Shown: positions 1-64,000 of the stretch, piece after piece
How positions within the stretch are numbered: the stretch's first letter is position 1
Layout of the letters: every line of letters starts with the position of its first letter
Assembly: GCA_024227475.1 (NCBI GenBank)
Contig: JAAEUI010000005.1
Location: 1-64,000 of the forward strand
Direction of reading: 5' to 3'
DNA length: 64,000 nucleotides
Origin: Paracoccaceae bacterium
GTDB lineage: Bacteria > Pseudomonadota > Alphaproteobacteria > Rhodobacterales > Rhodobacteraceae
The notes under the pieces: model-generated
What the model was told of the DNA's origin: nothing
The model's database searches: none
What the model saw: only the letters and a program-made list of their open reading frames with translations
Program-made: the position numbers and the translations under genes

Positions 1-145
1 AGCCCACCTCCGGCGCATCGGGGCCAGAACATTCGACCACCTCTTCAAAGCGATCGGCGACATTTGTGACCTCTACACGCCAGAAGAATGCTGGAACTAC
101 TTCAAAGCCGCAGGATATGTGTCAACGTAATGTGGAAACGCCTTA
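1..145 (+). mobile_element. IS630-family element, right end only
   Basis: The first 145 bases hold the 3' end of an IS630-type transposase gene followed within 15 bases by a plausible element terminus (GGAAACGCCTTA at 134-145) that ends in TA, the dinucleotide that IS630 elements target and duplicate. The left part lies outside the window. After this point the reading frame continues into DUF3131 protein sequence, so the element seems to sit inside that gene. The exact terminus is inferred from the TA and from similarity to the ends of the palindromic repeats elsewhere in the window. Confidence 0.7.
2..130 (+). CDS. IS630-family transposase, C-terminal end (partial)
   Basis: A frame open from base 2 to the TAA at 128-130 encodes 42 residues: [11 protein letters not shown], then [16 protein letters not shown], then [15 protein letters not shown]. 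The pattern ICDLxxPxECxNYFxxAGY is the usual C-terminus of IS630-family DDE transposases. The catalytic residues lie upstream, outside the window, so whether the full gene is intact cannot be judged. The stop codon overlaps the ATG at 130 of the DUF3131 remnant frame. Confidence 0.75.
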
Positions 146-921
146 AAGGCTTTGCCCTCTGGGGTTTCAAACCCTATTTCGCGCATCGGGCCGAACCCTA
201 TCTGACAACGAATATTTTTGGCGTCCGGGTACCTTATGATGGCCGGGACCCAAGGGTGTTTCATTCCCAGAACTACGTTGTTACCGAGAGTTATCTGCTC
301 GATGGGCTGGAACTGAACTGGGATCTGCCACATGACGACAGCAGTTCGGACCGGGTTCATTCGGACGGTTGGCGGGCAGAGTTTGCCGATCGGATCTATC
401 AGGTTCAGCACAACCGGTTTGAACGCCAGGGCTTCATGACCGCGCGCTCCGAACACAACGTCAAGGGCCCGCCCTATTTTACCTATGACACCATTTTTTC
501 AGATGGTTACCCCTGGAACACAGTAACACCCAGGGGCGATTATTCACCAGACCACGCCGCTGTGGCGACCAAGGCGGCCTTTGGTCTCTGGGCTCTTTGG
601 GACACCTATTATACCGATATTCTCTATGATGCGGTCATTGAGTTGTTCAACCCTGATCGCGGGTTTTACGAAGGCCTTTATGAAACCGGCGGCGGTCATA
701 TCGAAATTCAGACCGCCAATAACAACGGTATTCTGCTGGCCTCACTTTTGCACAAAGTTCAGGGGCGTATTCTGACGCCCGGCCGGGGTGGGTCTGAAGT
801 CTGGTACACCAGCTTTCGAGATCGTGACATCCGGATCGTGCGGAAACTCCCGGATCCCCCGCAAAAGGCTGATTGGCTACCGGCCTACCGGCATCCCGCA
901 CAATTGGAGGAAACCCAATGA
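130..921 (+). CDS. DUF3131 domain protein, 5' end lost to IS630 insertion
   Basis: This frame encodes the C-terminal part of a DUF3131 protein, with typical segments such as WALWDTYYTDILYDAV and GFYEGLYE followed by a terminal GGHIEIQTANNNGILLASLLHK stretch split here by description only. DUF3131 proteins are thought to be periplasmic and glucoamylase-like; their function is not established. Genuine family sequence begins only after about base 146; the ATG at 130 and an earlier ATG at 88 lie in insertion-sequence DNA, so any start here is accidental and no signal peptide remains. The stop overlaps the next ATG (ATGA, 918-921), which shows the gene was translationally coupled to the secreted protein downstream. 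Probably a truncated, non-exported remnant; the open frame suggests a recent insertion. Confidence 0.65.
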   Translation: MWKRLKGFALWGFKPYFAHRAEPYLTTNIFGVRVPYDGRDPRVFHSQNYVVTESYLLDGLELNWDLPHDDSSSDRVHSDGWRAEFADRIYQVQHNRFERQGFMTARSEHNVKGPPYFTYDTIFSDGYPWNTVTPRGDYSPDHAAVATKAAFGLWALWDTYYTDILYDAVIELFNPDRGFYEGLYETGGGHIEIQTANNNGILLASLLHKVQGRILTPGRGGSEVWYTSFRDRDIRIVRKLPDPPQKADWLPAYRHPAQLEETQ

Positions 922-2585
922 CTTCTGTTCTTAAACCCATGAAGGGTGCGGTGTGCGCGGTGCTTCTGATATTGCCCAATACAGGCCTTGCGCAGATCAA
1001 CAGCCAGTCCGGGAGCGAACAGTCTACCGCAATTCTTGACACAGCGGTGTTGTTTGCCATTGGTGCGCGCGAAGCGGAGCAGGCAATCCGCGGGTCCTTC
1101 GGCTGGCCAACATTTCAGGAGGGGTTTGTTGAAGGGGTCTATTTCCGGTTTGATCCCGACGGATATGCCCGGTTCAGCCCAAGCCCGCGACTGGACGAGG
1201 ATGTATTCGAGGTGGTTTGCGCTGAAGCAAGCACCGCTTGTGTGGCCAAGAAATCGGTGCTCGAGGTGGGGCTGACGGTCGCCGGGCAGGTGCAGATCAA
1301 GATCAATGGAATCACCCCGAACGACAGCTTTTTTGTGTCAGACAGAAAATCCGAGCTGCCGCTTCCTGCGGCGATTCTGGGCCCGCTGGACCCAAGGCTT
1401 GAGGCGTTGCTCGCAGGTGGCGGGGAGCTGATTGTGAAGCGGGAAATCGAGCTGGTTCAATCCGTGTCGCTGGCGGGGTTTTCGGCTGTCTCCACTTATC
1501 TGCGTTGGGTTGCGCAGAACCAGTCGCCCAGAATATTCCCACGTGGCTGGCCAGTACCCGCGCAGTCTCAAAACCAGGTTGTTTCTGGTCTGACGCAGCC
1601 CAACCAGTGGGAGTCTCCCAATTCCGTGCCCCAAACGCTGCAAACCACCTGGCACAACCAAAAGCCGCTCTCGACGGCAGGTTCGGGATCGAATTTCAAT
1701 GCCCAGCAACGAAACGGTGCCGGGTCAACTTCGCAGGTCGATTTGCTGCAACAACAAATACTGATGCTTCAGCAGAGCCTGCAGCAGATGCAGGCCGGGG
1801 CGCCCAATGACAATGGGGCCGGGCTGACGCTTGCCGGGGCGACCAATTCCGGAAACCGCCTGCAGGAATTCGGGCAGTCTTTTGCGCAACAGGCGCAAGG
1901 GCGTAACCTGCCTGCGACCGCCGGGGGGCTGGGTGTAGGCGGGGATTCGGCGACGGCGTATAATCAGGGCGGTCAATGGCCGTCCTCAGGCGGGGACTTT
2001 GCAGAGGCCCAGACCGGCACCAGACAAAGCGGTTCGCAAGGCTGGCCAGTTGAAAACGGTCAAACCCTCAATGACGTGTTTCAGCGGCTGGAACGTGTTG
2101 AACGGTCAATTCTCGATATGCGGCGCGATTTTTCCCTTCAGGTCTTTGAGCTCAAGGACATGGTGCACAACCGTGCACCGGTGGGCACCTTGCAGGCCAC
2201 GGCTCCGAGCGAGGGTTCGCTAAAACCGGAAATTGGCAGACAAACCGCCGGAGCAACGGCTCCGGCAGAGGACCCGGCCCGCATTCTGGCGGAACTGGAA
2301 AAAACTCTGCTGAGTCGGCTTGGAGGCCAAAATCTGGCTGTTTTGAGCGAGGCTCAGTCTGCATCGACTGATCCCAATAGCGTTACGCTGGACCGGCGAT
2401 TGATCGAGGATATTCTTGCAGAACTCGGGCAGGCTGAGGGCGTCGCAGGTGCGAATGCAGCCACCGAACCAACCGCGCAACCCATGCAACCGGCCGGGGA
2501 ACCCGAAGGTTTCGTGACCCTGAGCGATTATATCAATCAGGTTCTACGCCAGGAGGGGCTGGAGGCGCGGGAACCGGGGCGTTGA
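918..2585 (+). CDS. Secreted Gln/Asn-rich protein of unknown function
   Basis: The protein has 555 residues. The start is the ATG at 918, preceded by GGAGG at 906-910 and overlapping the stop of the DUF3131 gene. Residues 1-26 (MTSVLKPMKG to TGLAQ) form a signal peptide, so the product is periplasmic or exported. An ordered N-terminal part of about 195 residues is followed by a low-complexity Q/N/G-rich stretch, a probable coiled coil (LNDVFQRLERVERSILDMRR), and an acidic, alanine-rich tail. I do not recognise the family. Its place between DUF3131 and an ABC/HlyD pair suggests it is part of, or a client of, that envelope machinery; this is inference. Confidence 0.7.
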   Translation: MTSVLKPMKGAVCAVLLILPNTGLAQINSQSGSEQSTAILDTAVLFAIGAREAEQAIRGSFGWPTFQEGFVEGVYFRFDPDGYARFSPSPRLDEDVFEVVCAEASTACVAKKSVLEVGLTVAGQVQIKINGITPNDSFFVSDRKSELPLPAAILGPLDPRLEALLAGGGELIVKREIELVQSVSLAGFSAVSTYLRWVAQNQSPRIFPRGWPVPAQSQNQVVSGLTQPNQWESPNSVPQTLQTTWHNQKPLSTAGSGSNFNAQQRNGAGSTSQVDLLQQQILMLQQSLQQMQAGAPNDNGAGLTLAGATNSGNRLQEFGQSFAQQAQGRNLPATAGGLGVGGDSATAYNQGGQWPSSGGDFAEAQTGTRQSGSQGWPVENGQTLNDVFQRLERVERSILDMRRDFSLQVFELKDMVHNRAPVGTLQATAPSEGSLKPEIGRQTAGATAPAEDPARILAELEKTLLSRLGGQNLAVLSEAQSASTDPNSVTLDRRLIEDILAELGQAEGVAGANAATEPTAQPMQPAGEPEGFVTLSDYINQVLRQEGLEAREPGR

Positions 2586-2652
2586 AGAGCAGCTCTCACC
2601 CGGCCGCAGACCAATCAGGCAACCGAATTAGAGTGATACGGGACCCAGTTAA

Positions 2653-4587
2653 ATGAACATCACTGAACAGGCACCGGCAACCGGCCATTCTGCCGCCAAT
2701 GAGGCCCTTAAACAGAGTGCCAAGGCCGAAAAATACCGGGATTCACCTCCCTATTGGGTGCGGCTGGTTTCGGGGTTTCTTGGCTTTTTTTCAAGCCTTC
2801 TTGCGCTCAGCATACCAGCCATTGTCCTGTTGCTGATTGATCGGTCGATCTCTGCCGGAAACACATCTGCGCTGCCAGCCCTGCTGGCGCTTGGGTTCGG
2901 AACCATTCTTTCAGTGTGCCTGATTGATCTGATGCTCATGAAGGCGCTGGAAAACTATTTCTCCAATGTCCGTGGGCTGGTGCTGTTTCAGGATGCCTGT
3001 TTCGCCGCTTTCTGGGCCTTTGCGATCCTGTTCATTCACCCGCTTCTGGGTGTGGCCGCTGCAACCAGCGGTGCAGTTCTGTATTTGTTGTGGCGGTTTC
3101 GGAGCGCCAAGAAGACCTCCTCGGGCGGGATCAGCAAGACGCTGGATGTAGACCCACTGTCGATTGAAACAGTGGGTCTTGGAGCGGCCTACGTGCAAAA
3201 AGCGTCGCTTGGTGAGATTTCAACCGAAGAACAGCCTGATTTTCAGACCGTGGGACAAGCGACGCTGCTGAACTTCATCCAGATGCTGAGCGCTCTGATA
3301 ATGCTGTTTTCGGCGATCTGGCTGCACATGATCGGGCAGATCTCGCTGGGCACCGGTATCGCTGCAATTTTCCTGAACCAGTATGTGGTGAATGTGTTTG
3401 TCCGGTGTTTCCAGGTGCAGTCTCTGAAACCACCTGCGCCGGATCTGTCATTTTTTGCGCTGGTGGAAAACATGGAAAACCCCGATACCCATCCGCGCCC
3501 TTCTGCCGATGTGGGGCCAGTGCTTCTTTCAGTAGAGAATCTTGAAAACGAGGGCTTTCAACCCCTTTCGGTAGATGTTTTTCAGGGCCTCTGCCTGACC
3601 CTCATTGGCCCCTCGGGTTCAGGAAAATCAAACGTGCTTCGGGCGATAGCAACCGGTGCATTTTCGGAGGGCAAAATTTCCTACAAGGGGCGAAACTGGG
3701 GCCGCAATCACGGCCGGTTCCAATCGCTGAGCTATGTGCCGCCAACTCCGGTAACGATGGATGGTTCGCTGGTCGACAACGTCACCTGTTTTGATCCGAT
3801 GGCAGACCAGCTTTCAGCCATTGAGCTGATCCGCAAGCTCGACCCCTATGAAGACGTTTTTCAGGCATCGGATTTTCTGAATGACTCGGTGACCAATAAT
3901 TTCAGTGCTCAAGGCCAGATTTTATCTCTTGCCCGGGCGTTTTGGCTGAACCGCGAAATCATCGTCCTGGATTCGCCGGAAACCTATCTCGATAAGGCCT
4001 CACTATCTGCTCTGATGGCGCTGACCCTGCAGGCCAAGACCGACGGCAAGATTGTGCTGTTGGCGACCGATAATGACTATCTGATGTCCGCCGCAGATGA
4101 CGTCATTAAGCTGGAGCGCGGTCATATTACCGACCGGGGGCCCAAGGACGAAGTGCTGGCGCGGCATCATGCCCGCTGGGTCCGGGTGTCGTTCCTGCCA
4201 ACCAAACGCGACGCTTTTCGCCTCTCGCTCTGGCTCGACACCCAGTTTCCCGAGGGCATGGAGCAGGCCTTGCAATCCCGGGTGAAAAGGGCGGCACAGG
4301 ACATGCTGTTTTTGGCGCCCAGGGATCGGATTCTGAACTCAAATGATGAAATCCTGTTTGACGTGAAAATGAGCCAGACCGAGGTTTTTGTCACCATGCA
4401 TGACCGGGGCGACGTGATCCAGGCGGAGCATCTGGAGAACGCCGAGAATGAAGGCCTTGAGGATTTTGCCCGGATCGTAAATTCGGTGGATGGAATTGAC
4501 CAGACGTTGCGCGAGGGTTTCCGCCAGTTTTCAACCCGGTTTACCGCAGATGGCGCTGCCTCTGATCCTCAGGTTGCGGAGGGCTGA
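2653..4587 (+). CDS. ABC transporter-like protein (type I secretion type) with degenerate ATPase motifs
   Basis: The protein has 644 residues: a short membrane half (hydrophobic segments at roughly 36-62, 72-96, 113-147 and 205-250), a nucleotide-binding domain at about 290-490, and an unassigned C-terminal extension of 150 residues. The layout resembles PrtD/HlyB-type export ATPases that pair with HlyD adaptors. Walker A is intact (GPSGSGKS, 319-326). The Q-loop reads YVPPTP (361-366) without glutamine, the signature reads FSAQGQ (417-422) in place of LSGGQ, Walker B reads IIVLDSPE with serine at the catalytic glutamate position (441), and the switch histidine is aspartate (LLATD, 473). ATP may be bound but efficient hydrolysis looks unlikely. 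The HlyD gene follows after one base. The family assignment is firm, but the role is unknown. Confidence 0.8.
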   Translation: MNITEQAPATGHSAANEALKQSAKAEKYRDSPPYWVRLVSGFLGFFSSLLALSIPAIVLLLIDRSISAGNTSALPALLALGFGTILSVCLIDLMLMKALENYFSNVRGLVLFQDACFAAFWAFAILFIHPLLGVAAATSGAVLYLLWRFRSAKKTSSGGISKTLDVDPLSIETVGLGAAYVQKASLGEISTEEQPDFQTVGQATLLNFIQMLSALIMLFSAIWLHMIGQISLGTGIAAIFLNQYVVNVFVRCFQVQSLKPPAPDLSFFALVENMENPDTHPRPSADVGPVLLSVENLENEGFQPLSVDVFQGLCLTLIGPSGSGKSNVLRAIATGAFSEGKISYKGRNWGRNHGRFQSLSYVPPTPVTMDGSLVDNVTCFDPMADQLSAIELIRKLDPYEDVFQASDFLNDSVTNNFSAQGQILSLARAFWLNREIIVLDSPETYLDKASLSALMALTLQAKTDGKIVLLATDNDYLMSAADDVIKLERGHITDRGPKDEVLARHHARWVRVSFLPTKRDAFRLSLWLDTQFPEGMEQALQSRVKRAAQDMLFLAPRDRILNSNDEILFDVKMSQTEVFVTMHDRGDVIQAEHLENAENEGLEDFARIVNSVDGIDQTLREGFRQFSTRFTADGAASDPQVAEG

Positions 4588-4588
4588 C

Positions 4589-5926
4589 GTGTTCCGGTGG
4601 AGGAAGCGACCAAGGAACCCGGACAAGCCTCCGAGGACGGATACCGACGTGCTGGTTGCCATGCGCGCGGCGCGCACCCTGACGCGCATGCACATCAGCG
4701 CGACCTTTGCACTGGCTTTGGCATCGCTGGTCTGCGTTTTAGGGTTGTTCGGAGCGATTTTTACCCTGCAAAATCAAACGGTAGATCATGTTCTTCGCGT
4801 GAACGGAGTGTTGCAGGCGATCGAGCAGTCAACCCCGGTAACCCATAATACCGGGGGTGTGGTTTCCAACGTTTTTGTCACTAATGGCGAGATCGTGACT
4901 GAAGGGCAAATCCTGATGTCGCTGGATGCCAGCGACATTGAGGAGGAACTTCAGACCGCGCAACGAGCGGTTGTCGGGTTGATGCTGCAGTCCTTGTGCC
5001 TGCAGGCAGAGTTGAATGCCCGGACTGAATTTCAGGTGGCGCCAGAGTTACGCGTCGCGCTTGGGCGGTTGAACCAGATTGAAAAGCTGCAGCGCTCTGT
5101 ACGGGACTGCAAACTGCACCTGCGGCAGGTTGCTTTGCAAAAGCTGAAGCAGCACAGCGGTTTGGTCAGCTTGCAGGACCAGGTTAATATCCACACCCGC
5201 CTGTCTGGTGCTGACCGGTCTTTGCGTGGGCGCCTGAGGCAGGTCGCACAGGAGCCAGGCGGAGAAGAGTTGCAGGAGATCCTGAGTCTGCAAAGCCTGA
5301 CAAAGACATTGCGGAATTCGCTCAAGCACGCGGAACTGCGCAAACAACTGATCGACTACCAGGTCAAAACGGAAACCGCCAAACTGGAGGCTGAGACGAA
5401 ATTGCGCAGGAGGCTTGACCAGATCACGGATGGCCTGGCGGCAGCTGAAGCCCGTTTGGCCGAATTGGATCAACTGAAACAGAACCGCTTTGTTTATGCA
5501 TCAGACAGCGGGCGGGTCCAGCGTTTGCGTGTTAAGGAAGGTGGCAAACGCATTGCCCGGGGAGCTTACATCCTCGAAATCGCCCCGCTGACCACGGACT
5601 TTGAGGTTCTGGCAACTGTTTCAGTTGCCGATCTTTCTTATGTCCGGGTTGGTCAGCCGGTCACTGTCGGTCTGTCCTCCGGCCTGCCGCGCCCGGTTTT
5701 TGTCCCTGCTGTCATCGCCCGCATAACCAAGGCGACTGAAAATACCCGCGCGTTGTCAATCGCGATAGCTAGGGAAAGCCTCAACAAACGTGACCTGCTG
5801 ATAGGTGACCGGTCGCTGAACGGGCTCGGTGAACGTTCGGAAGCGTTGATTGAGGTACAGGCCGAAAACGCTTTTAGGTCTCTTAGGCGGATTCTGACCG
5901 CCCAATTTGTCCCGGAGCCGGTCTGA
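4589..5926 (+). CDS. HlyD-family membrane fusion (adaptor) protein
   Basis: The product has 445 residues with a GTG start at 4589, one base after the ABC gene stop; GGAGG at 4578-4582 inside that gene serves as ribosome-binding site. A cytoplasmic tail is followed by one membrane segment (about 37-60). A biotinyl/lipoyl-like half (VTHNTGGVVSNVFVTNGEIV) comes next, then a long helical hairpin rich in Leu/Gln. The second lipoyl half (SGRVQRLRVKEGG) and a beta-barrel (ADLSYVRVGQPVTVGL) complete it. This is the layout of type I secretion adaptors, which bridge inner-membrane ABC protein and TolC. No TolC gene is in the window. Coupling to an apparently inactive ABC partner is odd. Confidence 0.85.
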   Translation: MFRWRKRPRNPDKPPRTDTDVLVAMRAARTLTRMHISATFALALASLVCVLGLFGAIFTLQNQTVDHVLRVNGVLQAIEQSTPVTHNTGGVVSNVFVTNGEIVTEGQILMSLDASDIEEELQTAQRAVVGLMLQSLCLQAELNARTEFQVAPELRVALGRLNQIEKLQRSVRDCKLHLRQVALQKLKQHSGLVSLQDQVNIHTRLSGADRSLRGRLRQVAQEPGGEELQEILSLQSLTKTLRNSLKHAELRKQLIDYQVKTETAKLEAETKLRRRLDQITDGLAAAEARLAELDQLKQNRFVYASDSGRVQRLRVKEGGKRIARGAYILEIAPLTTDFEVLATVSVADLSYVRVGQPVTVGLSSGLPRPVFVPAVIARITKATENTRALSIAIARESLNKRDLLIGDRSLNGLGERSEALIEVQAENAFRSLRRILTAQFVPEPV

Positions 5927-6032
5927 CCAGTTCCTTCCGGTGGTCTTTTTGGGCGAAACCCATCAATCAAATTTGCACCGACTCGCCACATCTGCGAGGT
6001 TTGGCAAAAGTTTGCCTGCAGAGGATTTCGAC

Positions 6033-9000
6033 ATGAGTATTAAGCAACTGATTACTGCCCTTTCCACCGGAACAGTTTTGGCACTGAATGTTCCGCTTGC
6101 CGGGTTAGCACAGACCGACAGCCCGCCGATCCCGGAGCGGCGGATCGAGATGTTTCAGAGCACCGACTTTTTTGGCTCTGATCTGCGCAACATTTTTGAT
6201 GTAACTTATGAAAGCTGCGAGGCCCAGTGCCTGGCGGACAAGGCCTGTAAGGCATTCACCTACAACATAAAATCCTCTGCGTGTTTCCCGAAATCGGCGG
6301 TTGGTGAAAGCTCGACTTTCGAGGGCGCAACCTCAGCGGTGGTGATCGATGCGGACCCGGTCATGATCGAGAAATCTCGACAGCGGGCTGCCGATCTGGA
6401 GTTTCTGCCCGGCAAGTACCTGCACTCAGCCACTCGCGTGGCGCGGCGCAACGGCTCCTATTACCCGACAAATGGCTGGACGGCCCCCAATCTGACTGAT
6501 CTGGCCAACGAACGCGAGGCTGCGGGCAATCCGAAGCGGGCGATTGAACTCCATCTTGCAGCTTTAAACAACGTTGACAGCGCAGGTGGCTGGATAGAGG
6601 TTGCCCGGATTGCCAACGCCACGAAAACCAAAGACAGCGGCCTTCGCCGTTTCCTGAAAGACATGGCACCTTCGGCGGCGATCAACGGCTTTCTGCGGGC
6701 CCGCAATTCGCAAGCCCAGGCGACGGCACTGAGTGAGCTGGCTCAGGCACTGGAGAAGGCCAATCGGGGCCGGTTGTCGATTCCGGTGCTGCGGCTGGCT
6801 TATGACCGGGCCCCGCGCAAGGAAATCGCAGAAGCGATAGACCGGGCGGTGGCTCTGTATGGGTTCCGGGTGACGGATCACCGGGTGGACCACAACGCGC
6901 TGCAACCCCGTATCTGCGCCGAGTTTTCGGAATCCCTGGTCAAGGCCGGCGTTGATTATACCGATTATGTGAAAATCGGCCAAGTCGGCCTGGCGGTGGA
7001 GGCCGAAGGTCGGCAACTGTGTATTGAAGGGGTGAAACACGGGCAGAACTTGCGGGTCACGCTGCGCAAAGGTTTGCCTGCGGGTACTGGCGAGTCGCTG
7101 TATAAATCCGTTGATCTGAACGTCTATGTCCCGGACCGCGATCCCAGTGCCCGTTTTACCGGACGCAGCTATGTGCTGCCAAAGCGTGACGGTGCCACCA
7201 TCCCGATCACTTCGGTAAACCTCAGCCGTGTTGGCCTGAACATCTACCGGATCGGAGACCGCAATATCCTGCGCACAATCCAGGCCGGTCTGTTTCGCAA
7301 CCCGGTGTCAAAATGGGAACTGGGCGATTTGCGTTGGGAACTTGGGCAAAAGGTCTGGTCCGGCGAGGCTGACCTTGAGATTGAGCTGAATCGGGAAGTG
7401 ACAACTGCTTTGCCGATCGGTGAGGCGATCAAAGAATTTGAACCCGGCGTTTATGCCATGACCGCACAGGACCCGGGCGAGGAGGTCGATGGATCGCTTT
7501 CGACCCAGTGGTTTGTTGTGACCGATCTGGGAATTTCCACGATGGTTGGGAACGATGGCCTGCACGTCTTTGCCCGTTCGCTTGGCAGCGCAGCACCGGT
7601 GGGCGCGGCGAAGGTTCAGCTGCTGGCGCGGAATAATATCGTTCTGGGTGAGGGAACGACGGATGCCAGTGGTTATGCGCATTTCCCGGCTGGTCTTGTG
7701 CGCGGCAAATCCGGCAATTCTCCGGCGCTTGTGACAGTCGAAACAACAGCCGGTGACTTTGCATTTCTGGATCAGGCGGCGGCTGAATTTGACCTGTCTG
7801 ACCGGGGCGTCGCGGGCCGACCGGCACCGCCTCCGATTGACGTTTTTCTTGCAACCGACCGGGGGGCATACCGCCCCGGCGAGGACCTTCACACCACGCT
7901 TTTGTCGCGCGACCACAAGGTTGCTGCTTTAGCTGACCTGCCTTTGACGATGACGCTGATCAGACCAGACGGTGTGGAATTTGCGAGTCGGCTTGTGTCC
8001 GATGCGGGCGCTGGTGGGGGAACTGCATCGTTTAACCTGCCGGGCAACGCCAAACGCGGAACGTGGAAACTACGGGTTTACGCTGACAAAGAGGCGGATC
8101 CCCTGTTGGAACGGCGCATTCTGGTCGAGGATTTTGTGCCAGAACGGATCGATTTTGACTTAACGGTGGCAAATGCTCCGGTGCGCGCCACGGATACAGC
8201 AGTGATTTCGGTAAAAGCGCGGTATCTCTATGGTGCACCGGGGGCTGATCTGGCGGCAGAGGGTGAGGTAAAGCTGACGGCGGCATCCGGGCTGAAAGGG
8301 TATCCTGGGTACAAGTTTGGCCGGAGCGATCAGTATTTCAACCCGCGGTATCAATCTCTTGATTACGCCCCCCGCACAGCGGATGACGGCAGCCTGGAGT
8401 TGTCGATGAACCTGCCCGTTGCAGAAGACGCCAACCGGCCGCTGGCAATGGAAGCCTTCGTGCGGTTGCGTGATGGCTCGAGCCGCCCGGTTGAGCGGCG
8501 CATAAAGAGCGCGCTGGAGCCTTCCGGGCCGATGGTTGGGATCAAACCCCTGTTTGATGGACAAGCCGGGGAGGGCAGCCTTGCCGAATTTGATGTGATC
8601 GCTGTCGGGACTGGTGGCAAGCGCATTACGCTTCCTCGCGTTGGTTGGGTTCTGAACAAAATCCGCACGAGGTACCAGTGGTACGAAAGCTATGGTGACT
8701 GGTCGTATGAGCCGGTGACCCGGCGTGAACGGATCGCCTCTGGCGAAGTGTCGCTGTCGGCCACAGATCTGGCCCGGATTTCGGGTCAGGTGGAATACGG
8801 CCGGTACGAATTGAAACTGACCAACCTGTCGGAGCCCTTTGTTGTCAGTTCTTACCAGTTTTCTGCCGGATGGTATGTGACTTCTGGTTCGGAGAATACC
8901 CCGGACACCCTGCAGATGGCACTGGACCGCGGCAGCTATGCTGTTGGTGACACCGCCAAATTGCGCATCGAGTCCCGGTTTGATGGTGTGGCCCGGATAT

Positions 9001-11498
9001 CGCTGTTGAGCGACCGCCTGATCAGTACGCGCACGGTCAACATCAATGCGGGCGCGAATGCGATTGACCTTGTGGTGACAGAGGATTGGGGCGCTGGTGC
9101 CTATGTTACGGCAACCGCGATCCGGCCAATGGACGTGGCGGCAGGGCGCAACCCGTCGCGCGCGCTTGGGCTGGTGTTTGCCAAGGTTGATCCCGGAGCG
9201 AAACTGTTGCGGACTGAATTCGTCAGCCCCGCGGAGGCGCAGCCACGCACAACGATGACGACGCGGTTGAAAATTGACGGTATCACGCCGGGGCAAAAAG
9301 CCTATGCAACAATCGCCGCCGTGGATGTGGGTGTTCTGAACCTCACCGCCTTTGAAACGCCCTCACCGGATGATCACTATTTCGGCCAGCGTCGGCTTGG
9401 TGTGGGGATCCGTGATGTTTACGGGCGGTTGATTGACGGGTTGCAGGGGCGCAGCGGGCGCCTGCGCTCGGGAGGGGACAGCAACGCAGCGCAAAAGCTG
9501 AACAGCCCACCACCGTCCGAAGAGGTTCTGGCGTCCTTCTCAGGACTGTTGGTTGCCGATGAAAACGGAGAGGTTTCGGCTGACTTTGACCTGCCGGATT
9601 TCAACGGCACTGTACGCCTGATGGCGGTTGTCTGGTCCGATACGGCGGTCGGCCATGCAGAGCAGGACGTTCTGGTGCGCGATCCTGTTGTTCTGAGCGC
9701 GCACACGCCGCGCTTTATGACACCGGGCGACAAGGCCCTGGCGGTTGTGGAGATGGCGCATGTGTTTGGCCCGACCGGGGATTTCACCTTGCGGGTTAGC
9801 GGCGGAGAGGAGCTGCAGATGCCGCCGGTTCTGCAAACCGTTCAATTGGCGGACAAACAACGGTTGAGCCTGTCTGTACCGATTACCGCTATTGCCGCAG
9901 GTGCGCCGAAAATTGATATCGAAGTGCAGACACCGGGCGGAAGAACACTCCGTAAAACGGTTACTTTGGCTGTCCAGTACAACGACCCCGAAATCGCCCG
10001 ACAAACCCGGCTGGAACTGGCGGCTGGCGAAGCCTGGAATATCGACGCCAACACCCTGGCCGGGCTGCATCGCGGTACGGTTCATGCAAGTCTGGCGGTT
10101 GGGCCGCTGGCGCGGTTTGATGCGCCGGGGCTGCTATCTGCGCTCAACCGTTATCCCTATGGCTGCACAGAACAGATCACCTCCAAGGCCATGCCGCTGC
10201 TCTATTTCGAGCAGTTGTCCTCGGCACTTGGTCTTGCTAACCCTGCGGTTGTCAAGAAACGCGTCGCACAGGCCATCACAGGTGTTCTGTCAAATCAGGC
10301 AAGTAACGGAGCCTTCGGACTGTGGCGCCCGGATTCAGGAGATCTGTGGCTTGATGCCTACGTGACCGACTTCCTCAGCCGCGCAAGGGCGCAGGGCTTC
10401 GAGGTGCCTGACCGGGCATTTGAGCAGTCGCTGAACAACCTGCGCAACCGGGTGAATTATGCGCCGGATTTCGAAGACGGCGGTCAGGATGTGGCCTACG
10501 CGCTGATGGTGCTGGCGCGGGAAGGCAATGCGGCGATTGGGGATCTGCGATACTATGTCGATGCCCGGGCAGATGCCTTTGCAACGCCTCTGGCGAAAGC
10601 CCAGATGGGTGCCGCACTGGCCTCTTACGGAGATCAGTCAAGAGCCGACCGGATGTTCCGGCTGGCATCAAAACATATTCTGAAGCCTGAGCGTTCCAAA
10701 GGCTGGCGGTCCGACTATGGCTCCCACCTGCGTGATGCCGCAGCGCTTCTGACACTGGCTGTGGATTCAGGCAGCCTGGTGGTCGATCAGGAAGCGCTGG
10801 TTCGTGCAGTGACCCTGGGCCCGGTTGCTAATCGCTCGACACAGGAAAACCTCTGGTCGCTGATGGCGGCCAATGCGCTGGCACAAGGGGTGTCGCAGGG
10901 CAGCTTTTCGCTGAATGGATCGCCGATGACGGGACCTTTGGTGAAGTCGTTCAGCGAGGCAGATCTGAACCGGGGCCAGATCCTGCGCAACGACGGCGAC
11001 AAGCCGACAACGACCGTTGTAACGGTGTTTGGCATTCCCTCCGAACCCGAACCGGCGGGCGGTTCGGGCTACAAGATCGAGCGGGCCTACTACACGCTTG
11101 AGGGTACGCGGGTTGATCCCTCCTCCGTGGTGCAGAACACCCGGTTGGTTGCGGTGTTGAAAGTCACGCCATTCCGCAAGGCTGAAGCCCGGCTCATGAT
11201 CAACGATCCGTTGCCTGCCGGGTTCGAAATCGACAATCCAAACCTGATTGCTGGGGGTGATATCCGGGCGCTGGACTGGTTGGCGCTGAACACGGATATC
11301 GAATATTCCGAGTTTCGCACCGACCGGTTCCTGACCGCAGTGAACTGGAGCGGCACCCAGCCGTTCTCGCTTGCCTATCTGGTGCGGGCGGTTTCGCCGG
11401 GACGGTTCCATCATCCGGCGGCGTCGGTCGAGGATATGTACCGTCCTGCCTTCCGGGCGCGGACTGATGCGGGAACGCTGGAGGTGGTTAAAAACTGA
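6033..11498 (+). CDS. Bacterial alpha-2-macroglobulin with N-terminal PAN domain
   Basis: The protein has 1821 residues and a signal peptide (residues 1-27, ending AGLAQ) without a lipobox, so it is probably soluble in the periplasm rather than a lipoprotein like E. coli YfhM. A PAN/Apple-like Cys module follows (Cys62, 66, 72, 84), then a helical region, repeated macroglobulin beta-sandwich domains, and an alpha/alpha-toroid thioester domain. The thioester motif is CTEQ (Cys1378 to Gln1381, in YPYGCTEQ). Such proteins are thought to trap foreign proteases and are typically paired with PBP1C, as here: its stop overlaps the pbpC start. A 106-bp gap separates it from the HlyD gene. The ATG at 6033 was chosen because the signal peptide starts there. 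Confidence 0.9.
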   Translation: MSIKQLITALSTGTVLALNVPLAGLAQTDSPPIPERRIEMFQSTDFFGSDLRNIFDVTYESCEAQCLADKACKAFTYNIKSSACFPKSAVGESSTFEGATSAVVIDADPVMIEKSRQRAADLEFLPGKYLHSATRVARRNGSYYPTNGWTAPNLTDLANEREAAGNPKRAIELHLAALNNVDSAGGWIEVARIANATKTKDSGLRRFLKDMAPSAAINGFLRARNSQAQATALSELAQALEKANRGRLSIPVLRLAYDRAPRKEIAEAIDRAVALYGFRVTDHRVDHNALQPRICAEFSESLVKAGVDYTDYVKIGQVGLAVEAEGRQLCIEGVKHGQNLRVTLRKGLPAGTGESLYKSVDLNVYVPDRDPSARFTGRSYVLPKRDGATIPITSVNLSRVGLNIYRIGDRNILRTIQAGLFRNPVSKWELGDLRWELGQKVWSGEADLEIELNREVTTALPIGEAIKEFEPGVYAMTAQDPGEEVDGSLSTQWFVVTDLGISTMVGNDGLHVFARSLGSAAPVGAAKVQLLARNNIVLGEGTTDASGYAHFPAGLVRGKSGNSPALVTVETTAGDFAFLDQAAAEFDLSDRGVAGRPAPPPIDVFLATDRGAYRPGEDLHTTLLSRDHKVAALADLPLTMTLIRPDGVEFASRLVSDAGAGGGTASFNLPGNAKRGTWKLRVYADKEADPLLERRILVEDFVPERIDFDLTVANAPVRATDTAVISVKARYLYGAPGADLAAEGEVKLTAASGLKGYPGYKFGRSDQYFNPRYQSLDYAPRTADDGSLELSMNLPVAEDANRPLAMEAFVRLRDGSSRPVERRIKSALEPSGPMVGIKPLFDGQAGEGSLAEFDVIAVGTGGKRITLPRVGWVLNKIRTRYQWYESYGDWSYEPVTRRERIASGEVSLSATDLARISGQVEYGRYELKLTNLSEPFVVSSYQFSAGWYVTSGSENTPDTLQMALDRGSYAVGDTAKLRIESRFDGVARISLLSDRLISTRTVNINAGANAIDLVVTEDWGAGAYVTATAIRPMDVAAGRNPSRALGLVFAKVDPGAKLLRTEFVSPAEAQPRTTMTTRLKIDGITPGQKAYATIAAVDVGVLNLTAFETPSPDDHYFGQRRLGVGIRDVYGRLIDGLQGRSGRLRSGGDSNAAQKLNSPPPSEEVLASFSGLLVADENGEVSADFDLPDFNGTVRLMAVVWSDTAVGHAEQDVLVRDPVVLSAHTPRFMTPGDKALAVVEMAHVFGPTGDFTLRVSGGEELQMPPVLQTVQLADKQRLSLSVPITAIAAGAPKIDIEVQTPGGRTLRKTVTLAVQYNDPEIARQTRLELAAGEAWNIDANTLAGLHRGTVHASLAVGPLARFDAPGLLSALNRYPYGCTEQITSKAMPLLYFEQLSSALGLANPAVVKKRVAQAITGVLSNQASNGAFGLWRPDSGDLWLDAYVTDFLSRARAQGFEVPDRAFEQSLNNLRNRVNYAPDFEDGGQDVAYALMVLAREGNAAIGDLRYYVDARADAFATPLAKAQMGAALASYGDQSRADRMFRLASKHILKPERSKGWRSDYGSHLRDAAALLTLAVDSGSLVVDQEALVRAVTLGPVANRSTQENLWSLMAANALAQGVSQGSFSLNGSPMTGPLVKSFSEADLNRGQILRNDGDKPTTTVVTVFGIPSEPEPAGGSGYKIERAYYTLEGTRVDPSSVVQNTRLVAVLKVTPFRKAEARLMINDPLPAGFEIDNPNLIAGGDIRALDWLALNTDIEYSEFRTDRFLTAVNWSGTQPFSLAYLVRAVSPGRFHHPAASVEDMYRPAFRARTDAGTLEVVKN

Positions 11499-13555
11499 TG
11501 CGGCGTTTGGGGATATTCACCGGCGCGTTTTGCCTGTTGGCCCTGATCGGTGGCGGTTTGGTGGAGCGCTGGATTCAAACCACCGAATTACCGGGAATTG
11601 CGCTTTCGGTATCCCCGACAGTTGAGGATCGTAACGGCGACTTACTGCGGGCCTTTACCATTGCCGATGGCCGCTGGCGCTTGCCGGTGGCGCTGGACGA
11701 GGTGGATCCGGGTTACATCGCCCAGCTGATCGCTTTTGAGGACAAACGCTACTACCACCATGGCGGGGGTGATGTTCGGGCAATGATCCGGGCGACAGTA
11801 CAGGCCCTTTGGCGTGGTGAAATTGTCTCGGGCGGATCGACGCTGACAATGCAGGTTGCCCGGCTGCTGGAGCAGGGCGGCACCGGTTCGTGGCAGGGAA
11901 AACTGCGGCAAATGCGCGTGGCGCTGGCGCTGGAACGTCAGCTTGGCAAGGATGACATCCTGAACCTCTACCTGCTCCTCGCCCCTTATGGCGGTAATAT
12001 CGAAGGGGTTCGGGCCGCTTCACTCACTTATTTCCGCAAAGAACCCCGCCGGCTGACCGATGCCGAAGCCGCTTTGCTGGTCGCGTTGCCACAATCACCG
12101 GAGCGCAGGCGACCTGATCGCCGGATCAAGGCCGCCCATGCAGCCCGCGAACGCGTGTTGAACCGTATGGTTGGAGCGCATGTTCTGGCGCCGGATGCGG
12201 CACAGGCCGCTTTGCGAGAAGAAATCCCGGCGCAACGCAACGCCTTTCCCAACCACGCCCCCCATCTTTCCGAGCGGGTCATTCTGACGGGTGCACCAGG
12301 TACAACCCACCGGCTGAGCCTCGATAGGACGGTGCAATCCGCTGTTGAGACTTTGGTGAAATCGTATGTTCTGCCGCGCCACGCCAGCCTGTCGGCGGCG
12401 GTTCTTATCGTCGATCATCGGACCGGCGAGATCGTCACATCGGTCGGAGCGCCGGATTATCTTGACCAGGCGCGCTCCGGTTTCCTCGACATGACCCTGG
12501 CGGTCCGCTCGCCGGGGTCGGCGCTGAAGCCGCTGATTTATGGGCTGGCGTTCGAATCCGGCAGGGCACATCCCGAAACCATAATAGACGACCGTCCCTC
12601 CCGCTTTGGCACCTACGCGCCGCAGAATTTTGACAATCAGTTCCGCGGTGAGGTCCGCATTCGCAAAGCCCTGCAGATGTCACTGAACATCCCTGCGGTT
12701 GCTTTGCTGCAGGAGGTTGGCCCGCCCCAACTGATTGCCCGGATACAACGGGCTGGCGCGGTACCGCGGCTTCCGACGGACGAGCCCCCCGGTCTGGCGA
12801 TCGCTCTTGGCGGGCTTGGGATATCGCTCAAAGACATGGTCGCCATTTACGCCGCGATTGCCCGGGGCGGGGAGCCTGTGGAAATGACGTACAAGGTCAA
12901 GTCCGGCGTATCCGTGGCGCAACGCCAGCCGGTTCTCGGATCCCTTGCTGCGTGGTACGTGGCAGATATTCTGGCCGGCATGCCTCCGCCTGACAGCGCT
13001 TCGCGCAACGTGCTGGCCTATAAAACCGGCACGTCTTATGGTCATCGGGATGCCTGGGCCCTTGGTTTTGACGGGCGGCACACCATCGGTGTCTGGCTTG
13101 GGCGGCCGGACGGGGCAGCAATGCCGGGGGAGTTAGGCCGTGACCTTGCTGCACCGCTGTTGTTTGAAAGTTTCGCTTTGCTCAAACCCACGCCCGATCC
13201 GCTGCCAGTTGCGCCGGATGCTGCATTGACCGGAACAACCGCGCAATTGCCAACCCAGCTGCAACACTTCCGATCCGGTGGAGCCCTTACGTCCCGGCTG
13301 AACAACCCGAAAATCGCATTTCCGCCAGACGGAGCCCGGATTGATCTGGGTGAACCGGTTGGTGAGGATGCATTTCTTGCCCTGAAAGTCGCCAACGGCG
13401 CCCCGCCCTTTACCTGGCTCGCAAACGGACGCCCGGTGGAGGTCGCAAGCTTTGAGCGGCAAACAGTCTTTGTCCCGGATGGTCCCGGGCACCTGTCAAT
13501 CTCGGTGATTGACGCGAAGGGCCAGTCGCAACAGGTTGAGGTGGTACTGGAATAG
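11498..13555 (+). CDS. pbpC: Penicillin-binding protein 1C
   Basis: A bifunctional peptidoglycan glycosyltransferase/transpeptidase-type protein of 685 residues, anchored by an N-terminal membrane helix (about 5-22). The family 51 glycosyltransferase domain shows the catalytic Glu81 in AFEDKRYY and the SGGSTLTMQ motif (111-119). The transpeptidase domain has SALK (Ser341, Lys344), SLN (395-397) and KTG (509-511), all intact. A C-terminal BiPBP_C-like beta domain ends the protein. Its ATG overlaps the alpha-2-macroglobulin stop (TGATG), so the two are translationally coupled. In the YfhM-PbpC pairing, established for enterobacteria, the synthase is thought to repair the wall when a protease has breached the envelope. 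Confidence 0.95.
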   Translation: MRRLGIFTGAFCLLALIGGGLVERWIQTTELPGIALSVSPTVEDRNGDLLRAFTIADGRWRLPVALDEVDPGYIAQLIAFEDKRYYHHGGGDVRAMIRATVQALWRGEIVSGGSTLTMQVARLLEQGGTGSWQGKLRQMRVALALERQLGKDDILNLYLLLAPYGGNIEGVRAASLTYFRKEPRRLTDAEAALLVALPQSPERRRPDRRIKAAHAARERVLNRMVGAHVLAPDAAQAALREEIPAQRNAFPNHAPHLSERVILTGAPGTTHRLSLDRTVQSAVETLVKSYVLPRHASLSAAVLIVDHRTGEIVTSVGAPDYLDQARSGFLDMTLAVRSPGSALKPLIYGLAFESGRAHPETIIDDRPSRFGTYAPQNFDNQFRGEVRIRKALQMSLNIPAVALLQEVGPPQLIARIQRAGAVPRLPTDEPPGLAIALGGLGISLKDMVAIYAAIARGGEPVEMTYKVKSGVSVAQRQPVLGSLAAWYVADILAGMPPPDSASRNVLAYKTGTSYGHRDAWALGFDGRHTIGVWLGRPDGAAMPGELGRDLAAPLLFESFALLKPTPDPLPVAPDAALTGTTAQLPTQLQHFRSGGALTSRLNNPKIAFPPDGARIDLGEPVGEDAFLALKVANGAPPFTWLANGRPVEVASFERQTVFVPDGPGHLSISVIDAKGQSQQVEVVLE

Positions 13556-13766
13556 CCCGGTTACCCCAGCGGTTTGAAATTACCCAGATTTTCAGGGCCG
13601 CGATGTTCATAGTCAGAAGATCTACCGATGGCGCGAAACAACCCACAGAAGGTGAATTATGGGCTTTGCGCAGCTGATAAGGCACCGCTACCGGGGAGAA
13701 TACTCTACGTGTGGAACATTTGCAGTGCTAACAAACTGTTAACTGGAAACCGGAAAGGGATTTGAT

Positions 13767-14042
13767 GTGTCAAACGCCCACATAGCAATTCTGATCTTAA
13801 TGGGTTTAGCTTTCATTGTCTGGGCCGTTCTGTGGTTCCGTGCACTTTTCAAACTGAAACGCATCGCGGACCAGCGCAGGCAAGAGGCAGGGCGGGGGTA
13901 TTTTTCCGGCATGGGGGTTACTTTTTTAGTATTCGCCGAATTTCTGACAGCGCCGGAACACCGAAAAGACCGCAATCGGGTTGGGATCGCCACTGGTGCG
14001 GTTTTTGCAATTATCATCCTGCAGCTGGTTATGCTGCACTGA
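13767..14042 (+). CDS. Small two-helix membrane protein, unknown function
   Basis: The product has 91 residues: an N-terminal membrane helix (about 6-26), a basic central segment (KLKRIADQRRQEAGR), a short hydrophobic patch and a second membrane helix near the C-terminus (about 74-90). The start is GTG at 13767 with GGAAAGGG about 8 bases upstream; an ATG at 13765 is out of frame. It ends 15 bases before the FAD monooxygenase gene and may be co-transcribed with it. I do not recognise the family. Confidence 0.65.
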   Translation: MSNAHIAILILMGLAFIVWAVLWFRALFKLKRIADQRRQEAGRGYFSGMGVTFLVFAEFLTAPEHRKDRNRVGIATGAVFAIIILQLVMLH

Positions 14043-14057
14043 ACGAATAGGGAATAC

Positions 14058-15656
14058 ATGGCCAAAATCTTTGATACACCGCTTTACCCTTACACGCGCT
14101 CGCCAGATCAGGAGGAGACCACGCCGGTGCGCCACCCGGTTGTTGTTATCGGGGCCGGGCCGGTTGGAATGGCGGCGGCCATCGATCTGGCGCAGCAGGA
14201 TGTGCCGGTGGTTATTCTGGATGATGATGACAAAGTCAGCTTTGGTTCCCGCGCCATCAGTTTCGCCAAGCGACCGCTTGAAATACTTGACCGTCTGGGC
14301 TGCGGTCAGCCCATGGTCGACAAAGGTGAGATCTGGAATGTCGGCAAAGTATTCTTTGATAACCGCCGGATTTTCGAATTTAATTTATTGCCCGAAGACG
14401 GCCACAAGCGGCCCGCGTTCATCAATCTCCAGCAGTACTACCTGGAACAATACATGGTGGACCGGATTCGCGAACTGCAAGTCAAAGGTAAGCCGATTGA
14501 AATCCGCGGCAACAACAAAGTTGACGCCATCGGCAGCCACACGGATCACGTCACGCTGGAGATCGACACCCCGGACGGGCCCTATAACCTTGAAGCCGAC
14601 TGGCTGATTGCCTGTGATGGCGCCGGATCACCGACCCGCCGGATGCTGGGGCTCGATTTTGCGGGCCGGGTTTTTGAGGATAACTTCCTGATTGTCGACA
14701 CCATCATGGAGGCTGATTTCCCGACGGAACGCTGGTTCTGGTTCGACCCACCGTTCAACAGGGGCCAGTCTGCTCTGCTGCAAAAACAGCCGGACGACAT
14801 GTGGCGGATTGATCTGCAACTGGGCTGGGATATCGACAAGGAAGAAGAGCAAAAACCGGAAAACGTTATTCCAAGGCTCAGGACTATGCTGGGCGATGAT
14901 GTGAAATTCGAACTTGAGTGGGTGGCGATCTACACTTTCCAATGCCGCCGGATGGAGAAATTCCGCCATGGTCGGGTGTTGTTTGCCGGCGACGCGGCAC
15001 ATCAGGTTTCGCCCTTTGGCGCACGAGGTGCGAATGCGGGCCTGCAGGATACCGACAATCTGATCTGGAAGCTTAAGCTGGTGATCGACGGAACTGCGCC
15101 AGACAGCCTGCTGGACAGTTACGATGTCGAACGGGTTTATGGTGCGGATGAGAATATCAAGAATTCCTCTCGCTCGACCGATTTCATCACCCCGAAATCG
15201 AAAATGGACCGGACTTTCCGCGATGCAGTGCTGGAACTTGCGGAAACCAATGAATTTGCCCGCCCGATGGTCAACTCAGGGCGCCTGTCTGTGCCCTGCA
15301 CCTATGACGGATCGTGTCTGAACGGACATGACGAACCTGATCTGCCCGAGCACACCCGGGTTGGCGGACCGCTGGTTGATGCGCCCGTCGGTAAAGACTG
15401 GCTGACGGACTTGACCGGCAACCGGTTCCAGATCCTTGCCATCAACTCGGAGGTTGAACCGGTGGAGGTCAACGGAGTGTCGGCAGATGTGCTGAAGGTC
15501 AGTACCGCAGACGCGCCCCTTGTTGGCGAACGGTATCTTGGAGGAGCTGACGCGGCGGTTTATCTGTTGCGGCCCGATCAGATCGTGGCGGCCCGCTGGA
15601 AAGAAGCAAAACCTGCCGACATAGAAGCGGCAATGAACACGGCGATGGGAGGCTGA
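14058..15656 (+). CDS. FAD-dependent aromatic-ring-hydroxylase-type monooxygenase
   Basis: The product has 532 residues. A Rossmann FAD-binding motif lies at the start (VVVIGAGPVGMAAAIDL, Gly-rich loop at 32-37), and the second FAD motif is RVLFAGDAAHQVSPFGARG (Gly311-Asp312), as in the PheA/TfdB/MhpA group of flavin monooxygenases. The C-terminal 120 residues look like the thioredoxin-like domain of that group. The substrate cannot be named from sequence; a phenolic or 3-hydroxyphenyl-acid-like substrate is plausible by family. The following DUF2783 gene starts one base after its stop, a pairing common in alphaproteobacteria. Confidence 0.85.
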   Translation: MAKIFDTPLYPYTRSPDQEETTPVRHPVVVIGAGPVGMAAAIDLAQQDVPVVILDDDDKVSFGSRAISFAKRPLEILDRLGCGQPMVDKGEIWNVGKVFFDNRRIFEFNLLPEDGHKRPAFINLQQYYLEQYMVDRIRELQVKGKPIEIRGNNKVDAIGSHTDHVTLEIDTPDGPYNLEADWLIACDGAGSPTRRMLGLDFAGRVFEDNFLIVDTIMEADFPTERWFWFDPPFNRGQSALLQKQPDDMWRIDLQLGWDIDKEEEQKPENVIPRLRTMLGDDVKFELEWVAIYTFQCRRMEKFRHGRVLFAGDAAHQVSPFGARGANAGLQDTDNLIWKLKLVIDGTAPDSLLDSYDVERVYGADENIKNSSRSTDFITPKSKMDRTFRDAVLELAETNEFARPMVNSGRLSVPCTYDGSCLNGHDEPDLPEHTRVGGPLVDAPVGKDWLTDLTGNRFQILAINSEVEPVEVNGVSADVLKVSTADAPLVGERYLGGADAAVYLLRPDQIVAARWKEAKPADIEAAMNTAMGG

Positions 15657-15657
15657 T

Positions 15658-15852
15658 ATGGCGGAACTAAAAACAACACCGAATATCGCATATGCTGATG
15701 ATTTCTATGCCGATCTTCTGGCGGTGCACGAGGGGTTGAGCGAGAAAGAAAGCGAGGCGCTGAACGCGCGGTTGATCCTGATTCTGAGCAATCATATCGG
15801 AGATCGGGAAGCCTTGGGCGGAGCGTTGGCTTTGGCGGCAACACCAAAATAA
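15658..15852 (+). CDS. DUF2783 domain protein
   Basis: A 64-residue acidic protein with the central pattern YADDFYADLLAVHEGLS and a second helix LNARLILILSNHIGD. It matches the small DUF2783 family, which is nearly always found directly behind a FAD monooxygenase like the one upstream. The ATG is one base past the preceding stop. The function is unknown; a subunit or stabilising partner of the monooxygenase is a reasonable inference. Confidence 0.8.
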   Translation: MAELKTTPNIAYADDFYADLLAVHEGLSEKESEALNARLILILSNHIGDREALGGALALAATPK

Positions 15853-15856
15853 CGGG

Positions 15857-16615
15857 TCAGAAAAACCGGTTCCGGTCTTCGTTGACTCGTTTTCGACCGG
15901 AGGCGGTTACTTCCCATGCCGAGTTACCGGCAAGTACAATTGCCGATAAACTGTAACCCCAGGCCGCCCCGGTATCTATGTTGATGCGGTTGCCATAATG
16001 GGTGACTTTGTCGACGGGTGTATGGCCGTGAATGATCAGTTTTTCGTGCGGTTCGGTCCAGTTGTGAAACGGCGCACGAATCCAAAGCAGATCGTCTTCT
16101 GTCTGTTCCGCCAATGGGCGGTCTGGTAAAATACCAGCATGGCAGAAGAAATGGGATGAGGTTTCAAAACTGAGCGGGAGGTGTTTGAGAAACCTGAAAT
16201 GCTCGGGTGGAACCGCCGCGACTGCTTCGTGATGCAGAACCGACATGGGTTTGTCGCCCCCGTAGTGAACACCGTATGAGGCCAGCGTTTCCCGGCCCCC
16301 CATACTGGGATGAAGCCAAGTATAGTCAGAGCGAAGCACCGGGTCCTTCTTTTGCGCGTCTTCCAGAAAATCAGTGAACAGCCGGTCATGGTTGCCCTTC
16401 ACTACGACCCAGGGCTGGCCATTTTTTATCCCGTGAAGCAAAAACTCAACGACCCCTTTACTGTCTTGGCGGCGATCCACCAGATCACCGACATGGACAA
16501 TGCTGTGGTCCGAGACCTTGAACTCGGCGATGTCCATTTCAATAAAGCGATGCACAGCCCTGAGCTGGTTTAAATCGCCATGGATATCGCCGATTGCATA
16601 AACAGCACTGGTCAT
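15857..16615 (-). CDS. PPP-type metallophosphoesterase (serine/threonine phosphatase-like)
   Basis: The product has 252 residues when started at the ATG at 16615 (MTSAVYAIGDIHGDL). The frame is open further upstream into the GAPDH gene, but the conserved domain begins directly at this start. Metal-binding and catalytic motifs of the PPP superfamily are present in order: GDIHG, GDLVDRR, GNHD and HGHTP. Members dephosphorylate proteins or small phosphorylated compounds; the substrate is not predictable. The ribosome-binding site is weak. It is convergent with the DUF2783 gene, with only 4 bases between their stops. Confidence 0.85.
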   Translation of the reverse strand: MTSAVYAIGDIHGDLNQLRAVHRFIEMDIAEFKVSDHSIVHVGDLVDRRQDSKGVVEFLLHGIKNGQPWVVVKGNHDRLFTDFLEDAQKKDPVLRSDYTWLHPSMGGRETLASYGVHYGGDKPMSVLHHEAVAAVPPEHFRFLKHLPLSFETSSHFFCHAGILPDRPLAEQTEDDLLWIRAPFHNWTEPHEKLIIHGHTPVDKVTHYGNRINIDTGAAWGYSLSAIVLAGNSAWEVTASGRKRVNEDRNRFF

Positions 16616-16779
16616 TAATGGGCCTGACACCTGTTCGAACTTCTTGTCAGCATTCACTGTGCATGTAACCCCTTCTGCCATGCAACAGCTTTCTGATTTT
16701 AAACCGCTTTTGCCCGATGGAAAAACCGAAGGCGGCAGCCCCGGCGGACCTGCCATCGATTCGGGCTGAGGTGCGCGGG

Positions 16780-17781
16780 TTACAGAAACTTCCCCATCGC
16801 CACGGCGGTGTCGGCCATCCGATTGGAAAACCCCCATTCGTTGTCATACCAGATCATGACCCGTCCCATGCGGTTGTTCTGCACCTGGGTCTGATCAAGC
16901 GCGACGATGGCAGAATGCGGGTTGTGGTTCATGTCGATGGAGACAAGCGGCTGGTCTTCGGTTGTGAGGATACCCTTCATCCGGCCTTTCGCTGCCTCTG
17001 TGAGTGCCGTGTTGACAGATTGAACCGTTATCGGCTGTGCAGCGTTGAATTTGAAATCGACGCAGGACACGTTCGGTGTCGGGACCCGGATTGCAACGCC
17101 ATCCAGCCTGCCTTCCAGTTCCGGAAGGACCTTCGCAACAGCCTTGGCGGCACCGGTGGTTGTCGGAACCATGGAAACCGCAGCGGCACGGCCACGCGCG
17201 AATTTTCGGTTGCCGCGGTCCAGTGTCGGCTGACTGCCGGTATAGGAGTGGATGGTGGTAAGCAGGCCCTCGGTGATTTCAAAGCGGTCATTTAGAGTTT
17301 TTGCAACAGGTGACAGGCAATTGGTGGTGCAAGAAGCGTTGGAGACGACAACGTCGCCAGAGGTCAGAGCGTCCTGGTTTACGCCGAAAACAATGGTTTT
17401 GTCGGCACCTTTGGCAGGCGCAGATACCAGCACCCGGCGGCTGCCGTTTTGCAGGTATAAATCTGCCTTGTCGCGGTCTTTGAAAAAGCCTGTGCATTCC
17501 AGGGCGATGTCAACGTTGCCCCAATCCAGTGCACTGGGATCCCGATTTGCGGAAAAGGGGATTTGGCCGGTGCCAACGTCAATGGAGCTTTCAGTTACAG
17601 AAACCTCACCGTCGTAGCGTCCGTGAACACTGTCAAAGCGAAACAAATAGGCGGCATTGTCCAGCGGTGTCAGATCGTTGATTGCAACAACCTCAATATC
17701 TTTACGCCCGCTTTCGATGATTGCTCTGAGTATGTTTCGCCCAATCCGGCCAAAACCGTTAATTCCAACCCGAACCGGCAT
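16780..17781 (-). CDS. gap: Glyceraldehyde-3-phosphate dehydrogenase, type I
   Basis: The enzyme has 333 residues, the normal length. It catalyses NAD-dependent oxidation of glyceraldehyde 3-phosphate in glycolysis. The N-terminal dinucleotide fold reads VGINGFGRIGRN. Asp36 (AINDLTP) favours NAD over NADP. The active site is SNASCTTNC with catalytic Cys151, and the C-terminal WYDNEWGFSNRM is conserved. It ends 164 bases before the phosphatase start and begins 12 bases after the cbiB stop, so it could share transcripts with the minus-strand cobalamin genes. A genome may carry a second copy; the isozyme role cannot be told here. Confidence 0.95.
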   Translation of the reverse strand: MPVRVGINGFGRIGRNILRAIIESGRKDIEVVAINDLTPLDNAAYLFRFDSVHGRYDGEVSVTESSIDVGTGQIPFSANRDPSALDWGNVDIALECTGFFKDRDKADLYLQNGSRRVLVSAPAKGADKTIVFGVNQDALTSGDVVVSNASCTTNCLSPVAKTLNDRFEITEGLLTTIHSYTGSQPTLDRGNRKFARGRAAAVSMVPTTTGAAKAVAKVLPELEGRLDGVAIRVPTPNVSCVDFKFNAAQPITVQSVNTALTEAAKGRMKGILTTEDQPLVSIDMNHNPHSAIVALDQTQVQNNRMGRVMIWYDNEWGFSNRMADTAVAMGKFL

Positions 17782-17793
17782 CGCGCTGCCCCT

Positions 17794-18720
17794 CTAAATG
17801 ATCCAAAACACCAGCGCTATGAAACCCAGAATTGCCACAAGACACAACCATGTTCGGTTCAGGATGGCGATGGAATCCTCGACATCTGCCGGTCTGAGGT
17901 CGCGTTTACCATGTGAATTGATAAATGGGTCTTCGGTCATTTTGCCCTCGTAACTGCGCGGGCCTGACAGGGCGACGCCCAGGACACCCGCCATGGCTGC
18001 TTCCGGCCAGCCGGCATTGGGCGAGCGGTGCAGGTCCGCATCCGTGCGCGCGGTTTCAAGCGCTTCGCGGTCCAGCGTAGCCAGACACAGCAAAGCGGCG
18101 GTAATTCGGGCCGGAATCCAGTTCAGCAAATCATCAAATTTTGCAGATCCAAATCCGAATTCTGCATATTCTTCGGTTTTGTATCCGACCATACTGTCAG
18201 CTGTATTCACCATTTTGTAGAGCAGGATTCCAGGCAAACCCAGCAACAGAAACCAGAATGCCGGGGCGACTACCCCATCTGAGAAATTCTCTGCAGCGCT
18301 TTCGATAGCTGACCTTGCCACGCCGGTTTCATCCAGTTGCTTGCTGTCGCGTCCGACGATCATGGAGACAGACTCGCGCCCGGCGGTGAGGCCGGTTCTA
18401 AGGGCAGAGGCGACATCCTCGACATGTTGTATCAGGCTGCGATGGGCAAGCAAAACGGCAGCAAGAAGAATTTCGACGAAATCGAAATACGGCACCCATT
18501 GAATCGCCACACCGATCAAAACCGCTGCAATCGACAATATGACGATGGCAGCTATTCCTTTTGCCTGTCGCATCTCGCCTTTGTTCAATGTCTCGTCAAA
18601 CCAGTTGACCACGCGGCCCATAAGCGTGGCCGGGTGCGGGACGCGGGACCACAGCCAGTCCGGCTCGCCGAAAACAGCGTCCAGAATAAGTGCGACCAAA
18701 AGCATGGAGACAAAAGACAT
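17794..18720 (-). CDS. cbiB: Adenosylcobinamide-phosphate synthase CbiB
   Basis: An integral membrane protein of 308 residues that amidates adenosylcobyric acid with (R)-1-amino-2-propanol phosphate, late in cobalamin synthesis. Family segments include LDAVFGEPDWLWSRVPHP at the N-terminus, ESAAENFSDGVVAPAFWF in the middle and NAGWPEAAMAGVLGVALSGP near the end. Several membrane helices are evident. The start codon abuts the stop of cobD (TAG then ATG), whose product supplies the aminopropanol phosphate, so the two are clearly an operon. Confidence 0.93.
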   Translation of the reverse strand: MSFVSMLLVALILDAVFGEPDWLWSRVPHPATLMGRVVNWFDETLNKGEMRQAKGIAAIVILSIAAVLIGVAIQWVPYFDFVEILLAAVLLAHRSLIQHVEDVASALRTGLTAGRESVSMIVGRDSKQLDETGVARSAIESAAENFSDGVVAPAFWFLLLGLPGILLYKMVNTADSMVGYKTEEYAEFGFGSAKFDDLLNWIPARITAALLCLATLDREALETARTDADLHRSPNAGWPEAAMAGVLGVALSGPRSYEGKMTEDPFINSHGKRDLRPADVEDSIAILNRTWLCLVAILGFIALVFWII

Positions 18721-19677
18721 CTAAAGTTCCTTTACCGCTGATTCCAACCGGCACCAGCCATCTTCGTTTCCCGGCAGGCCAAGGCGCAGCAGGCCCTCCG
18801 AATATGGGAAAACCCTGCTCCAGATGTGCCGTTTTGCCAGCATATCCTGCACTCTTTTTGCTTCTCCAACCTCGTAAAGGCGGAACAATGATGTTCCACC
18901 CGAAAGCTGTGCTCTGCTGCCGCACACAATTTTATCCAGTTTTGCGGCATCTTGCGTCAGACGTTGCCGGGTATTTGTGGCCCAATTATGGTCGGACAGC
19001 GCAGATGTTCCGACATATTGCGCCGGACCCGATACCGCCCAGGGACCGAGCATATTGGCCAGTCTTGCAATTGTGTCAGGCCGCGCGATGGCAAAGCCAA
19101 GCCGCAAACCTGCAAGTCCCCAGAATTTTCCAAGACCCTTCAACACAATAACCCCCTTTTTTTCAGTAAGATGGATAAGACTATTTTCAGGGCAAACATC
19201 GCAAAAACTCTCGTCGATGATGGTCAGGACGCGGTGTCTTTTCTTGATGTCTTCGCTGTCAAACAGACGCCCGTCCGGGTTGTTCGGGTGAACGTAGACG
19301 TTTGCTGAGCCAGAGCTTTCAGGAACCCACCCGTGCGACCGGAATGCGGCCTCGTGCTCGTTATACGTCGGATTACTGATCCCAACCGTTGCCGGACCAG
19401 CCAGCCTCGGAAGCTGGGAAATAAGCGCAGACACGCCGGACGCTGCGAGTATACCGGCGCTGTCAGGCGCCTGCCAGAATTTGCGCGCGGCGATCAGAAG
19501 TTCTTGTTGCCCAGCAGAGTCGGGCAGGGCCGCCCAGGTGTTGCCCGGAATGTCCGGGAGCGGATAGGGCACCGGATTGATGCCAGTAGATAAATCGAGC
19601 CATTCACCCCGGGCCCCGCCAAAGCCCTCGACCGCAGCGTCCAGCCCGCCGCCATGATCACGCTGTGCTCGGGACAT
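18721..19677 (-). CDS. cobD: Threonine-phosphate decarboxylase (CobD/CobC)
   Basis: A fold-type I PLP enzyme of 318 residues that makes (R)-1-amino-2-propanol phosphate from L-threonine phosphate for the nucleotide loop of cobalamin. The N-terminus HGGGLDAAVEGFGGARGEWLDLSTGINP is typical (split: HGGGLDAA, then WLDLSTGINP). The PLP lysine lies in VLKGLGKFWGLAGLRLG, and NPNNPDG-like VHPNNPDGRLF is present. It sits 3 bases after the DUF1636 gene and abuts cbiB, forming the minus-strand cobalamin operon. It is called cobC in the Pseudomonas nomenclature. Confidence 0.9.
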   Translation of the reverse strand: MSRAQRDHGGGLDAAVEGFGGARGEWLDLSTGINPVPYPLPDIPGNTWAALPDSAGQQELLIAARKFWQAPDSAGILAASGVSALISQLPRLAGPATVGISNPTYNEHEAAFRSHGWVPESSGSANVYVHPNNPDGRLFDSEDIKKRHRVLTIIDESFCDVCPENSLIHLTEKKGVIVLKGLGKFWGLAGLRLGFAIARPDTIARLANMLGPWAVSGPAQYVGTSALSDHNWATNTRQRLTQDAAKLDKIVCGSRAQLSGGTSLFRLYEVGEAKRVQDMLAKRHIWSRVFPYSEGLLRLGLPGNEDGWCRLESAVKEL

Positions 19678-19680
19678 TGG

Positions 19681-20058
19681 TCAGATACCCTTGTTTGGCA
19701 GGGTCGGAATACGTGACACGAAATGGCCTTTGATAGCCAGTGGCCATTGTTTGAAGGGAACCTGCCCGTTTTCACTTTCAGCATGAAGCCGCGCGTATTC
19801 AGCAATACCTGTTGCAGCTTCCGCTTCTGGCGCAAACCGGCCCAGAACATAGGTCAGTTTGCCCTCAGACTGAATGGCGACGTTGCAGCCATGAGAACAG
19901 CCCATCAGGCAGGCGTGGCGGCGGGTTTCGACGCCAGCCACCGATTCTGCCGCGCTTTCAACCATTGCAGCCAGCAATTCGCCGTCGGTCTGTGAAGCTT
20001 CATAGGGGTTCCAGCCATCGCGTTTGCAAGTGTCGCAGATTGTTATCAGTGTGGTCAC
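19681..20058 (-). CDS. DUF1636 putative metal-binding protein of cobalamin cluster
   Basis: The product has 125 residues with a CDTCKR motif near the N-terminus and HACLMGCSHGC at about residues 47-57, four or more cysteines arranged as in thioredoxin-like [2Fe-2S] or metal-binding proteins. DUF1636 genes are common in alphaproteobacterial cobalamin clusters, but the biochemical role is not established. This is the first gene of the minus-strand operon DUF1636-cobD-cbiB. A role in cobalt or electron delivery is a guess. Confidence 0.8.
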   Translation of the reverse strand: MTTLITICDTCKRDGWNPYEASQTDGELLAAMVESAAESVAGVETRRHACLMGCSHGCNVAIQSEGKLTYVLGRFAPEAEAATGIAEYARLHAESENGQVPFKQWPLAIKGHFVSRIPTLPNKGI

Positions 20059-20069
20059 TAATTTACTCC

Positions 20070-20113
20070 TAGAGAGTTTCCCGTTCTACTCGAAACACAA
20101 GTGACACGGGAAG
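20070..20113. repeat. Diverged palindromic intergenic element
   Basis: The sequence begins TAGAGAGTTTC and contains TTCCCGT (20078-20084) facing ACGGGAA (20106-20112). The 5' end resembles the TAGAGCGTTTC terminus of the other copies in the window, but the right end has drifted. It lies just upstream of the DUF1636 operon and could affect its leader RNA. Membership of the repeat family is tentative. Confidence 0.4.
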
Positions 20114-20315
20114 CGGCCGCGTTATCTGTTTCAAGAGCCGGCATTGTAGACATCAACCTGCCTCAAGCTGATGCAATAATGCCTTAAGCCGGTTTCCGCC
20201 TGTTTCACCATCATTTGCGGCTGAACTCAATTGTTAACCTTTCTACAAATGCAAAATTATCTATTTGTTAATGATTTTTGATCAAATGATTAATGGGGGC
20301 AGGTAGAGGAAGTCC

Positions 20316-20687
20316 ATGCGCATTCTCGTCGTAGAAGCGGATCATGAACTTGGTCGGCTTTGGTGCAATCATCTGGACAGGCAAGGCGGTAAGACAGAGT
20401 TGGTCACCAACGAGTCGGACGCCCTGGCCGCTTTGCGTTTTCGCAGTTTTGAAGTGCTTGTCCTGGATCTGATGTTGCCGGGCACCAGCGTGCTGGGGAT
20501 TGCGGATTTTGCAAGCTATCGCCAACCGGAAATCGCCATCATTGTTGTAACGGCCAACAGTTTTTTCTCGGATGGATCAATTTTCAAATTGGTGCCAAAT
20601 GCCCGTGGATTATTGCATGCACCGGTTTTGCCGGAAGATCTGGCAGCGTTGGTCGACTATTACGGGCGCCATGCGATGCAGTTATAG
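20316..20687 (+). CDS. Single-domain response-regulator-like protein, atypical
   Basis: The product has 123 residues and consists only of a receiver fold. The phosphoacceptor is Asp51 (VLVLDLMLPG), the conserved Thr is 79 (VVTAN), but the first acidic pocket is reduced (VEADH instead of a DD pair) and the conserved lysine before the last helix is absent (LLHAPVLPEDL). Phosphorylation signalling may therefore be altered or lost. No kinase or output gene is adjacent. AGAGGAAG about 5 bases upstream of the ATG acts as ribosome-binding site. The 257 bases upstream are AT-rich, with no other gene seen. Confidence 0.75.
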   Translation: MRILVVEADHELGRLWCNHLDRQGGKTELVTNESDALAALRFRSFEVLVLDLMLPGTSVLGIADFASYRQPEIAIIVVTANSFFSDGSIFKLVPNARGLLHAPVLPEDLAALVDYYGRHAMQL

Positions 20688-20908
20688 CGTTTCGGGGAAA
20701 GCTGCGGGTTGATCAACCGGGCTTCGAGCCAGTCCATCGCCTCATACAAGGCCGCCACGGTCTCGTCATCGGCTGTTTGCACGGTTGCGAAACCTGATTT
20801 GAAAACGCCGTTGTAAACGTGCTGTGAATTCGCGGGTTTTCCTCTTTTATGGTATCGCACATCTTCGTTGGGCAATGCTCGGGCTGCGACGGTAATGCGA
20901 CGCATGCT
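20660..20908 (-). CDS. Possible small hypothetical protein
   Basis: A minus-strand frame open from 21019, with an internal ATG at 20908 that would give 82 residues (MRRITVAARALPNEDV, then a helical acidic part ending YNCIAWRP). It overlaps the end of the receiver gene by 28 bases. The amino-acid composition is reasonable for a protein, but there is no clear ribosome-binding site and I do not recognise it. It is listed because it is the only candidate gene in the 399-bp space between 20688 and 21086; it may not be real. Confidence 0.3.
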   Translation of the reverse strand, partial: SMRRITVAARALPNEDVRYHKRGKPANSQHVYNGVFKSGFATVQTADDETVAALYEAMDWLEARLINPQLSPKRYNCIAWRP

Positions 20909-20964
20909 GACGTGATCAGGATTGCGTCGGGGCAAAAGCGATTCTATAGAGGCATTGTGACGAT

Positions 20965-21057
20965 GCCCCGTCAGGGGCCGGAAAGGTGTTTTGCAAAGGC
21001 TGACCCAAACAGGGGGCACGGAGCAAAATCGTCAGGAAAAGTGCGGTTACCTTTCCG
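20965..21057 (+). promoter_or_regulatory. Structured leader upstream of the cobalamin operon
   Basis: Three nested or adjacent inverted repeats lie just before the first gene of the + strand operon. GCCCC/GGGGC flank a GTCA loop (20965-20978). CGGAAAGGT (20979-20987) faces ACCTTTCCG (21049-21057). TTTTGC (20989-20994) faces GCAAAA (21023-21028) inside it. The transcript could fold into a long stem with a G-rich internal loop. It does not show the conserved boxes of the cobalamin riboswitch. A regulatory role is inference from position and pairing. Confidence 0.35.
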
Positions 21058-21086
21058 CCTGTTTTGGGATGTGGAAAGGGAATGCA

Positions 21087-21311
21087 ATGCGGTTCACAGC
21101 AGTTCTGATGATTTTACTGGCAACAACTGGTCAGGCTTTTGCGCATGGTGGTCATTGGGCCGACCTGGCGGGGCATGACCATTGGCTGGCCGCAGGCGCG
21201 TTGGCTGCAGCGGCGGCGCTTGCAGCCTGGGCCGCCTTGCAGGGCAAAGGGGAAAAGGAACCCTCAGAGCCCGAAGCCGAGGGCGCGGAACCCGTAAGTC
21301 AGGAGACCTGA
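21087..21311 (+). CDS. Small secreted or membrane protein of cobalamin operon (DUF6732-like)
   Basis: The product has 74 residues. The ATG at 21087 has GGAAAGGG directly upstream and starts a signal peptide (MRFTAVLMILLATTGQAFA). The mature part begins with a His-containing stretch (HGGHWADLAGHDHWLAAG), a hydrophobic Ala-rich helix (about 36-53) and an acidic tail. It ends one base before cbiX. Similar small His-bearing proteins precede cbiX in related bacteria; I associate them with DUF6732, from memory. A role in handling cobalt in the periplasm is possible but unproven. Confidence 0.7.
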   Translation: MRFTAVLMILLATTGQAFAHGGHWADLAGHDHWLAAGALAAAAALAAWAALQGKGEKEPSEPEAEGAEPVSQET

Positions 21312-21312
21312 A

Positions 21313-22545
21313 ATGGTAAAAATCGGGGTGATGATCTGTGGCCATGGATCTCGTTCGCAGGATGCTGTGGATGAATTCGCGGTGCTGGCGGAAAAACTGC
21401 CTGCATATCTGCCACCGGACTGGGCGGTGGACTACGGCTATCTTGAATTTGCTAATCCGGTGATCCGGCTGGGCCTCGACAACCTGCGCGAAAAGGGCTG
21501 TGATCGGATACTGGCAGTACCCGGAATGCTGTTTGCCGCGATGCACACCAAGAACGATATCCCAACCGTTCTGAACACCTATGCGGCCAAACATGGGATC
21601 GAGGTTACCTACAGCCGCGAACTGGGCGTTGATCCCAAGATGATCGCCGCTGCCGGGGCACGGGTGCGGGCAGCGGTTGATCAGGCCAATACGGACCACG
21701 GCGACCTGCCGCTGCATGACACGGCACTGGTGGTTATCGGGCGTGGGGCTTCAGACCCGGACGCCAACGCCAACGTCAGCAAAATCGCCCGGATACTTTG
21801 GGAGGGCATGGGCTTTGGCTGGTGTGAGGTGGGCTACTCCGGCGTCACTTTCCCGCTGGTCGAGCCAACCCTCGATCACGTCGCAAAGCTTGGCTACAAG
21901 CGCGTGATCGTCTTCCCCTATTTCCTGTTTACCGGCATTCTGATTGACCGGATTTATGGTTTCACCGATAAGTGCGCCGATAAATACCCGGAAATTCAGT
22001 TTGTGAAAGCAGGGTATCTGAACGACCACCCGAATGTTCTGGAAACCTTTGCCGAGCGCATCACCGAGCAGATGGGTGAGGTGCCGCCCCCGAACTGTGC
22101 GATGTGCAAATACCGCACCCAGGTTCTGGCGGTTGAGGGCGAGGCCGTACGCCATGTTACCCCCGCCGCACGGGCCGCCGAAAATGGGGCCGGCAACCCG
22201 GTTTTGAGCGACGTGCCGCCGCCGACCTGTGTGATGTGTAAATACCGCACGCAGGTGCTGGGGTTTGAGGCTGAGGTTGGCGCAGTACAGGAAAGCCACC
22301 ATCACCACGTTGAAGGGCAGGGGGCAGCCGCGCCGGGCGCGACGATAGAAACCTGCGATCTGTGTGATGACTGGTGCACCGGTGCGTGCCGGTTGGATAT
22401 GGATCACCACCCCCATCACGGCCATGACCATGACCACGGGCATCACCACCACCATGACCATGATCACCACCACCATCACCATCCGGAATACCCCCAGGCA
22501 AAACACCCGCTGGGGCCGGAAAGTGCCCGCAAACACAGACACTGA
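21313..22545 (+). CDS. cbiX: Sirohydrochlorin cobaltochelatase CbiX, long form with Cys and His-rich tail
   Basis: The enzyme has 410 residues and inserts cobalt into the tetrapyrrole precursor at the early-insertion point. The two-lobed chelatase core takes residues 1-250 (ICGHGSR at 8-14, VIGRGASD at 141-148). It is followed by two near-identical modules, CAMCKYRTQVL (262-272) and CVMCKYRTQVL (306-316), a third Cys cluster (Cys348, 351, 355, 359), and a His/Asp-rich run at 364-390. MxCxxC iron-sulfur and His-rich regions are known in long CbiX proteins; the duplication of the Cys module is notable. The His tail may store or buffer cobalt. It is close to the next gene (6 bases). Confidence 0.92.
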   Translation: MVKIGVMICGHGSRSQDAVDEFAVLAEKLPAYLPPDWAVDYGYLEFANPVIRLGLDNLREKGCDRILAVPGMLFAAMHTKNDIPTVLNTYAAKHGIEVTYSRELGVDPKMIAAAGARVRAAVDQANTDHGDLPLHDTALVVIGRGASDPDANANVSKIARILWEGMGFGWCEVGYSGVTFPLVEPTLDHVAKLGYKRVIVFPYFLFTGILIDRIYGFTDKCADKYPEIQFVKAGYLNDHPNVLETFAERITEQMGEVPPPNCAMCKYRTQVLAVEGEAVRHVTPAARAAENGAGNPVLSDVPPPTCVMCKYRTQVLGFEAEVGAVQESHHHHVEGQGAAAPGATIETCDLCDDWCTGACRLDMDHHPHHGHDHDHGHHHHHDHDHHHHHHPEYPQAKHPLGPESARKHRH

Positions 22546-22551
22546 GGGTTG

Positions 22552-23199
22552 ATGCTACAGATGCGCCCTTACGAAAAAGATCCCAAGGCGATTTATGCCC
22601 AGAGCTTTGCCTCGGTGCGCGAAGAAGCGCGGCTGGATCGCTTCGGGCCGGGGATGCAGCGGCTCGCGATCCGGCTGATCCATGCTTGTGGCATGGTTGA
22701 AGTGGCTGACCGGCTGGCGTTTTCTGAAAATGCCTATGACGCCGGCGCGGCTGCGCTGGCGGTCGGCGCGCCGATCCTTTGTGACTGCGAAATGGCCGGG
22801 GCGGGGATCATCCGGCGTTATCTTCCTGCGGGCAACGAGGTGATCTGCACGCTCAACGAAAAGGGCGTGCCGGAGCTGGCGCATTCGATTGGCAATACCC
22901 GCTCGGCGGCGGCGGTGGAACTGTGGCAACCGCATCTTGAAGGGGCAGTTGTGGCCATCGGTAACGCCCCGACGGCGCTGTTTCATTTGCTTGAACTCTT
23001 GGATCAGGGCTGGCCGAAACCGGCCTGCATCCTCGGCTTCCCGGTCGGGTTTGTCGGTGCTGCCGAAAGCAAAGCGGAACTGGCCGCCAATCCACGCGGC
23101 TGTCAATTCGTCGCCCTGCGAGGACGTCGCGGTGGCTCCGCGATCGCATCAGCGGCGGTGAACGCATTGGCAGCGGGATTGCCGGAGGAAAGCGCATGA
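22552..23199 (+). CDS. cobH: Precorrin-8X methylmutase
   Basis: A protein of about 215 residues that moves the methyl group from C-11 to C-12, giving hydrogenobyrinate (or cobyrinate in the cobalt-first route). Family segments include AIYAQSFASVREEA, RLIHACGMVE with the catalytic His, and GFPVGFVGAAESK. The start is uncertain: TTG at 22549, ATG at 22552 and ATG at 22561 are all possible; GAGGG lies at 22544-22548. Its stop overlaps the cobL start (ATGA). Equivalent to CbiC. Confidence 0.92.
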   Translation: MLQMRPYEKDPKAIYAQSFASVREEARLDRFGPGMQRLAIRLIHACGMVEVADRLAFSENAYDAGAAALAVGAPILCDCEMAGAGIIRRYLPAGNEVICTLNEKGVPELAHSIGNTRSAAAVELWQPHLEGAVVAIGNAPTALFHLLELLDQGWPKPACILGFPVGFVGAAESKAELAANPRGCQFVALRGRRGGSAIASAAVNALAAGLPEESA

Positions 23200-24398
23200 C
23201 CCAACCCTGGCTCCATATCGTAGGCATCGGTGAAGACGGTGTTGACGGGCTGACCCCAACGGCCCGCGCGGTGGTTGAAGCTGCCGAGGTTATCGTTGGT
23301 GGTGACCGGCATCTGTCCTTGTCGGAAAATGTCTCCGCCGAGCGGGTGGCATGGCCGTCGCCGTTTGACGCGCTGATTGGGAACCTGACCAGTTTCAAGG
23401 GTAAACGTGTGGTCGTATTGGCCACCGGCGATCCGCTCTGGTATTCCGTCGGGGCACGGATCGGTCGGACCATCCCGCCGGGCGAAATCACCTACCATCC
23501 GCAACTCAGTGCGTTCCAGTTGGCTGCCGCCCGCATGGGCTGGTCGATGGCAGATCTGGAAACGCTGACGGTGCATGGCCGTCCGGTTGAGCAGATGATT
23601 GCTTTCATCCAGCCCGACCAGCGGCTGCTGATCCTGACGACCGGCGAGGAAACCCCGGGGCAGATTGCGAAATTCCTGGCTGAACGCGGGTTTGGCAAAA
23701 GCCGGATGACGGTTCTGGCAGCCATGGGAGGCGACAGCGAAGAACGGTTTGACGGCACGGCTGAAAGCTGGAACCACGCAGTGCCTGCATTCAATACACT
23801 GGCCGTGGAATGTGTTGCTGCGCCCGATGCCGCGTTGCTGCCCCGCGTGCCGGGGTTGGCGGATGATCTGTTCCAGCACGACGGCACTATGACCAAGCAG
23901 GAGGTCCGCGCGGCGACACTGGCCAAGCTGATGCCGATGCGCGGGGCGTTGTTATGGGACGTGGGCTGTGGCTGTGGTTCTGTGGCCGTCGAGTGGATGC
24001 GGGCGGCACGGTTTTCCCGTGCCATAGGCATTGAACCGCGCGCTGACCGGCGAGTGTTTGCGGCGCAGAACGCGGCGGCTCTTGGAGCACCAAAACTTGA
24101 ATTGATCGACGGCACCGTTCCTGAGGCGCTGACCGGTCTGGAAGCACCGGACGCGATATTCATCGGCGGCGGGCTGTCGCGGCAGACGTTTGATCATTGC
24201 TGGGCTGCGTTGCGCCCCTTGGGGCGGCTGGTGTGTAATGCGGTGACGCTGGAAAGCGAAGCCCTGCTGATGGCGCTGCACAAGGAACATGGCGGGCAGC
24301 TGGTGAAACTGTCGGTCAACCGGGCCGAACCGGTGGGCGGTTTAACGGGGTGGAAGCCCCTGATACCAGTAACGCAGTGGAGCCTGGTGAAACGATGA
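23196..24398 (+). CDS. cobL: Precorrin-6Y C5,15-methyltransferase (decarboxylating), CbiE-CbiT fusion
   Basis: The product has 400 residues and joins two enzymes. Residues 1 to about 200 form a CbiE-type tetrapyrrole methylase (HIVGIGEDGVDGLTP, VVLATGDPLWYSVG). Residues from about 225 form a CbiT-type SAM methyltransferase with DVGCGCGSVAVEW near residue 255. Together they methylate C-5 and C-15 and decarboxylate the C-12 acetate. It overlaps cobH and cobI by 4 bases at each end. Confidence 0.95.
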   Translation: MTQPWLHIVGIGEDGVDGLTPTARAVVEAAEVIVGGDRHLSLSENVSAERVAWPSPFDALIGNLTSFKGKRVVVLATGDPLWYSVGARIGRTIPPGEITYHPQLSAFQLAAARMGWSMADLETLTVHGRPVEQMIAFIQPDQRLLILTTGEETPGQIAKFLAERGFGKSRMTVLAAMGGDSEERFDGTAESWNHAVPAFNTLAVECVAAPDAALLPRVPGLADDLFQHDGTMTKQEVRAATLAKLMPMRGALLWDVGCGCGSVAVEWMRAARFSRAIGIEPRADRRVFAAQNAAALGAPKLELIDGTVPEALTGLEAPDAIFIGGGLSRQTFDHCWAALRPLGRLVCNAVTLESEALLMALHKEHGGQLVKLSVNRAEPVGGLTGWKPLIPVTQWSLVKR

Positions 24399-25096
24399 GC
24401 GGCAAGCTTTATGGCATCGGCCTTGGCCCCGGTGATCCGGAACTGATGACGCTGAAGGCGGCGCGGCTGATCGCCGGTGCTGACGTGATCGCCTATCCCA
24501 GCCTTGAAGGTGGCGGCAGTTTTGCGCGGTCAATTGCGGCACAACAAATCAGTGAAAACTCCGAAGAAATCTCCATCACTATCCCCATGACTGTGAAACG
24601 CGGCCCCGCACAAGCCGCCTACGATGAAGGGGCCGCCCTGATCGCCACGCGACTTGATGCTGGCAAAACGGTGGTTGTGCTCTGCGAAGGTGATCCGTTC
24701 TTTTACGGCTCTTTCATGTACCTGTTTTCGCGCCTGTCTGAGCGATTTGAAACCGAAGTTGTGCCGGGCGTGACTTCCGTGTCCGCCTGTGCCGCGGCGC
24801 TGCAGCAGCCGCTGACCGCACGCAATGAAATCCTGACGATTATTCCTGGTCCGATGAATGAGCCGGAAATGGAAGCCCGGATTGAAGGCGCCGAAGCGGT
24901 AGCAATCGTGAAAGTCGGTCGCCACTTGCCGAAAATCCGCCGGGTTCTGGGCAGGCTGGGGCTGGAGGCCAGTGCCGGTTATGTCGAACGCGCCAGCCTG
25001 CCAAACCAACGGGCGCTGCCGCTGGCGGAAGCCCCCGAAACCGCCCCGTATTTTTCAATGATCCTGATCACAAGAGGCCAAGACCCATGGCTGTAA
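24395..25096 (+). CDS. cobI: Precorrin-2 C20-methyltransferase
   Basis: The product has 233 residues and adds the C-20 methyl group to (cobalt-)precorrin-2. The ATG at 24395 overlaps the cobL stop and is followed directly by the methylase N-terminus GKLYGIGLGPGDPELMTLKA (first 12 residues GKLYGIGLGPGD shown). The second SAM segment is VVLCEGDPFFYGSFMYL. Residues TIIPG and PEMEARI are as in CobI/CbiL. The end overlaps the following fused gene by 10 bases. Confidence 0.95.
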   Translation: MSGKLYGIGLGPGDPELMTLKAARLIAGADVIAYPSLEGGGSFARSIAAQQISENSEEISITIPMTVKRGPAQAAYDEGAALIATRLDAGKTVVVLCEGDPFFYGSFMYLFSRLSERFETEVVPGVTSVSACAAALQQPLTARNEILTIIPGPMNEPEMEARIEGAEAVAIVKVGRHLPKIRRVLGRLGLEASAGYVERASLPNQRALPLAEAPETAPYFSMILITRGQDPWL

Positions 25097-26892
25097 CTCC
25101 CGTTGTTCTGTGCCTGTCGAAAACCGGCGAGGCAACCGCCGCCCGCGTGGCGGACATCCTGCAGGCACCGGTACATGGCCGCAAAGACCGTGTTACCCGG
25201 GCCGATGCGTTTTTTGACAACGCACTGGAGCATACCCGCACGCTGTTTGCATCTGGCACGCCGATTGTTGGCATCTGCGCCGCGGGCATTTTGATCCGCG
25301 CCGTCGCTCCGTTGCTGGCCGATAAAAGAGCCGAGCCGCCGGTGGTGTCGGTGCCAGATGACGGCTCAACTGTGATCCCGCTTTTGGGCGGACACCGGGG
25401 CGCAAACCAGCTGGCGAAACAGATTGCTGAGGGGCTGCAGGCTCATTCGGCGGTTACGACCTCTGGTGATGTGGCAATGGGTGTTGCGCTGGATGAACCG
25501 CCTTCCGGGTATCGACTGGCGAATCCGGAAGATGCAAAAGGTGTGATGGTAGCGCTGCTCGGTGGTGCAGGGGTTTTGGTTCAGGGCGAAAACATCTTTA
25601 ACACAGACAGCGACCCAACAGGTGGGGTGAAGCTTGAGGTTTCTGAGGCGCCCGTCAAAACCGGGTCGGAAACGCTGGCGTATCACCCGCAGAAATACGC
25701 GCTTGGGCTGGGCTGCTCGCGAAACTGTGATCCGGCTGAAATGTGGGATCTGGTTGAGGATATCCTGCAGGAAACCAAAATAGCGCCGCATGCCATTGCC
25801 GCAGTTGCCTCACTTGATCTCAAGGCTGATGAACCGGCGATGATCGAAACTGCACAGCGACTCGGAGTGCCGTTCCGGGTGTTTTCGGCGGCGGAGCTGG
25901 AGGCGGAGGTCCCGCGTCTGGCAAACCCCTCTAACGTGGTTTTTGCAGAAGTGGGCTGCCACGGCGTATCAGAAGGCGCGGCGCTGGCGATGGCCGGGAG
26001 TACGGCTGATCTGGTCATCCCGAAACAGAAAACCGCCAATGCCACCTGCGCAGTCGCACGCACCCAAGAGCCGATCACCGAAATACGCGGACGCTCTCGC
26101 GGCAAGCTGTCGATTATCGGTATTGGTCCTGGCCAGCATTCCTGGCGCACGCCGGAAGCCTCGGCACTGGTTGCAGAGGCGGAGGAGCTGGTGGGTTACG
26201 GGCTGTATATCGACCTGCTAGGAGCATTGGCGCACGGCAAAGAGCGTTCCGATTTTCCTCTGGGTGGAGAAGAGGATCGGTGCCGTTATGCGCTGGAGCA
26301 AGCCGGTAAAGGAAAAAACGTGGCGCTGATCTGCTCAGGTGATGCCGGCATCTATGCCATGGGCGCGCTGGTTTTTGAGCTGTTGGATCGTGGCCCGGAT
26401 CAGATGGGTGTAAGCGATGCGGCGCGGCGGGTTGAGGTGGTTTCCACCCCCGGCGTTTCCGCCCTTCAGGGCGCGGCAGCGCGGGCCGGTGCGCCCTTAG
26501 GTCACGACTTCTGCGCAATCTCGCTGTCAGATCTGCTGACTCCGCGCGAGGACATCATCAAACGCGTGCGCGCCGCGGCTGAGGGCGATTTTGTGATCGC
26601 GTTCTACAACCCGGTCTCGATGCGCCGCCGCACCCTGCTGGCAGAAGCGCGCGATATTCTCCTGCAGCATCGCCCTGGTAATACCCCGGTTATGCTGGCG
26701 TCATCGCTGGGCAGACCCGAAGAACATGTGCGATACCGTGCTCTGAAAGACCTGCAGGTGGACGAGGTTGACATGCTGACGGTGGTTCTTGTCGGTTCGT
26801 CCCACTCAAAGCTGGCGCAGCTGGGTGAGGGCCCGCGCATGTACACACCACGCGGTTACGCCCGTAAGATAGACGGAGATTTGGCGATATGA
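25087..26892 (+). CDS. cobJ: CbiG-CobJ fusion: cobalt-precorrin-5A hydrolase + precorrin-3B C17-methyltransferase
   Basis: The protein has 601 residues. Residues 1 to about 330 match CbiG: the N-terminal domain (CAAGILIRAVAPLL, GGHRGANQLA), a middle domain with VQGENIFNTDSDP, and the C-terminal CobE-like domain (GLGCSRNCDPAEM, EVGCHGVSEGAAL). Residues from about 342 match CobJ/CbiH (SIIGIGPGQHSWRTPEA, ICSGDAGIYAMG, FYNPVSMRRR). It therefore couples ring contraction (C17 methylation) with opening of the lactone. CbiG belongs to the cobalt-first (anaerobic) route, in agreement with cbiX. It overlaps both neighbours. Confidence 0.93.
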   Translation: MAVTPVVLCLSKTGEATAARVADILQAPVHGRKDRVTRADAFFDNALEHTRTLFASGTPIVGICAAGILIRAVAPLLADKRAEPPVVSVPDDGSTVIPLLGGHRGANQLAKQIAEGLQAHSAVTTSGDVAMGVALDEPPSGYRLANPEDAKGVMVALLGGAGVLVQGENIFNTDSDPTGGVKLEVSEAPVKTGSETLAYHPQKYALGLGCSRNCDPAEMWDLVEDILQETKIAPHAIAAVASLDLKADEPAMIETAQRLGVPFRVFSAAELEAEVPRLANPSNVVFAEVGCHGVSEGAALAMAGSTADLVIPKQKTANATCAVARTQEPITEIRGRSRGKLSIIGIGPGQHSWRTPEASALVAEAEELVGYGLYIDLLGALAHGKERSDFPLGGEEDRCRYALEQAGKGKNVALICSGDAGIYAMGALVFELLDRGPDQMGVSDAARRVEVVSTPGVSALQGAAARAGAPLGHDFCAISLSDLLTPREDIIKRVRAAAEGDFVIAFYNPVSMRRRTLLAEARDILLQHRPGNTPVMLASSLGRPEEHVRYRALKDLQVDEVDMLTVVLVGSSHSKLAQLGEGPRMYTPRGYARKIDGDLAI

Positions 26893-27419
26893 ACGAATTG
26901 CTTTTGGAATTTGCCGGCCGCATGGCGGATGCTGGCGCAACCCAACTGCCGGAATCCTATCGCCAGATGGTGGTGAACGCGCAGTTTTTCCTCAAAACCC
27001 GGATGACAAGCTGCGAGGTTGGCAAGAATCTGGACAAGGTAACGGATTTCACTCTCAACCTGAAAAAGGGGCGGATCACCTTCGGTTTCGAGGACCGTCC
27101 GGATGTAACTGCGGACGCCCAAGTGGCGGGCACTTACTCCAAAGACGGGTCCTATATGTGGGGCTGGGGGCATCCGTCGATCCCAGAAGATCTGCAGGCG
27201 GCGGCCTGGGCGGTTCAGCAATTTGGCGACCGTCAGGAAATCGAGGAGCTGCTGACGAGGGGTGGTGAAACGGATCAGCAACAACTTGACGAATATATGG
27301 CAATTGCTGCCTATATCTCCAACGCCGACGGGGTGTTCATGGGTAGCCACGGCGAGGGTGGGCAGGCTTGTATCTGCTATTACCTCAACAACCAATTGCG
27401 CGAGGTGCTGGGGAAATGA
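26889..27419 (+). CDS. Conserved protein of unknown function inside cobalamin operon (DUF6882-like)
   Basis: The product has 176 residues, overlapping cobJ and cobM by 4 bases on both sides, so it is translationally coupled to both. No signal peptide is present. It has a helical N-terminus, a central beta-rich part with KGRITFGFEDRP, and the motif YMWGWGHPSIPEDLQ that recalls DUF6882 proteins, followed by GVFMGSHGEGGQACICYYL. The family assignment is from memory and tentative. Its fixed position between two methyltransferases suggests a step or chaperone role in corrin synthesis. Confidence 0.75.
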   Translation: MNELLLEFAGRMADAGATQLPESYRQMVVNAQFFLKTRMTSCEVGKNLDKVTDFTLNLKKGRITFGFEDRPDVTADAQVAGTYSKDGSYMWGWGHPSIPEDLQAAAWAVQQFGDRQEIEELLTRGGETDQQQLDEYMAIAAYISNADGVFMGSHGEGGQACICYYLNNQLREVLGK

Positions 27420-28207
27420 CGGTTTATTTCATCGGCGCAGGGCCGGGCGATCCTGATCTGATCACCGTCAAAGGCAGAGCCATCATCGAGCGTTGTCCGG
27501 TCTGTCTGTTTGCCGGGTCGCTGGTGCCCGAAGCGGTGGTGGCCTGCGCGCCGGATGGGGCAATTGTCAAAGATACCGCGGCGATGACGCTTGATGACAC
27601 CCATGCCGAAATCGTGGCCGCGCACGGGCGTGGCGAAGATGTGGCGCGTGTGCATTCCGGCGACCCGTCGCTTTATGGTGCGATTGCCGAGCAAATCCGG
27701 CGGCTGCGTGCCGAAGGCATCCCTTATGAAATCGTTCCCGGCGTTCCTGCTTACGCAGCCGCTGCGGCGGCTATCGGGCAGGAACTGACCATTCCTGAAA
27801 TTGCGCAATCCATCGTTCTGACCCGCATGTCGATGCAGTCAACCGGAATGCCGGACGGCGAAACACTGGACAATTTTGGACGTACCGGTGCAACGCTGGC
27901 GATCCATCTGGCGGTGCGCAACATGCGCGAGATCGAACGCCAACTGGTACCGCATTACGGCGAGAACTGTCCGGTTGTTGTTGCCTATCGCGTCGGCTGG
28001 CCGGATCAGATGATTATCCGTGGTACGCTCGGCAGTATCCGGATGAAAGTGCGCAAGGAAAAGATCACCCGCACGGCGCTGATAATGGTGGGTCCGGCAC
28101 TGGCCGAAGCGCAGGAATTTGTCGACTCGGCACTTTATGATCCCGCAAAACCACACGTTTTGCGCCCGGTCACCGGGGTTGATCTGGTGGAAGACCACAA
28201 TACTTAG
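27416..28207 (+). CDS. cobM: Precorrin-4 C11-methyltransferase
   Basis: The enzyme has 263 residues and methylates C-11 of (cobalt-)precorrin-4. The ATG at 27416 overlaps the previous stop. SAM-binding segments are VYFIGAGPGDPDLITVKG, CLFAGSLVPEAVV, RVHSGDPSLYGA and EIVPGVPAYAAAAAA, all typical of CobM/CbiF. It is the last gene of the operon; its TAG stop forms the first bases of a palindromic repeat (28205 onward). Confidence 0.95.
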   Translation: MTVYFIGAGPGDPDLITVKGRAIIERCPVCLFAGSLVPEAVVACAPDGAIVKDTAAMTLDDTHAEIVAAHGRGEDVARVHSGDPSLYGAIAEQIRRLRAEGIPYEIVPGVPAYAAAAAAIGQELTIPEIAQSIVLTRMSMQSTGMPDGETLDNFGRTGATLAIHLAVRNMREIERQLVPHYGENCPVVVAYRVGWPDQMIIRGTLGSIRMKVRKEKITRTALIMVGPALAEAQEFVDSALYDPAKPHVLRPVTGVDLVEDHNT

Positions 28208-28250
28208 AGCGCTTTCCCTTTATTCTGAAACAGATTCAGGCACCGCGCCG
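28205..28250. repeat. Palindromic intergenic element, left half
   Basis: The sequence starts TAGAGCGCTTTCC, with a core CTGAAACAGATTCAGG as in the other copies, but the right arm is degraded. The cobM stop codon is its first three bases, so insertion (if the element is mobile) happened exactly at the end of the gene. The following 28251-28535 has a possible DnaA box (listed separately), a short CCCC/GGGG hairpin near 28390-28403, and otherwise nothing I can name. Confidence 0.5.
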
Positions 28251-28328
28251 GTTTTGATTTCGGGCTCGGCGTGGCCGGAGCACCGCTGTTGTTGGGAGTT
28301 TCCGTAATCTCCGCTTTGGCGAATCCAG

Positions 28329-28350
28329 TTATCCACACACCTTGTGGACG
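28329..28350. other. DnaA-box-like dyad
   Basis: A perfect TTATCCACA (28329-28337) is followed after five bases by TGTGGACGG, so TCCACA and TGTGGA form an inverted pair, next to an AT-rich stretch (28351-28375). A single dyad of this kind is not an origin; it could be a DnaA-titration or regulatory site, or chance. Confidence 0.25.
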
Positions 28351-28535
28351 GAATAATGCCATAATTTTAGCCTATTACCTTGACCACGCCCCTGATTCGG
28401 GGTCCCATGGAGCGGTTTCGTTACAATTTGACTGACTTTGTTTGAAACTGCTCGAATGAGTATTTGGTATCGCCGCGTTTGGGTTCCCCTGAGAATCGAT
28501 TTGCCAAACTGCGGGAGTGTTCGGGAGGACGGGAA

Positions 28536-28889
28536 ATGGACACACACATGTCCAAGGAAGTACTGGAAGGGCTGCGACGCGCCAAAGCCCAGTCATTGCA
28601 CCGCAAAGACCGGTTACGGGTCGTTGTGGGGGAAGAGTATTATCCGGTTCTACGATCCTGGGATGGCGGCTTTTCGCTTGATATTGAAGACGCTCCTCAC
28701 TTGCGAGGCACGGTTGAATTTTGTGACGGAACCCGCGAGCTCTATGAATGCCTGATTGTCTGTTCCGCTCAGGAAGGCAACGAGATGGTCTATGAGTACA
28801 AACGCGTGACCCCGGCCGTTGATCAACATCCGGTTGATTTTGAAATTGCGGATGATGCGCCGGTTGCCTATCTGGGAAAAAGCGACTGA
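28536..28889 (+). CDS. Small conserved hypothetical protein
   Basis: The product has 117 residues. The ATG at 28536 follows GGAGG (28524-28528) at good spacing; a second ATG at 28548 is possible. The N-terminus is helical and basic (LRRAKAQSLHRKDRLRVVV), the rest is beta-rich and acidic (GGFSLDIEDAPHLRGTVEF, YECLIVCSAQEG). The RKDR plus a later small beta domain recalls PilZ-like folds only loosely; the canonical c-di-GMP motifs are not visible. I recognise similar proteins as Rhodobacteraceae-specific; the function is unknown. Confidence 0.7.
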   Translation: MDTHMSKEVLEGLRRAKAQSLHRKDRLRVVVGEEYYPVLRSWDGGFSLDIEDAPHLRGTVEFCDGTRELYECLIVCSAQEGNEMVYEYKRVTPAVDQHPVDFEIADDAPVAYLGKSD

Positions 28890-28899
28890 CTTAAGCCTC

Positions 28900-28951
28900 T
28901 AGTGTGTTTCCGGTTTAAACTGAAGCAGATTGAGCCTGAAACGCCACTCTA
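28900..28951. repeat. Palindromic intergenic element
   Basis: The element runs from TAGTGTGTTTCCGG to CCTGAAACGCCACTCTA with core AAACTGAAGCAGATTGAG. Ends carry TA on both sides. It lies between two convergent genes (the small conserved protein and the zinc-ribbon protein) and may act as a transcription stop for one or both. Confidence 0.55.
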
Positions 28952-28984
28952 AGTATCTGGCGTCGTAGCACTTCTGGTTTCATA

Positions 28985-30457
28985 TCACCCCCGCAAATAG
29001 GCAACGATTTCGTCTACCGAATTCCGCAATCCATCTACAAAGCTGGCAAACGGGTCCAGTACGGCCGCCGCTGCGGGAACAATTTCCACAATTTGTGGGC
29101 GGTAGAGATATAAAACGGCCAGAAGCGCAACCAGGAACAGCGTCCAGATAAAGGCCCTTCTGAACCCTCCGGAATCAGCAGTTTTTTCTTCCTCGCCCAC
29201 AGTCTCCAGGCTGCGGTTGGGTTGCGCGCCTTCGCTCCGCAGGGTCGAGTCGAGCTCATCTACATCCGGTAACAGCTCTTTTCGAGAGGCCGCCGGCCCG
29301 GGGCGCTCCGTGGGGTCGCTTGTCTTTGAACGTCTTGGGCGGCTTGGCAGTTCGACTGGTTCGCTCGGGGCGTCCTCAGCAATGTCCGAAAGCTCTTCGG
29401 CGTCTCTTTCCAGCGCCTCGCGAACGCTGGTAACAGGGCGAGCCCTGACCTGCTGGTTTGCGCTCGGGCGCGGGCGTAACGCGCCCAGTGCCGCGGCGGC
29501 AGGGATTGCCGAGCCGACGGCGGGTTCCTCCGGTTCGTCGTCTCCGAAATCGTCCACTTCGCCGGATTCATCCTCAAAACCCTCATCGGCGTCTTCATCA
29601 AGCCAGTCAGAGTCCGCACGATACGCTCGGCGCGGTTCTTCCGCTTCTGAATCGTCAACCTCGGGATCGCCATCGTCGTCAAGGCCGCTTTCGGGATCGG
29701 CGTAGATGTCCACTTCCGGGGCGGCTTCCAAAGGGTTGGCCTGTGGTTTGACTTCGCTGACATCCTCCTCAGGGTCGTCAGTTGGCAGAACCGCCTCATA
29801 TTCCGGTTCGTCTTCGGCGGGGCTGTCGGCGGCCTCCTGAATTTCAGACAGTTGACTGCGGATTGCAGCCAGATCGCCGAGCGGATCAAATTCTTCGTCA
29901 GCCTCAGATTCAATATATTCCTCAGCCTCAGCCTCTGGGCTGTCAGAGAGCGCATCCAGGAACGCCGAAAGGTCCTCCGGCTCATCCTCGGCTTCCTCTT
30001 CAACATCGGCAGCGTTTGTGCTGCTATCAAGTGCCTCTGGTACCGCCTCATCAGGCTTGGCGCGTGCCGATGAAAATGCCGCCTCGCTTCGTAATACCTC
30101 CAGCACCTCTTCTTCTGGCGTCATTGCCCCGACCAGTATTTCGCCTGGGTCGTCGTCGTAATCGTCGTTGTCCAGTTGCTCTTCCTGGCCTTCTGTGTCC
30201 TCTTTCGTTTGGGTTGAGCGGAATTCCGCGTCCCCGACACCATCCAGATCGTCGAAAATTTCAGTTGCTTCCGGCTCAAAGGAGTCGGGCGCCAATTCAC
30301 GCTTTTCCGCTTCCGGTTCCCGGTCGGGCAGCATCTGTATCGAATCCTGAAACCAAACGTGTTCGCAGTTAGCACATTGAACTTCGCAACCGGCATCGGG
30401 AATCGCACTGTTGTCGACTTCGTACTGCGCGACGCATCTTGGGCATACCAAACGCAT
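28985..30457 (-). CDS. MJ0042-type zinc-ribbon membrane protein with long acidic linker
   Basis: The protein has 490 residues. The N-terminal zinc ribbon has Cys5, Cys8 (CPRC) and Cys28, Cys31 (CANC), the pattern of the MJ0042/zinc_ribbon_5 family. A very acidic, repetitive Glu/Asp/Ala-rich disordered region covers about 45-340. One membrane helix (about 432-450, FIWTLFLVALLAVLYLY) is close to the C-terminus, followed by about 40 residues. It is divergent from ftsE with 163 bases between, an arrangement I know from other Rhodobacteraceae. The function is unknown; a scaffold at the inner membrane is possible. Confidence 0.85.
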   Translation of the reverse strand: MRLVCPRCVAQYEVDNSAIPDAGCEVQCANCEHVWFQDSIQMLPDREPEAEKRELAPDSFEPEATEIFDDLDGVGDAEFRSTQTKEDTEGQEEQLDNDDYDDDPGEILVGAMTPEEEVLEVLRSEAAFSSARAKPDEAVPEALDSSTNAADVEEEAEDEPEDLSAFLDALSDSPEAEAEEYIESEADEEFDPLGDLAAIRSQLSEIQEAADSPAEDEPEYEAVLPTDDPEEDVSEVKPQANPLEAAPEVDIYADPESGLDDDGDPEVDDSEAEEPRRAYRADSDWLDEDADEGFEDESGEVDDFGDDEPEEPAVGSAIPAAAALGALRPRPSANQQVRARPVTSVREALERDAEELSDIAEDAPSEPVELPSRPRRSKTSDPTERPGPAASRKELLPDVDELDSTLRSEGAQPNRSLETVGEEEKTADSGGFRRAFIWTLFLVALLAVLYLYRPQIVEIVPAAAAVLDPFASFVDGLRNSVDEIVAYLRG

Positions 30458-30620
30458 GTGACCCTCGCTGACCTCTATGCCGCTCGCCCCCCAGCGAATC
30501 AGCTTTTCTTTAGTTTTAGCGACGCAAGGCCATCATTCCAAGTATCTGTTCTATTTTGTAAAGATTGCATATAAGGCAGCGTTGCGCAAAAATCTCACCA
30601 GGCAAGAATCGGAGCATTCG

Positions 30621-31298
30621 GTGATCGAGCTAAAAAACGCTGCATTTTCCTATGGCGGCGCGGATATTCTTACGGAAATGAACCTGCGATTATCGCCAGG
30701 GTCGTTTCACTTTCTGACCGGGCCATCAGGCACTGGAAAGACAACCTTGCTGAAATTGTGTTACCATGCATTGCTGCCCAGCTCGGGTGTGGTGCGGATG
30801 TTCGAACAAGATGTTCGCGCGATGAGCCGGGACGACGTTGCCAAGCTCAGAAGGCGTATTGGCGTTGTGCATCAGGACTGCCAGTTTCTGGATCACCTGA
30901 GCGTTGCTGAAAACGTGCTGATGCCGCTGCAGGTATCTGGCCGCGAAGATGAGATGGCGAGCAGCAACCTGATGGAATTGCTTGGGTGGGTCGGTATGGC
31001 TGACCATGCCGAAGCCAAGCCCCCTGAACTGTCTGGTGGTGAACGCCAAAGGGCAGCGTTGGCCCGGGCGCTGATCATGTCGCCGGACCTGATCCTTGCC
31101 GACGAGCCAACCGGCAACGCCGCCTGGGAAATGGGCCAGAGGTTGCTGTCCCTGCTGGTGGTATTGAACAAAATGGGCAAAACGATTCTGATCGCCACCC
31201 ACGATCTGAACCTGATCCGCACTGCAAAAGCACAGGTCTCCGCGCGGGTGTTGCGGATCCAAGATCACCGCCTGCAATTGGCAGGAGCTGATCTGTAA
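30621..31298 (+). CDS. ftsE: Cell division ATP-binding protein FtsE
   Basis: An ABC ATPase of 225 residues that, with FtsX, regulates peptidoglycan hydrolases at the division site. The GTG at 30621 is chosen because the domain starts there (VIELKNAAFSYGG), with GGAG about 7 bases upstream. Walker A is GPSGTGKT, signature LSGGERQR, Walker B LILADEPTGN and switch ATHD, all intact. Asn replaces the D-loop Asp (GNAAWEM). The stop overlaps the ftsX start. Confidence 0.92.
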   Translation: MIELKNAAFSYGGADILTEMNLRLSPGSFHFLTGPSGTGKTTLLKLCYHALLPSSGVVRMFEQDVRAMSRDDVAKLRRRIGVVHQDCQFLDHLSVAENVLMPLQVSGREDEMASSNLMELLGWVGMADHAEAKPPELSGGERQRAALARALIMSPDLILADEPTGNAAWEMGQRLLSLLVVLNKMGKTILIATHDLNLIRTAKAQVSARVLRIQDHRLQLAGADL

Positions 31299-32200
31299 TG
31301 GGCAAACTGACTGGAATAATCGAAGATATCCGTGGTGACCGCAAATCGGACCGGGTGGTTCCCCCCAGCGGTTTCACCACCCGGTTGACCGCATTTACTG
31401 CTGCGGCTATGGCGTTTCTTGCGGTCTTTGCACTGGCTCTGTCGTTGGCGGCAGGCCGTCTGGCTGACCGCTGGGACGCAGAGCTGGCAAGAACCTCCAC
31501 CGTACGGATTTCAGCACCAGAGGGGCAAATGGCAGCCCAGTCCGAAGCGGTTTTGAATGTGTTGCGGACCACGCCCGGCGTCGAAACGGCGCGGGTGATG
31601 AGCGATGAAGAGCAGCGCAAATTGCTTGAGCCGTGGTTTGGCCCCGATCTGTCGTTGGACAGCTTGCCGATCCCGCGTCTTATCGAAGTGATCGAAACCG
31701 GCGTCGGCCCGGATGTGGAAGGTCTGCGGTTGCGACTCTCTGCCGAGGCCCCAGGTGCGGTGCTTGACGATCACACACGCTGGCGCCGGCCGCTGGTAAC
31801 CGCGGCTTCGCGCCTTCGGCTGATGGCGCTGCTGGCAATTGCTCTGATAGCAACCTCAACAGCGGCAATGATCACCCTGGCGGCGCAATCGGCTCTGGCT
31901 GCGAATGGCCAGGTCATTCAGGTGCTGCGCCTGATCGGTGCGCGAGATGTGTTTATCGCCCGGGCTTTTGTCCGCCGGTTTACAATCCGGTCCTTTTTCG
32001 GTGCCTGTGTTGGCACGGGTGCGGCGATGCTTGCTACCCTTCTGCTGCCCCCGGCCGCCGAAGAGGGCGCGTTCCTGACCGGTCTCGGATTTCAAGACTT
32101 CGACTGGCTTCTGCCCCTGGCCATCCCAGTACTGGTAGGCATAGTGGCCTTCTGGGCCACGCGCATGGCAGCGTTCCGAACTCTGGCGAGATCGATGTGA
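31298..32200 (+). CDS. ftsX: Cell division protein FtsX
   Basis: A membrane protein of 300 residues: a first membrane helix (about 32-52), a periplasmic domain (about 55-165), and three further helices (about 172-195, 220-250, 262-285). This is the normal FtsX topology. It overlaps ftsE by one base (TAATG) and plsC by one base (TGATG). In related species FtsEX activates a periplasmic amidase or its regulator. Confidence 0.9.
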   Translation: MGKLTGIIEDIRGDRKSDRVVPPSGFTTRLTAFTAAAMAFLAVFALALSLAAGRLADRWDAELARTSTVRISAPEGQMAAQSEAVLNVLRTTPGVETARVMSDEEQRKLLEPWFGPDLSLDSLPIPRLIEVIETGVGPDVEGLRLRLSAEAPGAVLDDHTRWRRPLVTAASRLRLMALLAIALIATSTAAMITLAAQSALAANGQVIQVLRLIGARDVFIARAFVRRFTIRSFFGACVGTGAAMLATLLLPPAAEEGAFLTGLGFQDFDWLLPLAIPVLVGIVAFWATRMAAFRTLARSM

Positions 32201-32934
32201 TGGCATACGCGTTTCAATGGCTCCGGTCTTTGCTGTTTATCGGCCAGATGTATGTGATGATGCTGTTGATGGGTTTGTTTTTCCTGCCCCTGGTGCTGGT
32301 GCGGCGCAACACAGCCTTTACCGCAATTCACACCTACACCAGATGGGTGCGCTGGACTGCGGGCTGGATGGTCGGCCTGAAATCCGAAATTCGCGGCGAG
32401 ATTCCGACCGATGAAGTTATCGTTGCTTCCAAACATCAGAGCTTTCTTGATATCATCATCATTGTTTCAGAACTGCCGCGCCCCAAATTCATCATGAAGA
32501 AGGAACTGAAATGGGCGCCGATTCTGGGCTTCTACGCCAACCGCATCAACTGTATTGCGGTAGACCGGGGTAAACGCGGCAAGGCGATCAAACAGATGGT
32601 CAGGGATGTTAAATCCGGCCGCCAGCAACCCGGCCAACTGGTGATCTTCCCCCAGGGAACCCGGGTAGCAGCCGGGGCCAGGAAACCTTACAAGGTGGGA
32701 ACGGCGGTGCTTCATGCGGAAACCGGAACCGATGTGGTTCCCGCGGCCACCAACGTTGGTGTGTTCTGGAAGCGTCATGGGATTTACCGCTATCCCGGTT
32801 TGGCCGTGGTGGAGTTTTTGCCACGAATTACCCAAGGCAAAAGCACTGAGGAATTCATGGCCCATCTGGAAGCGACCATTGAAAATGCTTCAGACCAGCT
32901 GATGCGCGAGGCCGGGTTGCAGATCAAGCCCTGA
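32200..32934 (+). CDS. plsC: 1-acyl-sn-glycerol-3-phosphate acyltransferase
   Basis: The enzyme has 244 residues and makes phosphatidic acid from lysophosphatidic acid at the inner membrane. An N-terminal membrane helix (about 10-32) precedes the HX4D catalytic motif (KHQSFLDIII) and the FPQGTR motif of the acyltransferase family. The ATG at 32200 overlaps the ftsX stop. Operonic with ftsEX. Confidence 0.92.
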   Translation: MAYAFQWLRSLLFIGQMYVMMLLMGLFFLPLVLVRRNTAFTAIHTYTRWVRWTAGWMVGLKSEIRGEIPTDEVIVASKHQSFLDIIIIVSELPRPKFIMKKELKWAPILGFYANRINCIAVDRGKRGKAIKQMVRDVKSGRQQPGQLVIFPQGTRVAAGARKPYKVGTAVLHAETGTDVVPAATNVGVFWKRHGIYRYPGLAVVEFLPRITQGKSTEEFMAHLEATIENASDQLMREAGLQIKP

Positions 32935-33091
32935 CGGAGCTGAGAGATGTATGTAGTATCGGGCGGCAGGTCGGAGCACTTTCGTGACACTGGACGATGC
33001 CGGTTTCCCCACATATCTCGCCAAGACAGGTTTCAGTTCACAACCTTGGGAAACTCCTTTAAAACACACCTTTCACGTATCGACCGGCTCC

Positions 33092-34738
33092 ATGACACAA
33101 AAACGTTCCGAATTGCTGATGCCTGCGGGCAACCTGTCCAAACTCAGGCTGGCCATCCTTTATGGTGCCGATGCGGTCTATCTCGGCACGCCGGATATGT
33201 CGTTGCGCACAAAATCCGAATTTACCCTTGAAGAGGTGATCGAAGGCGTCGAGTTCTGCCACCAACATGGGCGCCGGGCTTATCTGACGCTGAATCTGTT
33301 TTCGCACAACAAGGATATCCCCAAGCTCGACGAGTACATCGACACCGTGCGCAAAGTGAAGCCGGACGGGCTGATCATTGCTGACCCCGGAGTGTTCCAA
33401 TACGTGCGTGACCGAGCGCCAGAACTGCCACTGCATATCTCGACTCAAAGCAATATCTGTTCCTGGCTGTCGGTGAAATTCTGGCAGGATCAGGGGGCCG
33501 AGCTTTGCGTTCTGGCTCGCGAAGTCTCGTTTGCCGAACTGACCGAGATCCGCGAGAAATGCCCGGATATCAAGCTGGAAGCTTTCGTGCACGGCGCCAT
33601 GTGCATGACCTATTCCGGCCGCTGTCTGCTGTCGAACTTCATGGCCGAACGTGGTGCTAACCAGGGCAACTGCGCCAATTCGTGCCGCTGGAACTATACC
33701 TTCCGGATGCGGATGAAGGACGGAACCGTGCAGGATCTGAACATAACGGATGAGAATGCCGATATGTTCGAATTCCTGCTGGAAGAAGGCTGCCGCCCCG
33801 GCGAGCTGATGCCCATCGAAGAGGATGCGAGGGGTTCTTATATCCTCAATTCCAAGGACCTTTGCATCATGCCGAAACTCAACGAGTATCTGGCGATTGG
33901 AGTCGACAGCCTGAAGGTCGAGGGCCGCGGCAAGTCCGAGTATTATTGCGCTATCGTGGCGCGCGCTTACCGCATGGCGATTGACGACTATTACGCCGAC
34001 CCGGAAAACTGGGATCCAAAACCCTATATGCGCGAGTTGGAGGCGGTCGGGAACCGCGGCTATACACTGGCTTTCCATGATGGCCGACTAACAAATTATT
34101 CACATGATTACGAGCACACCGCGTCACTGGCCCAGTGGGAGTATGCAGGCATCGTGCGGGATGTGACCAAAGACGCGTTTCTGGTGGAGGTCAAAAACAA
34201 ACTCGTTGCCGGTGAAGTGCTGGAGTTTGTGTCTCCCATAGCCCGCGAAACTGTACTGCTCAGGGTCTATGACTTTGAGAAAGCCGAGAACGGCGAGAGG
34301 GTTGAGGTGATCCACGGCGGTACCAAAACCGTGATCCGCCTGCCGTTCACGCTGTTTGACCACGAGGATATCGACGATCTTCGCGCCCGTTTCCCGATCT
34401 GTTCGGTAATGCGCAAGGAACGCGCGCTGACCGATGAACAATGGAACAGGGTGCGTTTTGACAAGCTGGCGCAGGGGCTGGAAATTTCCGGCCGTGACAA
34501 CCCTGAGGCCTATGCCCGCCGCCGCGACGAACTTGTCGACAGTATCGGAGACCAGGCCGATAACCGCCGCTTCAAAACCAACCGCGTGGGAACTGAAGGC
34601 TGCTGTGGCAAGGGCTGCAACGGCTGTTTGATCTTTTGGCAGGACGAGCAATATGCCCGAGCGCGCGAAGTGCTTTTGAAGCGCAAACAGGGTGAGCAAC
34701 TGAGCCGGGCCGAAGCCACAAAGCTGAAGCAGGCGTGA
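33092..34738 (+). CDS. Peptidase U32 family protein (YegQ/TrhP-like)
   Basis: The protein has 548 residues. The ATG at 33092 is chosen because the conserved core starts there (ELLMPAGNLSKLRLAILYGADAVYLG, first residues ELLMPAGNLSKLR). U32 signature segments follow: EAFVHGAMCMTYSGRCLLSN and GNCANSCRW. The C-terminus has CCGKGCNGCLIFW, a Cys cluster that could bind a metal or iron-sulfur centre. E. coli relatives TrhP and RlhA act in tRNA or rRNA hydroxylation, not as proteases. This one is longer than TrhP. It begins 157 bases after plsC. Confidence 0.85.
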   Translation: MTQKRSELLMPAGNLSKLRLAILYGADAVYLGTPDMSLRTKSEFTLEEVIEGVEFCHQHGRRAYLTLNLFSHNKDIPKLDEYIDTVRKVKPDGLIIADPGVFQYVRDRAPELPLHISTQSNICSWLSVKFWQDQGAELCVLAREVSFAELTEIREKCPDIKLEAFVHGAMCMTYSGRCLLSNFMAERGANQGNCANSCRWNYTFRMRMKDGTVQDLNITDENADMFEFLLEEGCRPGELMPIEEDARGSYILNSKDLCIMPKLNEYLAIGVDSLKVEGRGKSEYYCAIVARAYRMAIDDYYADPENWDPKPYMRELEAVGNRGYTLAFHDGRLTNYSHDYEHTASLAQWEYAGIVRDVTKDAFLVEVKNKLVAGEVLEFVSPIARETVLLRVYDFEKAENGERVEVIHGGTKTVIRLPFTLFDHEDIDDLRARFPICSVMRKERALTDEQWNRVRFDKLAQGLEISGRDNPEAYARRRDELVDSIGDQADNRRFKTNRVGTEGCCGKGCNGCLIFWQDEQYARAREVLLKRKQGEQLSRAEATKLKQA

Positions 34739-34755
34739 TAGTTTTCCCAGGTCTG

Positions 34756-34803
34756 GAGCGTTTCTGGTTTTGTCTAAGATTGAACAAAACCTGAAACGCT
34801 CTA
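34756..34803. repeat. Palindromic intergenic element, best-preserved copy
   Basis: GAGCGTTTCTGGTTTTGT (34756-34773) faces ACAAAACCTGAAACGCTC (34784-34801) with one mismatch and a 10-base loop, ending in TA. It lies between convergent genes (U32 protein and phaB) and could form a strong RNA hairpin in either direction. Confidence 0.75.
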
Positions 34804-34813
34804 ATTCTGGTCG

Positions 34814-35536
34814 TCAGGAGAAGAACTGCGCGCCGTTCGCCGAGATTGTCGAGCCATTCACGAAGCCGGCATCGTCCGAGGCCAGGAAGGCCACACAACG
34901 TGCGATCTCTTCAGGTTCGCCCAGACGGCCTGCAGGGATCATGCCGATGATGCTTTCGCGCACCTTCTCGGGCACCGCCATCACCATTTCGGTGGCGATG
35001 TAGCCCGGGCAGACGGCGTTGGCTGTGATGCCTGCCCGCGCGCCTTCCTGAGCCAGCGATCTCACGATGCCCAGATCACCCGCCTTGGTGGCGGCATAGT
35101 TCACTTGTGCGAACTGGCCTTTCTGGCCGTTGACTGAAGAGATCACGATGACGCGGCCGAACTTGCGCTCGCGCATGCCGGGCCAGACCGGATGCACGGT
35201 GTTGAATACGCCGGTGAGGTTGGTGTCGATCACCTGTTGCCACTGCTCGGGGCTCATTTTGTGGAACGGCGCATCGCGTGTGATGCCGGCATTGGCGACG
35301 ACAATCTCAACCGGGCCCAGATCAGCTTCGACCTGCGCGATGCCGGCTTTGGAACTGTCATAGTCAGCGACGTTCCACTTGTAGGTCTTGATGCCGGTTT
35401 CCGCCGAGAATGCGGCGGCGGCTTCATCATTGCCTGCGTAAGTCGCGGCAACGCTGCATCCGTCTGCCTGAAGTTTTTTTGAAATGGCCGCGCCAATGCC
35501 GCGCGAACCGCCGGTGACCAGTGCTACTCTTGACAT
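34814..35536 (-). CDS. phaB: Acetoacetyl-CoA reductase
   Basis: A short-chain dehydrogenase of 240 residues that reduces acetoacetyl-CoA to (R)-3-hydroxybutyryl-CoA for polyhydroxybutyrate. The coenzyme motif is TGGSRGIG (8-15), NAG is present (VANAGITRD), and the catalytic Ser, Tyr and Lys are in ISSVNGQKGQFAQVNYAATK (YAATK). The C-terminus NGSTISANGAQFF is typical of PhaB. It follows phaA on the same strand with 70 bases between them that contain a hairpin. Confidence 0.94.
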   Translation of the reverse strand: MSRVALVTGGSRGIGAAISKKLQADGCSVAATYAGNDEAAAAFSAETGIKTYKWNVADYDSSKAGIAQVEADLGPVEIVVANAGITRDAPFHKMSPEQWQQVIDTNLTGVFNTVHPVWPGMRERKFGRVIVISSVNGQKGQFAQVNYAATKAGDLGIVRSLAQEGARAGITANAVCPGYIATEMVMAVPEKVRESIIGMIPAGRLGEPEEIARCVAFLASDDAGFVNGSTISANGAQFFS

Positions 35537-35573
35537 GGTATATCTCCTTGTAGGGGAATTTCAGAAAAGAAAT

Positions 35574-35598
35574 GGCCCCGCTGACAACCAGCAGGGCC
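35574..35598 (-). terminator. Intercistronic hairpin between phaA and phaB
   Basis: GGCCCCGCTG (35574-35583) faces CAGCAGGGCC (35589-35598) with one mismatch and a five-base loop. Read on the minus strand, the stem is followed by a T-rich stretch (ATTTCTTTTC). It could be a partial terminator or an mRNA-stability stem that sets the ratio of PhaA to PhaB. Confidence 0.55.
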
Positions 35599-35606
35599 CG
35601 ATTTGA

Positions 35607-36782
35607 TTAAGGACGCTCAATGCACATGGCAACGCCCATGCCGCCGCCGATACACAGGGTGGCAAGGCCTTTCTTGGCGTCGCGTCGCTGCATTTCAAAC
35701 AGCAGAGTGTTCAGAACCCGGCAGCCCGAAGCGCCGATCGGGTGGCCGATGGCAATCGCGCCACCGTTCACGTTCACAATCGCCGGATCCCAGCCCATGT
35801 CTTTGTTTACGGCACAGGCCTGTGCGGCAAAAGCTTCGTTGGCTTCGACCAGATCAAGATCGGACACCGACCAGCCTGCCTTGTCCAGCGCCTTGCGGGA
35901 CGCGTAGATCGGGCCAACACCCATGATCGCCGGATCCAAACCGGCCGTCGCATATGACGCGATGCGGGCCATCGGGGTGATGCCGCGTTTTTCGGCTTCA
36001 TCTGCCGACATCAGCAGGGCAACTGCCGCTCCGTCGTTGATACCGGAAGCATTGGCAGCCGTCACAGAGCCTTCCCGGTCAAACGCCGGACGCATTTTTG
36101 GCATGGCTTCGATATTTGCCCCGTGGCGGATGTATTCGTCACCGTCGACAACAATGTCACCCTTGCGGGTTTTCACGGTGAAAGCGGTGATTTCATCGGC
36201 AAATTTTCCGGCCTTTTGGGCGGCCTCAGCTTTGTTCTGCGATCCAACGGCGAATTCGTCCTGCTGATCCCGGCCAATCTGCCACTGCTTGGCAACATTT
36301 TCAGCGGTGACACCCATATGGTAGCCGTTGAACGCATCCCACAACCCGTCTTTGATCATCGAGTCGACATATTTCATGTCGCCCATTTTTTGCCCCGCGC
36401 GCAGGTGGGCAACGTGGGGTGACAGGCTCATGTTTTCCTGACCACCGGCAACAACGATGCTGGCGTCGCCCAGTTGAATGTGCTGGGCACCCAGGGCTAC
36501 GGTTCGCAGTCCGGACCCACAGACCTGATTGATCCCCCAGGCCGAGGATTCCTGCGGCAATCCAGCTGCGATATGCGCCTGGCGCGCCGGGTTCTGGCCC
36601 TGGCCAGCTGATAGCACCTGACCAAGTATGGTTTCCGATACTTCGCTTGCGTCCACACCGGCGCGCTCCAGCGCTGCTTTGATTGCGGTGGCCCCCAGTT
36701 CGTGGGCGGGTGTGTTGGCAAAACTGCCGAGGAAAGAACCGACGGCTGTACGGGCGGCCGATGCAATCACTACGTTGGTCAT
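35607..36782 (-). CDS. phaA: Acetyl-CoA C-acetyltransferase (beta-ketothiolase)
   Basis: The enzyme has 391 residues, the usual thiolase length. It condenses two acetyl-CoA to acetoacetyl-CoA. The ATG at 36782 follows GAAGGA at good spacing. The nucleophile Cys is in [24 protein letters not shown] and [11 protein letters not shown] carry the catalytic His and Cys. It is the first gene of the phaA-phaB pair; phaC is not in the window. Confidence 0.95.
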
Positions 36783-36862
36783 CTGTTTATCCTTCACGTT
36801 TGGGAATTAGTTGGCGCTCAACATAAGGATTGAGCAGGGAACCACCACCCCAATTTCATCAC

Positions 36863-36950
36863 GCAATAAAATTGCTAAAGTGGGTATACTCACGCAAATT
36901 AATTGCGCAAGGGGGTTTTTGTTGCAATTCATTTTGGGAATTATTTGCAA
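36863..36950. promoter_or_regulatory. Phased GCAA/TTGC repeats upstream of phaA
   Basis: Three palindromic sites start at 36863 (GCAATAAAATTGC), 36894 (GCAAATTAATTGC) and 36924 (GCAATTC...GAATTATTTGC, ending 36948). Their starts are 31 and 30 bases apart, about three helical turns, so all face the same side of the DNA. They sit 80-170 bases upstream of phaA in an otherwise AT-rich 235-bp space. A regulator such as PhaR is a candidate, by context only. Confidence 0.45.
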
Positions 36951-37017
36951 AAAAATGCAGGCCGGAGATACCACTCTGGCCCGCAGATATCTTTCGGTTT
37001 AACGCCCGCTGTTCGGG

Positions 37018-37854
37018 CTAAACATACCCCTCCAAACTCGTCTCTTTTTCCATCCAGATCGGCACGGTTTCCGGTCGTCCGGTCAGATACCCCTGAATAC
37101 AATCAATCCCGGCTTCCTGCAGAAACGCCAGTTCCTCTTTCTTTTCAACGCATTCAGCCACAGTAAACATATCAAAATGTTGCGCGATGGAGATCAGCGC
37201 CTGTGTCAGCACCTGATTGTCAGCATCCCGGTGTACGTTCCGGATGAACTGCCCGTCGATCTTCACGATGTCGAACTGAAAATCGCGGAAGAAGCGAAAC
37301 GCCGTGTAGCCTGCCCCAAAATCATCCAGCGCAAAGGACACGCCCCGCTGGTGCAGATCGCTCATGAACACGCCGACGACCTCAGGCATCAGCATTGCCG
37401 AACCTTCAGTGATTTCGAGAATCAGCCGCTCAGCAATGGTGCCATCCAGCGCCAGCCCGTGAGTAAGCGTATCCATCCAGCGCGGATAGCCGATGCTGCG
37501 GGCCGACATATTGATCGCCAGCCGTAGGGATGGTTCCTCCGCCAGCGATACCAGCCCCATTTCCAATGCCAGGCAGTCGATAACCCTGCCCAATTCCATG
37601 GTTTCAACAACGTCGATGAAATCCTTGGCAGGGATAATGTCCCGGTCCTCGTTCAGCAGGCGGATCAAACCTTCGTAAAAGGCTGGCCGCGTTGGATTGC
37701 GGCTGTGAACAACAGGCTGGAATGCCAGCATGATATTTTTCCGGTCAATCGCGTTTCGGACCATGTCCATCACTGGTTGTTCGTTCTGCTGAAATGCAAC
37801 TTCAAGCGGCGACGAGGCTGGTTTTTTAATCTTTGACCCTGAAAAAATTACCAA
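37018..37854 (-). CDS. EAL-domain protein (c-di-GMP phosphodiesterase-type)
   Basis: The product has 278 residues: about 35 N-terminal residues without a membrane helix or sensor domain, then a full EAL domain. The signature reads EGL (61-63) instead of EAL, keeping the metal-binding Glu. Other active-site segments are present: NMSARS, ILEITEGSAM, ALDDFGAGYTAF, KIDGQFI and VAECVEKKEEL. It is probably an active cytoplasmic c-di-GMP phosphodiesterase, or a blue-light-independent sensor. The 138-bp gap to tag is AT-rich and should hold divergent promoters. Confidence 0.85.
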   Translation of the reverse strand: MVIFSGSKIKKPASSPLEVAFQQNEQPVMDMVRNAIDRKNIMLAFQPVVHSRNPTRPAFYEGLIRLLNEDRDIIPAKDFIDVVETMELGRVIDCLALEMGLVSLAEEPSLRLAINMSARSIGYPRWMDTLTHGLALDGTIAERLILEITEGSAMLMPEVVGVFMSDLHQRGVSFALDDFGAGYTAFRFFRDFQFDIVKIDGQFIRNVHRDADNQVLTQALISIAQHFDMFTVAECVEKKEELAFLQEAGIDCIQGYLTGRPETVPIWMEKETSLEGYV

Positions 37855-37992
37855 GATGCGCCCTCCGATACTGCAATCTGCTTGTGCATACTCCTGCCAA
37901 ACACCCTAAAATGAAGTTAAGGTTCACAATTTGTTCTAATTTGTGTAAAATCCTTCTGAACTGCTCAAAGGACTGTAAAAAAGGGGTTTTTC

Positions 37993-38556
37993 ATGAATGA
38001 GCGATGCCCTTGGTGCGGAACTCTCGAAATTTATACAAAATACCATGACGAAGAATGGGGCGTACCGGAATATGACAGTCGTGCGTTGTGGGAAAAACTG
38101 GTGCTCGATGGTTTTCAGGCCGGTCTCAGCTGGCTGACCATTCTGAAGAAGCGCAGTGCCTTTCGCCAGGCATTCGCCGGGTTTGACCCGGTTCAGGTGG
38201 CCGCTTTTGGTGAGGCGGACGTTCAGCGTCTGTTACAAAACGCAGGCATCATCCGCCATCGCGGCAAGATTGAAGCGGCAATCCGGGGGGCTGCCATCTG
38301 GCAGGAGATTGAACAGCAGGAGGGGTTTGACAATTACCTTTGGAAGTATGTCGAAGGTAAGCCGATCGTGAACCGGTTCACCCGGATGGAAGAAATCCCC
38401 ACCGCCACTGATCTCTCGACCCAAATTGCGAAAGACCTCAAGAAGCGCGGCTTCAACTTCTGCGGCCCGACGATCGTCTACGCCTTCATGGAGGCGGTGG
38501 GCATAGTGAACGACCATCTGGTGACCTGCCCGAGGCATTCGGAAGTGCGGCGATAG
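37993..38556 (+). CDS. tag: DNA-3-methyladenine glycosylase I
   Basis: The enzyme has 187 residues and removes 3-methyladenine from alkylated DNA. It shows the zinc-binding Cys and His pairs (RCPWCG at the start, DHLVTCPRH at the end) and the Tag signature YHDEEWGVPEYDSRALWEKL (20 residues). GFQAGLSWLTILKKR and FNFCGPTIVYAFMEAVG are also conserved. It appears as a single-gene unit. Confidence 0.95.
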   Translation: MNERCPWCGTLEIYTKYHDEEWGVPEYDSRALWEKLVLDGFQAGLSWLTILKKRSAFRQAFAGFDPVQVAAFGEADVQRLLQNAGIIRHRGKIEAAIRGAAIWQEIEQQEGFDNYLWKYVEGKPIVNRFTRMEEIPTATDLSTQIAKDLKKRGFNFCGPTIVYAFMEAVGIVNDHLVTCPRHSEVRR

Positions 38557-38584
38557 CCCGACAAACTGGTTGACTGGTTTAGAA

Positions 38585-38638
38585 GGTTGCTCGCCTTTCG
38601 TGGTATCTTACCGATTGCCTTAGGCCCCACGAGCGACC
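38585..38638 (+). terminator. Possible hairpin after tag
   Basis: GGTTGCTCG (38585-38593) faces CGAGCGACC (38630-38638) with one mismatch but a 36-base loop and no T-run. It lies between convergent tag and the sterol-desaturase-family gene. Weak evidence for a terminator. Confidence 0.2.
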
Positions 38639-38666
38639 CTGCCTTACCTCGCCTTTTGAGAACTCC

Positions 38667-39596
38667 CTATCCCGGCAACCCTGCCTTGCCCGCATCCTTT
38701 GGGTGTCGCGCCACATGATCTGCCTTGATCACTTCTGACGTCTCCCGCGAGCCGTCATGGCTCCAGCCCGGAGGTGCAAATAGATAGCGGAGGCGGTCAC
38801 TTAGGCTTATCCCGGGCTGTCGCACATCGCTCCACATCCCGACATACTCATGTGTCGCCACCCTGAGCGGGTTGAAGGTGCCAAGATTTCGTACCAGCCC
38901 ATACTCCACCTTTTCCTCCGCATCCTCGGGCACAAATGAGCCAAACATCTTGTCCCAGATGATCAGCGTTCCGGCGTAGTTCGCGTCAAGATAACGGGCG
39001 TTTCGCCCATGATGCACCCGGTGGTGTGACGGTGTGTTCATCACAGCCTCAAACCAGCGCGGCATTCTGTCGATGGCTTCGGTGTGGATCCAGAACTGGT
39101 AAATCAGATTGAGCCCGCCGCAGAAAAGCACCATCGCCGGGTGAAACCCCAGGAGGATAAGCGGCACCTGCATAAACATCATCAGCGTGATGGTCCCGGT
39201 CCATGTCTGACGCAGTGCCGTGGTCAGGTTGTAGTGTTGCGACGAATGATGCACCACATGGCTGGCCCAGACCCAGCGGCAGCGGTGGCCGATCCGGTGC
39301 ACCCAGTAATAGCGCAGGTCGTCCAGAACAAAGCACAGGGCCACAACCAGCACACCCGTGCCCATGTCAAAGATCCGGAACTGCCAGAAGAACGTGTAAA
39401 CGCCGTAGGCAACAAATCCCAGCAACAGACCTTCCGCCACATTTCCTGCCCCCATCAGCAAAGACGTCAGAGCATCGCGTGTCTCATACCGCCCACCGCG
39501 CCGCTTGATGGTGATCCAGGCGAATTCGAACAGGATCGCAACCACAAACAACGGCACCGCAAGCTGAACCACGTCGGGGAAAGTTACGTCTGCCAT
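38667..39596 (-). CDS. Sterol desaturase / fatty acid hydroxylase family protein
   Basis: A membrane di-iron enzyme of 309 residues. The three His boxes are present: HRIGH, HVVHHSSQH and HHRVHHG, together with HTEAIDRMPRWFEAVMNTPS. Four or so membrane helices are visible. The ATG at 39596 lies inside the end of the previous gene (13-base overlap), so the two are co-translated. The substrate is not predictable; lipids such as ornithine lipids or carotenoids are used by relatives. Confidence 0.88.
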   Translation of the reverse strand: MADVTFPDVVQLAVPLFVVAILFEFAWITIKRRGGRYETRDALTSLLMGAGNVAEGLLLGFVAYGVYTFFWQFRIFDMGTGVLVVALCFVLDDLRYYWVHRIGHRCRWVWASHVVHHSSQHYNLTTALRQTWTGTITLMMFMQVPLILLGFHPAMVLFCGGLNLIYQFWIHTEAIDRMPRWFEAVMNTPSHHRVHHGRNARYLDANYAGTLIIWDKMFGSFVPEDAEEKVEYGLVRNLGTFNPLRVATHEYVGMWSDVRQPGISLSDRLRYLFAPPGWSHDGSRETSEVIKADHVARHPKDAGKAGLPG

Positions 39597-39994
39597 TTGG
39601 CTTCTCCGGTTATCATGCCAGTCCACAGCCGCCGGTCATTCTGGTCCGGCAGAGCCACAAAGATGGTCGGGGCCGTATAGTCACCGGTCGCAATCGTCAG
39701 GCCCCTTTCGGTTTCCCTGACCGTCGCATCGTTTTCCAGCAAACGGCATGCTGCATCAGCACCCATTGACCAGACCAGCCCGACACCGACATTGCTGTCG
39801 ACAAGCGCGTGATGACCTCCCTTGGACATCACGACGCGTTCAACCCAGAACTTCGGGTATTGATTGTGCCAGTGGCGTTCGACATCTGCCACGGTTTCAA
39901 AGGCCAGCCGCCGACTTTTCCCCATCAGATGCAGCAGAACCGCGATCCCGGCGATACCAAAAACGACGAGGGGGAGGAGGATGGAGAGCGGCAT
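39584..39994 (-). CDS. Membrane-anchored hypothetical protein
   Basis: The product has 136 residues from the ATG at 39994 (MPLSILLPLVVFGIAGIAVLL), which begins a membrane anchor; a TTG at 40030 would add 12 residues. The remaining part is a soluble alpha/beta domain (ADVERHWHNQYPKFWVERVVM, LTIATGDYTAPTIFVAL). It overlaps the sterol-desaturase-family gene. I do not recognise the family. Confidence 0.7.
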   Translation of the reverse strand: MPLSILLPLVVFGIAGIAVLLHLMGKSRRLAFETVADVERHWHNQYPKFWVERVVMSKGGHHALVDSNVGVGLVWSMGADAACRLLENDATVRETERGLTIATGDYTAPTIFVALPDQNDRRLWTGMITGEAKWQT

Positions 39995-40030
39995 GGTGCG
40001 AAGGGTGGCAATCTGCCGGGAGGGAGTCAA

Positions 40031-40529
40031 GATTTGCCGGTGCGTGCCGTTGGGGAATGGAAAAAATGCCCGGTCAAACCATCACGATAACAATTGTCGT
40101 GCTCCTGGCCCCCGTTGCGCCAGAATCGTGATGTGAAGCCGGTACGGTTCCGGCTGGAGTATATTGGCAGGGATATCTCGCTGGGGGCGTTTTCACGGCG
40201 ACGGAAGATAACTGAGAGCTCGAGTTTTTCGGTGATTGGGTGAAGGAACAAATCGGGTAAATCACATCGAAGGATGCGCATTCTTGGCACGTCAGAACGC
40301 AGCTCGGACGGCACAGGTCGATGGTGCGCAACGAACACCCACGCTCCGGTCTGACTGGCATACACGCCCCATCCCCTCAGGCCATATTCTGGTCAATTTT
40401 TAAGGTTATCCAACCCCGGAAACCATCACCCGCCTGACAGCAGGGTGACTTTCTGGGGCAGCGGCCTCCGGGGCCGTTCTTGATGAGTAATTGCGCGGAG
40501 TCAGGCCGCCTGAGCGAAGGAAAATCGAG
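40031..40529. other. 500-bp stretch with no recognisable gene
   Basis: Open frames here are short, mutually overlapping and show no family features or ribosome-binding sites. No tRNA or clear hairpin was seen. It precedes the broken glycosyltransferase and may be decayed DNA. Confidence 0.5.
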
Positions 40530-41613
40530 TTGGACACGACGCCTCACCACCTCAGCTGGAGCCTGACGATCTGCACCTACAATCGTCCGCATTTCCTGAT
40601 CCCAACCATCGGATACATCGCAGCGCAGACCCGGCTTCCTAAAGAGGACCCGGCTTCCTAAAGAGATTGTTATCGTCGACGCCTCTGACGACTGGGAAAC
40701 CACGCGCCAGACTCTGCAGGCCGAATGTGCAGAACTGTGGCAGCAAGTGGCCCTGATCCACGTTCCGGCCAACGTCCGCTCGCTGACCTATCAACGCAAT
40801 CAGGCATTGGGGCTGGCCTCAGGCGACATCGTGTTTTCGCTTGATGACGACATTTACCTATATCCGGACACAGCTGCGATCATCATGCGGGCCTACGAGG
40901 CCGACCGCGACACTGAGATCGCCGTGATCGGCGCACATTTTGTCGAACGGGCACCGGATGGCCCGAAGCATTCCACCAATGGCGAGACGCCCCGGCGCGT
41001 CTCTCTTCCAAAACGGCTGCTTGGCGGGATCAAATCCGGCCTGGAATCACAATTGTCGCTGGATCATCACTTCGTGCCCTACGACGCGCCGGTTGACACC
41101 AGCCCGCTGCCGCAATCTGTGGAGGGCCTCGGCCTTCTACCTGGCGGTCTTGTAAACGGCGGCCGCACCACATTCCGCCGCCGCTTTGGCGAACAGATGC
41201 GCTGGTCCGAACTGCTGCGCTATTACGCAACCCACGAGGACAGCGATTTCTCCTACCGCATGTTGCAACTCGGCCGGTTGGTGGTTGCACCCGACGCCCG
41301 CCTGTTCCACGCCGACGGCAACGAGCGCCCGTTCAAGCGATTCAAGGTCAACACCATCCGCGCCCGCAACCTGATGGCGCTGCACCGGGTATCGAGCCGG
41401 AATCGGTGGTTGTCCTGCTTCCGATTGCTGAAGTCGTTCCTGTATTTCGCCGGGCTATACGCGCTGATCGACCCTGCGCAGGGGCGGTATTCGTTGCCAA
41501 CCGTGCGGGCCTACCTGTTCAGTATATTGCAGATCCCCCTGTTTCTCTTCGCGCCGATTTCGGATTTCCGGGGGTGGTATATCGGTTTGCAGGAGAAGAT
41601 GTACCAGGGGTGA
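40530..41613 (+). pseudogene. Family 2 glycosyltransferase, frameshifted by a 19-bp tandem duplication
   Basis: From a TTG at 40530 (GAAGG nine bases upstream) the frame reads LDTTPHHLSWSLTICTYNRP, then reaches TAA at 40659 because 19 bases are duplicated in tandem (40628-40646 and 40647-40665). Removing one copy joins QTRLPK directly to EIVIVDASDDWETTRQT and the long downstream frame. The repaired protein has the GT-A features VSLTICTYNRP-like start, IVDASDD, SLDDD (DxD-type, sugar-nucleotide/metal binding) and EDSDFSYRM (catalytic-base region), with a hydrophobic C-terminus. The downstream frame alone (from 40747) lacks the nucleotide-binding N-terminus. The enzyme is probably inactive, or switched off reversibly. 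Confidence 0.85.
40628..40665 (+). repeat. Perfect 19-bp tandem duplication
   Basis: Two identical, adjacent copies of GACCCGGCTTCCTAAAGAG. Nineteen is not a multiple of three, so the second copy shifts the glycosyltransferase frame. Loss of one copy by slippage would restore the gene. Confidence 0.97.
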
Positions 41614-41953
41614 GGGATTGGACGAATTCGTGCGAAACAACATTGTTCACAATAAGGGTGTATTATCGGCAAGTGACTTCGCTCGGATCAAGACAATGAG
41701 AGCGGTTCTAAAACCATAGGAGAAAGTTGCGCTATCCCACGATGATATGCACAAGCTGTTTATCGGCATTAAGCAAGGGATAACTGAGATTATTCTTTTT
41801 TATACAAGTCATTTACCAGGGCTCCCGATCCCTCGGAGATAACGAGTATCGCGATTCAAAATCCAAAGAAAGTGTAACAGCAAAAGTAGGGTGGATGGTT
41901 TCATCGCACCGATTATCGAAGTCGTCGCAACGGTGCGTGCAGAGCATTCAGCC
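41614..41953. other. 340-bp AT-richer stretch without recognisable gene
   Basis: Only very short frames without family features are present. Base composition is lower in GC than the neighbours. No RNA gene or insertion-sequence end was recognised. Confidence 0.5.
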
Positions 41954-42550
41954 TTACTCCCCCAAAACCCCCCTGATCACCGCCTTCGCATCCGCCCCGT
42001 CCCATTCCGCCTCGCCGGTCATCCGTGCAATCTCGTTCCCCTCGCGATCCAGTACCACCGACGTCGGTAGCCCGAACACCGACATCGCTGTCGCCAGCCG
42101 CTGCGTCGGGTCGCGCAGCACTGGCAGGTTGCTCACCCCGACCTTGTCAAAGAAAACTTCGATCATTTTCACCGGATTGCGCCCCGTGGCGATGGTCAGG
42201 ACCGCGAAATCCTCGCCTCCCATCTCGCGCTGCAACGCATCCAGCGCCGGCATCTCTTCCCGGCACGGCGCACACCATGTCGCCCAGAAATTCACCAGCA
42301 GGACTTTGCCGCGGTAAGCCGAGAAATCCGTCTCCTCACCGTCCTTGGTCAGAAACGTCTTGGTCACCGGTGCACGCGGGCGTTCATGAAACACCAGCTT
42401 TTTCATATCGCCCACCCTGAGCGCCTCCAACGCGCTCACGTCGACTCTTGGTGTATTTTGCCAGTTTGCAACCGGCCCCAGTGCCGCGTATAGGACAATC
42501 AGAAGAACAGTGATCAAACCCCCGACAAGGGCGATACGGCGCAGGGTCAT
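41954..42550 (-). CDS. TlpA-family thiol:disulfide oxidoreductase
   Basis: The product has 198 residues from the ATG at 42550; the frame extends upstream only as the antisense of argH. An N-terminal membrane anchor (about 6-25) holds a periplasmic thioredoxin fold with active site [13 protein letters not shown] and cis-Pro region GLPTSVV. It acts as a periplasmic thiol reductant, for example in cytochrome c or copper-site maturation. It is divergent from argH with 37 bases between starts, an order seen in many alphaproteobacteria. Confidence 0.92.
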
Positions 42551-42587
42551 AAAAGGCACTCCAAAACAGGACCACAAGGGCGAACCC

Positions 42588-43982
42588 ATGTCTGACGAAA
42601 AAACATCCAACGCAATGTGGGGCGGGCGGTTCGCTGCCGGTCCGGATGCCATTATGGAAGCGATCAACGCCTCCATCGGATTTGACAAACGGATGGCCCG
42701 ACAGGATATCGAAGGCTCCCGCGCCCACGCGGCGATGCTGGCCAAACAGGGCATCATCACTGATAGCGACGCACAGGCGATCCGTGAAGGCCTGCTCACG
42801 GTCTTGTCAGAGATCGAAAGCGGTGATTTCGAATTTTCCACCGCACTCGAAGACATCCACATGAATGTGGAATCCCGCTTAAAGGAGATCATCGGCGAAC
42901 CTGCTGGTCGCCTGCACACGGGCCGCTCGCGCAACGACCAGGTGGCGACGGATTTCAAACTCTGGGTGCGCGATCAGCTCGACGCTGCAATCTCGGGCCT
43001 GAACGCCCTGATTGATGTGCTCTTGGATCAGGCTGAGGCTGGCGCCGATCTGGTGATGCCCGGGTTCACCCATCTGCAAACCGCCCAGCCCGTGACCTGG
43101 GGCCACCACATGATGGCCTATGTGGAGATGTTCGCCCGGGACAAGAGCCGGATGAGCGACGCGCGGGTAAGGATGAACGAATGCCCGCTGGGGGCCGTGG
43201 CGCTGGCCGGCACGTCCTTCCCAATCGACCGTGAAATGACGGGGGCGAGCCTTGGCTTTGACCGCCCGTCGGCCAATTCGCTCGACGCTGTGTCTGACCG
43301 CGACTTCGCGCTGGAATTCCTGAGCGTCGCCTCGATCTGCGCCACCCACCTCAGCCGTTTCGCCGAGGAACTGGTGATCTGGTCCTCAGCCCAGTTCCGG
43401 TTTGTCACCCTGTCGGACCGGTTTTCCACTGGCTCCTCGATCATGCCGCAAAAGAAAAACCCTGATGCCGCCGAACTGATCCGGGCCAAGGTCGGCCGCA
43501 TCAACGGCTCGCTGGTCGGACTGCTGACGGTGATGAAGGGCCTGCCGCTGGCCTATTCCAAGGATATGCAGGAAGACAAGGAGCAGGTGTTTGACGCTGC
43601 CGACTCGCTGATGCTTGCGATGGCTGCGATGGAGGGAATGATCGCTGATATGGTGCCCAACAAAGCGTCGCTCGAATCCGCAGCAGCAAGCGGCTTTTCC
43701 ACTGCCACCGATCTGGCCGACTGGCTGGTGCGTGCGCTCGACATGCCGTTTCGCGACGCCCATCACGTCACCGGCGCGTTGGTGAAACTGGCGGAAGACG
43801 CAGGAATTGACCTGCCAGACCTGTCGCTGGAGCAATTGCAAAGCGTCTGCGCCGACATAAAACCGGAAGTTTACAAAATATTAGGGGTTTACAACTCTGT
43901 GGCGAGTAGAGCAAGTTACGGGGGAACAGCCCCGGCGCAGGTCCGTGCCCAGATCGCCCGATGGCGAAAGGAGACAGGCTGA
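42588..43982 (+). CDS. argH: Argininosuccinate lyase
   Basis: The enzyme has 464 residues and splits argininosuccinate into arginine and fumarate, the last step of arginine synthesis. The family signature [12 protein letters not shown] is intact; [12 protein letters not shown] and [10 protein letters not shown] are also conserved. The ATG at 42588 is chosen over an upstream ATG because [14 protein letters not shown] follows closely, as usual. The stop overlaps the lptM start. Confidence 0.97.
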
Positions 43983-44086
43983 TGCGGGGGTTACTAATAG
44001 TCATGCTGGCTTGCAGCAGCATCTTTGGCCTGAGCGGCTGTGGCATCAAAGGTGATCCGCTGCCGGTGGAGCAGCCTGACGAATAG
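43982..44086 (+). CDS. lptM: LptM-like small lipoprotein
   Basis: A lipoprotein of only 34 residues: [20 protein letters not shown] followed by GIKGDPLPVEQPDE. The lipobox is LSGC, and CGIKGDP matches the CGxKG start of LptM (YifL), an outer-membrane lipoprotein that helps LptD mature. The ATG overlaps the argH stop (TGATG). In many alphaproteobacteria this gene lies between argH and lysA; here lysA is 4.7 kb away. The C-terminal part is much shorter than in E. coli. Confidence 0.85.
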   Translation: MRGLLIVMLACSSIFGLSGCGIKGDPLPVEQPDE

Positions 44087-44134
44087 GAAACGGCATTAAG
44101 ATGCGCCAACGGGACTTGCCAAAGGAGCATCCAA

Positions 44135-44695
44135 ATGACCAGATTTTCCCGCAGACTGCTGATCACCGGCCTGATTGCCGCTGCCGCGGTATCCAACTTC
44201 CTGACGTTTTCCCCCGTCTTCGCCGAATCCGCCGTCCTGACGATCACCGGCAATGTCTCTAATCCCAACCGGGGTGGCTATGACGAGGCAACGGACAAGT
44301 TCTTCGGCTACACCGAGGTGGAATTTGACAAAGCCACCACCTTCAATTCCACCGAGCTGGAAAAACTGAAGATGGTTTCGGTTAAAGCCGATTTCCCGCA
44401 AGGCCGCAGCATTCACACCTATGAAGGGCCATCGCTGGCCGATGTGCTGGCCGCCGCCGGGGCGACCGGTGACAAGGTAACCGTACAGGCGCTGGACGGC
44501 TATGCGGTTGAAGCCCCGCTGGATGAAATGCTGGCCCAGGGTGCCATCGTTGCCCTGAAACGCGACGGCATCCCCTTTGCCATCGGCGACTTCGGCCCAA
44601 CTCAGATCGTCTTCCCGCGCGCCGAACGCGCCGACCTCAAGGACATGCCCGACGACCGTTGGGTCTGGTCGGTGTTTCATATCCGGGTAGAGTAG
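44135..44695 (+). CDS. Secreted molybdopterin-oxidoreductase-domain-like protein
   Basis: The product has 186 residues with a signal peptide (about 1-30; RFSRRLLITG is mildly twin-arginine-like). The remainder resembles the small sulfite-oxidase/YedY-fold proteins lacking most cofactor-binding parts: HTYEGPSLADVLAAAGA, VTVQALDGYAVEAP and FPRAERADLKDMPDDRWVWSVF. GGAG lies 8 bases upstream of the ATG. It is probably periplasmic; whether a cofactor is bound is unclear. Confidence 0.75.
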   Translation: MTRFSRRLLITGLIAAAAVSNFLTFSPVFAESAVLTITGNVSNPNRGGYDEATDKFFGYTEVEFDKATTFNSTELEKLKMVSVKADFPQGRSIHTYEGPSLADVLAAAGATGDKVTVQALDGYAVEAPLDEMLAQGAIVALKRDGIPFAIGDFGPTQIVFPRAERADLKDMPDDRWVWSVFHIRVE

Positions 44696-44705
44696 CTGGC
44701 CACTG

Positions 44706-45170
44706 TCAGCCGTCTGTGGCCGCAGTGGTTAGCCTGTCGAGTGCCGCCCGCATCTCGGTCACAGCCGGATGTTCTGCCGCAATTCCATGCTGGACCGCCG
44801 CGTCACGTGGGTCGGGAAACATCAACCAGGTCGCGCCGGCCGCATCCTCATAGGCCAGAACCCGAAGTGGCAGAGACAAGCCAATGGTCTGGCTCGACAA
44901 CAAGGCGTCTGCGCCGATCTTCGGGCTGCCGAACATAACCAGCGTCGTCGGCCTGAGGGAATTGCCCACCTGTGCCGACCCCTTAGAAAAATCTACAGTC
45001 GTAAAAACACGATACCCCGCGTCCTGTACAGCCTGCGTCAGACGCGCAACGGATTGATCGACTGAATGGCTGGTTCGAATGGAAATCGGGTCTGCACTGG
45101 CGGTTGCCGCCGTGACGCATAGCCCGACAACACCGGCAACCGCTGGATTTTTTCTGAATGTCTTCAACAT
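44706..45170 (-). CDS. Secreted DUF302 protein
   Basis: The product has 154 residues from the ATG at 45170 (AGAGG upstream). A signal peptide (about 1-26, ending ASA) precedes one DUF302 domain (SVDQSVARLTQAVQDAGYRVFTTVDFS, PTTLVMFGSPKIGADALL, LPLRVLAYEDAAGATWLMF; each quoted in part). It is convergent with the previous gene, 10 bases apart. DUF302 proteins are periplasmic or cytoplasmic with no agreed function. Confidence 0.85.
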   Translation of the reverse strand: MLKTFRKNPAVAGVVGLCVTAATASADPISIRTSHSVDQSVARLTQAVQDAGYRVFTTVDFSKGSAQVGNSLRPTTLVMFGSPKIGADALLSSQTIGLSLPLRVLAYEDAAGATWLMFPDPRDAAVQHGIAAEHPAVTEMRAALDRLTTAATDG

Positions 45171-45276
45171 GATTGGCACCTCTTAGTTTGCGTTGGCTTC
45201 AATGCTACCCAAGCCCGTCTGATTGTGCTTGAGTGAAATCAGAGGATTATTGGAGGACTTGGGGGGTGGCCTAAAT

Positions 45277-46800
45277 ATGCAGGAGACAGGCCCGCAGACA
45301 TTCCAGTTTGGCGATTTCGTGCTGGACAAACGCCGGTTCGAATTGCGTCACCATGACGAGATACTGCCGGTGGAGCCGCAAACCCTTGGGCTCATTATTT
45401 ACCTTGTGGAACACCGGGGCCGGGTTGTCAGCCGTGACGAACTGCAAACCGCGATCTGGGGGGGGCGCGTAATTTCGGACTGGGCAATATCAGCAGCAAT
45501 CAAATCCGCCCGGCAAGCCTTACAGGACACCGGGCGCACCAAACGAATTATCCGCACGATACATGGCCGGGGATTTCGGTTCATTGCACCCGTATCCCGA
45601 TCAACTCCGGTGACTGGTCGGACCCTGGCTCAAAAAACGCTGCTAGTGCTGCCGTTTCGAAACCTGAGTGGAGAGGCATCACAAGACTATCTAGCGCTTG
45701 GAATGACTGACGATCTGATCACAGATCTATCACAACTCAGCAGTCTGACCGTGGCCTCCAGACATGTCTCCGCCCGGGTGTCGCCAGGTGGCACCGTTCC
45801 CGATGATCTGGCGACAGCACTGAAGCTTTCTCATTTTCTGGAAGGATCGGTGCGCCGACACGACGATGATCTGCGGGTCAATGTTCAACTCGTGGATGCC
45901 CGTACTGGTGTTCAGGTCTGGGCAAACCGGTTCGAAAGCTCCGGGGGCAATTTTTTCTCGATTCAAAACAAGATATCTGCTGAAACCGTCAAGGCGCTGA
46001 ACCTGCATCTTGCCCCAAATCCGAGCCTGCGCGGAACCGCCGACCCGCATGCCTATGACCTCTGCCTTCGGGGTCGCGCGGTCTATTTTCAATATTCTCC
46101 CCCCGCCATGGCGCAGGCGCTTGAGTTCTTTGAGGCAGCAACTGAAAAAGACCCGGGTTTTGCCGAGGCCTATGCCTATCAGTCCTATTGCCGAACCGCC
46201 CTGCATGTCTTCAACCGCCCCGGATCGGATAGCACCCTTAACCCGGCGATCAAGCTGGCTGAAAAGGCGATTGCCCTGAATGATCGGTCCGCGCTTGCGC
46301 ACACCCGGCTCGGCTGGGCTCTGGGCTATGTCAACCAACCTGAGCGGGCAGTGGCGAGTTTTGAAACCGCTCTGGCCTGCGAACCGGGCAACGCCGAAGC
46401 CTATCAGGCTTACGGAGAAACCCTCAACCGCCTGGGCCAGCCCCAGGCCGGACTGCAACAGCTCGAGCAGGCTTTTGCGTTAGAACAGTTCGCTCCGCCA
46501 AGTTGGGATTTCTGCAAAGGCCATTCACTCGTTTTGCTACAACGATGGAATGAAGCAATCGACTGTCTCCAGGACGTGGTTGACCGGGTGCCGCAGTTCA
46601 TTCCTGCCCAAGTCCAGCTTGCGCGCCTTTATGCTGAAACCGGCGAGATCACCAAAGCGCGGGAAACGGTGGCCAACATTGCCCACTACGCCCCAAACTA
46701 CCGGCTTGATAATGCTCAGCGCATGTTCCCCTATCCACAGCAAGCAGAAAGGAAGCGCCTGCAAAACGCTCTGTTAGCCGCTGGAATGAATTCCCAATGA
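45277..46800 (+). CDS. CadC/ToxR-type winged-helix regulator with TolB-like and TPR domains, no membrane helix
   Basis: The protein has 507 residues. The N-terminal OmpR-type DNA-binding domain (about 8-102) shows FGDFVLDKRRFELR, VSRDELQTAIWGG and IRTIHGRGFRFIAPV. A segment LVLPFRNLSGEASQDYLALG belongs to the TolB-like/adenylate-cyclase-associated domain. Tetratricopeptide repeats fill the C-terminus. No membrane segment joins them, so it is probably a soluble one-component regulator. It is divergent from the DUF302 gene (106 bases between the starts), which may be its target. The start at 45277 was chosen at the domain boundary. Confidence 0.82.
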   Translation: MQETGPQTFQFGDFVLDKRRFELRHHDEILPVEPQTLGLIIYLVEHRGRVVSRDELQTAIWGGRVISDWAISAAIKSARQALQDTGRTKRIIRTIHGRGFRFIAPVSRSTPVTGRTLAQKTLLVLPFRNLSGEASQDYLALGMTDDLITDLSQLSSLTVASRHVSARVSPGGTVPDDLATALKLSHFLEGSVRRHDDDLRVNVQLVDARTGVQVWANRFESSGGNFFSIQNKISAETVKALNLHLAPNPSLRGTADPHAYDLCLRGRAVYFQYSPPAMAQALEFFEAATEKDPGFAEAYAYQSYCRTALHVFNRPGSDSTLNPAIKLAEKAIALNDRSALAHTRLGWALGYVNQPERAVASFETALACEPGNAEAYQAYGETLNRLGQPQAGLQQLEQAFALEQFAPPSWDFCKGHSLVLLQRWNEAIDCLQDVVDRVPQFIPAQVQLARLYAETGEITKARETVANIAHYAPNYRLDNAQRMFPYPQQAERKRLQNALLAAGMNSQ

Positions 46801-46900
46801 GAGTCGGGGCACCCGAGCCCAATTGAAAAGGGACAGTAAAAACCTCTGGGGTTCTCCGGCACCTGCCTCTAACATGGAGGCTAAACTTCGGGGGAAGGTA

Positions 46901-47596
46901 ATGACACAGCGTGATTGGGCGAAAGAAGCGCCCGACAGAGTCCTGAATTTCTGGTTTTCTGACACCGGTCATGGCGACGCCCCCGAAACCCACCGTGAAT
47001 TCTGGCAATGGCGGATGACTGGTCAGGCGGATGAGATCATCTGCCGGGACTTTGCCGATCTCACTCATGCGGCGGTACGGGGAGGACTCGATCACTGGGC
47101 CGAAACACCCTATGGACGACTGGCACTGATCATCGCGCGCGATCAGTTCCCGCGCTCGGTCTGGCGCGACACGCCGCAAGCCTTTGCTCAGGACCCAGGC
47201 ACCAACCGGCTGATCCGGGAGGCGCTGGCAAACGGCCATTACGACGCGCTGAAACAAGCTTGGGAAAAACAGTTCTGCATCATCGCCATCACCCATTGCG
47301 AGGGGCCGGACCATCTGGAACGGATGAATCTGGCTGTCGATCTGGGCTTCAGGCTGGCCGATGAGGTCCCGGAAAATATGCGCGTTTTCTATCAACTGGC
47401 TATCGATCAGGCCATGCTGGTACGCGACGTCATCGCCCGCTTTGGCCGCCACCCGCACCGCAACGCGGTGCTGGGGCGGATGGACACGACGAACGAAGTG
47501 GAATACCTGGCAGCTGGTCAATTCCCCCACCAGCGGGATTTCCCGCAAACGCAGGAGGAGATTGAAGCGCTGCTGAGGAAACGCGGGATTATCTAA
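46901..47596 (+). CDS. DUF924 family protein
   Basis: The product has 231 residues; the ATG at 46901 has GGGGAAGG upstream, while an earlier ATG at 46823 would add 26 unrelated residues. It is typical of DUF924: VLNFWFSD, LALIIARDQFPRSVWRDTP, ALAFAQDP-like QAFAQDP and FLPFEHSE-region equivalent EKQFCIIAITHCE, which is unusual and lacks the common FYMPFEH form. The fold is TPR-like; the function is unknown. Confidence 0.85.
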   Translation: MTQRDWAKEAPDRVLNFWFSDTGHGDAPETHREFWQWRMTGQADEIICRDFADLTHAAVRGGLDHWAETPYGRLALIIARDQFPRSVWRDTPQAFAQDPGTNRLIREALANGHYDALKQAWEKQFCIIAITHCEGPDHLERMNLAVDLGFRLADEVPENMRVFYQLAIDQAMLVRDVIARFGRHPHRNAVLGRMDTTNEVEYLAAGQFPHQRDFPQTQEEIEALLRKRGII

Positions 47597-47680
47597 GCAA
47601 CCGGTGCTTTCCAATTGCTGGCAATGATCTCATGTTTTAAAATTGCTCATACCAAAAACAGAATTAGCAGGCCAAAACCG

Positions 47681-48415
47681 GTGACGTTTCACCCAGATAT
47701 CTTTGTCAGATACCTGCTGGCACCTCTGTTAATAGCACAGGGCCTGTACGTGCGCTCCAAAGCATTGGAATTGTCCGAGCCAGACGGCCCACGTAAAGGC
47801 ACCGCCGGGGCGGGTCGGGACCTGCGGCTGTTGATTATCGGGGATTCCGCTGCTGCAGGTGTCGGGGCACAAACTCAGCAGCAGGCGCTCAGCGGACAGC
47901 TTGTATCGCATCTGAAATCCGATTTCCGCGTGCACTGGCAGCTGTTGGCAAAGACGGGTCGAACAACTGCCGACATGCTCGAATTTCTTCAAACCACTGG
48001 ACCAGAAAGGTTCGACGTGGTCGTCACCGTGCTCGGGGTAAACGACGTGACTCGTGGTGTCCGCCGCAATAAATGGCTGGCGCAACAGGCAAGGCTGCTG
48101 AACCTGTTGGGCACCAAATACAGCGACCCACTTGTTTTCATGTCCGGCGTTCCACCCATGAGGCACTTCCCGGCGCTGCCAAATCCGCTGCGCTGGGTTT
48201 TGGGATGTCAGGCCCATCGGTTTGATCTGGCCCTGGAGGCGATGATCGCGGAAAAACCGGGTTGTGAATACGTGCCCATGAGGCTTGCACCGGATGCGGC
48301 TGCAATGGCATGGGATGGCTACCACCCCGGACCGTTGGGGTATCAACAATGGAGCAGGGTCATCGCGAAGCGGATTATGGCTGGGTTGTCGGTTTCCCCG
48401 CCAGGCCGGGTCTGA
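47681..48415 (+). CDS. SGNH/GDSL-type hydrolase
   Basis: The product has about 244 residues from a GTG at 47681 (weak AGCAGG upstream); the frame is open to 47615 and an ATG at 47624 is an alternative. Block I is LLIIGDSAAAGVG with the catalytic Ser, block III VTVLGVNDVTRG, and block V DGYHPGPLGYQQW with catalytic Asp and His. Such enzymes are esterases or lipases. An N-terminal hydrophobic segment could be an anchor. Confidence 0.82.
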   Translation: MTFHPDIFVRYLLAPLLIAQGLYVRSKALELSEPDGPRKGTAGAGRDLRLLIIGDSAAAGVGAQTQQQALSGQLVSHLKSDFRVHWQLLAKTGRTTADMLEFLQTTGPERFDVVVTVLGVNDVTRGVRRNKWLAQQARLLNLLGTKYSDPLVFMSGVPPMRHFPALPNPLRWVLGCQAHRFDLALEAMIAEKPGCEYVPMRLAPDAAAMAWDGYHPGPLGYQQWSRVIAKRIMAGLSVSPPGRV

Positions 48416-48487
48416 CCTCACAACCCTTCCCCGACCGTCATTTTTCCCTTAAACCTCGCCTGACAAAGAACTTTCAGGAGCCCGCCA

Positions 48488-48808
48488 GTGTCCGTCCTTC
48501 GCATGATCTACCTGGCCTGTGCCGTCGCCGGAACCATCCTGCCGATGTGGCATATCCTGGCTTGGTTTGCCGAAAACGACACTGGCATCGCAGGCATGAT
48601 CGCCGCCTGGAAAGCCAACGCTGCGACCACCGGCCTGCTGTGGGACCTGACCATCACCGCCATAGCCCTGATCGTCTGGATTGTCGCCGAGGTTTACGTG
48701 CGCCGGGATTACTGGGTCGCGCTGATCTGTATTCCGCTGATTTTCCTTGTTGGCGTCTCCTGTGCCTTTCCGCTATATCTCTTTCTCCGAGCCCGCCCTG
48801 TGAAGTAG
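48488..48808 (+). CDS. DUF2834 membrane protein
   Basis: The product has 106 residues with three membrane helices (about 5-27, 48-68, 76-98). GTG start at 48488 with AGGAG upstream. The order WHILAWFAENDTG, WDLTITAIALIVWIVAE and the terminal FPLYLFLRAR match the DUF2834 family. It ends 6 bases before lysA. Function unknown. Confidence 0.85.
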   Translation: MSVLRMIYLACAVAGTILPMWHILAWFAENDTGIAGMIAAWKANAATTGLLWDLTITAIALIVWIVAEVYVRRDYWVALICIPLIFLVGVSCAFPLYLFLRARPVK

Positions 48809-48814
48809 ATATCC

Positions 48815-50086
48815 ATGGACCATTTCCTCTACCGCAACGGTGTCCTGCATGCCGAGGACGTCGCCCTGCCCGAGATTGCCGCGGCAGTGGGCACGCCGTT
48901 CTACGTGTATTCCAGTGCCACGCTCGTGCGGCATTTCCGGGTGTTTGACGAAGCGTTGGCAGGTATGGAACATCTGGTCTGCTATGCCATGAAGGCCAAT
49001 TCCAACCTCGCGGTCCTGAAGCTGCTGGCCGATCAGGGTGCGGGGATGGATGTTGTGTCGGGAGGAGAGTATCTAAGGGCCAAAGCTGTCGGCGTTCCCG
49101 GCAACAAAATCGTGTTCTCCGGCGTTGGCAAAACCCGCGGAGAAATGGAGCTGGTGCTCAAGGGCGGCATTCGCCAGTTCAACGTTGAAAGCGAGCCGGA
49201 ATTGTATCTGCTTTCAAAAGTTGCGTCAGAGCTTGGCGCCACGGCACCGATCACCGTGCGCGTCAACCCGGACGTCGATGCCAAAACCCACGAGAAAATA
49301 GCCACCGGCAAATCAGAGAACAAATTCGGCATCCCGATCACACGCGCCCGCGCTGTTTATGCCGAAGCGGCTGCGTTGCCCGGGATCGAGGTGGTCGGCA
49401 TTGATGTGCACATCGGCTCGCAACTCACCGATCTGGCACCTTACCGGGCCGCGTTTGAAAAAGTTGCTGAACTGACCCACCTGCTGCGGCAGGATGGCCA
49501 CAACATCCAACGGTTGGACCTGGGCGGGGGGCTTGGAATTCAGTACGAACGCTCTAACGAAGCCCCGCCTTTGCCCGTCGAATACAGCCAAGTGGTACGC
49601 GAAACCGTCGGCGATCTGGGCTGAGAGATCGAAATCGAACCCGGTCGTTTGATCGCCGGAAACGCCGGCTTGATGGTTTCTTCAGTGGTCTACCGAAAAA
49701 ACGGCGAGGATCGGGATTTTCTGATTGTGGACGGGGCGATGAACGATCTTGTCCGTCCGGCAATGTATGAAGCACATCATGATATCATCCCAGTAGCGGA
49801 GCCCGCCCTGGGCGCAGAGCAAAGTCCGGTCGACATCGTCGGCCCGGTCTGCGAATCCGGCGATACATTCGCCAAACAACGCCAGATGCCACATCTAAGG
49901 GACGGTGACATGATCGTCTTCCGCTCCGCCGGGGCCTATGGTGCAGTGATGTCATCAGAATACAACAGCCGCCCCCTGATCCCCGAAGTTCTGGTGCAGA
50001 GCGATCAATTTGCTGTCATTCGGGAACGCCCGACATTTGACGAAATGCTAAATCGCGATAAGCTACCGAAGTGGCTGCAGGACTGA
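48815..50086 (+). pseudogene. lysA: Diaminopimelate decarboxylase, interrupted by an in-frame TGA
   Basis: The frame encodes a complete LysA but for one stop codon, TGA at 49622-49624 (codon 270 of 424). Before it are the PLP lysine (Lys60, CYAMKANSN), GVGKTRGEMELVL and HIGSQLTDLAPY. After it, in the same frame, are EIEIEPGRLIAGNAG and the catalytic CESGD. The usual residue at the stop would be close to LG-C-EIEIEPGR, so a TGC/TGT-to-TGA change is likely. The truncated product would lack the substrate-binding half. LysA makes L-lysine from meso-diaminopimelate and is normally essential without external lysine, so a sequencing error is also possible. Confidence 0.85.
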
Positions 50087-50115
50087 CCCCGCAGCCAAAA
50101 CCAGCGAAAGGCGCG

Positions 50116-52704
50116 ATGCCGACACCCCGCGAAACCGCATCCACAATATCGGCCCGGGCGATGAAATCGCTCCGGTTACGCCTGCGGACAACCCAGGCGG
50201 CGATTGTCCTTGAGCGTGGCGCACAGAGCTTCTGGCCTCTGATCAGCTGGACGCTGGTGGTTGTCGCCGTTGTCCGATTAGGTCTTCTGGAAGATGCCAG
50301 CCAGACCGTCGCTATCATTTCTGTAACCGCCGCCAGCCTGTGTTGGCTGTATCTTTTTGCCGGCGGTGCACGGAAATTCAATTGGCCGCGCCGTAACGAC
50401 GTGGTTCAGCGGCTGGACCAAAGTCTGCCCGGGCGCCCACTGGAAGCGCTTGGCGACACGCAGTCTGTTGGCGCTGAAGATCCGGCCTCTCGCGGCCTCT
50501 GGGCGATGCATCTGGCGCAAATGGCAGAAGCCGCAAAACGATCCCGGGCTGCCATGCCCGACCTACGACTGGCCCGACGCGACCCCTGGGCCCTTCGCCT
50601 GGTCGCGATTTTTGTCTTCGCCTCAGCAATTCTGTTCAGCCGCACCGATCCCGTGCAGTCGCTGATCGACAGTCTGCAACCACAGGATCAGCAATTTGCC
50701 ACCGGCCCCAGTTTTGAGGGCTGGGCGGAACCACCGATCTATACCGGTAAACCGAGCATCTATCTCAATGACACTGCTGGTGGTTCCGTGTTGAACTTAC
50801 CTGAAGGCAGCAAAGTCACCCTGCGCATCTATGGTGACACGGAGACAGCCAGCCTGATCGAAACCGTCACCCAATCGGGCCATACCCAACTGCCGGCAGA
50901 TGCCGGCGATCTTGCTGAAGTCACTTTTGAAGTCACCAAAGACGGCACTATCACCCTGACCCCAGCCGAGAACGAACCGGTCAGCTGGCAGGTTCAGGTG
51001 ATCCCGGATCAGAGCCCAACCGTCAAGCTGGTGGAAGAGATAAGCCGCACCGTGCAGGGTTCGCTGAAAATGCCGTTCCACGCGCAGGATGACTACGGGA
51101 TTGTTGGCGGTTCGGTCACGATTGCACTGCAAATCGAACAGGTCGACCGCCGCAACGGGCTGGCACTTGAACCCGAGCCGCGCGAAACCGTGGTTTTTGA
51201 CCTGCCTCTGCCGTTCAACCGTGACACAACCGATTTCACCGAAACCGTGATCGAAGATCTGGCGCAACACCCCTGGGCCGGGTTGCCGGTCACGATCACC
51301 CTAGAGGTGTTTGACGACGCGCAGCAGATTGGGCACATCGAACCGCTGGTGGTTCCCATGCCCGGCAAGCGGTTTTTTGACAAACTTGCAGCAGCGGTTG
51401 CCGAGCAGCGCAGGGACCTGTTGTGGAACCGGGAGAACGGCAACCGGATTTCGATGATCCTTAAGGCCATCACCCATGAACCTGACACCATCTTTGACAA
51501 CAACAAAGCTTACCTGATGGTGCGCACCGCCCTGCGCCGCCTTGATTACAACCGCGAAAACGGCCTGAGCGATGTTGTGCGGGACGACATCGCCGACCTG
51601 TTGTGGCAAGCGGCGTTATTGATCGAAGACGGCGATTTATCTGATGCCCGCGAACGGCTGAAACGGGCTCAGGACCGGCTGTCAGAAGCCATGGAAAACG
51701 GCGCCACGGATGAGGAAATCGCCGAACTGATGGACGAGTTGCGCCGCGCAACGCAGGAATACCTGCGCCAATTGGCTCAAGAACAGCGCAACCGCCCACA
51801 ACAGGAATTCGGCGAAAACCAGAACCAGATGGATGTCACGCAAGACCAGTTGCAGCAAATGATGGACCGGATCCAGGAGCTGATGGAACAGGGTCGGATG
51901 GACGAAGCCCAGGCCCTGATGGAACAGCTTCAGCAAATGATGGAGAATATGCAGGTGACCCAAGGCCAGCCTGGTCAGGGTGATCCCAACCAGCAGGGTA
52001 TGGAAGGGCTGGGAGACACGTTGCGCCAGCAGCAGGAACTGGCCGATGATACTTTCCGGGAGCTGCAGGAGGAGTTCAACCGCAACCGCCAGCAGGGACA
52101 GGAGCAACAGGGAGACAACCCCAATGGCCGCCAGCTTGGCGAAAACGGCCAGCTGAACCAGCAGCCCGGACAACAGGGCGAAGGCGAACGAGGTCAGGGC
52201 CAGGGCAACCAGCTTGGCGATCTGGCCGACCGGCAGCAGGCCCTGCGTGATCTTTTGGAACAGCAGCGCGGCGAATTCCCTGGCGACGGCATCGGCGGCA
52301 ATGATGAGTTCCTGCAACGGCTGGACGAGGCGGAGCGACAAATGGGTCAGGCCCAGGAAAACCTGCGCAACGGCGATTCCTCCGGTGCGCTGGACGATCA
52401 GGCCGACGCTATGGAATCGCTGCGTGAAGGCATGCGCCAGCTCAGCGAAGCCACCCGCCGGGCCCAGGCCGAACAGAACGGCGGGCAGGGGCAGTTGGGT
52501 GCCCAATCCGGAGAGCAGCGCGATCCGCTCGGGCGGCGGCGCTCGCAATCCGGCGCGGTTAGCGGTGGTGAGAAAATCCTGCCCACCGAAGACCAATACC
52601 GCCGTTCTCGCGAGGTGATGGAGGAAATCCGCAAACGCTCGGGACAAAGGGACCGCCCGACGCTGGAACTGGATTATCTGAAACGGTTACTGGATCGGTT
52701 CTGA
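50116..52704 (+). CDS. TIGR02302/DUF4175 family membrane protein
   Basis: The product has 862 residues from the ATG at 50116 (GAAAGG upstream); a GTG at 50071 inside lysA is an alternative. Two N-terminal membrane helices (about 38-75) and a third (about 155-172) precede a beta-rich periplasmic domain. A long helical, Gln/Glu/Gly-rich region (about 535-790; QQMMDRIQELMEQGRMDEAQ) follows, and the tail KRSGQRDRPTLELDYLKRLL is conserved. It follows lysA in many alphaproteobacteria. The function is not established. Confidence 0.88.
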   Translation: MPTPRETASTISARAMKSLRLRLRTTQAAIVLERGAQSFWPLISWTLVVVAVVRLGLLEDASQTVAIISVTAASLCWLYLFAGGARKFNWPRRNDVVQRLDQSLPGRPLEALGDTQSVGAEDPASRGLWAMHLAQMAEAAKRSRAAMPDLRLARRDPWALRLVAIFVFASAILFSRTDPVQSLIDSLQPQDQQFATGPSFEGWAEPPIYTGKPSIYLNDTAGGSVLNLPEGSKVTLRIYGDTETASLIETVTQSGHTQLPADAGDLAEVTFEVTKDGTITLTPAENEPVSWQVQVIPDQSPTVKLVEEISRTVQGSLKMPFHAQDDYGIVGGSVTIALQIEQVDRRNGLALEPEPRETVVFDLPLPFNRDTTDFTETVIEDLAQHPWAGLPVTITLEVFDDAQQIGHIEPLVVPMPGKRFFDKLAAAVAEQRRDLLWNRENGNRISMILKAITHEPDTIFDNNKAYLMVRTALRRLDYNRENGLSDVVRDDIADLLWQAALLIEDGDLSDARERLKRAQDRLSEAMENGATDEEIAELMDELRRATQEYLRQLAQEQRNRPQQEFGENQNQMDVTQDQLQQMMDRIQELMEQGRMDEAQALMEQLQQMMENMQVTQGQPGQGDPNQQGMEGLGDTLRQQQELADDTFRELQEEFNRNRQQGQEQQGDNPNGRQLGENGQLNQQPGQQGEGERGQGQGNQLGDLADRQQALRDLLEQQRGEFPGDGIGGNDEFLQRLDEAERQMGQAQENLRNGDSSGALDDQADAMESLREGMRQLSEATRRAQAEQNGGQGQLGAQSGEQRDPLGRRRSQSGAVSGGEKILPTEDQYRRSREVMEEIRKRSGQRDRPTLELDYLKRLLDRF

Positions 52705-52763
52705 CGGGGATATGCGGACTTCGGCTTTGCGGACAAAACAGCCGTTTGGCCGATCACCAAAAC

Positions 52764-53495
52764 CTAAAATGCATCGTCTTTGAATGATAATTTCAGAAAA
52801 TTTTCAACTCGTGATGGCAAGCTGGGGTCGCGCCAGGAAGTTTCATGCGGAACTCCGGACAGGACTGCCAGCTCAAAGCCCTTGAGCACCCCAACCAGAC
52901 GTTTTAGATTTGGTAGTTCCGGGTCTTCGCTGCCCGCAATGCCAGCAGACCGAAGACGTAATCTTTCAATCTCTTCGCGTGGTATATCGATAATGTCCGG
53001 CATAGCTGCAACCAATGCATCCAACGCGTCATAGTCCGGTTCCGGTGTCATCAAGTCGCCGGTCTCACGGGCCCAGTTTGCGAATTCTTGATAAATCGGC
53101 ATGACGTCCTTCCCGGACCATCCTGAACCAATCAGCAACAAGGACAAAACCTTTTCGGGCTGTGATGTTGCTAGCTTCAGCGCAAGCTCTGCACCCAGTG
53201 AAAAGCCAATAACATGTGCTTCTTTTTCTTCTTCATTTTCCAGAACAGAGACGAGATCACGAACCAGTGCTTCCCCATACAAAGCCGGGTCATGCGGTTT
53301 TGCACTTTTGCCGTGACCCCTCAGGTCGGGCACAATGACCTTGCTTTTGGCACAGATGGCATCGACGACACCATTTTCGAGCCACATCTTTGACCACATG
53401 GTGATGCCGTGGATCAGGAGGACAGCCGGGCCTTCCCCATAGGTTGTATACGAAAGCCATTGACCGTCACTTTGCTCAACCCTCTTAGGTTGCAT
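52764..53495 (-). CDS. Alpha/beta hydrolase
   Basis: The product has 243 residues with the oxyanion segment LLIHGITMW, the nucleophile elbow GFSLG (Ser), PDLRGHGKS as in esterase/haloperoxidase-like members, and the catalytic His in SGVPHETSW. No signal peptide. It is convergent with the TIGR02302 gene (59 bases). The substrate is unknown. Confidence 0.87.
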   Translation of the reverse strand: MQPKRVEQSDGQWLSYTTYGEGPAVLLIHGITMWSKMWLENGVVDAICAKSKVIVPDLRGHGKSAKPHDPALYGEALVRDLVSVLENEEEKEAHVIGFSLGAELALKLATSQPEKVLSLLLIGSGWSGKDVMPIYQEFANWARETGDLMTPEPDYDALDALVAAMPDIIDIPREEIERLRLRSAGIAGSEDPELPNLKRLVGVLKGFELAVLSGVPHETSWRDPSLPSRVENFLKLSFKDDAF

Positions 53496-53661
53496 GGGGC
53501 ACCTCGACGATCCTTTTACCTGCCCAGTATTCTGACCAGATACGGTTTCAAGTCAAACATGACGCTGACACTTTAGGCTCAAACCAGACTTTCCCAAACA
53601 CCGACCGATTTTGTCGCCCCATCCCCTTTCGCCCAAATCGCAACCGTGATAGCGCGGCCCA

Positions 53662-54906
53662 ATGATACGCGCTCTCAAGGAAAACTGGGCCCTGTTTGTC
53701 GGCATGTTGATGCTAATGGCCGCCAACGGACTGTTGGCGACCCTTTTGTCCGTGCGTGGCTCAGAAGTCGGCTTTTCCGAAACCGTGATCGGGATAATGC
53801 AGGCCGGCTACCCTCTTGGGGCTCTGATCGGCAGCGTGGTTGCGCCCAAAATGGTGCAGCGCGTTGGCCATGTGCGTGCCTTTGGCGCTCTGGCCTCGAT
53901 GTGTTCGATTTCGGCCATCGTCCATCTTGTTACCAACGACGCAATCAGCTGGTCCCTGATGCGGCTGCTGGCGGGGTTTTGCTTCCCCGGCCTTTATGTT
54001 GTCTCGGAAAGCTGGCTTAACGCCAAAGCTGAAAACCACATGCGCGCGACGCTTTTGTCGATCTATTTTGTTGTTCAGATTTTTGGCGCTGCGCTTGGTC
54101 AGGCCATGACCGGGCTGAACGACCCCAGCGGCAATTTGCTGTTTGGCATCACCTCGATACTAATATCTCTGTCTCTGGTGCCGCTTCTGATATCCACCAA
54201 CCCAGCCCCGAAGTATATCGCTCCTGAGCGCCTGGCCCTTTCACAACTGGTCCGGGTTTCACCTATGGCCATCTTTGGTGTGGCGCTGAACGGCACGATG
54301 CAGGCCATGTTTTATGTCGCCATGCCGCTTTACGGTCTGGCGCTTGGAATGAGTGTGGGGCAGGCAGCTTTGTTGCTGGTAACAGGCACACTTGCCGGTG
54401 CGATTGCACAGTTTCCCATCGGCTGGCTCTCTGATCGGACAGACCGGCGGCTCGTCGTTCTGGGCTTGTCAGTGATCACTGTGTCCACCGTTTTGTTGCA
54501 GCTGGGCGGGGCATTTGGTCGGGTCCACCATATCAGCGTTGCACTGCTGGCCGCATCGATGCTGCCGGTCTATTCGCTCTGCGTTGCCCACGCCAATGAT
54601 CAACTCACGCCCAGCCAGATTGTCCCGGCCAGCGGTACGTTGGTGCTGGTTCTGAATGTCGGGGTTCTGGCCGGGGCATTTGGCGGGCCGTTTGTGCTTG
54701 GCTGGGCAGGGCCGGACAGCTATCTGGCAATTTATGGCGTGCTGGCCGGGTTGACGGCAGCGCTGGCGATGATCCGCCGGGCACAGGAAGATGCCCCCAA
54801 AGACACCCGCTCCGCCCCGGCCCTCGCAATGCAAAGCACTCAGACAGCGGCCATGCTGCATCCGCAGGCAAGGGATTCGGAAGAAACGCCTATTTCTCAG
54901 GATTGA
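53662..54906 (+). CDS. MFS transporter (YcaD-like)
   Basis: A 12-helix transporter of 414 residues. The loop between helices 2 and 3 and GWLSDRTDRRLVVLGL match the MFS motif A; RLLAGFCFPGLYVVSESWLNA is typical of the YcaD group. The last 40 residues are a polar cytoplasmic tail. The substrate is not predictable, but its closeness to the D-glutamate operon (134 bases) makes an amino-acid-related substrate worth testing. Confidence 0.88.
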   Translation: MIRALKENWALFVGMLMLMAANGLLATLLSVRGSEVGFSETVIGIMQAGYPLGALIGSVVAPKMVQRVGHVRAFGALASMCSISAIVHLVTNDAISWSLMRLLAGFCFPGLYVVSESWLNAKAENHMRATLLSIYFVVQIFGAALGQAMTGLNDPSGNLLFGITSILISLSLVPLLISTNPAPKYIAPERLALSQLVRVSPMAIFGVALNGTMQAMFYVAMPLYGLALGMSVGQAALLLVTGTLAGAIAQFPIGWLSDRTDRRLVVLGLSVITVSTVLLQLGGAFGRVHHISVALLAASMLPVYSLCVAHANDQLTPSQIVPASGTLVLVLNVGVLAGAFGGPFVLGWAGPDSYLAIYGVLAGLTAALAMIRRAQEDAPKDTRSAPALAMQSTQTAAMLHPQARDSEETPISQD

Positions 54907-55040
54907 ATCGAAGATTCTTTCATCATTGGGTTAGTTTTAGCCGTATTCTTGCGCTCACATAGGTTCAAACGGATGATATTCCCAATTTCTCCCGAATGGA
55001 TACGCTTAAACACAGGTGAATATTTTTCGAGGGGACAACC

Positions 55041-56042
55041 ATGATTCAGACACCTTACCTCCTGTTCCTCGGCGACGCCCCGGACGCTCTCGCGGCGAAA
55101 GTTGCCCAGGGTATCAAGGACTGGCGCCCGGATGTGTCAGTCGGGCAGCTTCGTTTGCCCGGATGCAACGCCGACATGGGGCTGACCGACATGACATTGG
55201 CCGAAGCCAAAACCGCCGGAGCCAAAACTCTCGTAATCGGTGTGGCAAACCGGGGCGGGGTGATATCTGACGCCTGGAAGAAAGTCCTGGTTGAGGCGCT
55301 GGAAATGGGGTTTGACCTGGCCAGCGGCCTGCACAACCTGCTGCGGGATGAACCGACGCTGGTTGCTGCGGCCCAGACCAACGGCTGCACCCTGCACGAC
55401 GTGCGGGTCCCGAACGCCTCTTACCCGATCGCCAACGGTGTGAAGCGCAGCGGCAAACGCTGCCTCGCGGTCGGCACCGATTGTTCTGTCGGCAAAATGT
55501 ACACCGCAATCGCCATGGAACGGGTGATGCACAAACGCGGCATGAAAGCCGATTTCCGTGCCACGGGGCAAACCGGAATCCTGATCACCGGTTCCGGTGT
55601 GCCTTTGGATGCGGTCATTGCAGATTTCATGGCCGGTTCAGTCGAATACCTGACCCCGGACAACGACGACGACCACTGGGACCTGATCGAGGGCCAGGGC
55701 TCGCTGTTTCACGTCTCCTATTCCGGGGTGACCATGGCGTTGATCCATGGCGGCCAGCCCGACGCGCTGATCCTGTGCCACGAGCCAACACGCAAACACA
55801 TGCGCGGCCTGCCGGATTATCAGCAACCGTCGCTGGAGACGTTACGCGACACCGCCATGCCACTGGCGCAGGTCGGCAACCCGGACTGCAAAATCGTGGC
55901 TGTTTCGGTGAATACCCAGCACCTGAGCGAAGCCGACGCGCTGGCCTATCTGGCCGAGGTCGAAGAGCGCATGGGTCTGCCCACGGTTGATCCGTTCCGG
56001 CAGGGTGCAGATCGTCTGGTGGACGCGCTGGAAGGCGTGTAA
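55041..56042 (+). CDS. dgcN: DUF1611 family N-acetyltransferase DgcN
   Basis: The product has 333 residues. A P-loop-like segment VGTDCSVGKMYTAIAMERV sits at about 152-170, with an N-terminal Rossmann-like domain (YLLFLGDAPDALAAKVA). The family is DUF1611; members with DgcA next to them acetylate D-glutamate in the DgcN-DgcA pathway described in marine bacteria. GAGGGGAC lies upstream of the ATG. It is the first gene of the group dgcN-dgcA-dat. Confidence 0.85.
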   Translation: MIQTPYLLFLGDAPDALAAKVAQGIKDWRPDVSVGQLRLPGCNADMGLTDMTLAEAKTAGAKTLVIGVANRGGVISDAWKKVLVEALEMGFDLASGLHNLLRDEPTLVAAAQTNGCTLHDVRVPNASYPIANGVKRSGKRCLAVGTDCSVGKMYTAIAMERVMHKRGMKADFRATGQTGILITGSGVPLDAVIADFMAGSVEYLTPDNDDDHWDLIEGQGSLFHVSYSGVTMALIHGGQPDALILCHEPTRKHMRGLPDYQQPSLETLRDTAMPLAQVGNPDCKIVAVSVNTQHLSEADALAYLAEVEERMGLPTVDPFRQGADRLVDALEGV

Positions 56043-56051
56043 AAAGCTGCT

Positions 56052-56107
56052 GCCCCGGACCCGATCCGGGGCCTCTCGCCGCAAAAGGCCCCGGCTCGAA
56101 AGCCGGG
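56052..56107 (+). repeat. Two GC-rich hairpins between dgcN and dgcA
   Basis: GCCCCGGA (56052-56059) faces TCCGGGGC (56065-56072), and CCCGGCT (56090-56096) faces AGCCGGG (56101-56107) around a CGAA loop. They resemble extragenic palindromes common in alphaproteobacteria. Without a T-run they are more likely mRNA-stability stems than terminators. Confidence 0.6.
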
Positions 56108-56130
56108 ACAGCACAGGATTTGAATACCCC

Positions 56131-57096
56131 ATGAAAATCACCGTCACCGCCGACACCTTCCGCCTTGCGCAGGTCTTCACCATCTCGCGCGGTTCGCGGA
56201 CTGAGGCGAAAGTCCTGACCATTTGCATTGAAGAGGACGGCATCAAAGGCTGGGGCGAGTGCGTGCCCTATGCGCGGTATGGCGAAACGCTGGAAAGCGT
56301 GACGCGAATGATCGAGGGTGTGAAGCCACCGGTTGGTCGCTCCGGGCTCTACACCCTTCCGGCGGGCGCGGCCCGCAATGCGCTTGACTGTGCGCTTTGG
56401 GATTTGGAGGCGAAGAAGGCTGGCAAACCGGTTTGGGAACTGGCGGGGCTGGACAAACCGGGGCCGGAAATCACCGCCTATACCTTGTCGCTCGACACAC
56501 CGGAAAAGATGCAGGCGCAGGCTGCCAAAAACGCCCACCGTCCGCTGCTCAAAACCAAACTCGGGGGCGGCACCAAAGACATAGCCCGGATCGAAGCGGT
56601 TCGCCGTGGCGCGCCGGACGCGCGGATCATCGTCGATGCCAACGAAGGCTGGACGCCGGAGCTTTACACTGAACTCGCACCCGTTCTTGTCCGCCTTGGC
56701 GTTGAAATGGTCGAGCAACCCTTCCCGGCGGGCGACGACGATGCGCTGCTGACGCTTGAGCGCGTACTGCCGGTCTGTGCCGACGAAAGCTGCCATGACT
56801 GCACCAGCCTGCCAGCGCTCAAAGACAAATATGACATGGTGAACATCAAGCTCGACAAAACCGGCGGCCTGACCGAAGCCCTCGCGCTGCGTAAGGCTGC
56901 GCTGGCCGAAGGGTATCAGGTCATGGTCGGCTGCATGGTCGGCTCGTCGCTCGCCATGGCCCCGGCCACGCTGATTGCCCAGGGCGCGGCAGTGACCGAC
57001 CTTGACGGACCGATGCTTTTGGCCGAAGACCGCGACAACGCTTTGCAATTCGACGCCGCAGGGGTGCATCCGCCCGCTGCCGAACTTTGGGGATAA
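56131..57096 (+). CDS. dgcA: N-acetyl-D-glutamate racemase DgcA (enolase superfamily)
   Basis: The product has 321 residues from the ATG at 56131. The muconate-lactonizing/dipeptide-epimerase group features are present: GWGECVPYARYG, the catalytic lysine motif LLKTKLGGG, the metal ligands IIVDANEGW, VEQPFPAG and CADESCHD, and the second lysine in NIKLDKTGGL. In the DgcN-DgcA route it converts the N-acetylated D-glutamate to the L form. Without its neighbours it could equally be an Ala-Glu dipeptide epimerase. Confidence 0.87.
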   Translation: MKITVTADTFRLAQVFTISRGSRTEAKVLTICIEEDGIKGWGECVPYARYGETLESVTRMIEGVKPPVGRSGLYTLPAGAARNALDCALWDLEAKKAGKPVWELAGLDKPGPEITAYTLSLDTPEKMQAQAAKNAHRPLLKTKLGGGTKDIARIEAVRRGAPDARIIVDANEGWTPELYTELAPVLVRLGVEMVEQPFPAGDDDALLTLERVLPVCADESCHDCTSLPALKDKYDMVNIKLDKTGGLTEALALRKAALAEGYQVMVGCMVGSSLAMAPATLIAQGAAVTDLDGPMLLAEDRDNALQFDAAGVHPPAAELWG

Positions 57097-57100
57097 CATC

Positions 57101-57952
57101 ATGAGCCGCACCGTATTTCTGAACGGAGACTACCTGCCCGAAGAAGATGCCAAGGTATCGATCTTTGACCGCGGCTTTCTGATGGCCGACGGGGTTTATG
57201 AGGTCACCTCGGTGCTGGACGGCAAGCTGCTGGAATTTGATGGCCACGTGAAACGGCTGGAGCGCTCGCTCGGCGAACTCGACATGGGCAAGCCGAAGGA
57301 TTTCGACAACTTGCTGGAAATCCACCGCGAGCTGGTTTCCCGCAATAACGTCGATCAGGGCGGCGTCTATCTGCAGGTCACCCGGGGCGTGGCTGACCGT
57401 GACTTTGTTTTCCCCAAGGATGCCGAACCCACCCTGACCCTGTTCACCCAGTCGCGCCCGCTGCTTGATACCCCCGCCAGCCAAACCGGCATCAAGGTGG
57501 TTTTCAGCGACGACATCCGCTGGGGCCGCCGCGATATTAAAACCGTGCAGCTGCTCTACCCGTCGATGTGCAAGATGATGGCCAAGGCCGCTGGCGCCGA
57601 TGACGTCTGGCTGGTCGAGGAAGGCCTGATCACCGAGGGTTCTTCAAACAACGCCTATATCGTCAAGGACAACCAGATCATCACGCGCGATCTGAGCAAT
57701 GACATCCTGCACGGCATCACCCGCGCCTCGGTTTTGATTTACGCCCGCGAGGCGCAGATGGAAGTTGTTGAGCGCGCCTTTTCACCAGCAGAGGCACAAG
57801 CGGCGGATGAGGCGTTCATCACCTCCGCATCCACCTTCGTGCTGCCGGTTGTGTCCATCGACGGGGCTCAAATCGGTGAAGGCACCCCGGGGCCGGTATC
57901 CCGTCGTCTGCGCGAGATCTACATTGATGAGAGCCGCAAGCGGGCGATTTGA
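57101..57952 (+). CDS. dat: D-amino-acid transaminase
   Basis: A fold-type IV PLP enzyme of 283 residues with FLNGDYLPEEDAKVSIFDRG at the start, the PLP lysine in RDIKTVQLLYP and EEGLITEGSSNNAYIV. It interconverts D-alanine and D-glutamate with 2-oxo acids. It starts 4 bases after the dgcA stop, which supports a combined role in D-amino-acid use. Confidence 0.9.
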   Translation: MSRTVFLNGDYLPEEDAKVSIFDRGFLMADGVYEVTSVLDGKLLEFDGHVKRLERSLGELDMGKPKDFDNLLEIHRELVSRNNVDQGGVYLQVTRGVADRDFVFPKDAEPTLTLFTQSRPLLDTPASQTGIKVVFSDDIRWGRRDIKTVQLLYPSMCKMMAKAAGADDVWLVEEGLITEGSSNNAYIVKDNQIITRDLSNDILHGITRASVLIYAREAQMEVVERAFSPAEAQAADEAFITSASTFVLPVVSIDGAQIGEGTPGPVSRRLREIYIDESRKRAI

Positions 57953-58034
57953 GCGTCATCCCAAATCCGGCGCTCCGCGGGCAATAAGGCTCCGGACCAG
58001 TTGTGTTTCAAAGCCGAACCGCCACAGTCGCCAG

Positions 58035-59090
58035 ATGATTTTTTCCAAACGTCTGTTTCTCGCCCCGCTTTTGGCAATTGCCACACTCATTTCCCATCCG
58101 GCTGCCGCCCAGGACTGGATCACCAGGGCGGCCTGCGCCATCAAATCCCCCCGCATTGACCCAGAAGTGATCAATCCGGAGTGGTTGGCGCGGGAGGAAA
58201 TCGCGGTTGAAAATGGCACCGGGCGACTGTGGCGCGTTACCTCGAAAGACGGCGCAGTCTCGCACCTCTGGGGCACATTCCATTCCAACGATCCGCTTAT
58301 TGTGGATTTACCGGACGAACTGCGCAGCGTTATTGACCATGCCAGGGTCATAGCACCGGAATTGACGTGGGATTTTAAAACCCGGGCTGATTTCGAGGCA
58401 GCCGTTCGCCCGGCCTGGTTTTGGAATTCGGAAGTGACGTCGCACGAGCCCGAGTTTCTGGATCCCAGAGTCAAGGAGTGGGTCCGCGCTCGATTGAAGT
58501 CGCTGGGCCATGAGGAATACGCCCTGAAATTTATAACCTTACCGGCTCTCTGGAGCGTTTTGGCACTGGGCCCCTGTACCGACTTCAGCAGTTGGACCGT
58601 CCCCATTCAGGACACTTGGATCGAATTGCTCGGAATGGATTCCGGCGCGGAGATTATCGGGCTGGAACAGTATGACAGAACTATTCTCGACCTTGCAAAA
58701 TACAATCACCGACGAACCGTCGTGGCTTCAGTAAAAGTTTGGGCGGCATATCTCAATCCCGAGAACTTCTCCGCAAGGCGGTCAACCGAATTCCACCTGT
58801 ATTTGAGTGGCCGCATTGGTGCACTGATGGCACTGGAGCGTGAACTTCTGGGTGACGTTTACGGGCAGATCGAGGCTGACCGGCTGCTACGTGACACCGA
58901 CACCTATTTTCTGGAAGAACGAAACCGCGGGTTTGTCGAGAATGCCGTTCCGCTTCTGGAACAGGGTAACGCACTGATCGCGGTTGGCTGTTTTCACCTG
59001 CCTGGCCCCACAGGACTGGTGCGGATGCTGCGTGATCGTGGGTATGAAGTAGAGCGTGTACCCGTGATAGGAGAGATCGGGGGAAACTGA
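58035..59090 (+). CDS. TraB/GumN family secreted protein
   Basis: The product has 351 residues. The ATG at 58035 starts a signal peptide (MIFSKRLFLAPLLAIATLIS, ending AAA). The TraB/GumN hallmarks are present: SHLWGTFHSNDP near residue 75 and LIAVGCFHLPGPTGLVRML near the end. The family has Tiki-like metalloprotease relatives; activity here is unproven. It is 82 bases after dat and may be read through. Confidence 0.85.
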   Translation: MIFSKRLFLAPLLAIATLISHPAAAQDWITRAACAIKSPRIDPEVINPEWLAREEIAVENGTGRLWRVTSKDGAVSHLWGTFHSNDPLIVDLPDELRSVIDHARVIAPELTWDFKTRADFEAAVRPAWFWNSEVTSHEPEFLDPRVKEWVRARLKSLGHEEYALKFITLPALWSVLALGPCTDFSSWTVPIQDTWIELLGMDSGAEIIGLEQYDRTILDLAKYNHRRTVVASVKVWAAYLNPENFSARRSTEFHLYLSGRIGALMALERELLGDVYGQIEADRLLRDTDTYFLEERNRGFVENAVPLLEQGNALIAVGCFHLPGPTGLVRMLRDRGYEVERVPVIGEIGGN

Positions 59091-59200
59091 TATTTACAAA
59101 AACGGTGGTCGGCGAAAAAAAATTCACCCTTTGGCGTTAAAACTGTTGCCCTTTCTAGAATTCCGACGTTCGATCCGGCAAGGAATATCGGAGTCACAAC

Positions 59201-60412
59201 ATGCAACCCTTCCAAGGCATCCGCGTACTTGACCTGACCCATGTGCTGGCCGGGCCGTTCTGCACCTTTCAGCTCGGCGTGCTGGGGGCGGATGTGATAA
59301 AGATTGAACCACCCGACAACCCGGATATGACGCGGGAAGAAGGCGTATCGCCAGCCTTGAACACCGATCTGCGCGGCACCTACTTCATGGCCCAGTCGGC
59401 CGGAAAGCGGTCATTGGCGCTCGACTTGGCCGTACCCCAAGGTAAGGCACTGTTCCTGAAGCTGGTGAAATCCGCAGATGTACTGGTACAGAATTACGCA
59501 GGGGATGCGCTGGATGGGCTGGGGCTGGATTATAAAACCCTGGCTGAGGTAAACCCGCAACTGATCTATTGCTCGCTTTCCGGCTTTGGCCGCACCGGGC
59601 CCAAAGCAGAGCACCCGGCCTATGACATCGTTATTCAGGCCTGGTCCGGGATCATGGCGGCCAACGGCTGGTCCGAGGAGGATGCACCGCTGCGTGTCGG
59701 CCCGCCGATGGTGGATTATGGCACCGGTGCGCAGGCGGCGATGGCGATTTCAGCGGCGCTGTTCCAGCGGACCCGCACCGGGCGTGGCCAGTTCATCGAC
59801 GTGGCCATGGCCGATTGCGCGATGATGCTGATGTCGGCCCATGTCACTGACACGATAGCCACTGGTAAAGCGCCGGATCGGCACGGGAACGCACATCCGA
59901 AACTGCCGACCTATTCGGCCTACAAAGCCAGTGACGGCTGGATCATGCTCGGTGCTTATACGAACCGGCAGGCGGCTGCGTTGATGCGGGTGCTGGGGTT
60001 TTCGGCAGAAGCTGACGAGATTGCAGCCACGCCCCGCGCGGACATCGGCAAGCGGGCGGAACATGACCGGGCCCTGATCACAGGGCGGATAGCAGAAGAG
60101 ACAGCACAGCATTGGGAAGACGTGCTGAACGCCGCCCATGTTCCCGCAGCGCGGGTGCGGCGGGTTGCAGAGGCGCTGTCCGAAGAGCAGACAACGACGC
60201 GTGGGGTAATCGGGTCTTACGGAGCGCCGGTTGGCCTTGGCGGACCAGACAGGCTGACGGTCGCGGGCTTTGGGTTTGAAGAAGGAGGACCGGAACTGGC
60301 CGGTCCCCCACCGAGATTCGGCGAAAATAGCGCCGGGATCCTGGCTGACATTGGGGTAGACGAGGCTGAATTCGCACGGTTGGAGGATGCCCGGGTAGTG
60401 AAGAGCCCCTGA
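59201..60412 (+). CDS. CaiB/BaiF family CoA-transferase
   Basis: The product has 403 residues. Class III CoA-transferase features: GIRVLDLTHVLAGPF, DVIKIEPP, YCSLSGFGRTGP, YDIVIQAWSGIM, and the catalytic Asp expected in QFIDVAMAD (about residue 205). The acid substrate is not predictable. It stands alone between TraB/GumN and the minus-strand thpR. Confidence 0.92.
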   Translation: MQPFQGIRVLDLTHVLAGPFCTFQLGVLGADVIKIEPPDNPDMTREEGVSPALNTDLRGTYFMAQSAGKRSLALDLAVPQGKALFLKLVKSADVLVQNYAGDALDGLGLDYKTLAEVNPQLIYCSLSGFGRTGPKAEHPAYDIVIQAWSGIMAANGWSEEDAPLRVGPPMVDYGTGAQAAMAISAALFQRTRTGRGQFIDVAMADCAMMLMSAHVTDTIATGKAPDRHGNAHPKLPTYSAYKASDGWIMLGAYTNRQAAALMRVLGFSAEADEIAATPRADIGKRAEHDRALITGRIAEETAQHWEDVLNAAHVPAARVRRVAEALSEEQTTTRGVIGSYGAPVGLGGPDRLTVAGFGFEEGGPELAGPPPRFGENSAGILADIGVDEAEFARLEDARVVKSP

Positions 60413-60465
60413 CACAAAAATATTCCGCATGAGGAACATTTACTGTTTATTAACAGCTGGTTAAT

Positions 60466-61002
60466 TCAGTGGTATTCAATCAAGACTTCGTGCCTCGCTC
60501 CGGTGGGTAAAAGCGTTGAGCGATACAGGCAGAAGCACTCAGCCGGGAACGCTGGCCGGCTGAAACCGGCATTGGCTGCCAGGAACCCTGCCAACCGCTG
60601 GGATTCGTGCGGCGGAGTAGTTCGGCTGAACCGCGCCAGCGTGACGTGCGGACGGAACGTTTCACGTCTGAGCTGGATCCCGACAGAGCGGGCCGCCTTG
60701 CGGATTTCCTTGTGCAACCGGATCAATGGTGCGCTTTGTTTCACACCAGTAATAAGCAGCTTGGGGTGATTGCCGCCAAAGGTATCGAGGCCACAGAGCG
60801 AGAGGCCAAAGCCCCCGGGCGAAAGAACCGAAAGAGCCTCGTGCAGGTCCGCAGCGACGGCCTGCGGCTGCTCGTCCAGAAAGGCCAATGTCAGGTGCAG
60901 GTTTTCTGCCGGAACCAACCGCCCGGCAGGGAGTGCGGCCTGCAAAGACTCCAGCGCGGCTATGATGTGGCTTGGAAGTGGAATCGCCAAAAAAATACGC
61001 AT
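60466..61002 (-). CDS. thpR: RNA 2',3'-cyclic phosphodiesterase ThpR
   Basis: The product has 178 residues from the ATG at 61002 (an upstream ATG at 61026 would add 8). The two HxTx motifs of the 2H family are present: HLTLAF near residue 40 and HVTLARF near 125. The enzyme opens 2',3'-cyclic phosphates on RNA ends (formerly called 2'-5' RNA ligase). Two palindromic repeats lie directly upstream. Confidence 0.92.
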   Translation of the reverse strand: MRIFLAIPLPSHIIAALESLQAALPAGRLVPAENLHLTLAFLDEQPQAVAADLHEALSVLSPGGFGLSLCGLDTFGGNHPKLLITGVKQSAPLIRLHKEIRKAARSVGIQLRRETFRPHVTLARFSRTTPPHESQRLAGFLAANAGFSRPAFPAECFCLYRSTLLPTGARHEVLIEYH

Positions 61003-61013
61003 GGGTTCGAGCC

Positions 61014-61062
61014 TAGAGCCTTTCACGAATTATTGGAATCACCAATGAATCGTGAAAAGCTG
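61014..61062. repeat. Palindromic intergenic element
   Basis: AGCCTTTCACGA (61017-61028) faces TCGTGAAAAGCT (61050-61061) with one G/A difference, with inner arms ATTGG (61032-61036) and CCAAT (61042-61046). It starts with TAGAGCC. It directly neighbours another copy. Confidence 0.6.
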
Positions 61063-61076
61063 TGATACCAGATACT

Positions 61077-61128
61077 TAGACCAGCGTTTCACGTTCAATC
61101 TGGAGCAGATCAAAAGTGAAACGCTCTA
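61077..61128. repeat. Palindromic intergenic element
   Basis: AGCGTTTCAC (61083-61092) faces GTGAAACGCT (61116-61125) perfectly, with core AATCTGGAGCAGATCA. Ends read TAGACC and CTCTA, so TA flanks both sides. It lies just after the marR stop. Confidence 0.7.
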
Positions 61129-61155
61129 ATGTAAGATGACTCCACTTGGAAATAC

Positions 61156-61602
61156 TCAGCTTTTTTCGGATGCCCGGTCCCGCATATTTGTAATTACCCG
61201 GCTCATCAGGTCCAGAAATTGCGTGCGCTCTGCATGGGCCAATCCTTCCAGCGCCTCAGCGTTTTGAGTCTTGGCAGCGATAACAGCATCCGCTTCGACC
61301 TGTCGCGCTTTCTCGGTCAGGAAAATCGACTGTGCCCGCCCGTCTTTGGGGTGCGCCTTTCGCTCGATCAGCCCGTCCCGCTCCATCCGGCGAATTGTAT
61401 TGGCCATGGTTGCCTGCTCCACATCCAGCAGTACAACCAACTCCTTTTGCGTCAGCCCGTCCCGGTTCCACAATTCCAGCAGTGTCATGAATTGCGCCGG
61501 AGCCAGACCCAGCGGTTTGATCCGCGCCTGCAGTCCCGAGGCAAACAACCGCGCCATGTGATTGGCCAGATAGCCAGCCGATTTCGTTTTTTCCATTTCC
61601 AT
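61156..61602 (-). CDS. MarR-family transcriptional regulator
   Basis: The product has 148 residues. The winged helix reads LTQKELVVLLDVEQATMANT (recognition helix) and MERDGLIERKAHPKDGRAQS (wing, with the conserved DGR). It is divergent from a small membrane-protein gene with 74 bases between that contain two operator-like palindromes, so it probably represses both itself and that gene. A second ATG at 61596 is possible. Confidence 0.92.
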   Translation of the reverse strand: MEMEKTKSAGYLANHMARLFASGLQARIKPLGLAPAQFMTLLELWNRDGLTQKELVVLLDVEQATMANTIRRMERDGLIERKAHPKDGRAQSIFLTEKARQVEADAVIAAKTQNAEALEGLAHAERTQFLDLMSRVITNMRDRASEKS

Positions 61603-61617
61603 GATGCAGATTTACGC

Positions 61618-61659
61618 TTGCATAGCGTACTATGCAACTATATATACATAGCGAGCTAT
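61618..61659. promoter_or_regulatory. Operator-like palindromes between marR and the membrane-protein gene
   Basis: TTGCATAG (61618-61625) faces CTATGCAA (61630-61637) perfectly around CGTA, a 20-bp dyad of MarR-operator type. A second, shorter dyad ATAGC (61648-61652) / GCTAT (61655-61659) shares the ATAG half. The two centres are about 26 bases apart. Confidence 0.7.
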
Positions 61660-61676
61660 CTAAAAGGAACAGAATC

Positions 61677-62120
61677 ATGAATACACGGATACACGCAATT
61701 GCAGGCGCCGTTGCGCTGCTGACCATCTCGGCCTTCTGGCTGTCCACCGTGACGTCTGAATTGTTCGGATCTCATGCCCAGATCACCAGCGTTAAAACAG
61801 CGGTCCTCTGGGGAATGTTGTTGCTGATCCCGGCCATGGCAACCGCAGGGGCCACCGGGTTTTCACTGGCCAAAAAACGCCGCGGCAAAAACATCGAGAC
61901 CAAGCAGAAGCGGATGAAAATCATTGCCGCGAATGGCCTGCTAATCTTGCTTCCCTCTGCGGTATTTCTGGCGCTGCGGGCCCAGGCCGGGATGTTTGAC
62001 GGCTGGTTTTACACCATTCAGGCGCTGGAAGTGCTGGCGGGTGCAACAAACATCACCCTGTTGTCGCAGAACATGCGCGACGGGCTGGCCATGACCCGGC
62101 GCAGGCGTGCAGTGTCCTGA
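61677..62120 (+). CDS. Four-helix membrane protein, MarR-linked
   Basis: The product has 147 residues from the ATG at 61677 (AAAAGGAAC upstream). Four membrane helices are seen (about 5-24, 38-58, 80-98, 108-128), with a basic loop (AKKRRGKNIETKQKRMK). I do not recognise the family. The divergent MarR gene and shared operators suggest a stress- or compound-induced membrane function. Confidence 0.8.
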   Translation: MNTRIHAIAGAVALLTISAFWLSTVTSELFGSHAQITSVKTAVLWGMLLLIPAMATAGATGFSLAKKRRGKNIETKQKRMKIIAANGLLILLPSAVFLALRAQAGMFDGWFYTIQALEVLAGATNITLLSQNMRDGLAMTRRRRAVS

Positions 62121-62150
62121 AAACAGCTTCACCGGGTCTGACCGGGGTCG

Positions 62151-62462
62151 TTACCCCTCGGTCACATTCTCGTGGAACGCCACCTCAAACTCCGCCTGTT
62201 TTTCTGCGCTGGCATCGGTCTGATACTTGTTTTTCCATTCAGCTGAAGACATCCCGTAAAACGCCGCCCGGCCAGCTTCCTTGTCCATCTCGATGCCCCG
62301 TTCGTTGGCGGCTTCCTGATACCAGCGGCTGAGGCAGTTGCGGCAGAACCCGGCGAGATTCATCATGTCGATATTCTGCACATCAGTGCGTTTTTCCATC
62401 AGATGTTCACGCAACCGGCGAAAGGCGGCGGCTTCGAGTTCGGTCTGGGTTTGTTTGTCCAT
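62151..62462 (-). CDS. DUF1244 domain protein
   Basis: The product has 103 residues from the ATG at 62462. The DUF1244 core is clear: LREHLMEKRTDVQNIDMMNL, GFCRNCLSRWYQEAANERG and GMSSAEWKNKYQ. The CRNC pair may bind a metal. It lies 16 bases after the stop of the N-formylglutamate amidohydrolase gene on the same strand. Function unknown. Confidence 0.9.
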   Translation of the reverse strand: MDKQTQTELEAAAFRRLREHLMEKRTDVQNIDMMNLAGFCRNCLSRWYQEAANERGIEMDKEAGRAAFYGMSSAEWKNKYQTDASAEKQAEFEVAFHENVTEG

Positions 62463-62478
62463 TGTGTCTCTCCGGGTG

Positions 62479-63231
62479 TCAGGCGGCAACGCTTACTGAC
62501 GAAATGGCGCGTTGCAATAATGGGGCAAGTCGTTCGGCCCAGCGAACCTCACCTTCGGGTGTGTCGATCAGGTCATGGCGCAACTCAATCAGCGTGTGCA
62601 GCCGGTTGTGTGCGGTGCCGTGGCGATCCATACAATCGCCCTTCAACTCGCCGTTATAGGGCTGGTTGTCGCCGATGCAGAGGTCCTTTTCGCCGGCCAA
62701 TTCGCGAAGCAACGCATCCCCAAGTCGGCGGTCACGCCCTGAAAGAACACCAACATGCCAGGGCCGGGGCCCTCTGGTGGTCAGTTTCGGAGTAAACGAA
62801 TGAATCGAGATCAGTATCGGGCGGTCCCGTGCTGCAATCAGGCTCTTGAGCGCGGCATGATACGGTCGGTAACACAGGTTCAGGCGGTGTTCCTTTTCTT
62901 CAGCACCCGCATTACGGTTGCCCGGAATTATTGTTCCGTCATAAAGTTGCATCAATAGGGTCGGGTCTTCCTCGCCGCGGTTTGGGTCGACCACGAGGCG
63001 CGAGAAATTCGAGCAGATAACCGGAGCATTCAGCAACTCGCCCAGCCGCTGGGACACACCCTTGGCCCCGACATCAAAGGCGATATGGCGCTTCATGTCA
63101 GCGCCAGGCAGGCCAAGATCTCCGCCCCGCACCTGGGGCGGCACAAAATTGCTGGCGTGATCACAGACAATCACGGTGCCAGAACTCCGCTCCATTCCGC
63201 TTGTCACGTAAGGTACATAATCTTTGGGCAT
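62479..63231 (-). CDS. N-formylglutamate amidohydrolase family protein
   Basis: The product has 250 residues. Family segments: VIVCDHASNFVPP at the start, HIAFDVGAKGV with metal ligands, ISIHSFTP, HVGVLSGRD and the end HTLIELRHDLIDTPEG. These enzymes release formate from N-formylglutamate in histidine breakdown; this single-gene context (no hut genes nearby) leaves the true substrate open. Confidence 0.9.
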   Translation of the reverse strand: MPKDYVPYVTSGMERSSGTVIVCDHASNFVPPQVRGGDLGLPGADMKRHIAFDVGAKGVSQRLGELLNAPVICSNFSRLVVDPNRGEEDPTLLMQLYDGTIIPGNRNAGAEEKEHRLNLCYRPYHAALKSLIAARDRPILISIHSFTPKLTTRGPRPWHVGVLSGRDRRLGDALLRELAGEKDLCIGDNQPYNGELKGDCMDRHGTAHNRLHTLIELRHDLIDTPEGEVRWAERLAPLLQRAISSVSVAA

Positions 63232-63355
63232 AACCTACCTGAATCGATTTGATATGGGATAGCCTTGTATAAGCGCAAGAACCAGCGGGAAATGACCTTA
63301 CAAGTCGAACCAGAGCGGTTATACAGTGGCCAACCGCTGAAAAGGACAGGGAATA

Positions 63356-64000
63356 ATGAAGCGCCGGATGAGAAAAGTGAAAGTTGTGGCCACGCTTGGC
63401 CCGGCTTCAGAGAACTACGACACGATCCGGGGACTGTTTGAGGCGGGCGCGGATGTGTTCCGCCTGAACATGAGCCATGGCACGCACAGCGAGATTCGCG
63501 ACAAGCACCAGATCATCCGTGATGTAGAACGCGATGTCGGACGGCCGATTGGTATTCTGGCAGATTTGCAGGGACCCAAACTGCGTTGCGGTACATTCGC
63601 CAATGGCGCTGAAGAACTTGTTGAGGGGGCAAGTTTTCGGTTTGATCTGGATGAAACACCGGGTGACGTCAGCCGGGTGTGTCTGCCCCATATCGAGATT
63701 TTCGAGGCGCTGGAACCGGGCGCGGGCCTGTTGGTGAATGACGGTAAAATCCGACTGAAGGTTTCAACTTGTGGCGGAGACTTTGCGGACTGCACGGTCG
63801 AAGTTGGAGGGACAATTTCCAATCGCAAGGGCGTGAATGTGCCCGATGTCGTGTTGCCGCTCGCCGCTTTGTCGGAAAAAGACCTCAAGGACCTCGAATT
63901 CGTCTGTGGCCTTGGCGTCGAATGGCTCGCCCTGTCATTTGTGCAGCGCCCCGAGGATGTCACCGAGGCCAAGAAGCTGGTTGATGGCCGGGCGTCGATC
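63356..64000 (+). CDS. pyk: Pyruvate kinase, N-terminal part (runs off the window)
   Basis: The first 215 codons are present and open to the window end. The start at 63356 has AGGACAGGGA upstream; an ATG at 63368 is possible. It shows the typical N-terminus KVVATLGPASENYD, FRLNMSHG, and ILADLQGPKLR, then the B domain and LPLAALSEKDLKDLEF, LALSFVQRPEDV. It makes pyruvate and ATP from phosphoenolpyruvate in glycolysis. The regulatory C-domain lies beyond the window. Confidence 0.94.
   Translation, partial: MKRRMRKVKVVATLGPASENYDTIRGLFEAGADVFRLNMSHGTHSEIRDKHQIIRDVERDVGRPIGILADLQGPKLRCGTFANGAEELVEGASFRFDLDETPGDVSRVCLPHIEIFEALEPGAGLLVNDGKIRLKVSTCGGDFADCTVEVGGTISNRKGVNVPDVVLPLAALSEKDLKDLEFVCGLGVEWLALSFVQRPEDVTEAKKLVDGRASI

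Follow-up and report, generated by a model that had tools for sequence, protein, structure and literature searches.

The first four genes of the window, a 64,000-nucleotide stretch of Paracoccaceae bacterium DNA (contig JAAEUI010000005.1, positions 1 to 64,000), close a locus of nine genes that is conserved in related genomes. This undescribed set probably serves to make a surface polysaccharide, whereas the alpha-2-macroglobulin (A2M) and pbpC genes behind it form a separate, known pair. The locus order in relatives is caspase, OmpA / acyltransferase, STAS, RsbW-type kinase, DUF3131, SEC (a secreted-looking protein), pseudo-ABC and HlyD, with each of the nine genes present in 12 or 13 of 13 relatives; one genome (G010) carries a decayed copy. 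Five of these genes had been out of view of the first-pass annotation because the contig ends. Its proposal of an undescribed system holds for four window genes, with five more beyond the contig end, and fails for A2M-pbpC as members.

Genes and gene layout

ORF listing confirmed six consecutive + strand frames at the positions and spacing first assigned (in order: 4-bp overlap, 67 bp, 1 bp, 106 bp, 1-bp overlap), and profile searches confirmed their domains (DUF3131, ABC, HlyD, PAN and A2M domains, PBP1C), the second protein matching no family. A scan of positions 1-15000, restricted to sigma-70-type promoters and thus of little weight, yielded three sites, fewer than the mean of 5.1 in shuffles; all lie on the - strand, with none on the + strand at 5927-6032.

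Table 1 Features at the left end of the window
Feature	Position	Strand	Basis and remarks
IS end, interrupting the DUF3131 gene	1..143	+	inverted repeats, shared TA, in-frame empty site
DUF3131 gene, 3' fragment	144..921	+	gene 130-921 of the first-pass annotation; ORF opens at 88
SEC, secreted-looking protein	918..2585	+	alignment of 13
Pseudo-ABC exporter	2653..4587	+	domain search, residue alignment
HlyD-type membrane-fusion protein	4589..5926	+	PF13437 E=3.9e-11; ORF opens at 4490
Alpha-2-macroglobulin, N-terminal PAN domain, CTEQ thioester motif	6033..11498	+	domain search; ORF opens at 5907
Penicillin-binding protein 1C (pbpC)	11498..13555	+	TIGR02073 625.9 bits vs cut-off 494.2

The first gene does encode a DUF3131 domain, as initially annotated, but it is not intact, since bases 1-143 are the end of an insertion sequence, which we take to be IS630-like. 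The window ORF covers profile positions 174-367 of 367 only, and positions 1-176, the 5' part of the gene, were found near the end of contig C602. Inverted repeats are present at both ends of the element (AAGCGTTTCCA and AGGCGTTTCCA), a TA is common to both, and joining 60 bases per flank in an empty-site reconstruction restores an uninterrupted reading frame as in a relative. The IS piece in the window carries a 42-residue C-terminal reading frame without a Pfam match. Intact DUF3131 proteins in relatives comprise 606-643 aa; in this genome the gene is disrupted by the IS. A single weak PDB hit of the DUF3131 profile, 8wy1 (E=0.013, ~90 positions, catalytic residues outside the comparison), hints at a putative glycan enzyme. 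Structures predicted from four-row alignments for the DUF3131 and pseudo-ABC proteins (mean pLDDT 34.7 and 40.7, respectively) were too poor for use.

Among the locus genes outside the window, the phospho-site motif DSSG (MDSSGLGA) is found in 19/19 STAS proteins and the ATP-binding boxes are invariant in 14/14 RsbW-type kinases; the STAS and kinase genes of this genome lie on C602. The pair matches the family-wide rbaVW pair, in a neighbourhood conserved across the family, and persists without the operon; therefore, it may serve other targets. Caspase catalytic motifs were recovered by pattern in 8/14 (GHG) and 9/14 (DxC) sequences.

A degenerate ABC exporter and an unlinked, putative polysaccharide synthase

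The ABC exporter had been described as dead-looking, and the alignment bears this out: catalytic Glu and switch (H-loop) His are lost in all 21 aligned homologues, a count that omits the truncated ABC of L040 and includes that of L052, where a His is present one residue after the aligned H-loop position. Walker A is retained in the same alignment, the signature is degenerate, and the protein carries a C-terminal extension. The family hence lacks the complete ATPase site of a type I secretion ABC exporter. Intact controls (L025 and L027) keep Glu and His, with signatures LSGGM and LSGGQ, respectively. Two further controls (L023 and L026) were left out, their longest ORF being in the wrong frame, and another two (L022 and L024) are pseudo-ABCs themselves, from loci L170 and L166, outside the 21. 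An RsbW-like C-terminal domain, suggested by eye, received a profile comparison probability of 0.9%, and Pfam and PDB sequence scans were also unsupportive.

An HlyD-type gene adjoins the ABC gene in 12/13 genus loci, and the 13th locus ends before the HlyD position. In loci of other genera, the HlyD-like protein exceeds the Pfam cut-off in L170 only, none does so in L166, and that of L045 has no Pfam match. SEC consists of a conserved N-terminal domain, a variable Q/N-rich middle and a conserved C-terminal motif, beginning with a signal-peptide-like stretch (by eye). It may resemble the invasion protein IalB; assignment to a known family was not obtained, with no consistent Pfam match among 13 members and nothing useful in a PDB scan.

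The link to polysaccharide comes from a cellulose-synthase-like GT2 gene that is unlinked to the locus and yet present in 13/14 genomes with the ABC locus vs 3/19 without it (p=1.3e-5, p values being a guide only as the genomes are related). Here, broken copies in G009 (2 stops) and G010 (fragments) are scored absent, p becoming 2.5e-4 when they are scored present, and G005 is scored GT2 present/ABC absent despite an other-genus-type locus with its own pseudo-ABC. In genomes at least 90% complete, the numbers are 9/9 and 1/15; G028 and G029 contain GT2 without a detected ABC locus. Away from the ABC locus, GT2 is accompanied in relatives by a second DUF3131 gene, an Hpt protein and a REC-SpoIIE phosphatase of RbaY architecture. 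A divergent REC-SpoIIE-cluster gene adjoins and the second DUF3131 gene follows in 9/9 fetched GT2 loci, with the phosphatase domains confirmed in 3 of the 9. In other genera, GT2 and the second DUF3131 gene share the pseudo-ABC locus itself in 6/9 loci, and also in L166 and L170. Genome searches found neither GT2 nor the REC-SpoIIE phosphatase in the genome studied here. With DUF3131 disrupted and the synthase not found, the polysaccharide system may therefore be decaying in this genome.

Proposed mechanism and competing explanations

From gene content and residue patterns we infer a polysaccharide synthase system linked to a partner switch, with an ATP-binding, non-hydrolysing ABC/HlyD assembly and with A2M-pbpC independent of it, a reading to which we give an even chance. 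GT2 would make and extrude the polysaccharide, which the acyltransferase would decorate and whose glycan DUF3131 proteins would trim or transfer. The pseudo-ABC and HlyD proteins would together build a scaffold or gate in the envelope, one to which ATP binds without being hydrolysed. The phosphorylation state of the STAS protein, governed by kinase and phosphatase, would switch the output.

The first-pass annotation had instead combined all six genes into one envelope-protection machine, in which ABC, HlyD and SEC proteins would hold the macroglobulin or a glycan enzyme in place or export it. Tight + strand spacing in the window and products that look membrane-bound or secreted (by eye) favor such a machine, which is nevertheless very improbable, as A2M and pbpC adjoin the ABC genes in no relative examined. 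Neither gene occurs in any of 13 fetched same-genus ABC loci, a view limited by several loci ending at contig ends, and the suggested check of co-occurrence and order in related genomes found A2M-pbpC generally apart, the outcome that the annotation itself had named as refuting its proposal. ABC and A2M show no positive association among 33 genus genomes (both in 4, ABC only in 10, A2M only in 10, neither in 9; p=0.29); they are adjacent in this genome only and lie on separate contigs in G006, G014 and G018. Judged by eye, A2M has a signal-peptide-like N-terminus, and export via ABC/HlyD therefore need not be invoked. What stands is the recognition of A2M and PbpC as a known pair: the CxEQ thioester motif is present in the window protein and in 13/13 A2M sequences >1000 aa, next to a PBP1c gene with its active-site motifs. 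We read A2M-pbpC as a protease-trap and wall-repair pair in its own right that shares this chromosomal site. An assembly chimera at the HlyD-A2M joint is possible. Adenine deaminase occurs in the genome in two types, of which one shows 80% identity to the G003 group and the other is closer to G018/G010, so that sequences may have been mixed in the assembly. Against a chimera, the cobD block that comes after the locus in relatives also stands to the right of the inserted genes in the window, and G010 has, downstream of its A2M-pbpC, a counterpart 76% identical to the FAD oxidoreductase that stands behind pbpC here.

In five genomes without ABC genes, STAS, kinase, A2M and pbpC stand in a row (kinase-side gap to the opened A2M frame, 81-170 bp). 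As the STAS-kinase pair directly in front of A2M-pbpC there is of the type found in the ABC locus, a regulator shared with the ABC locus is possible. The pair might even control A2M-pbpC also or mainly, as an envelope-damage defence switch with the polysaccharide genes as passengers at the site. Both modules do lie downstream of the STAS-kinase pair in this genome, and the idea is compatible with the polysaccharide system favored above; we consider it unlikely, given that A2M-pbpC is located elsewhere in G010, G014, G018 and G029, that eight family loci (19 kb read) contain STAS-kinase without nearby A2M or pbpC, and that the 13 fetched ABC loci lack both genes. About as unlikely is a heterodimeric type I exporter to which the ABC protein would contribute one half and a gene elsewhere the other, secreting SEC or another protein needed for the polysaccharide, like ExpD1/ExpD2 for ExpE1. 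The adjoining HlyD partner gene would suit such an exporter, but the Walker-B/H-loop and signature sides are both degenerate, so that neither composite site would be canonical; moreover, the genus loci that were mapped show no intact ABC exporter gene next door, and SEC has its own signal-peptide-like start.

Relation to known systems and significance

The following comparisons draw on portions of the cited papers. Like the window pair, the E. coli A2M ECAM (YfhM) belongs to the CxEQ thioester class and is encoded beside a PBP1c gene (PMC3328433); the window A2M differs from the bacterial pair in its N-terminal PAN domain, its neighbors and the lack of a lipobox (by eye). ExpD1/ExpD2 of S. meliloti galactoglucan likewise tie an ABC and an HlyD-type protein (MFP) to a polysaccharide (PMC1403797), whereas the ABC protein of the present locus is without catalytic residues, a state given for this locus only. 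For DUF3131, the weak profile match to PDB 8wy1 (~90 positions) leads to the GH189/clan GH-S beta-1,2-glucan enzymes (PMC10834661, PMC12102758); the portion of PMC12102758 used here does not name DUF3131 among clan GH-S enzymes.

On the regulatory side, RbaV/RbaW/RbaY of Rhodobacter capsulatus comprise a STAS protein, an RsbW-type kinase and a REC and PP2C phosphatase (PMC3999984). The likeness is one of architecture and neighborhood, and the counterpart of the phosphatase was found in relatives but not in this genome. RbaV/RbaW form a two-gene operon tied to the gene transfer agent and stationary phase, whereas the pair here lies within the ABC/DUF3131 operon; two-hybrid tests made with RbaW, as covered in that portion of the source, found no sigma-factor partner. 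SypA/SypE of Vibrio fischeri likewise combine a STAS protein with a serine kinase controlling polysaccharide (PMC10120452). SypE is a three-domain response regulator, the target of SypA is stated there as unknown, and the part drawn on does not put forward an ABC protein as its target. In MlaFB, the STAS protein MlaB binds an ABC domain through an interface that contains the phospho-site residue; the part of that paper considered here gives no experimental evidence that MlaB is phosphorylated, and MlaFEDB, unlike the system proposed here, drives lipid trafficking (PMC7367683).

By analogy with MlaB on MlaF, unphosphorylated STAS might dock on the ATP-bound pseudo-ABC, the dead exporter being the membrane target of the RbaV-type protein, and thereby open or close an ABC-HlyD gate that lets the GT2 polymer cross the envelope. 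This is a speculative and rather unlikely extension; if true, the partner switch would act directly on a transporter-derived gate and not on a sigma factor. The A2M-pbpC result is a correction, as a neighborhood striking in the window is absent from every relative examined. A conserved dead ABC exporter within a polysaccharide gene set would represent an unusual use of that fold. As the STAS-kinase pair shares an operon with one definite membrane candidate, and the co-occurring synthase gene has beside it a phosphatase gene built like RbaY, the question of the target of the switch becomes testable.

Gene content of the window and the split DUF3131 gene

The first-pass annotation had proposed that the six forward-strand genes at 130-13555 could form one undescribed envelope-protection machine. 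ORF calls reproduced all six with the claimed spacing (4-bp overlap, 67 bp, 1 bp, 106 bp and 1-bp overlap), yet a single machine is unsupported: the genes for alpha-2-macroglobulin (A2M) and penicillin-binding protein 1C (pbpC) are absent from the fetched ABC loci, as far as in view, of 13 relatives, and ABC and A2M co-occur without association among 33 genomes of the genus (both 4, ABC only 10, A2M only 10, neither 9; p=0.29). A2M is found in 14 of these 33, partly fragmented, and the three relatives with both (G006, G014, G018) each carry them on different contigs.

Features of the window and of comparison loci
Feature	Position or locus	Strand	Assignment or basis
DUF3131 gene	ends at 921	+	family DUF3131
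SEC (secreted-looking protein)	918-2585	+	no family found
ABC (exporter-like protein)	2653-4587	+	ABC_tran
HlyD (membrane-fusion protein)	4589-5926	+	HlyD_3
A2M	6033-11498	+	bacterial A2M domains and PAN domain
pbpC	11498-13555	+	PBP1C, above its cut-off
STAS + sugar-nucleotidyltransferase-like fusion	L045:15181-17010	-	Pfam
STAS + sugar-nucleotidyltransferase-like fusion	L049:14970-16499	-	similarity
STAS + sugar-nucleotidyltransferase-like fusion	L051:15158-16618	-	similarity
STAS, RsbW-type kinase, A2M, pbpC in a row	L054, L055, L056, L057, L067		five genomes without ABC genes

The window begins at the end of contig C5, in an assembly (G000) of 657 contigs that is 79% complete. Its first gene does belong to the DUF3131 family, as annotated, but is a fragment covering profile positions 174-367 only; positions 1-176 were found near the end of another contig, C602. 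An insertion-sequence end, presumably of the IS630 type, occupies window bases 1-143 and a second follows the DUF3131 part on C602, the two displaying inverted repeats and a shared TA; a 42-residue piece of the element had no Pfam match. Joining 60 bases from each flank gives back the reading frame of a relative, and both halves are nearest by bit score to G018, followed by G014. A second polysaccharide-looking locus in G000 (L006:2348-8639) encodes an 867-aa DUF3131 protein beside a 1241-aa protein that by eye resembles a deacetylase-GT2 fusion. Elsewhere in this assembly, adenine-deaminase genes of two types on C602, C69 and C492 would reflect either horizontal transfer or a mixed assembly, and a gene at L005:4472-5701, which we take to be aroC-like, is split into two ORFs (124 and 283 aa) by sequencing error or breakage.

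The conserved locus and a co-occurring GT2 gene

Upstream of DUF3131, C602 carries caspase, OmpA, acyltransferase, STAS and RsbW-type kinase genes. ABC orthologues are present in 14 of the 33 genus genomes including G000, the other 13 being 45-79% identical to the window protein (partial or broken in G019 and G001). The fetched loci of these 13 relatives, Amylibacter ulvae (L042) among them, share the order caspase, OmpA, then acyltransferase, STAS, kinase, DUF3131, SEC, ABC and HlyD, except that L029 is without the acyltransferase and the L040 contig stops before HlyD. Caspase activity is uncertain, because simple patterns matched the catalytic motifs in only 8 (GHG) and 9 (DxC) of 14 proteins, G000 included.

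SEC is rare, occurring in 13 of 390 sampled genomes of the order and 5 of 139 genera, with G033 adding one genus. In six of nine other-genus loci in view, SEC, DUF3131 and ABC lie together with a second DUF3131 gene and a cellulose-synthase-like synthase gene (GT2; the domain was confirmed in L045), and the latter two genes also lie in the locus in L166 and L170. In the window's genus GT2 lies outside the ABC locus, and is present in 13/14 genomes with that locus versus 3/19 without (p=1.3e-5), or 9/9 versus 1/15 among genomes at least 90% complete. One of the three exceptions, G005, has a locus of the other-genus type; G009 and G010 hold broken GT2 copies. All nine fetched GT2 loci have a DUF3131 gene after GT2 and an adjoining divergent gene of one cluster (REC-SpoIIE in the three scanned), and in eight a small gene comes next after GT2-DUF3131 (Hpt in the two scanned). 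This REC-SpoIIE arrangement resembles RbaY in architecture, which is REC plus PP2C (PMC3999984). Neither GT2 nor the REC-SpoIIE phosphatase was found in G000, which fits one assembly gap and real loss alike. The DSSG phospho-site motif is absent from all three STAS fusions (L045, L049, L051); in L170 the matches were limited to STAS and hexapeptide parts.

The degenerate ABC protein

The "dead-looking" ABC protein proved real and conserved. Across 21 aligned homologues (13 from the genus, 8 from other genera), Walker A is retained in all, LSGGQ in none, and the catalytic Glu is replaced throughout by Ser, Gln, Met, Thr, Val, Ala or Arg. The H-loop His is missing at its position in 21/21, with L052 having a His one residue later. 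Two control exporters aligned alongside them, L025 and L027, possess both Glu and His, and Walker B is intact in eight further exporters. Judged by its sequence, the ABC protein of the locus is no ordinary pump. Degeneration affects every composite site on both sides, so that an intact partner subunit would not be expected to create a canonical site either.

STAS-kinase, A2M-pbpC and a probable polysaccharide system

The STAS-kinase pair looks like rbaVW in the types of its two genes. A search of 120 family genomes, one per genus, matched this kinase in 97, with varying strength. Of the best 29 non-own kinase loci, 23 have a thiolase-cluster gene flanking the kinase and likewise 23 carry a gamma-glutamyltransferase-like gene after it (names we assume from sequence); the same thiolase-type gene borders the locus on C602. 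Eight family STAS-kinase loci read over 19 kb contain no A2M, pbpC or pseudo-ABC gene. The pair is also kept without ABC genes in G023 and five G003-type genomes, and what is left in G010 is the acyltransferase and STAS genes plus a kinase gene interrupted by an internal stop. Its spread across the family and these loci without pseudo-ABC indicate that the pair predates the surrounding operon, which counts against its serving that operon, though only in part.

In the five G003-type genomes (G003, G004, G015, G027, G031), STAS-kinase is followed directly by A2M-pbpC, 81-170 bp before the opened A2M frame, and in these rows a partner switch may control both A2M and PBP1c. Other genes precede A2M in G010, G014, G018 and G029. 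The A2M tree groups G000 with G018, G010 and G014 (support 98/97), sister to the G003 group; an ancestral STAS-kinase site with later movement, and separate insertions, would both fit. A2M-pbpC is a pair of the ordinary kind that may be linked to STAS-kinase through regulation. Between pbpC and the cobD block, window 14058-17781 holds FAD-dependent oxidoreductase, metallophosphoesterase and GAPDH-type genes. In G010, a counterpart of the first, 76% identical, lies downstream of A2M-pbpC.

GT2, acyltransferase and nucleotidyltransferase point to probable polysaccharide synthesis, and DUF3131 may be a glycan enzyme, based on one weak match (8wy1, E=0.013). The literature offers precedents for ABC plus membrane-fusion protein in galactoglucan (PMC1403797), for a STAS-kinase pair tied to polysaccharide (PMC10120452) and for STAS binding an ABC domain (PMC7367683). 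Among the matches listed, all from open-licence papers, none describes this gene set. An undescribed set, as first suggested, does exist, but it differs from the one initially seen and exceeds it in size: it is probably a polysaccharide system linked to a partner switch, and one that is damaged in G000.
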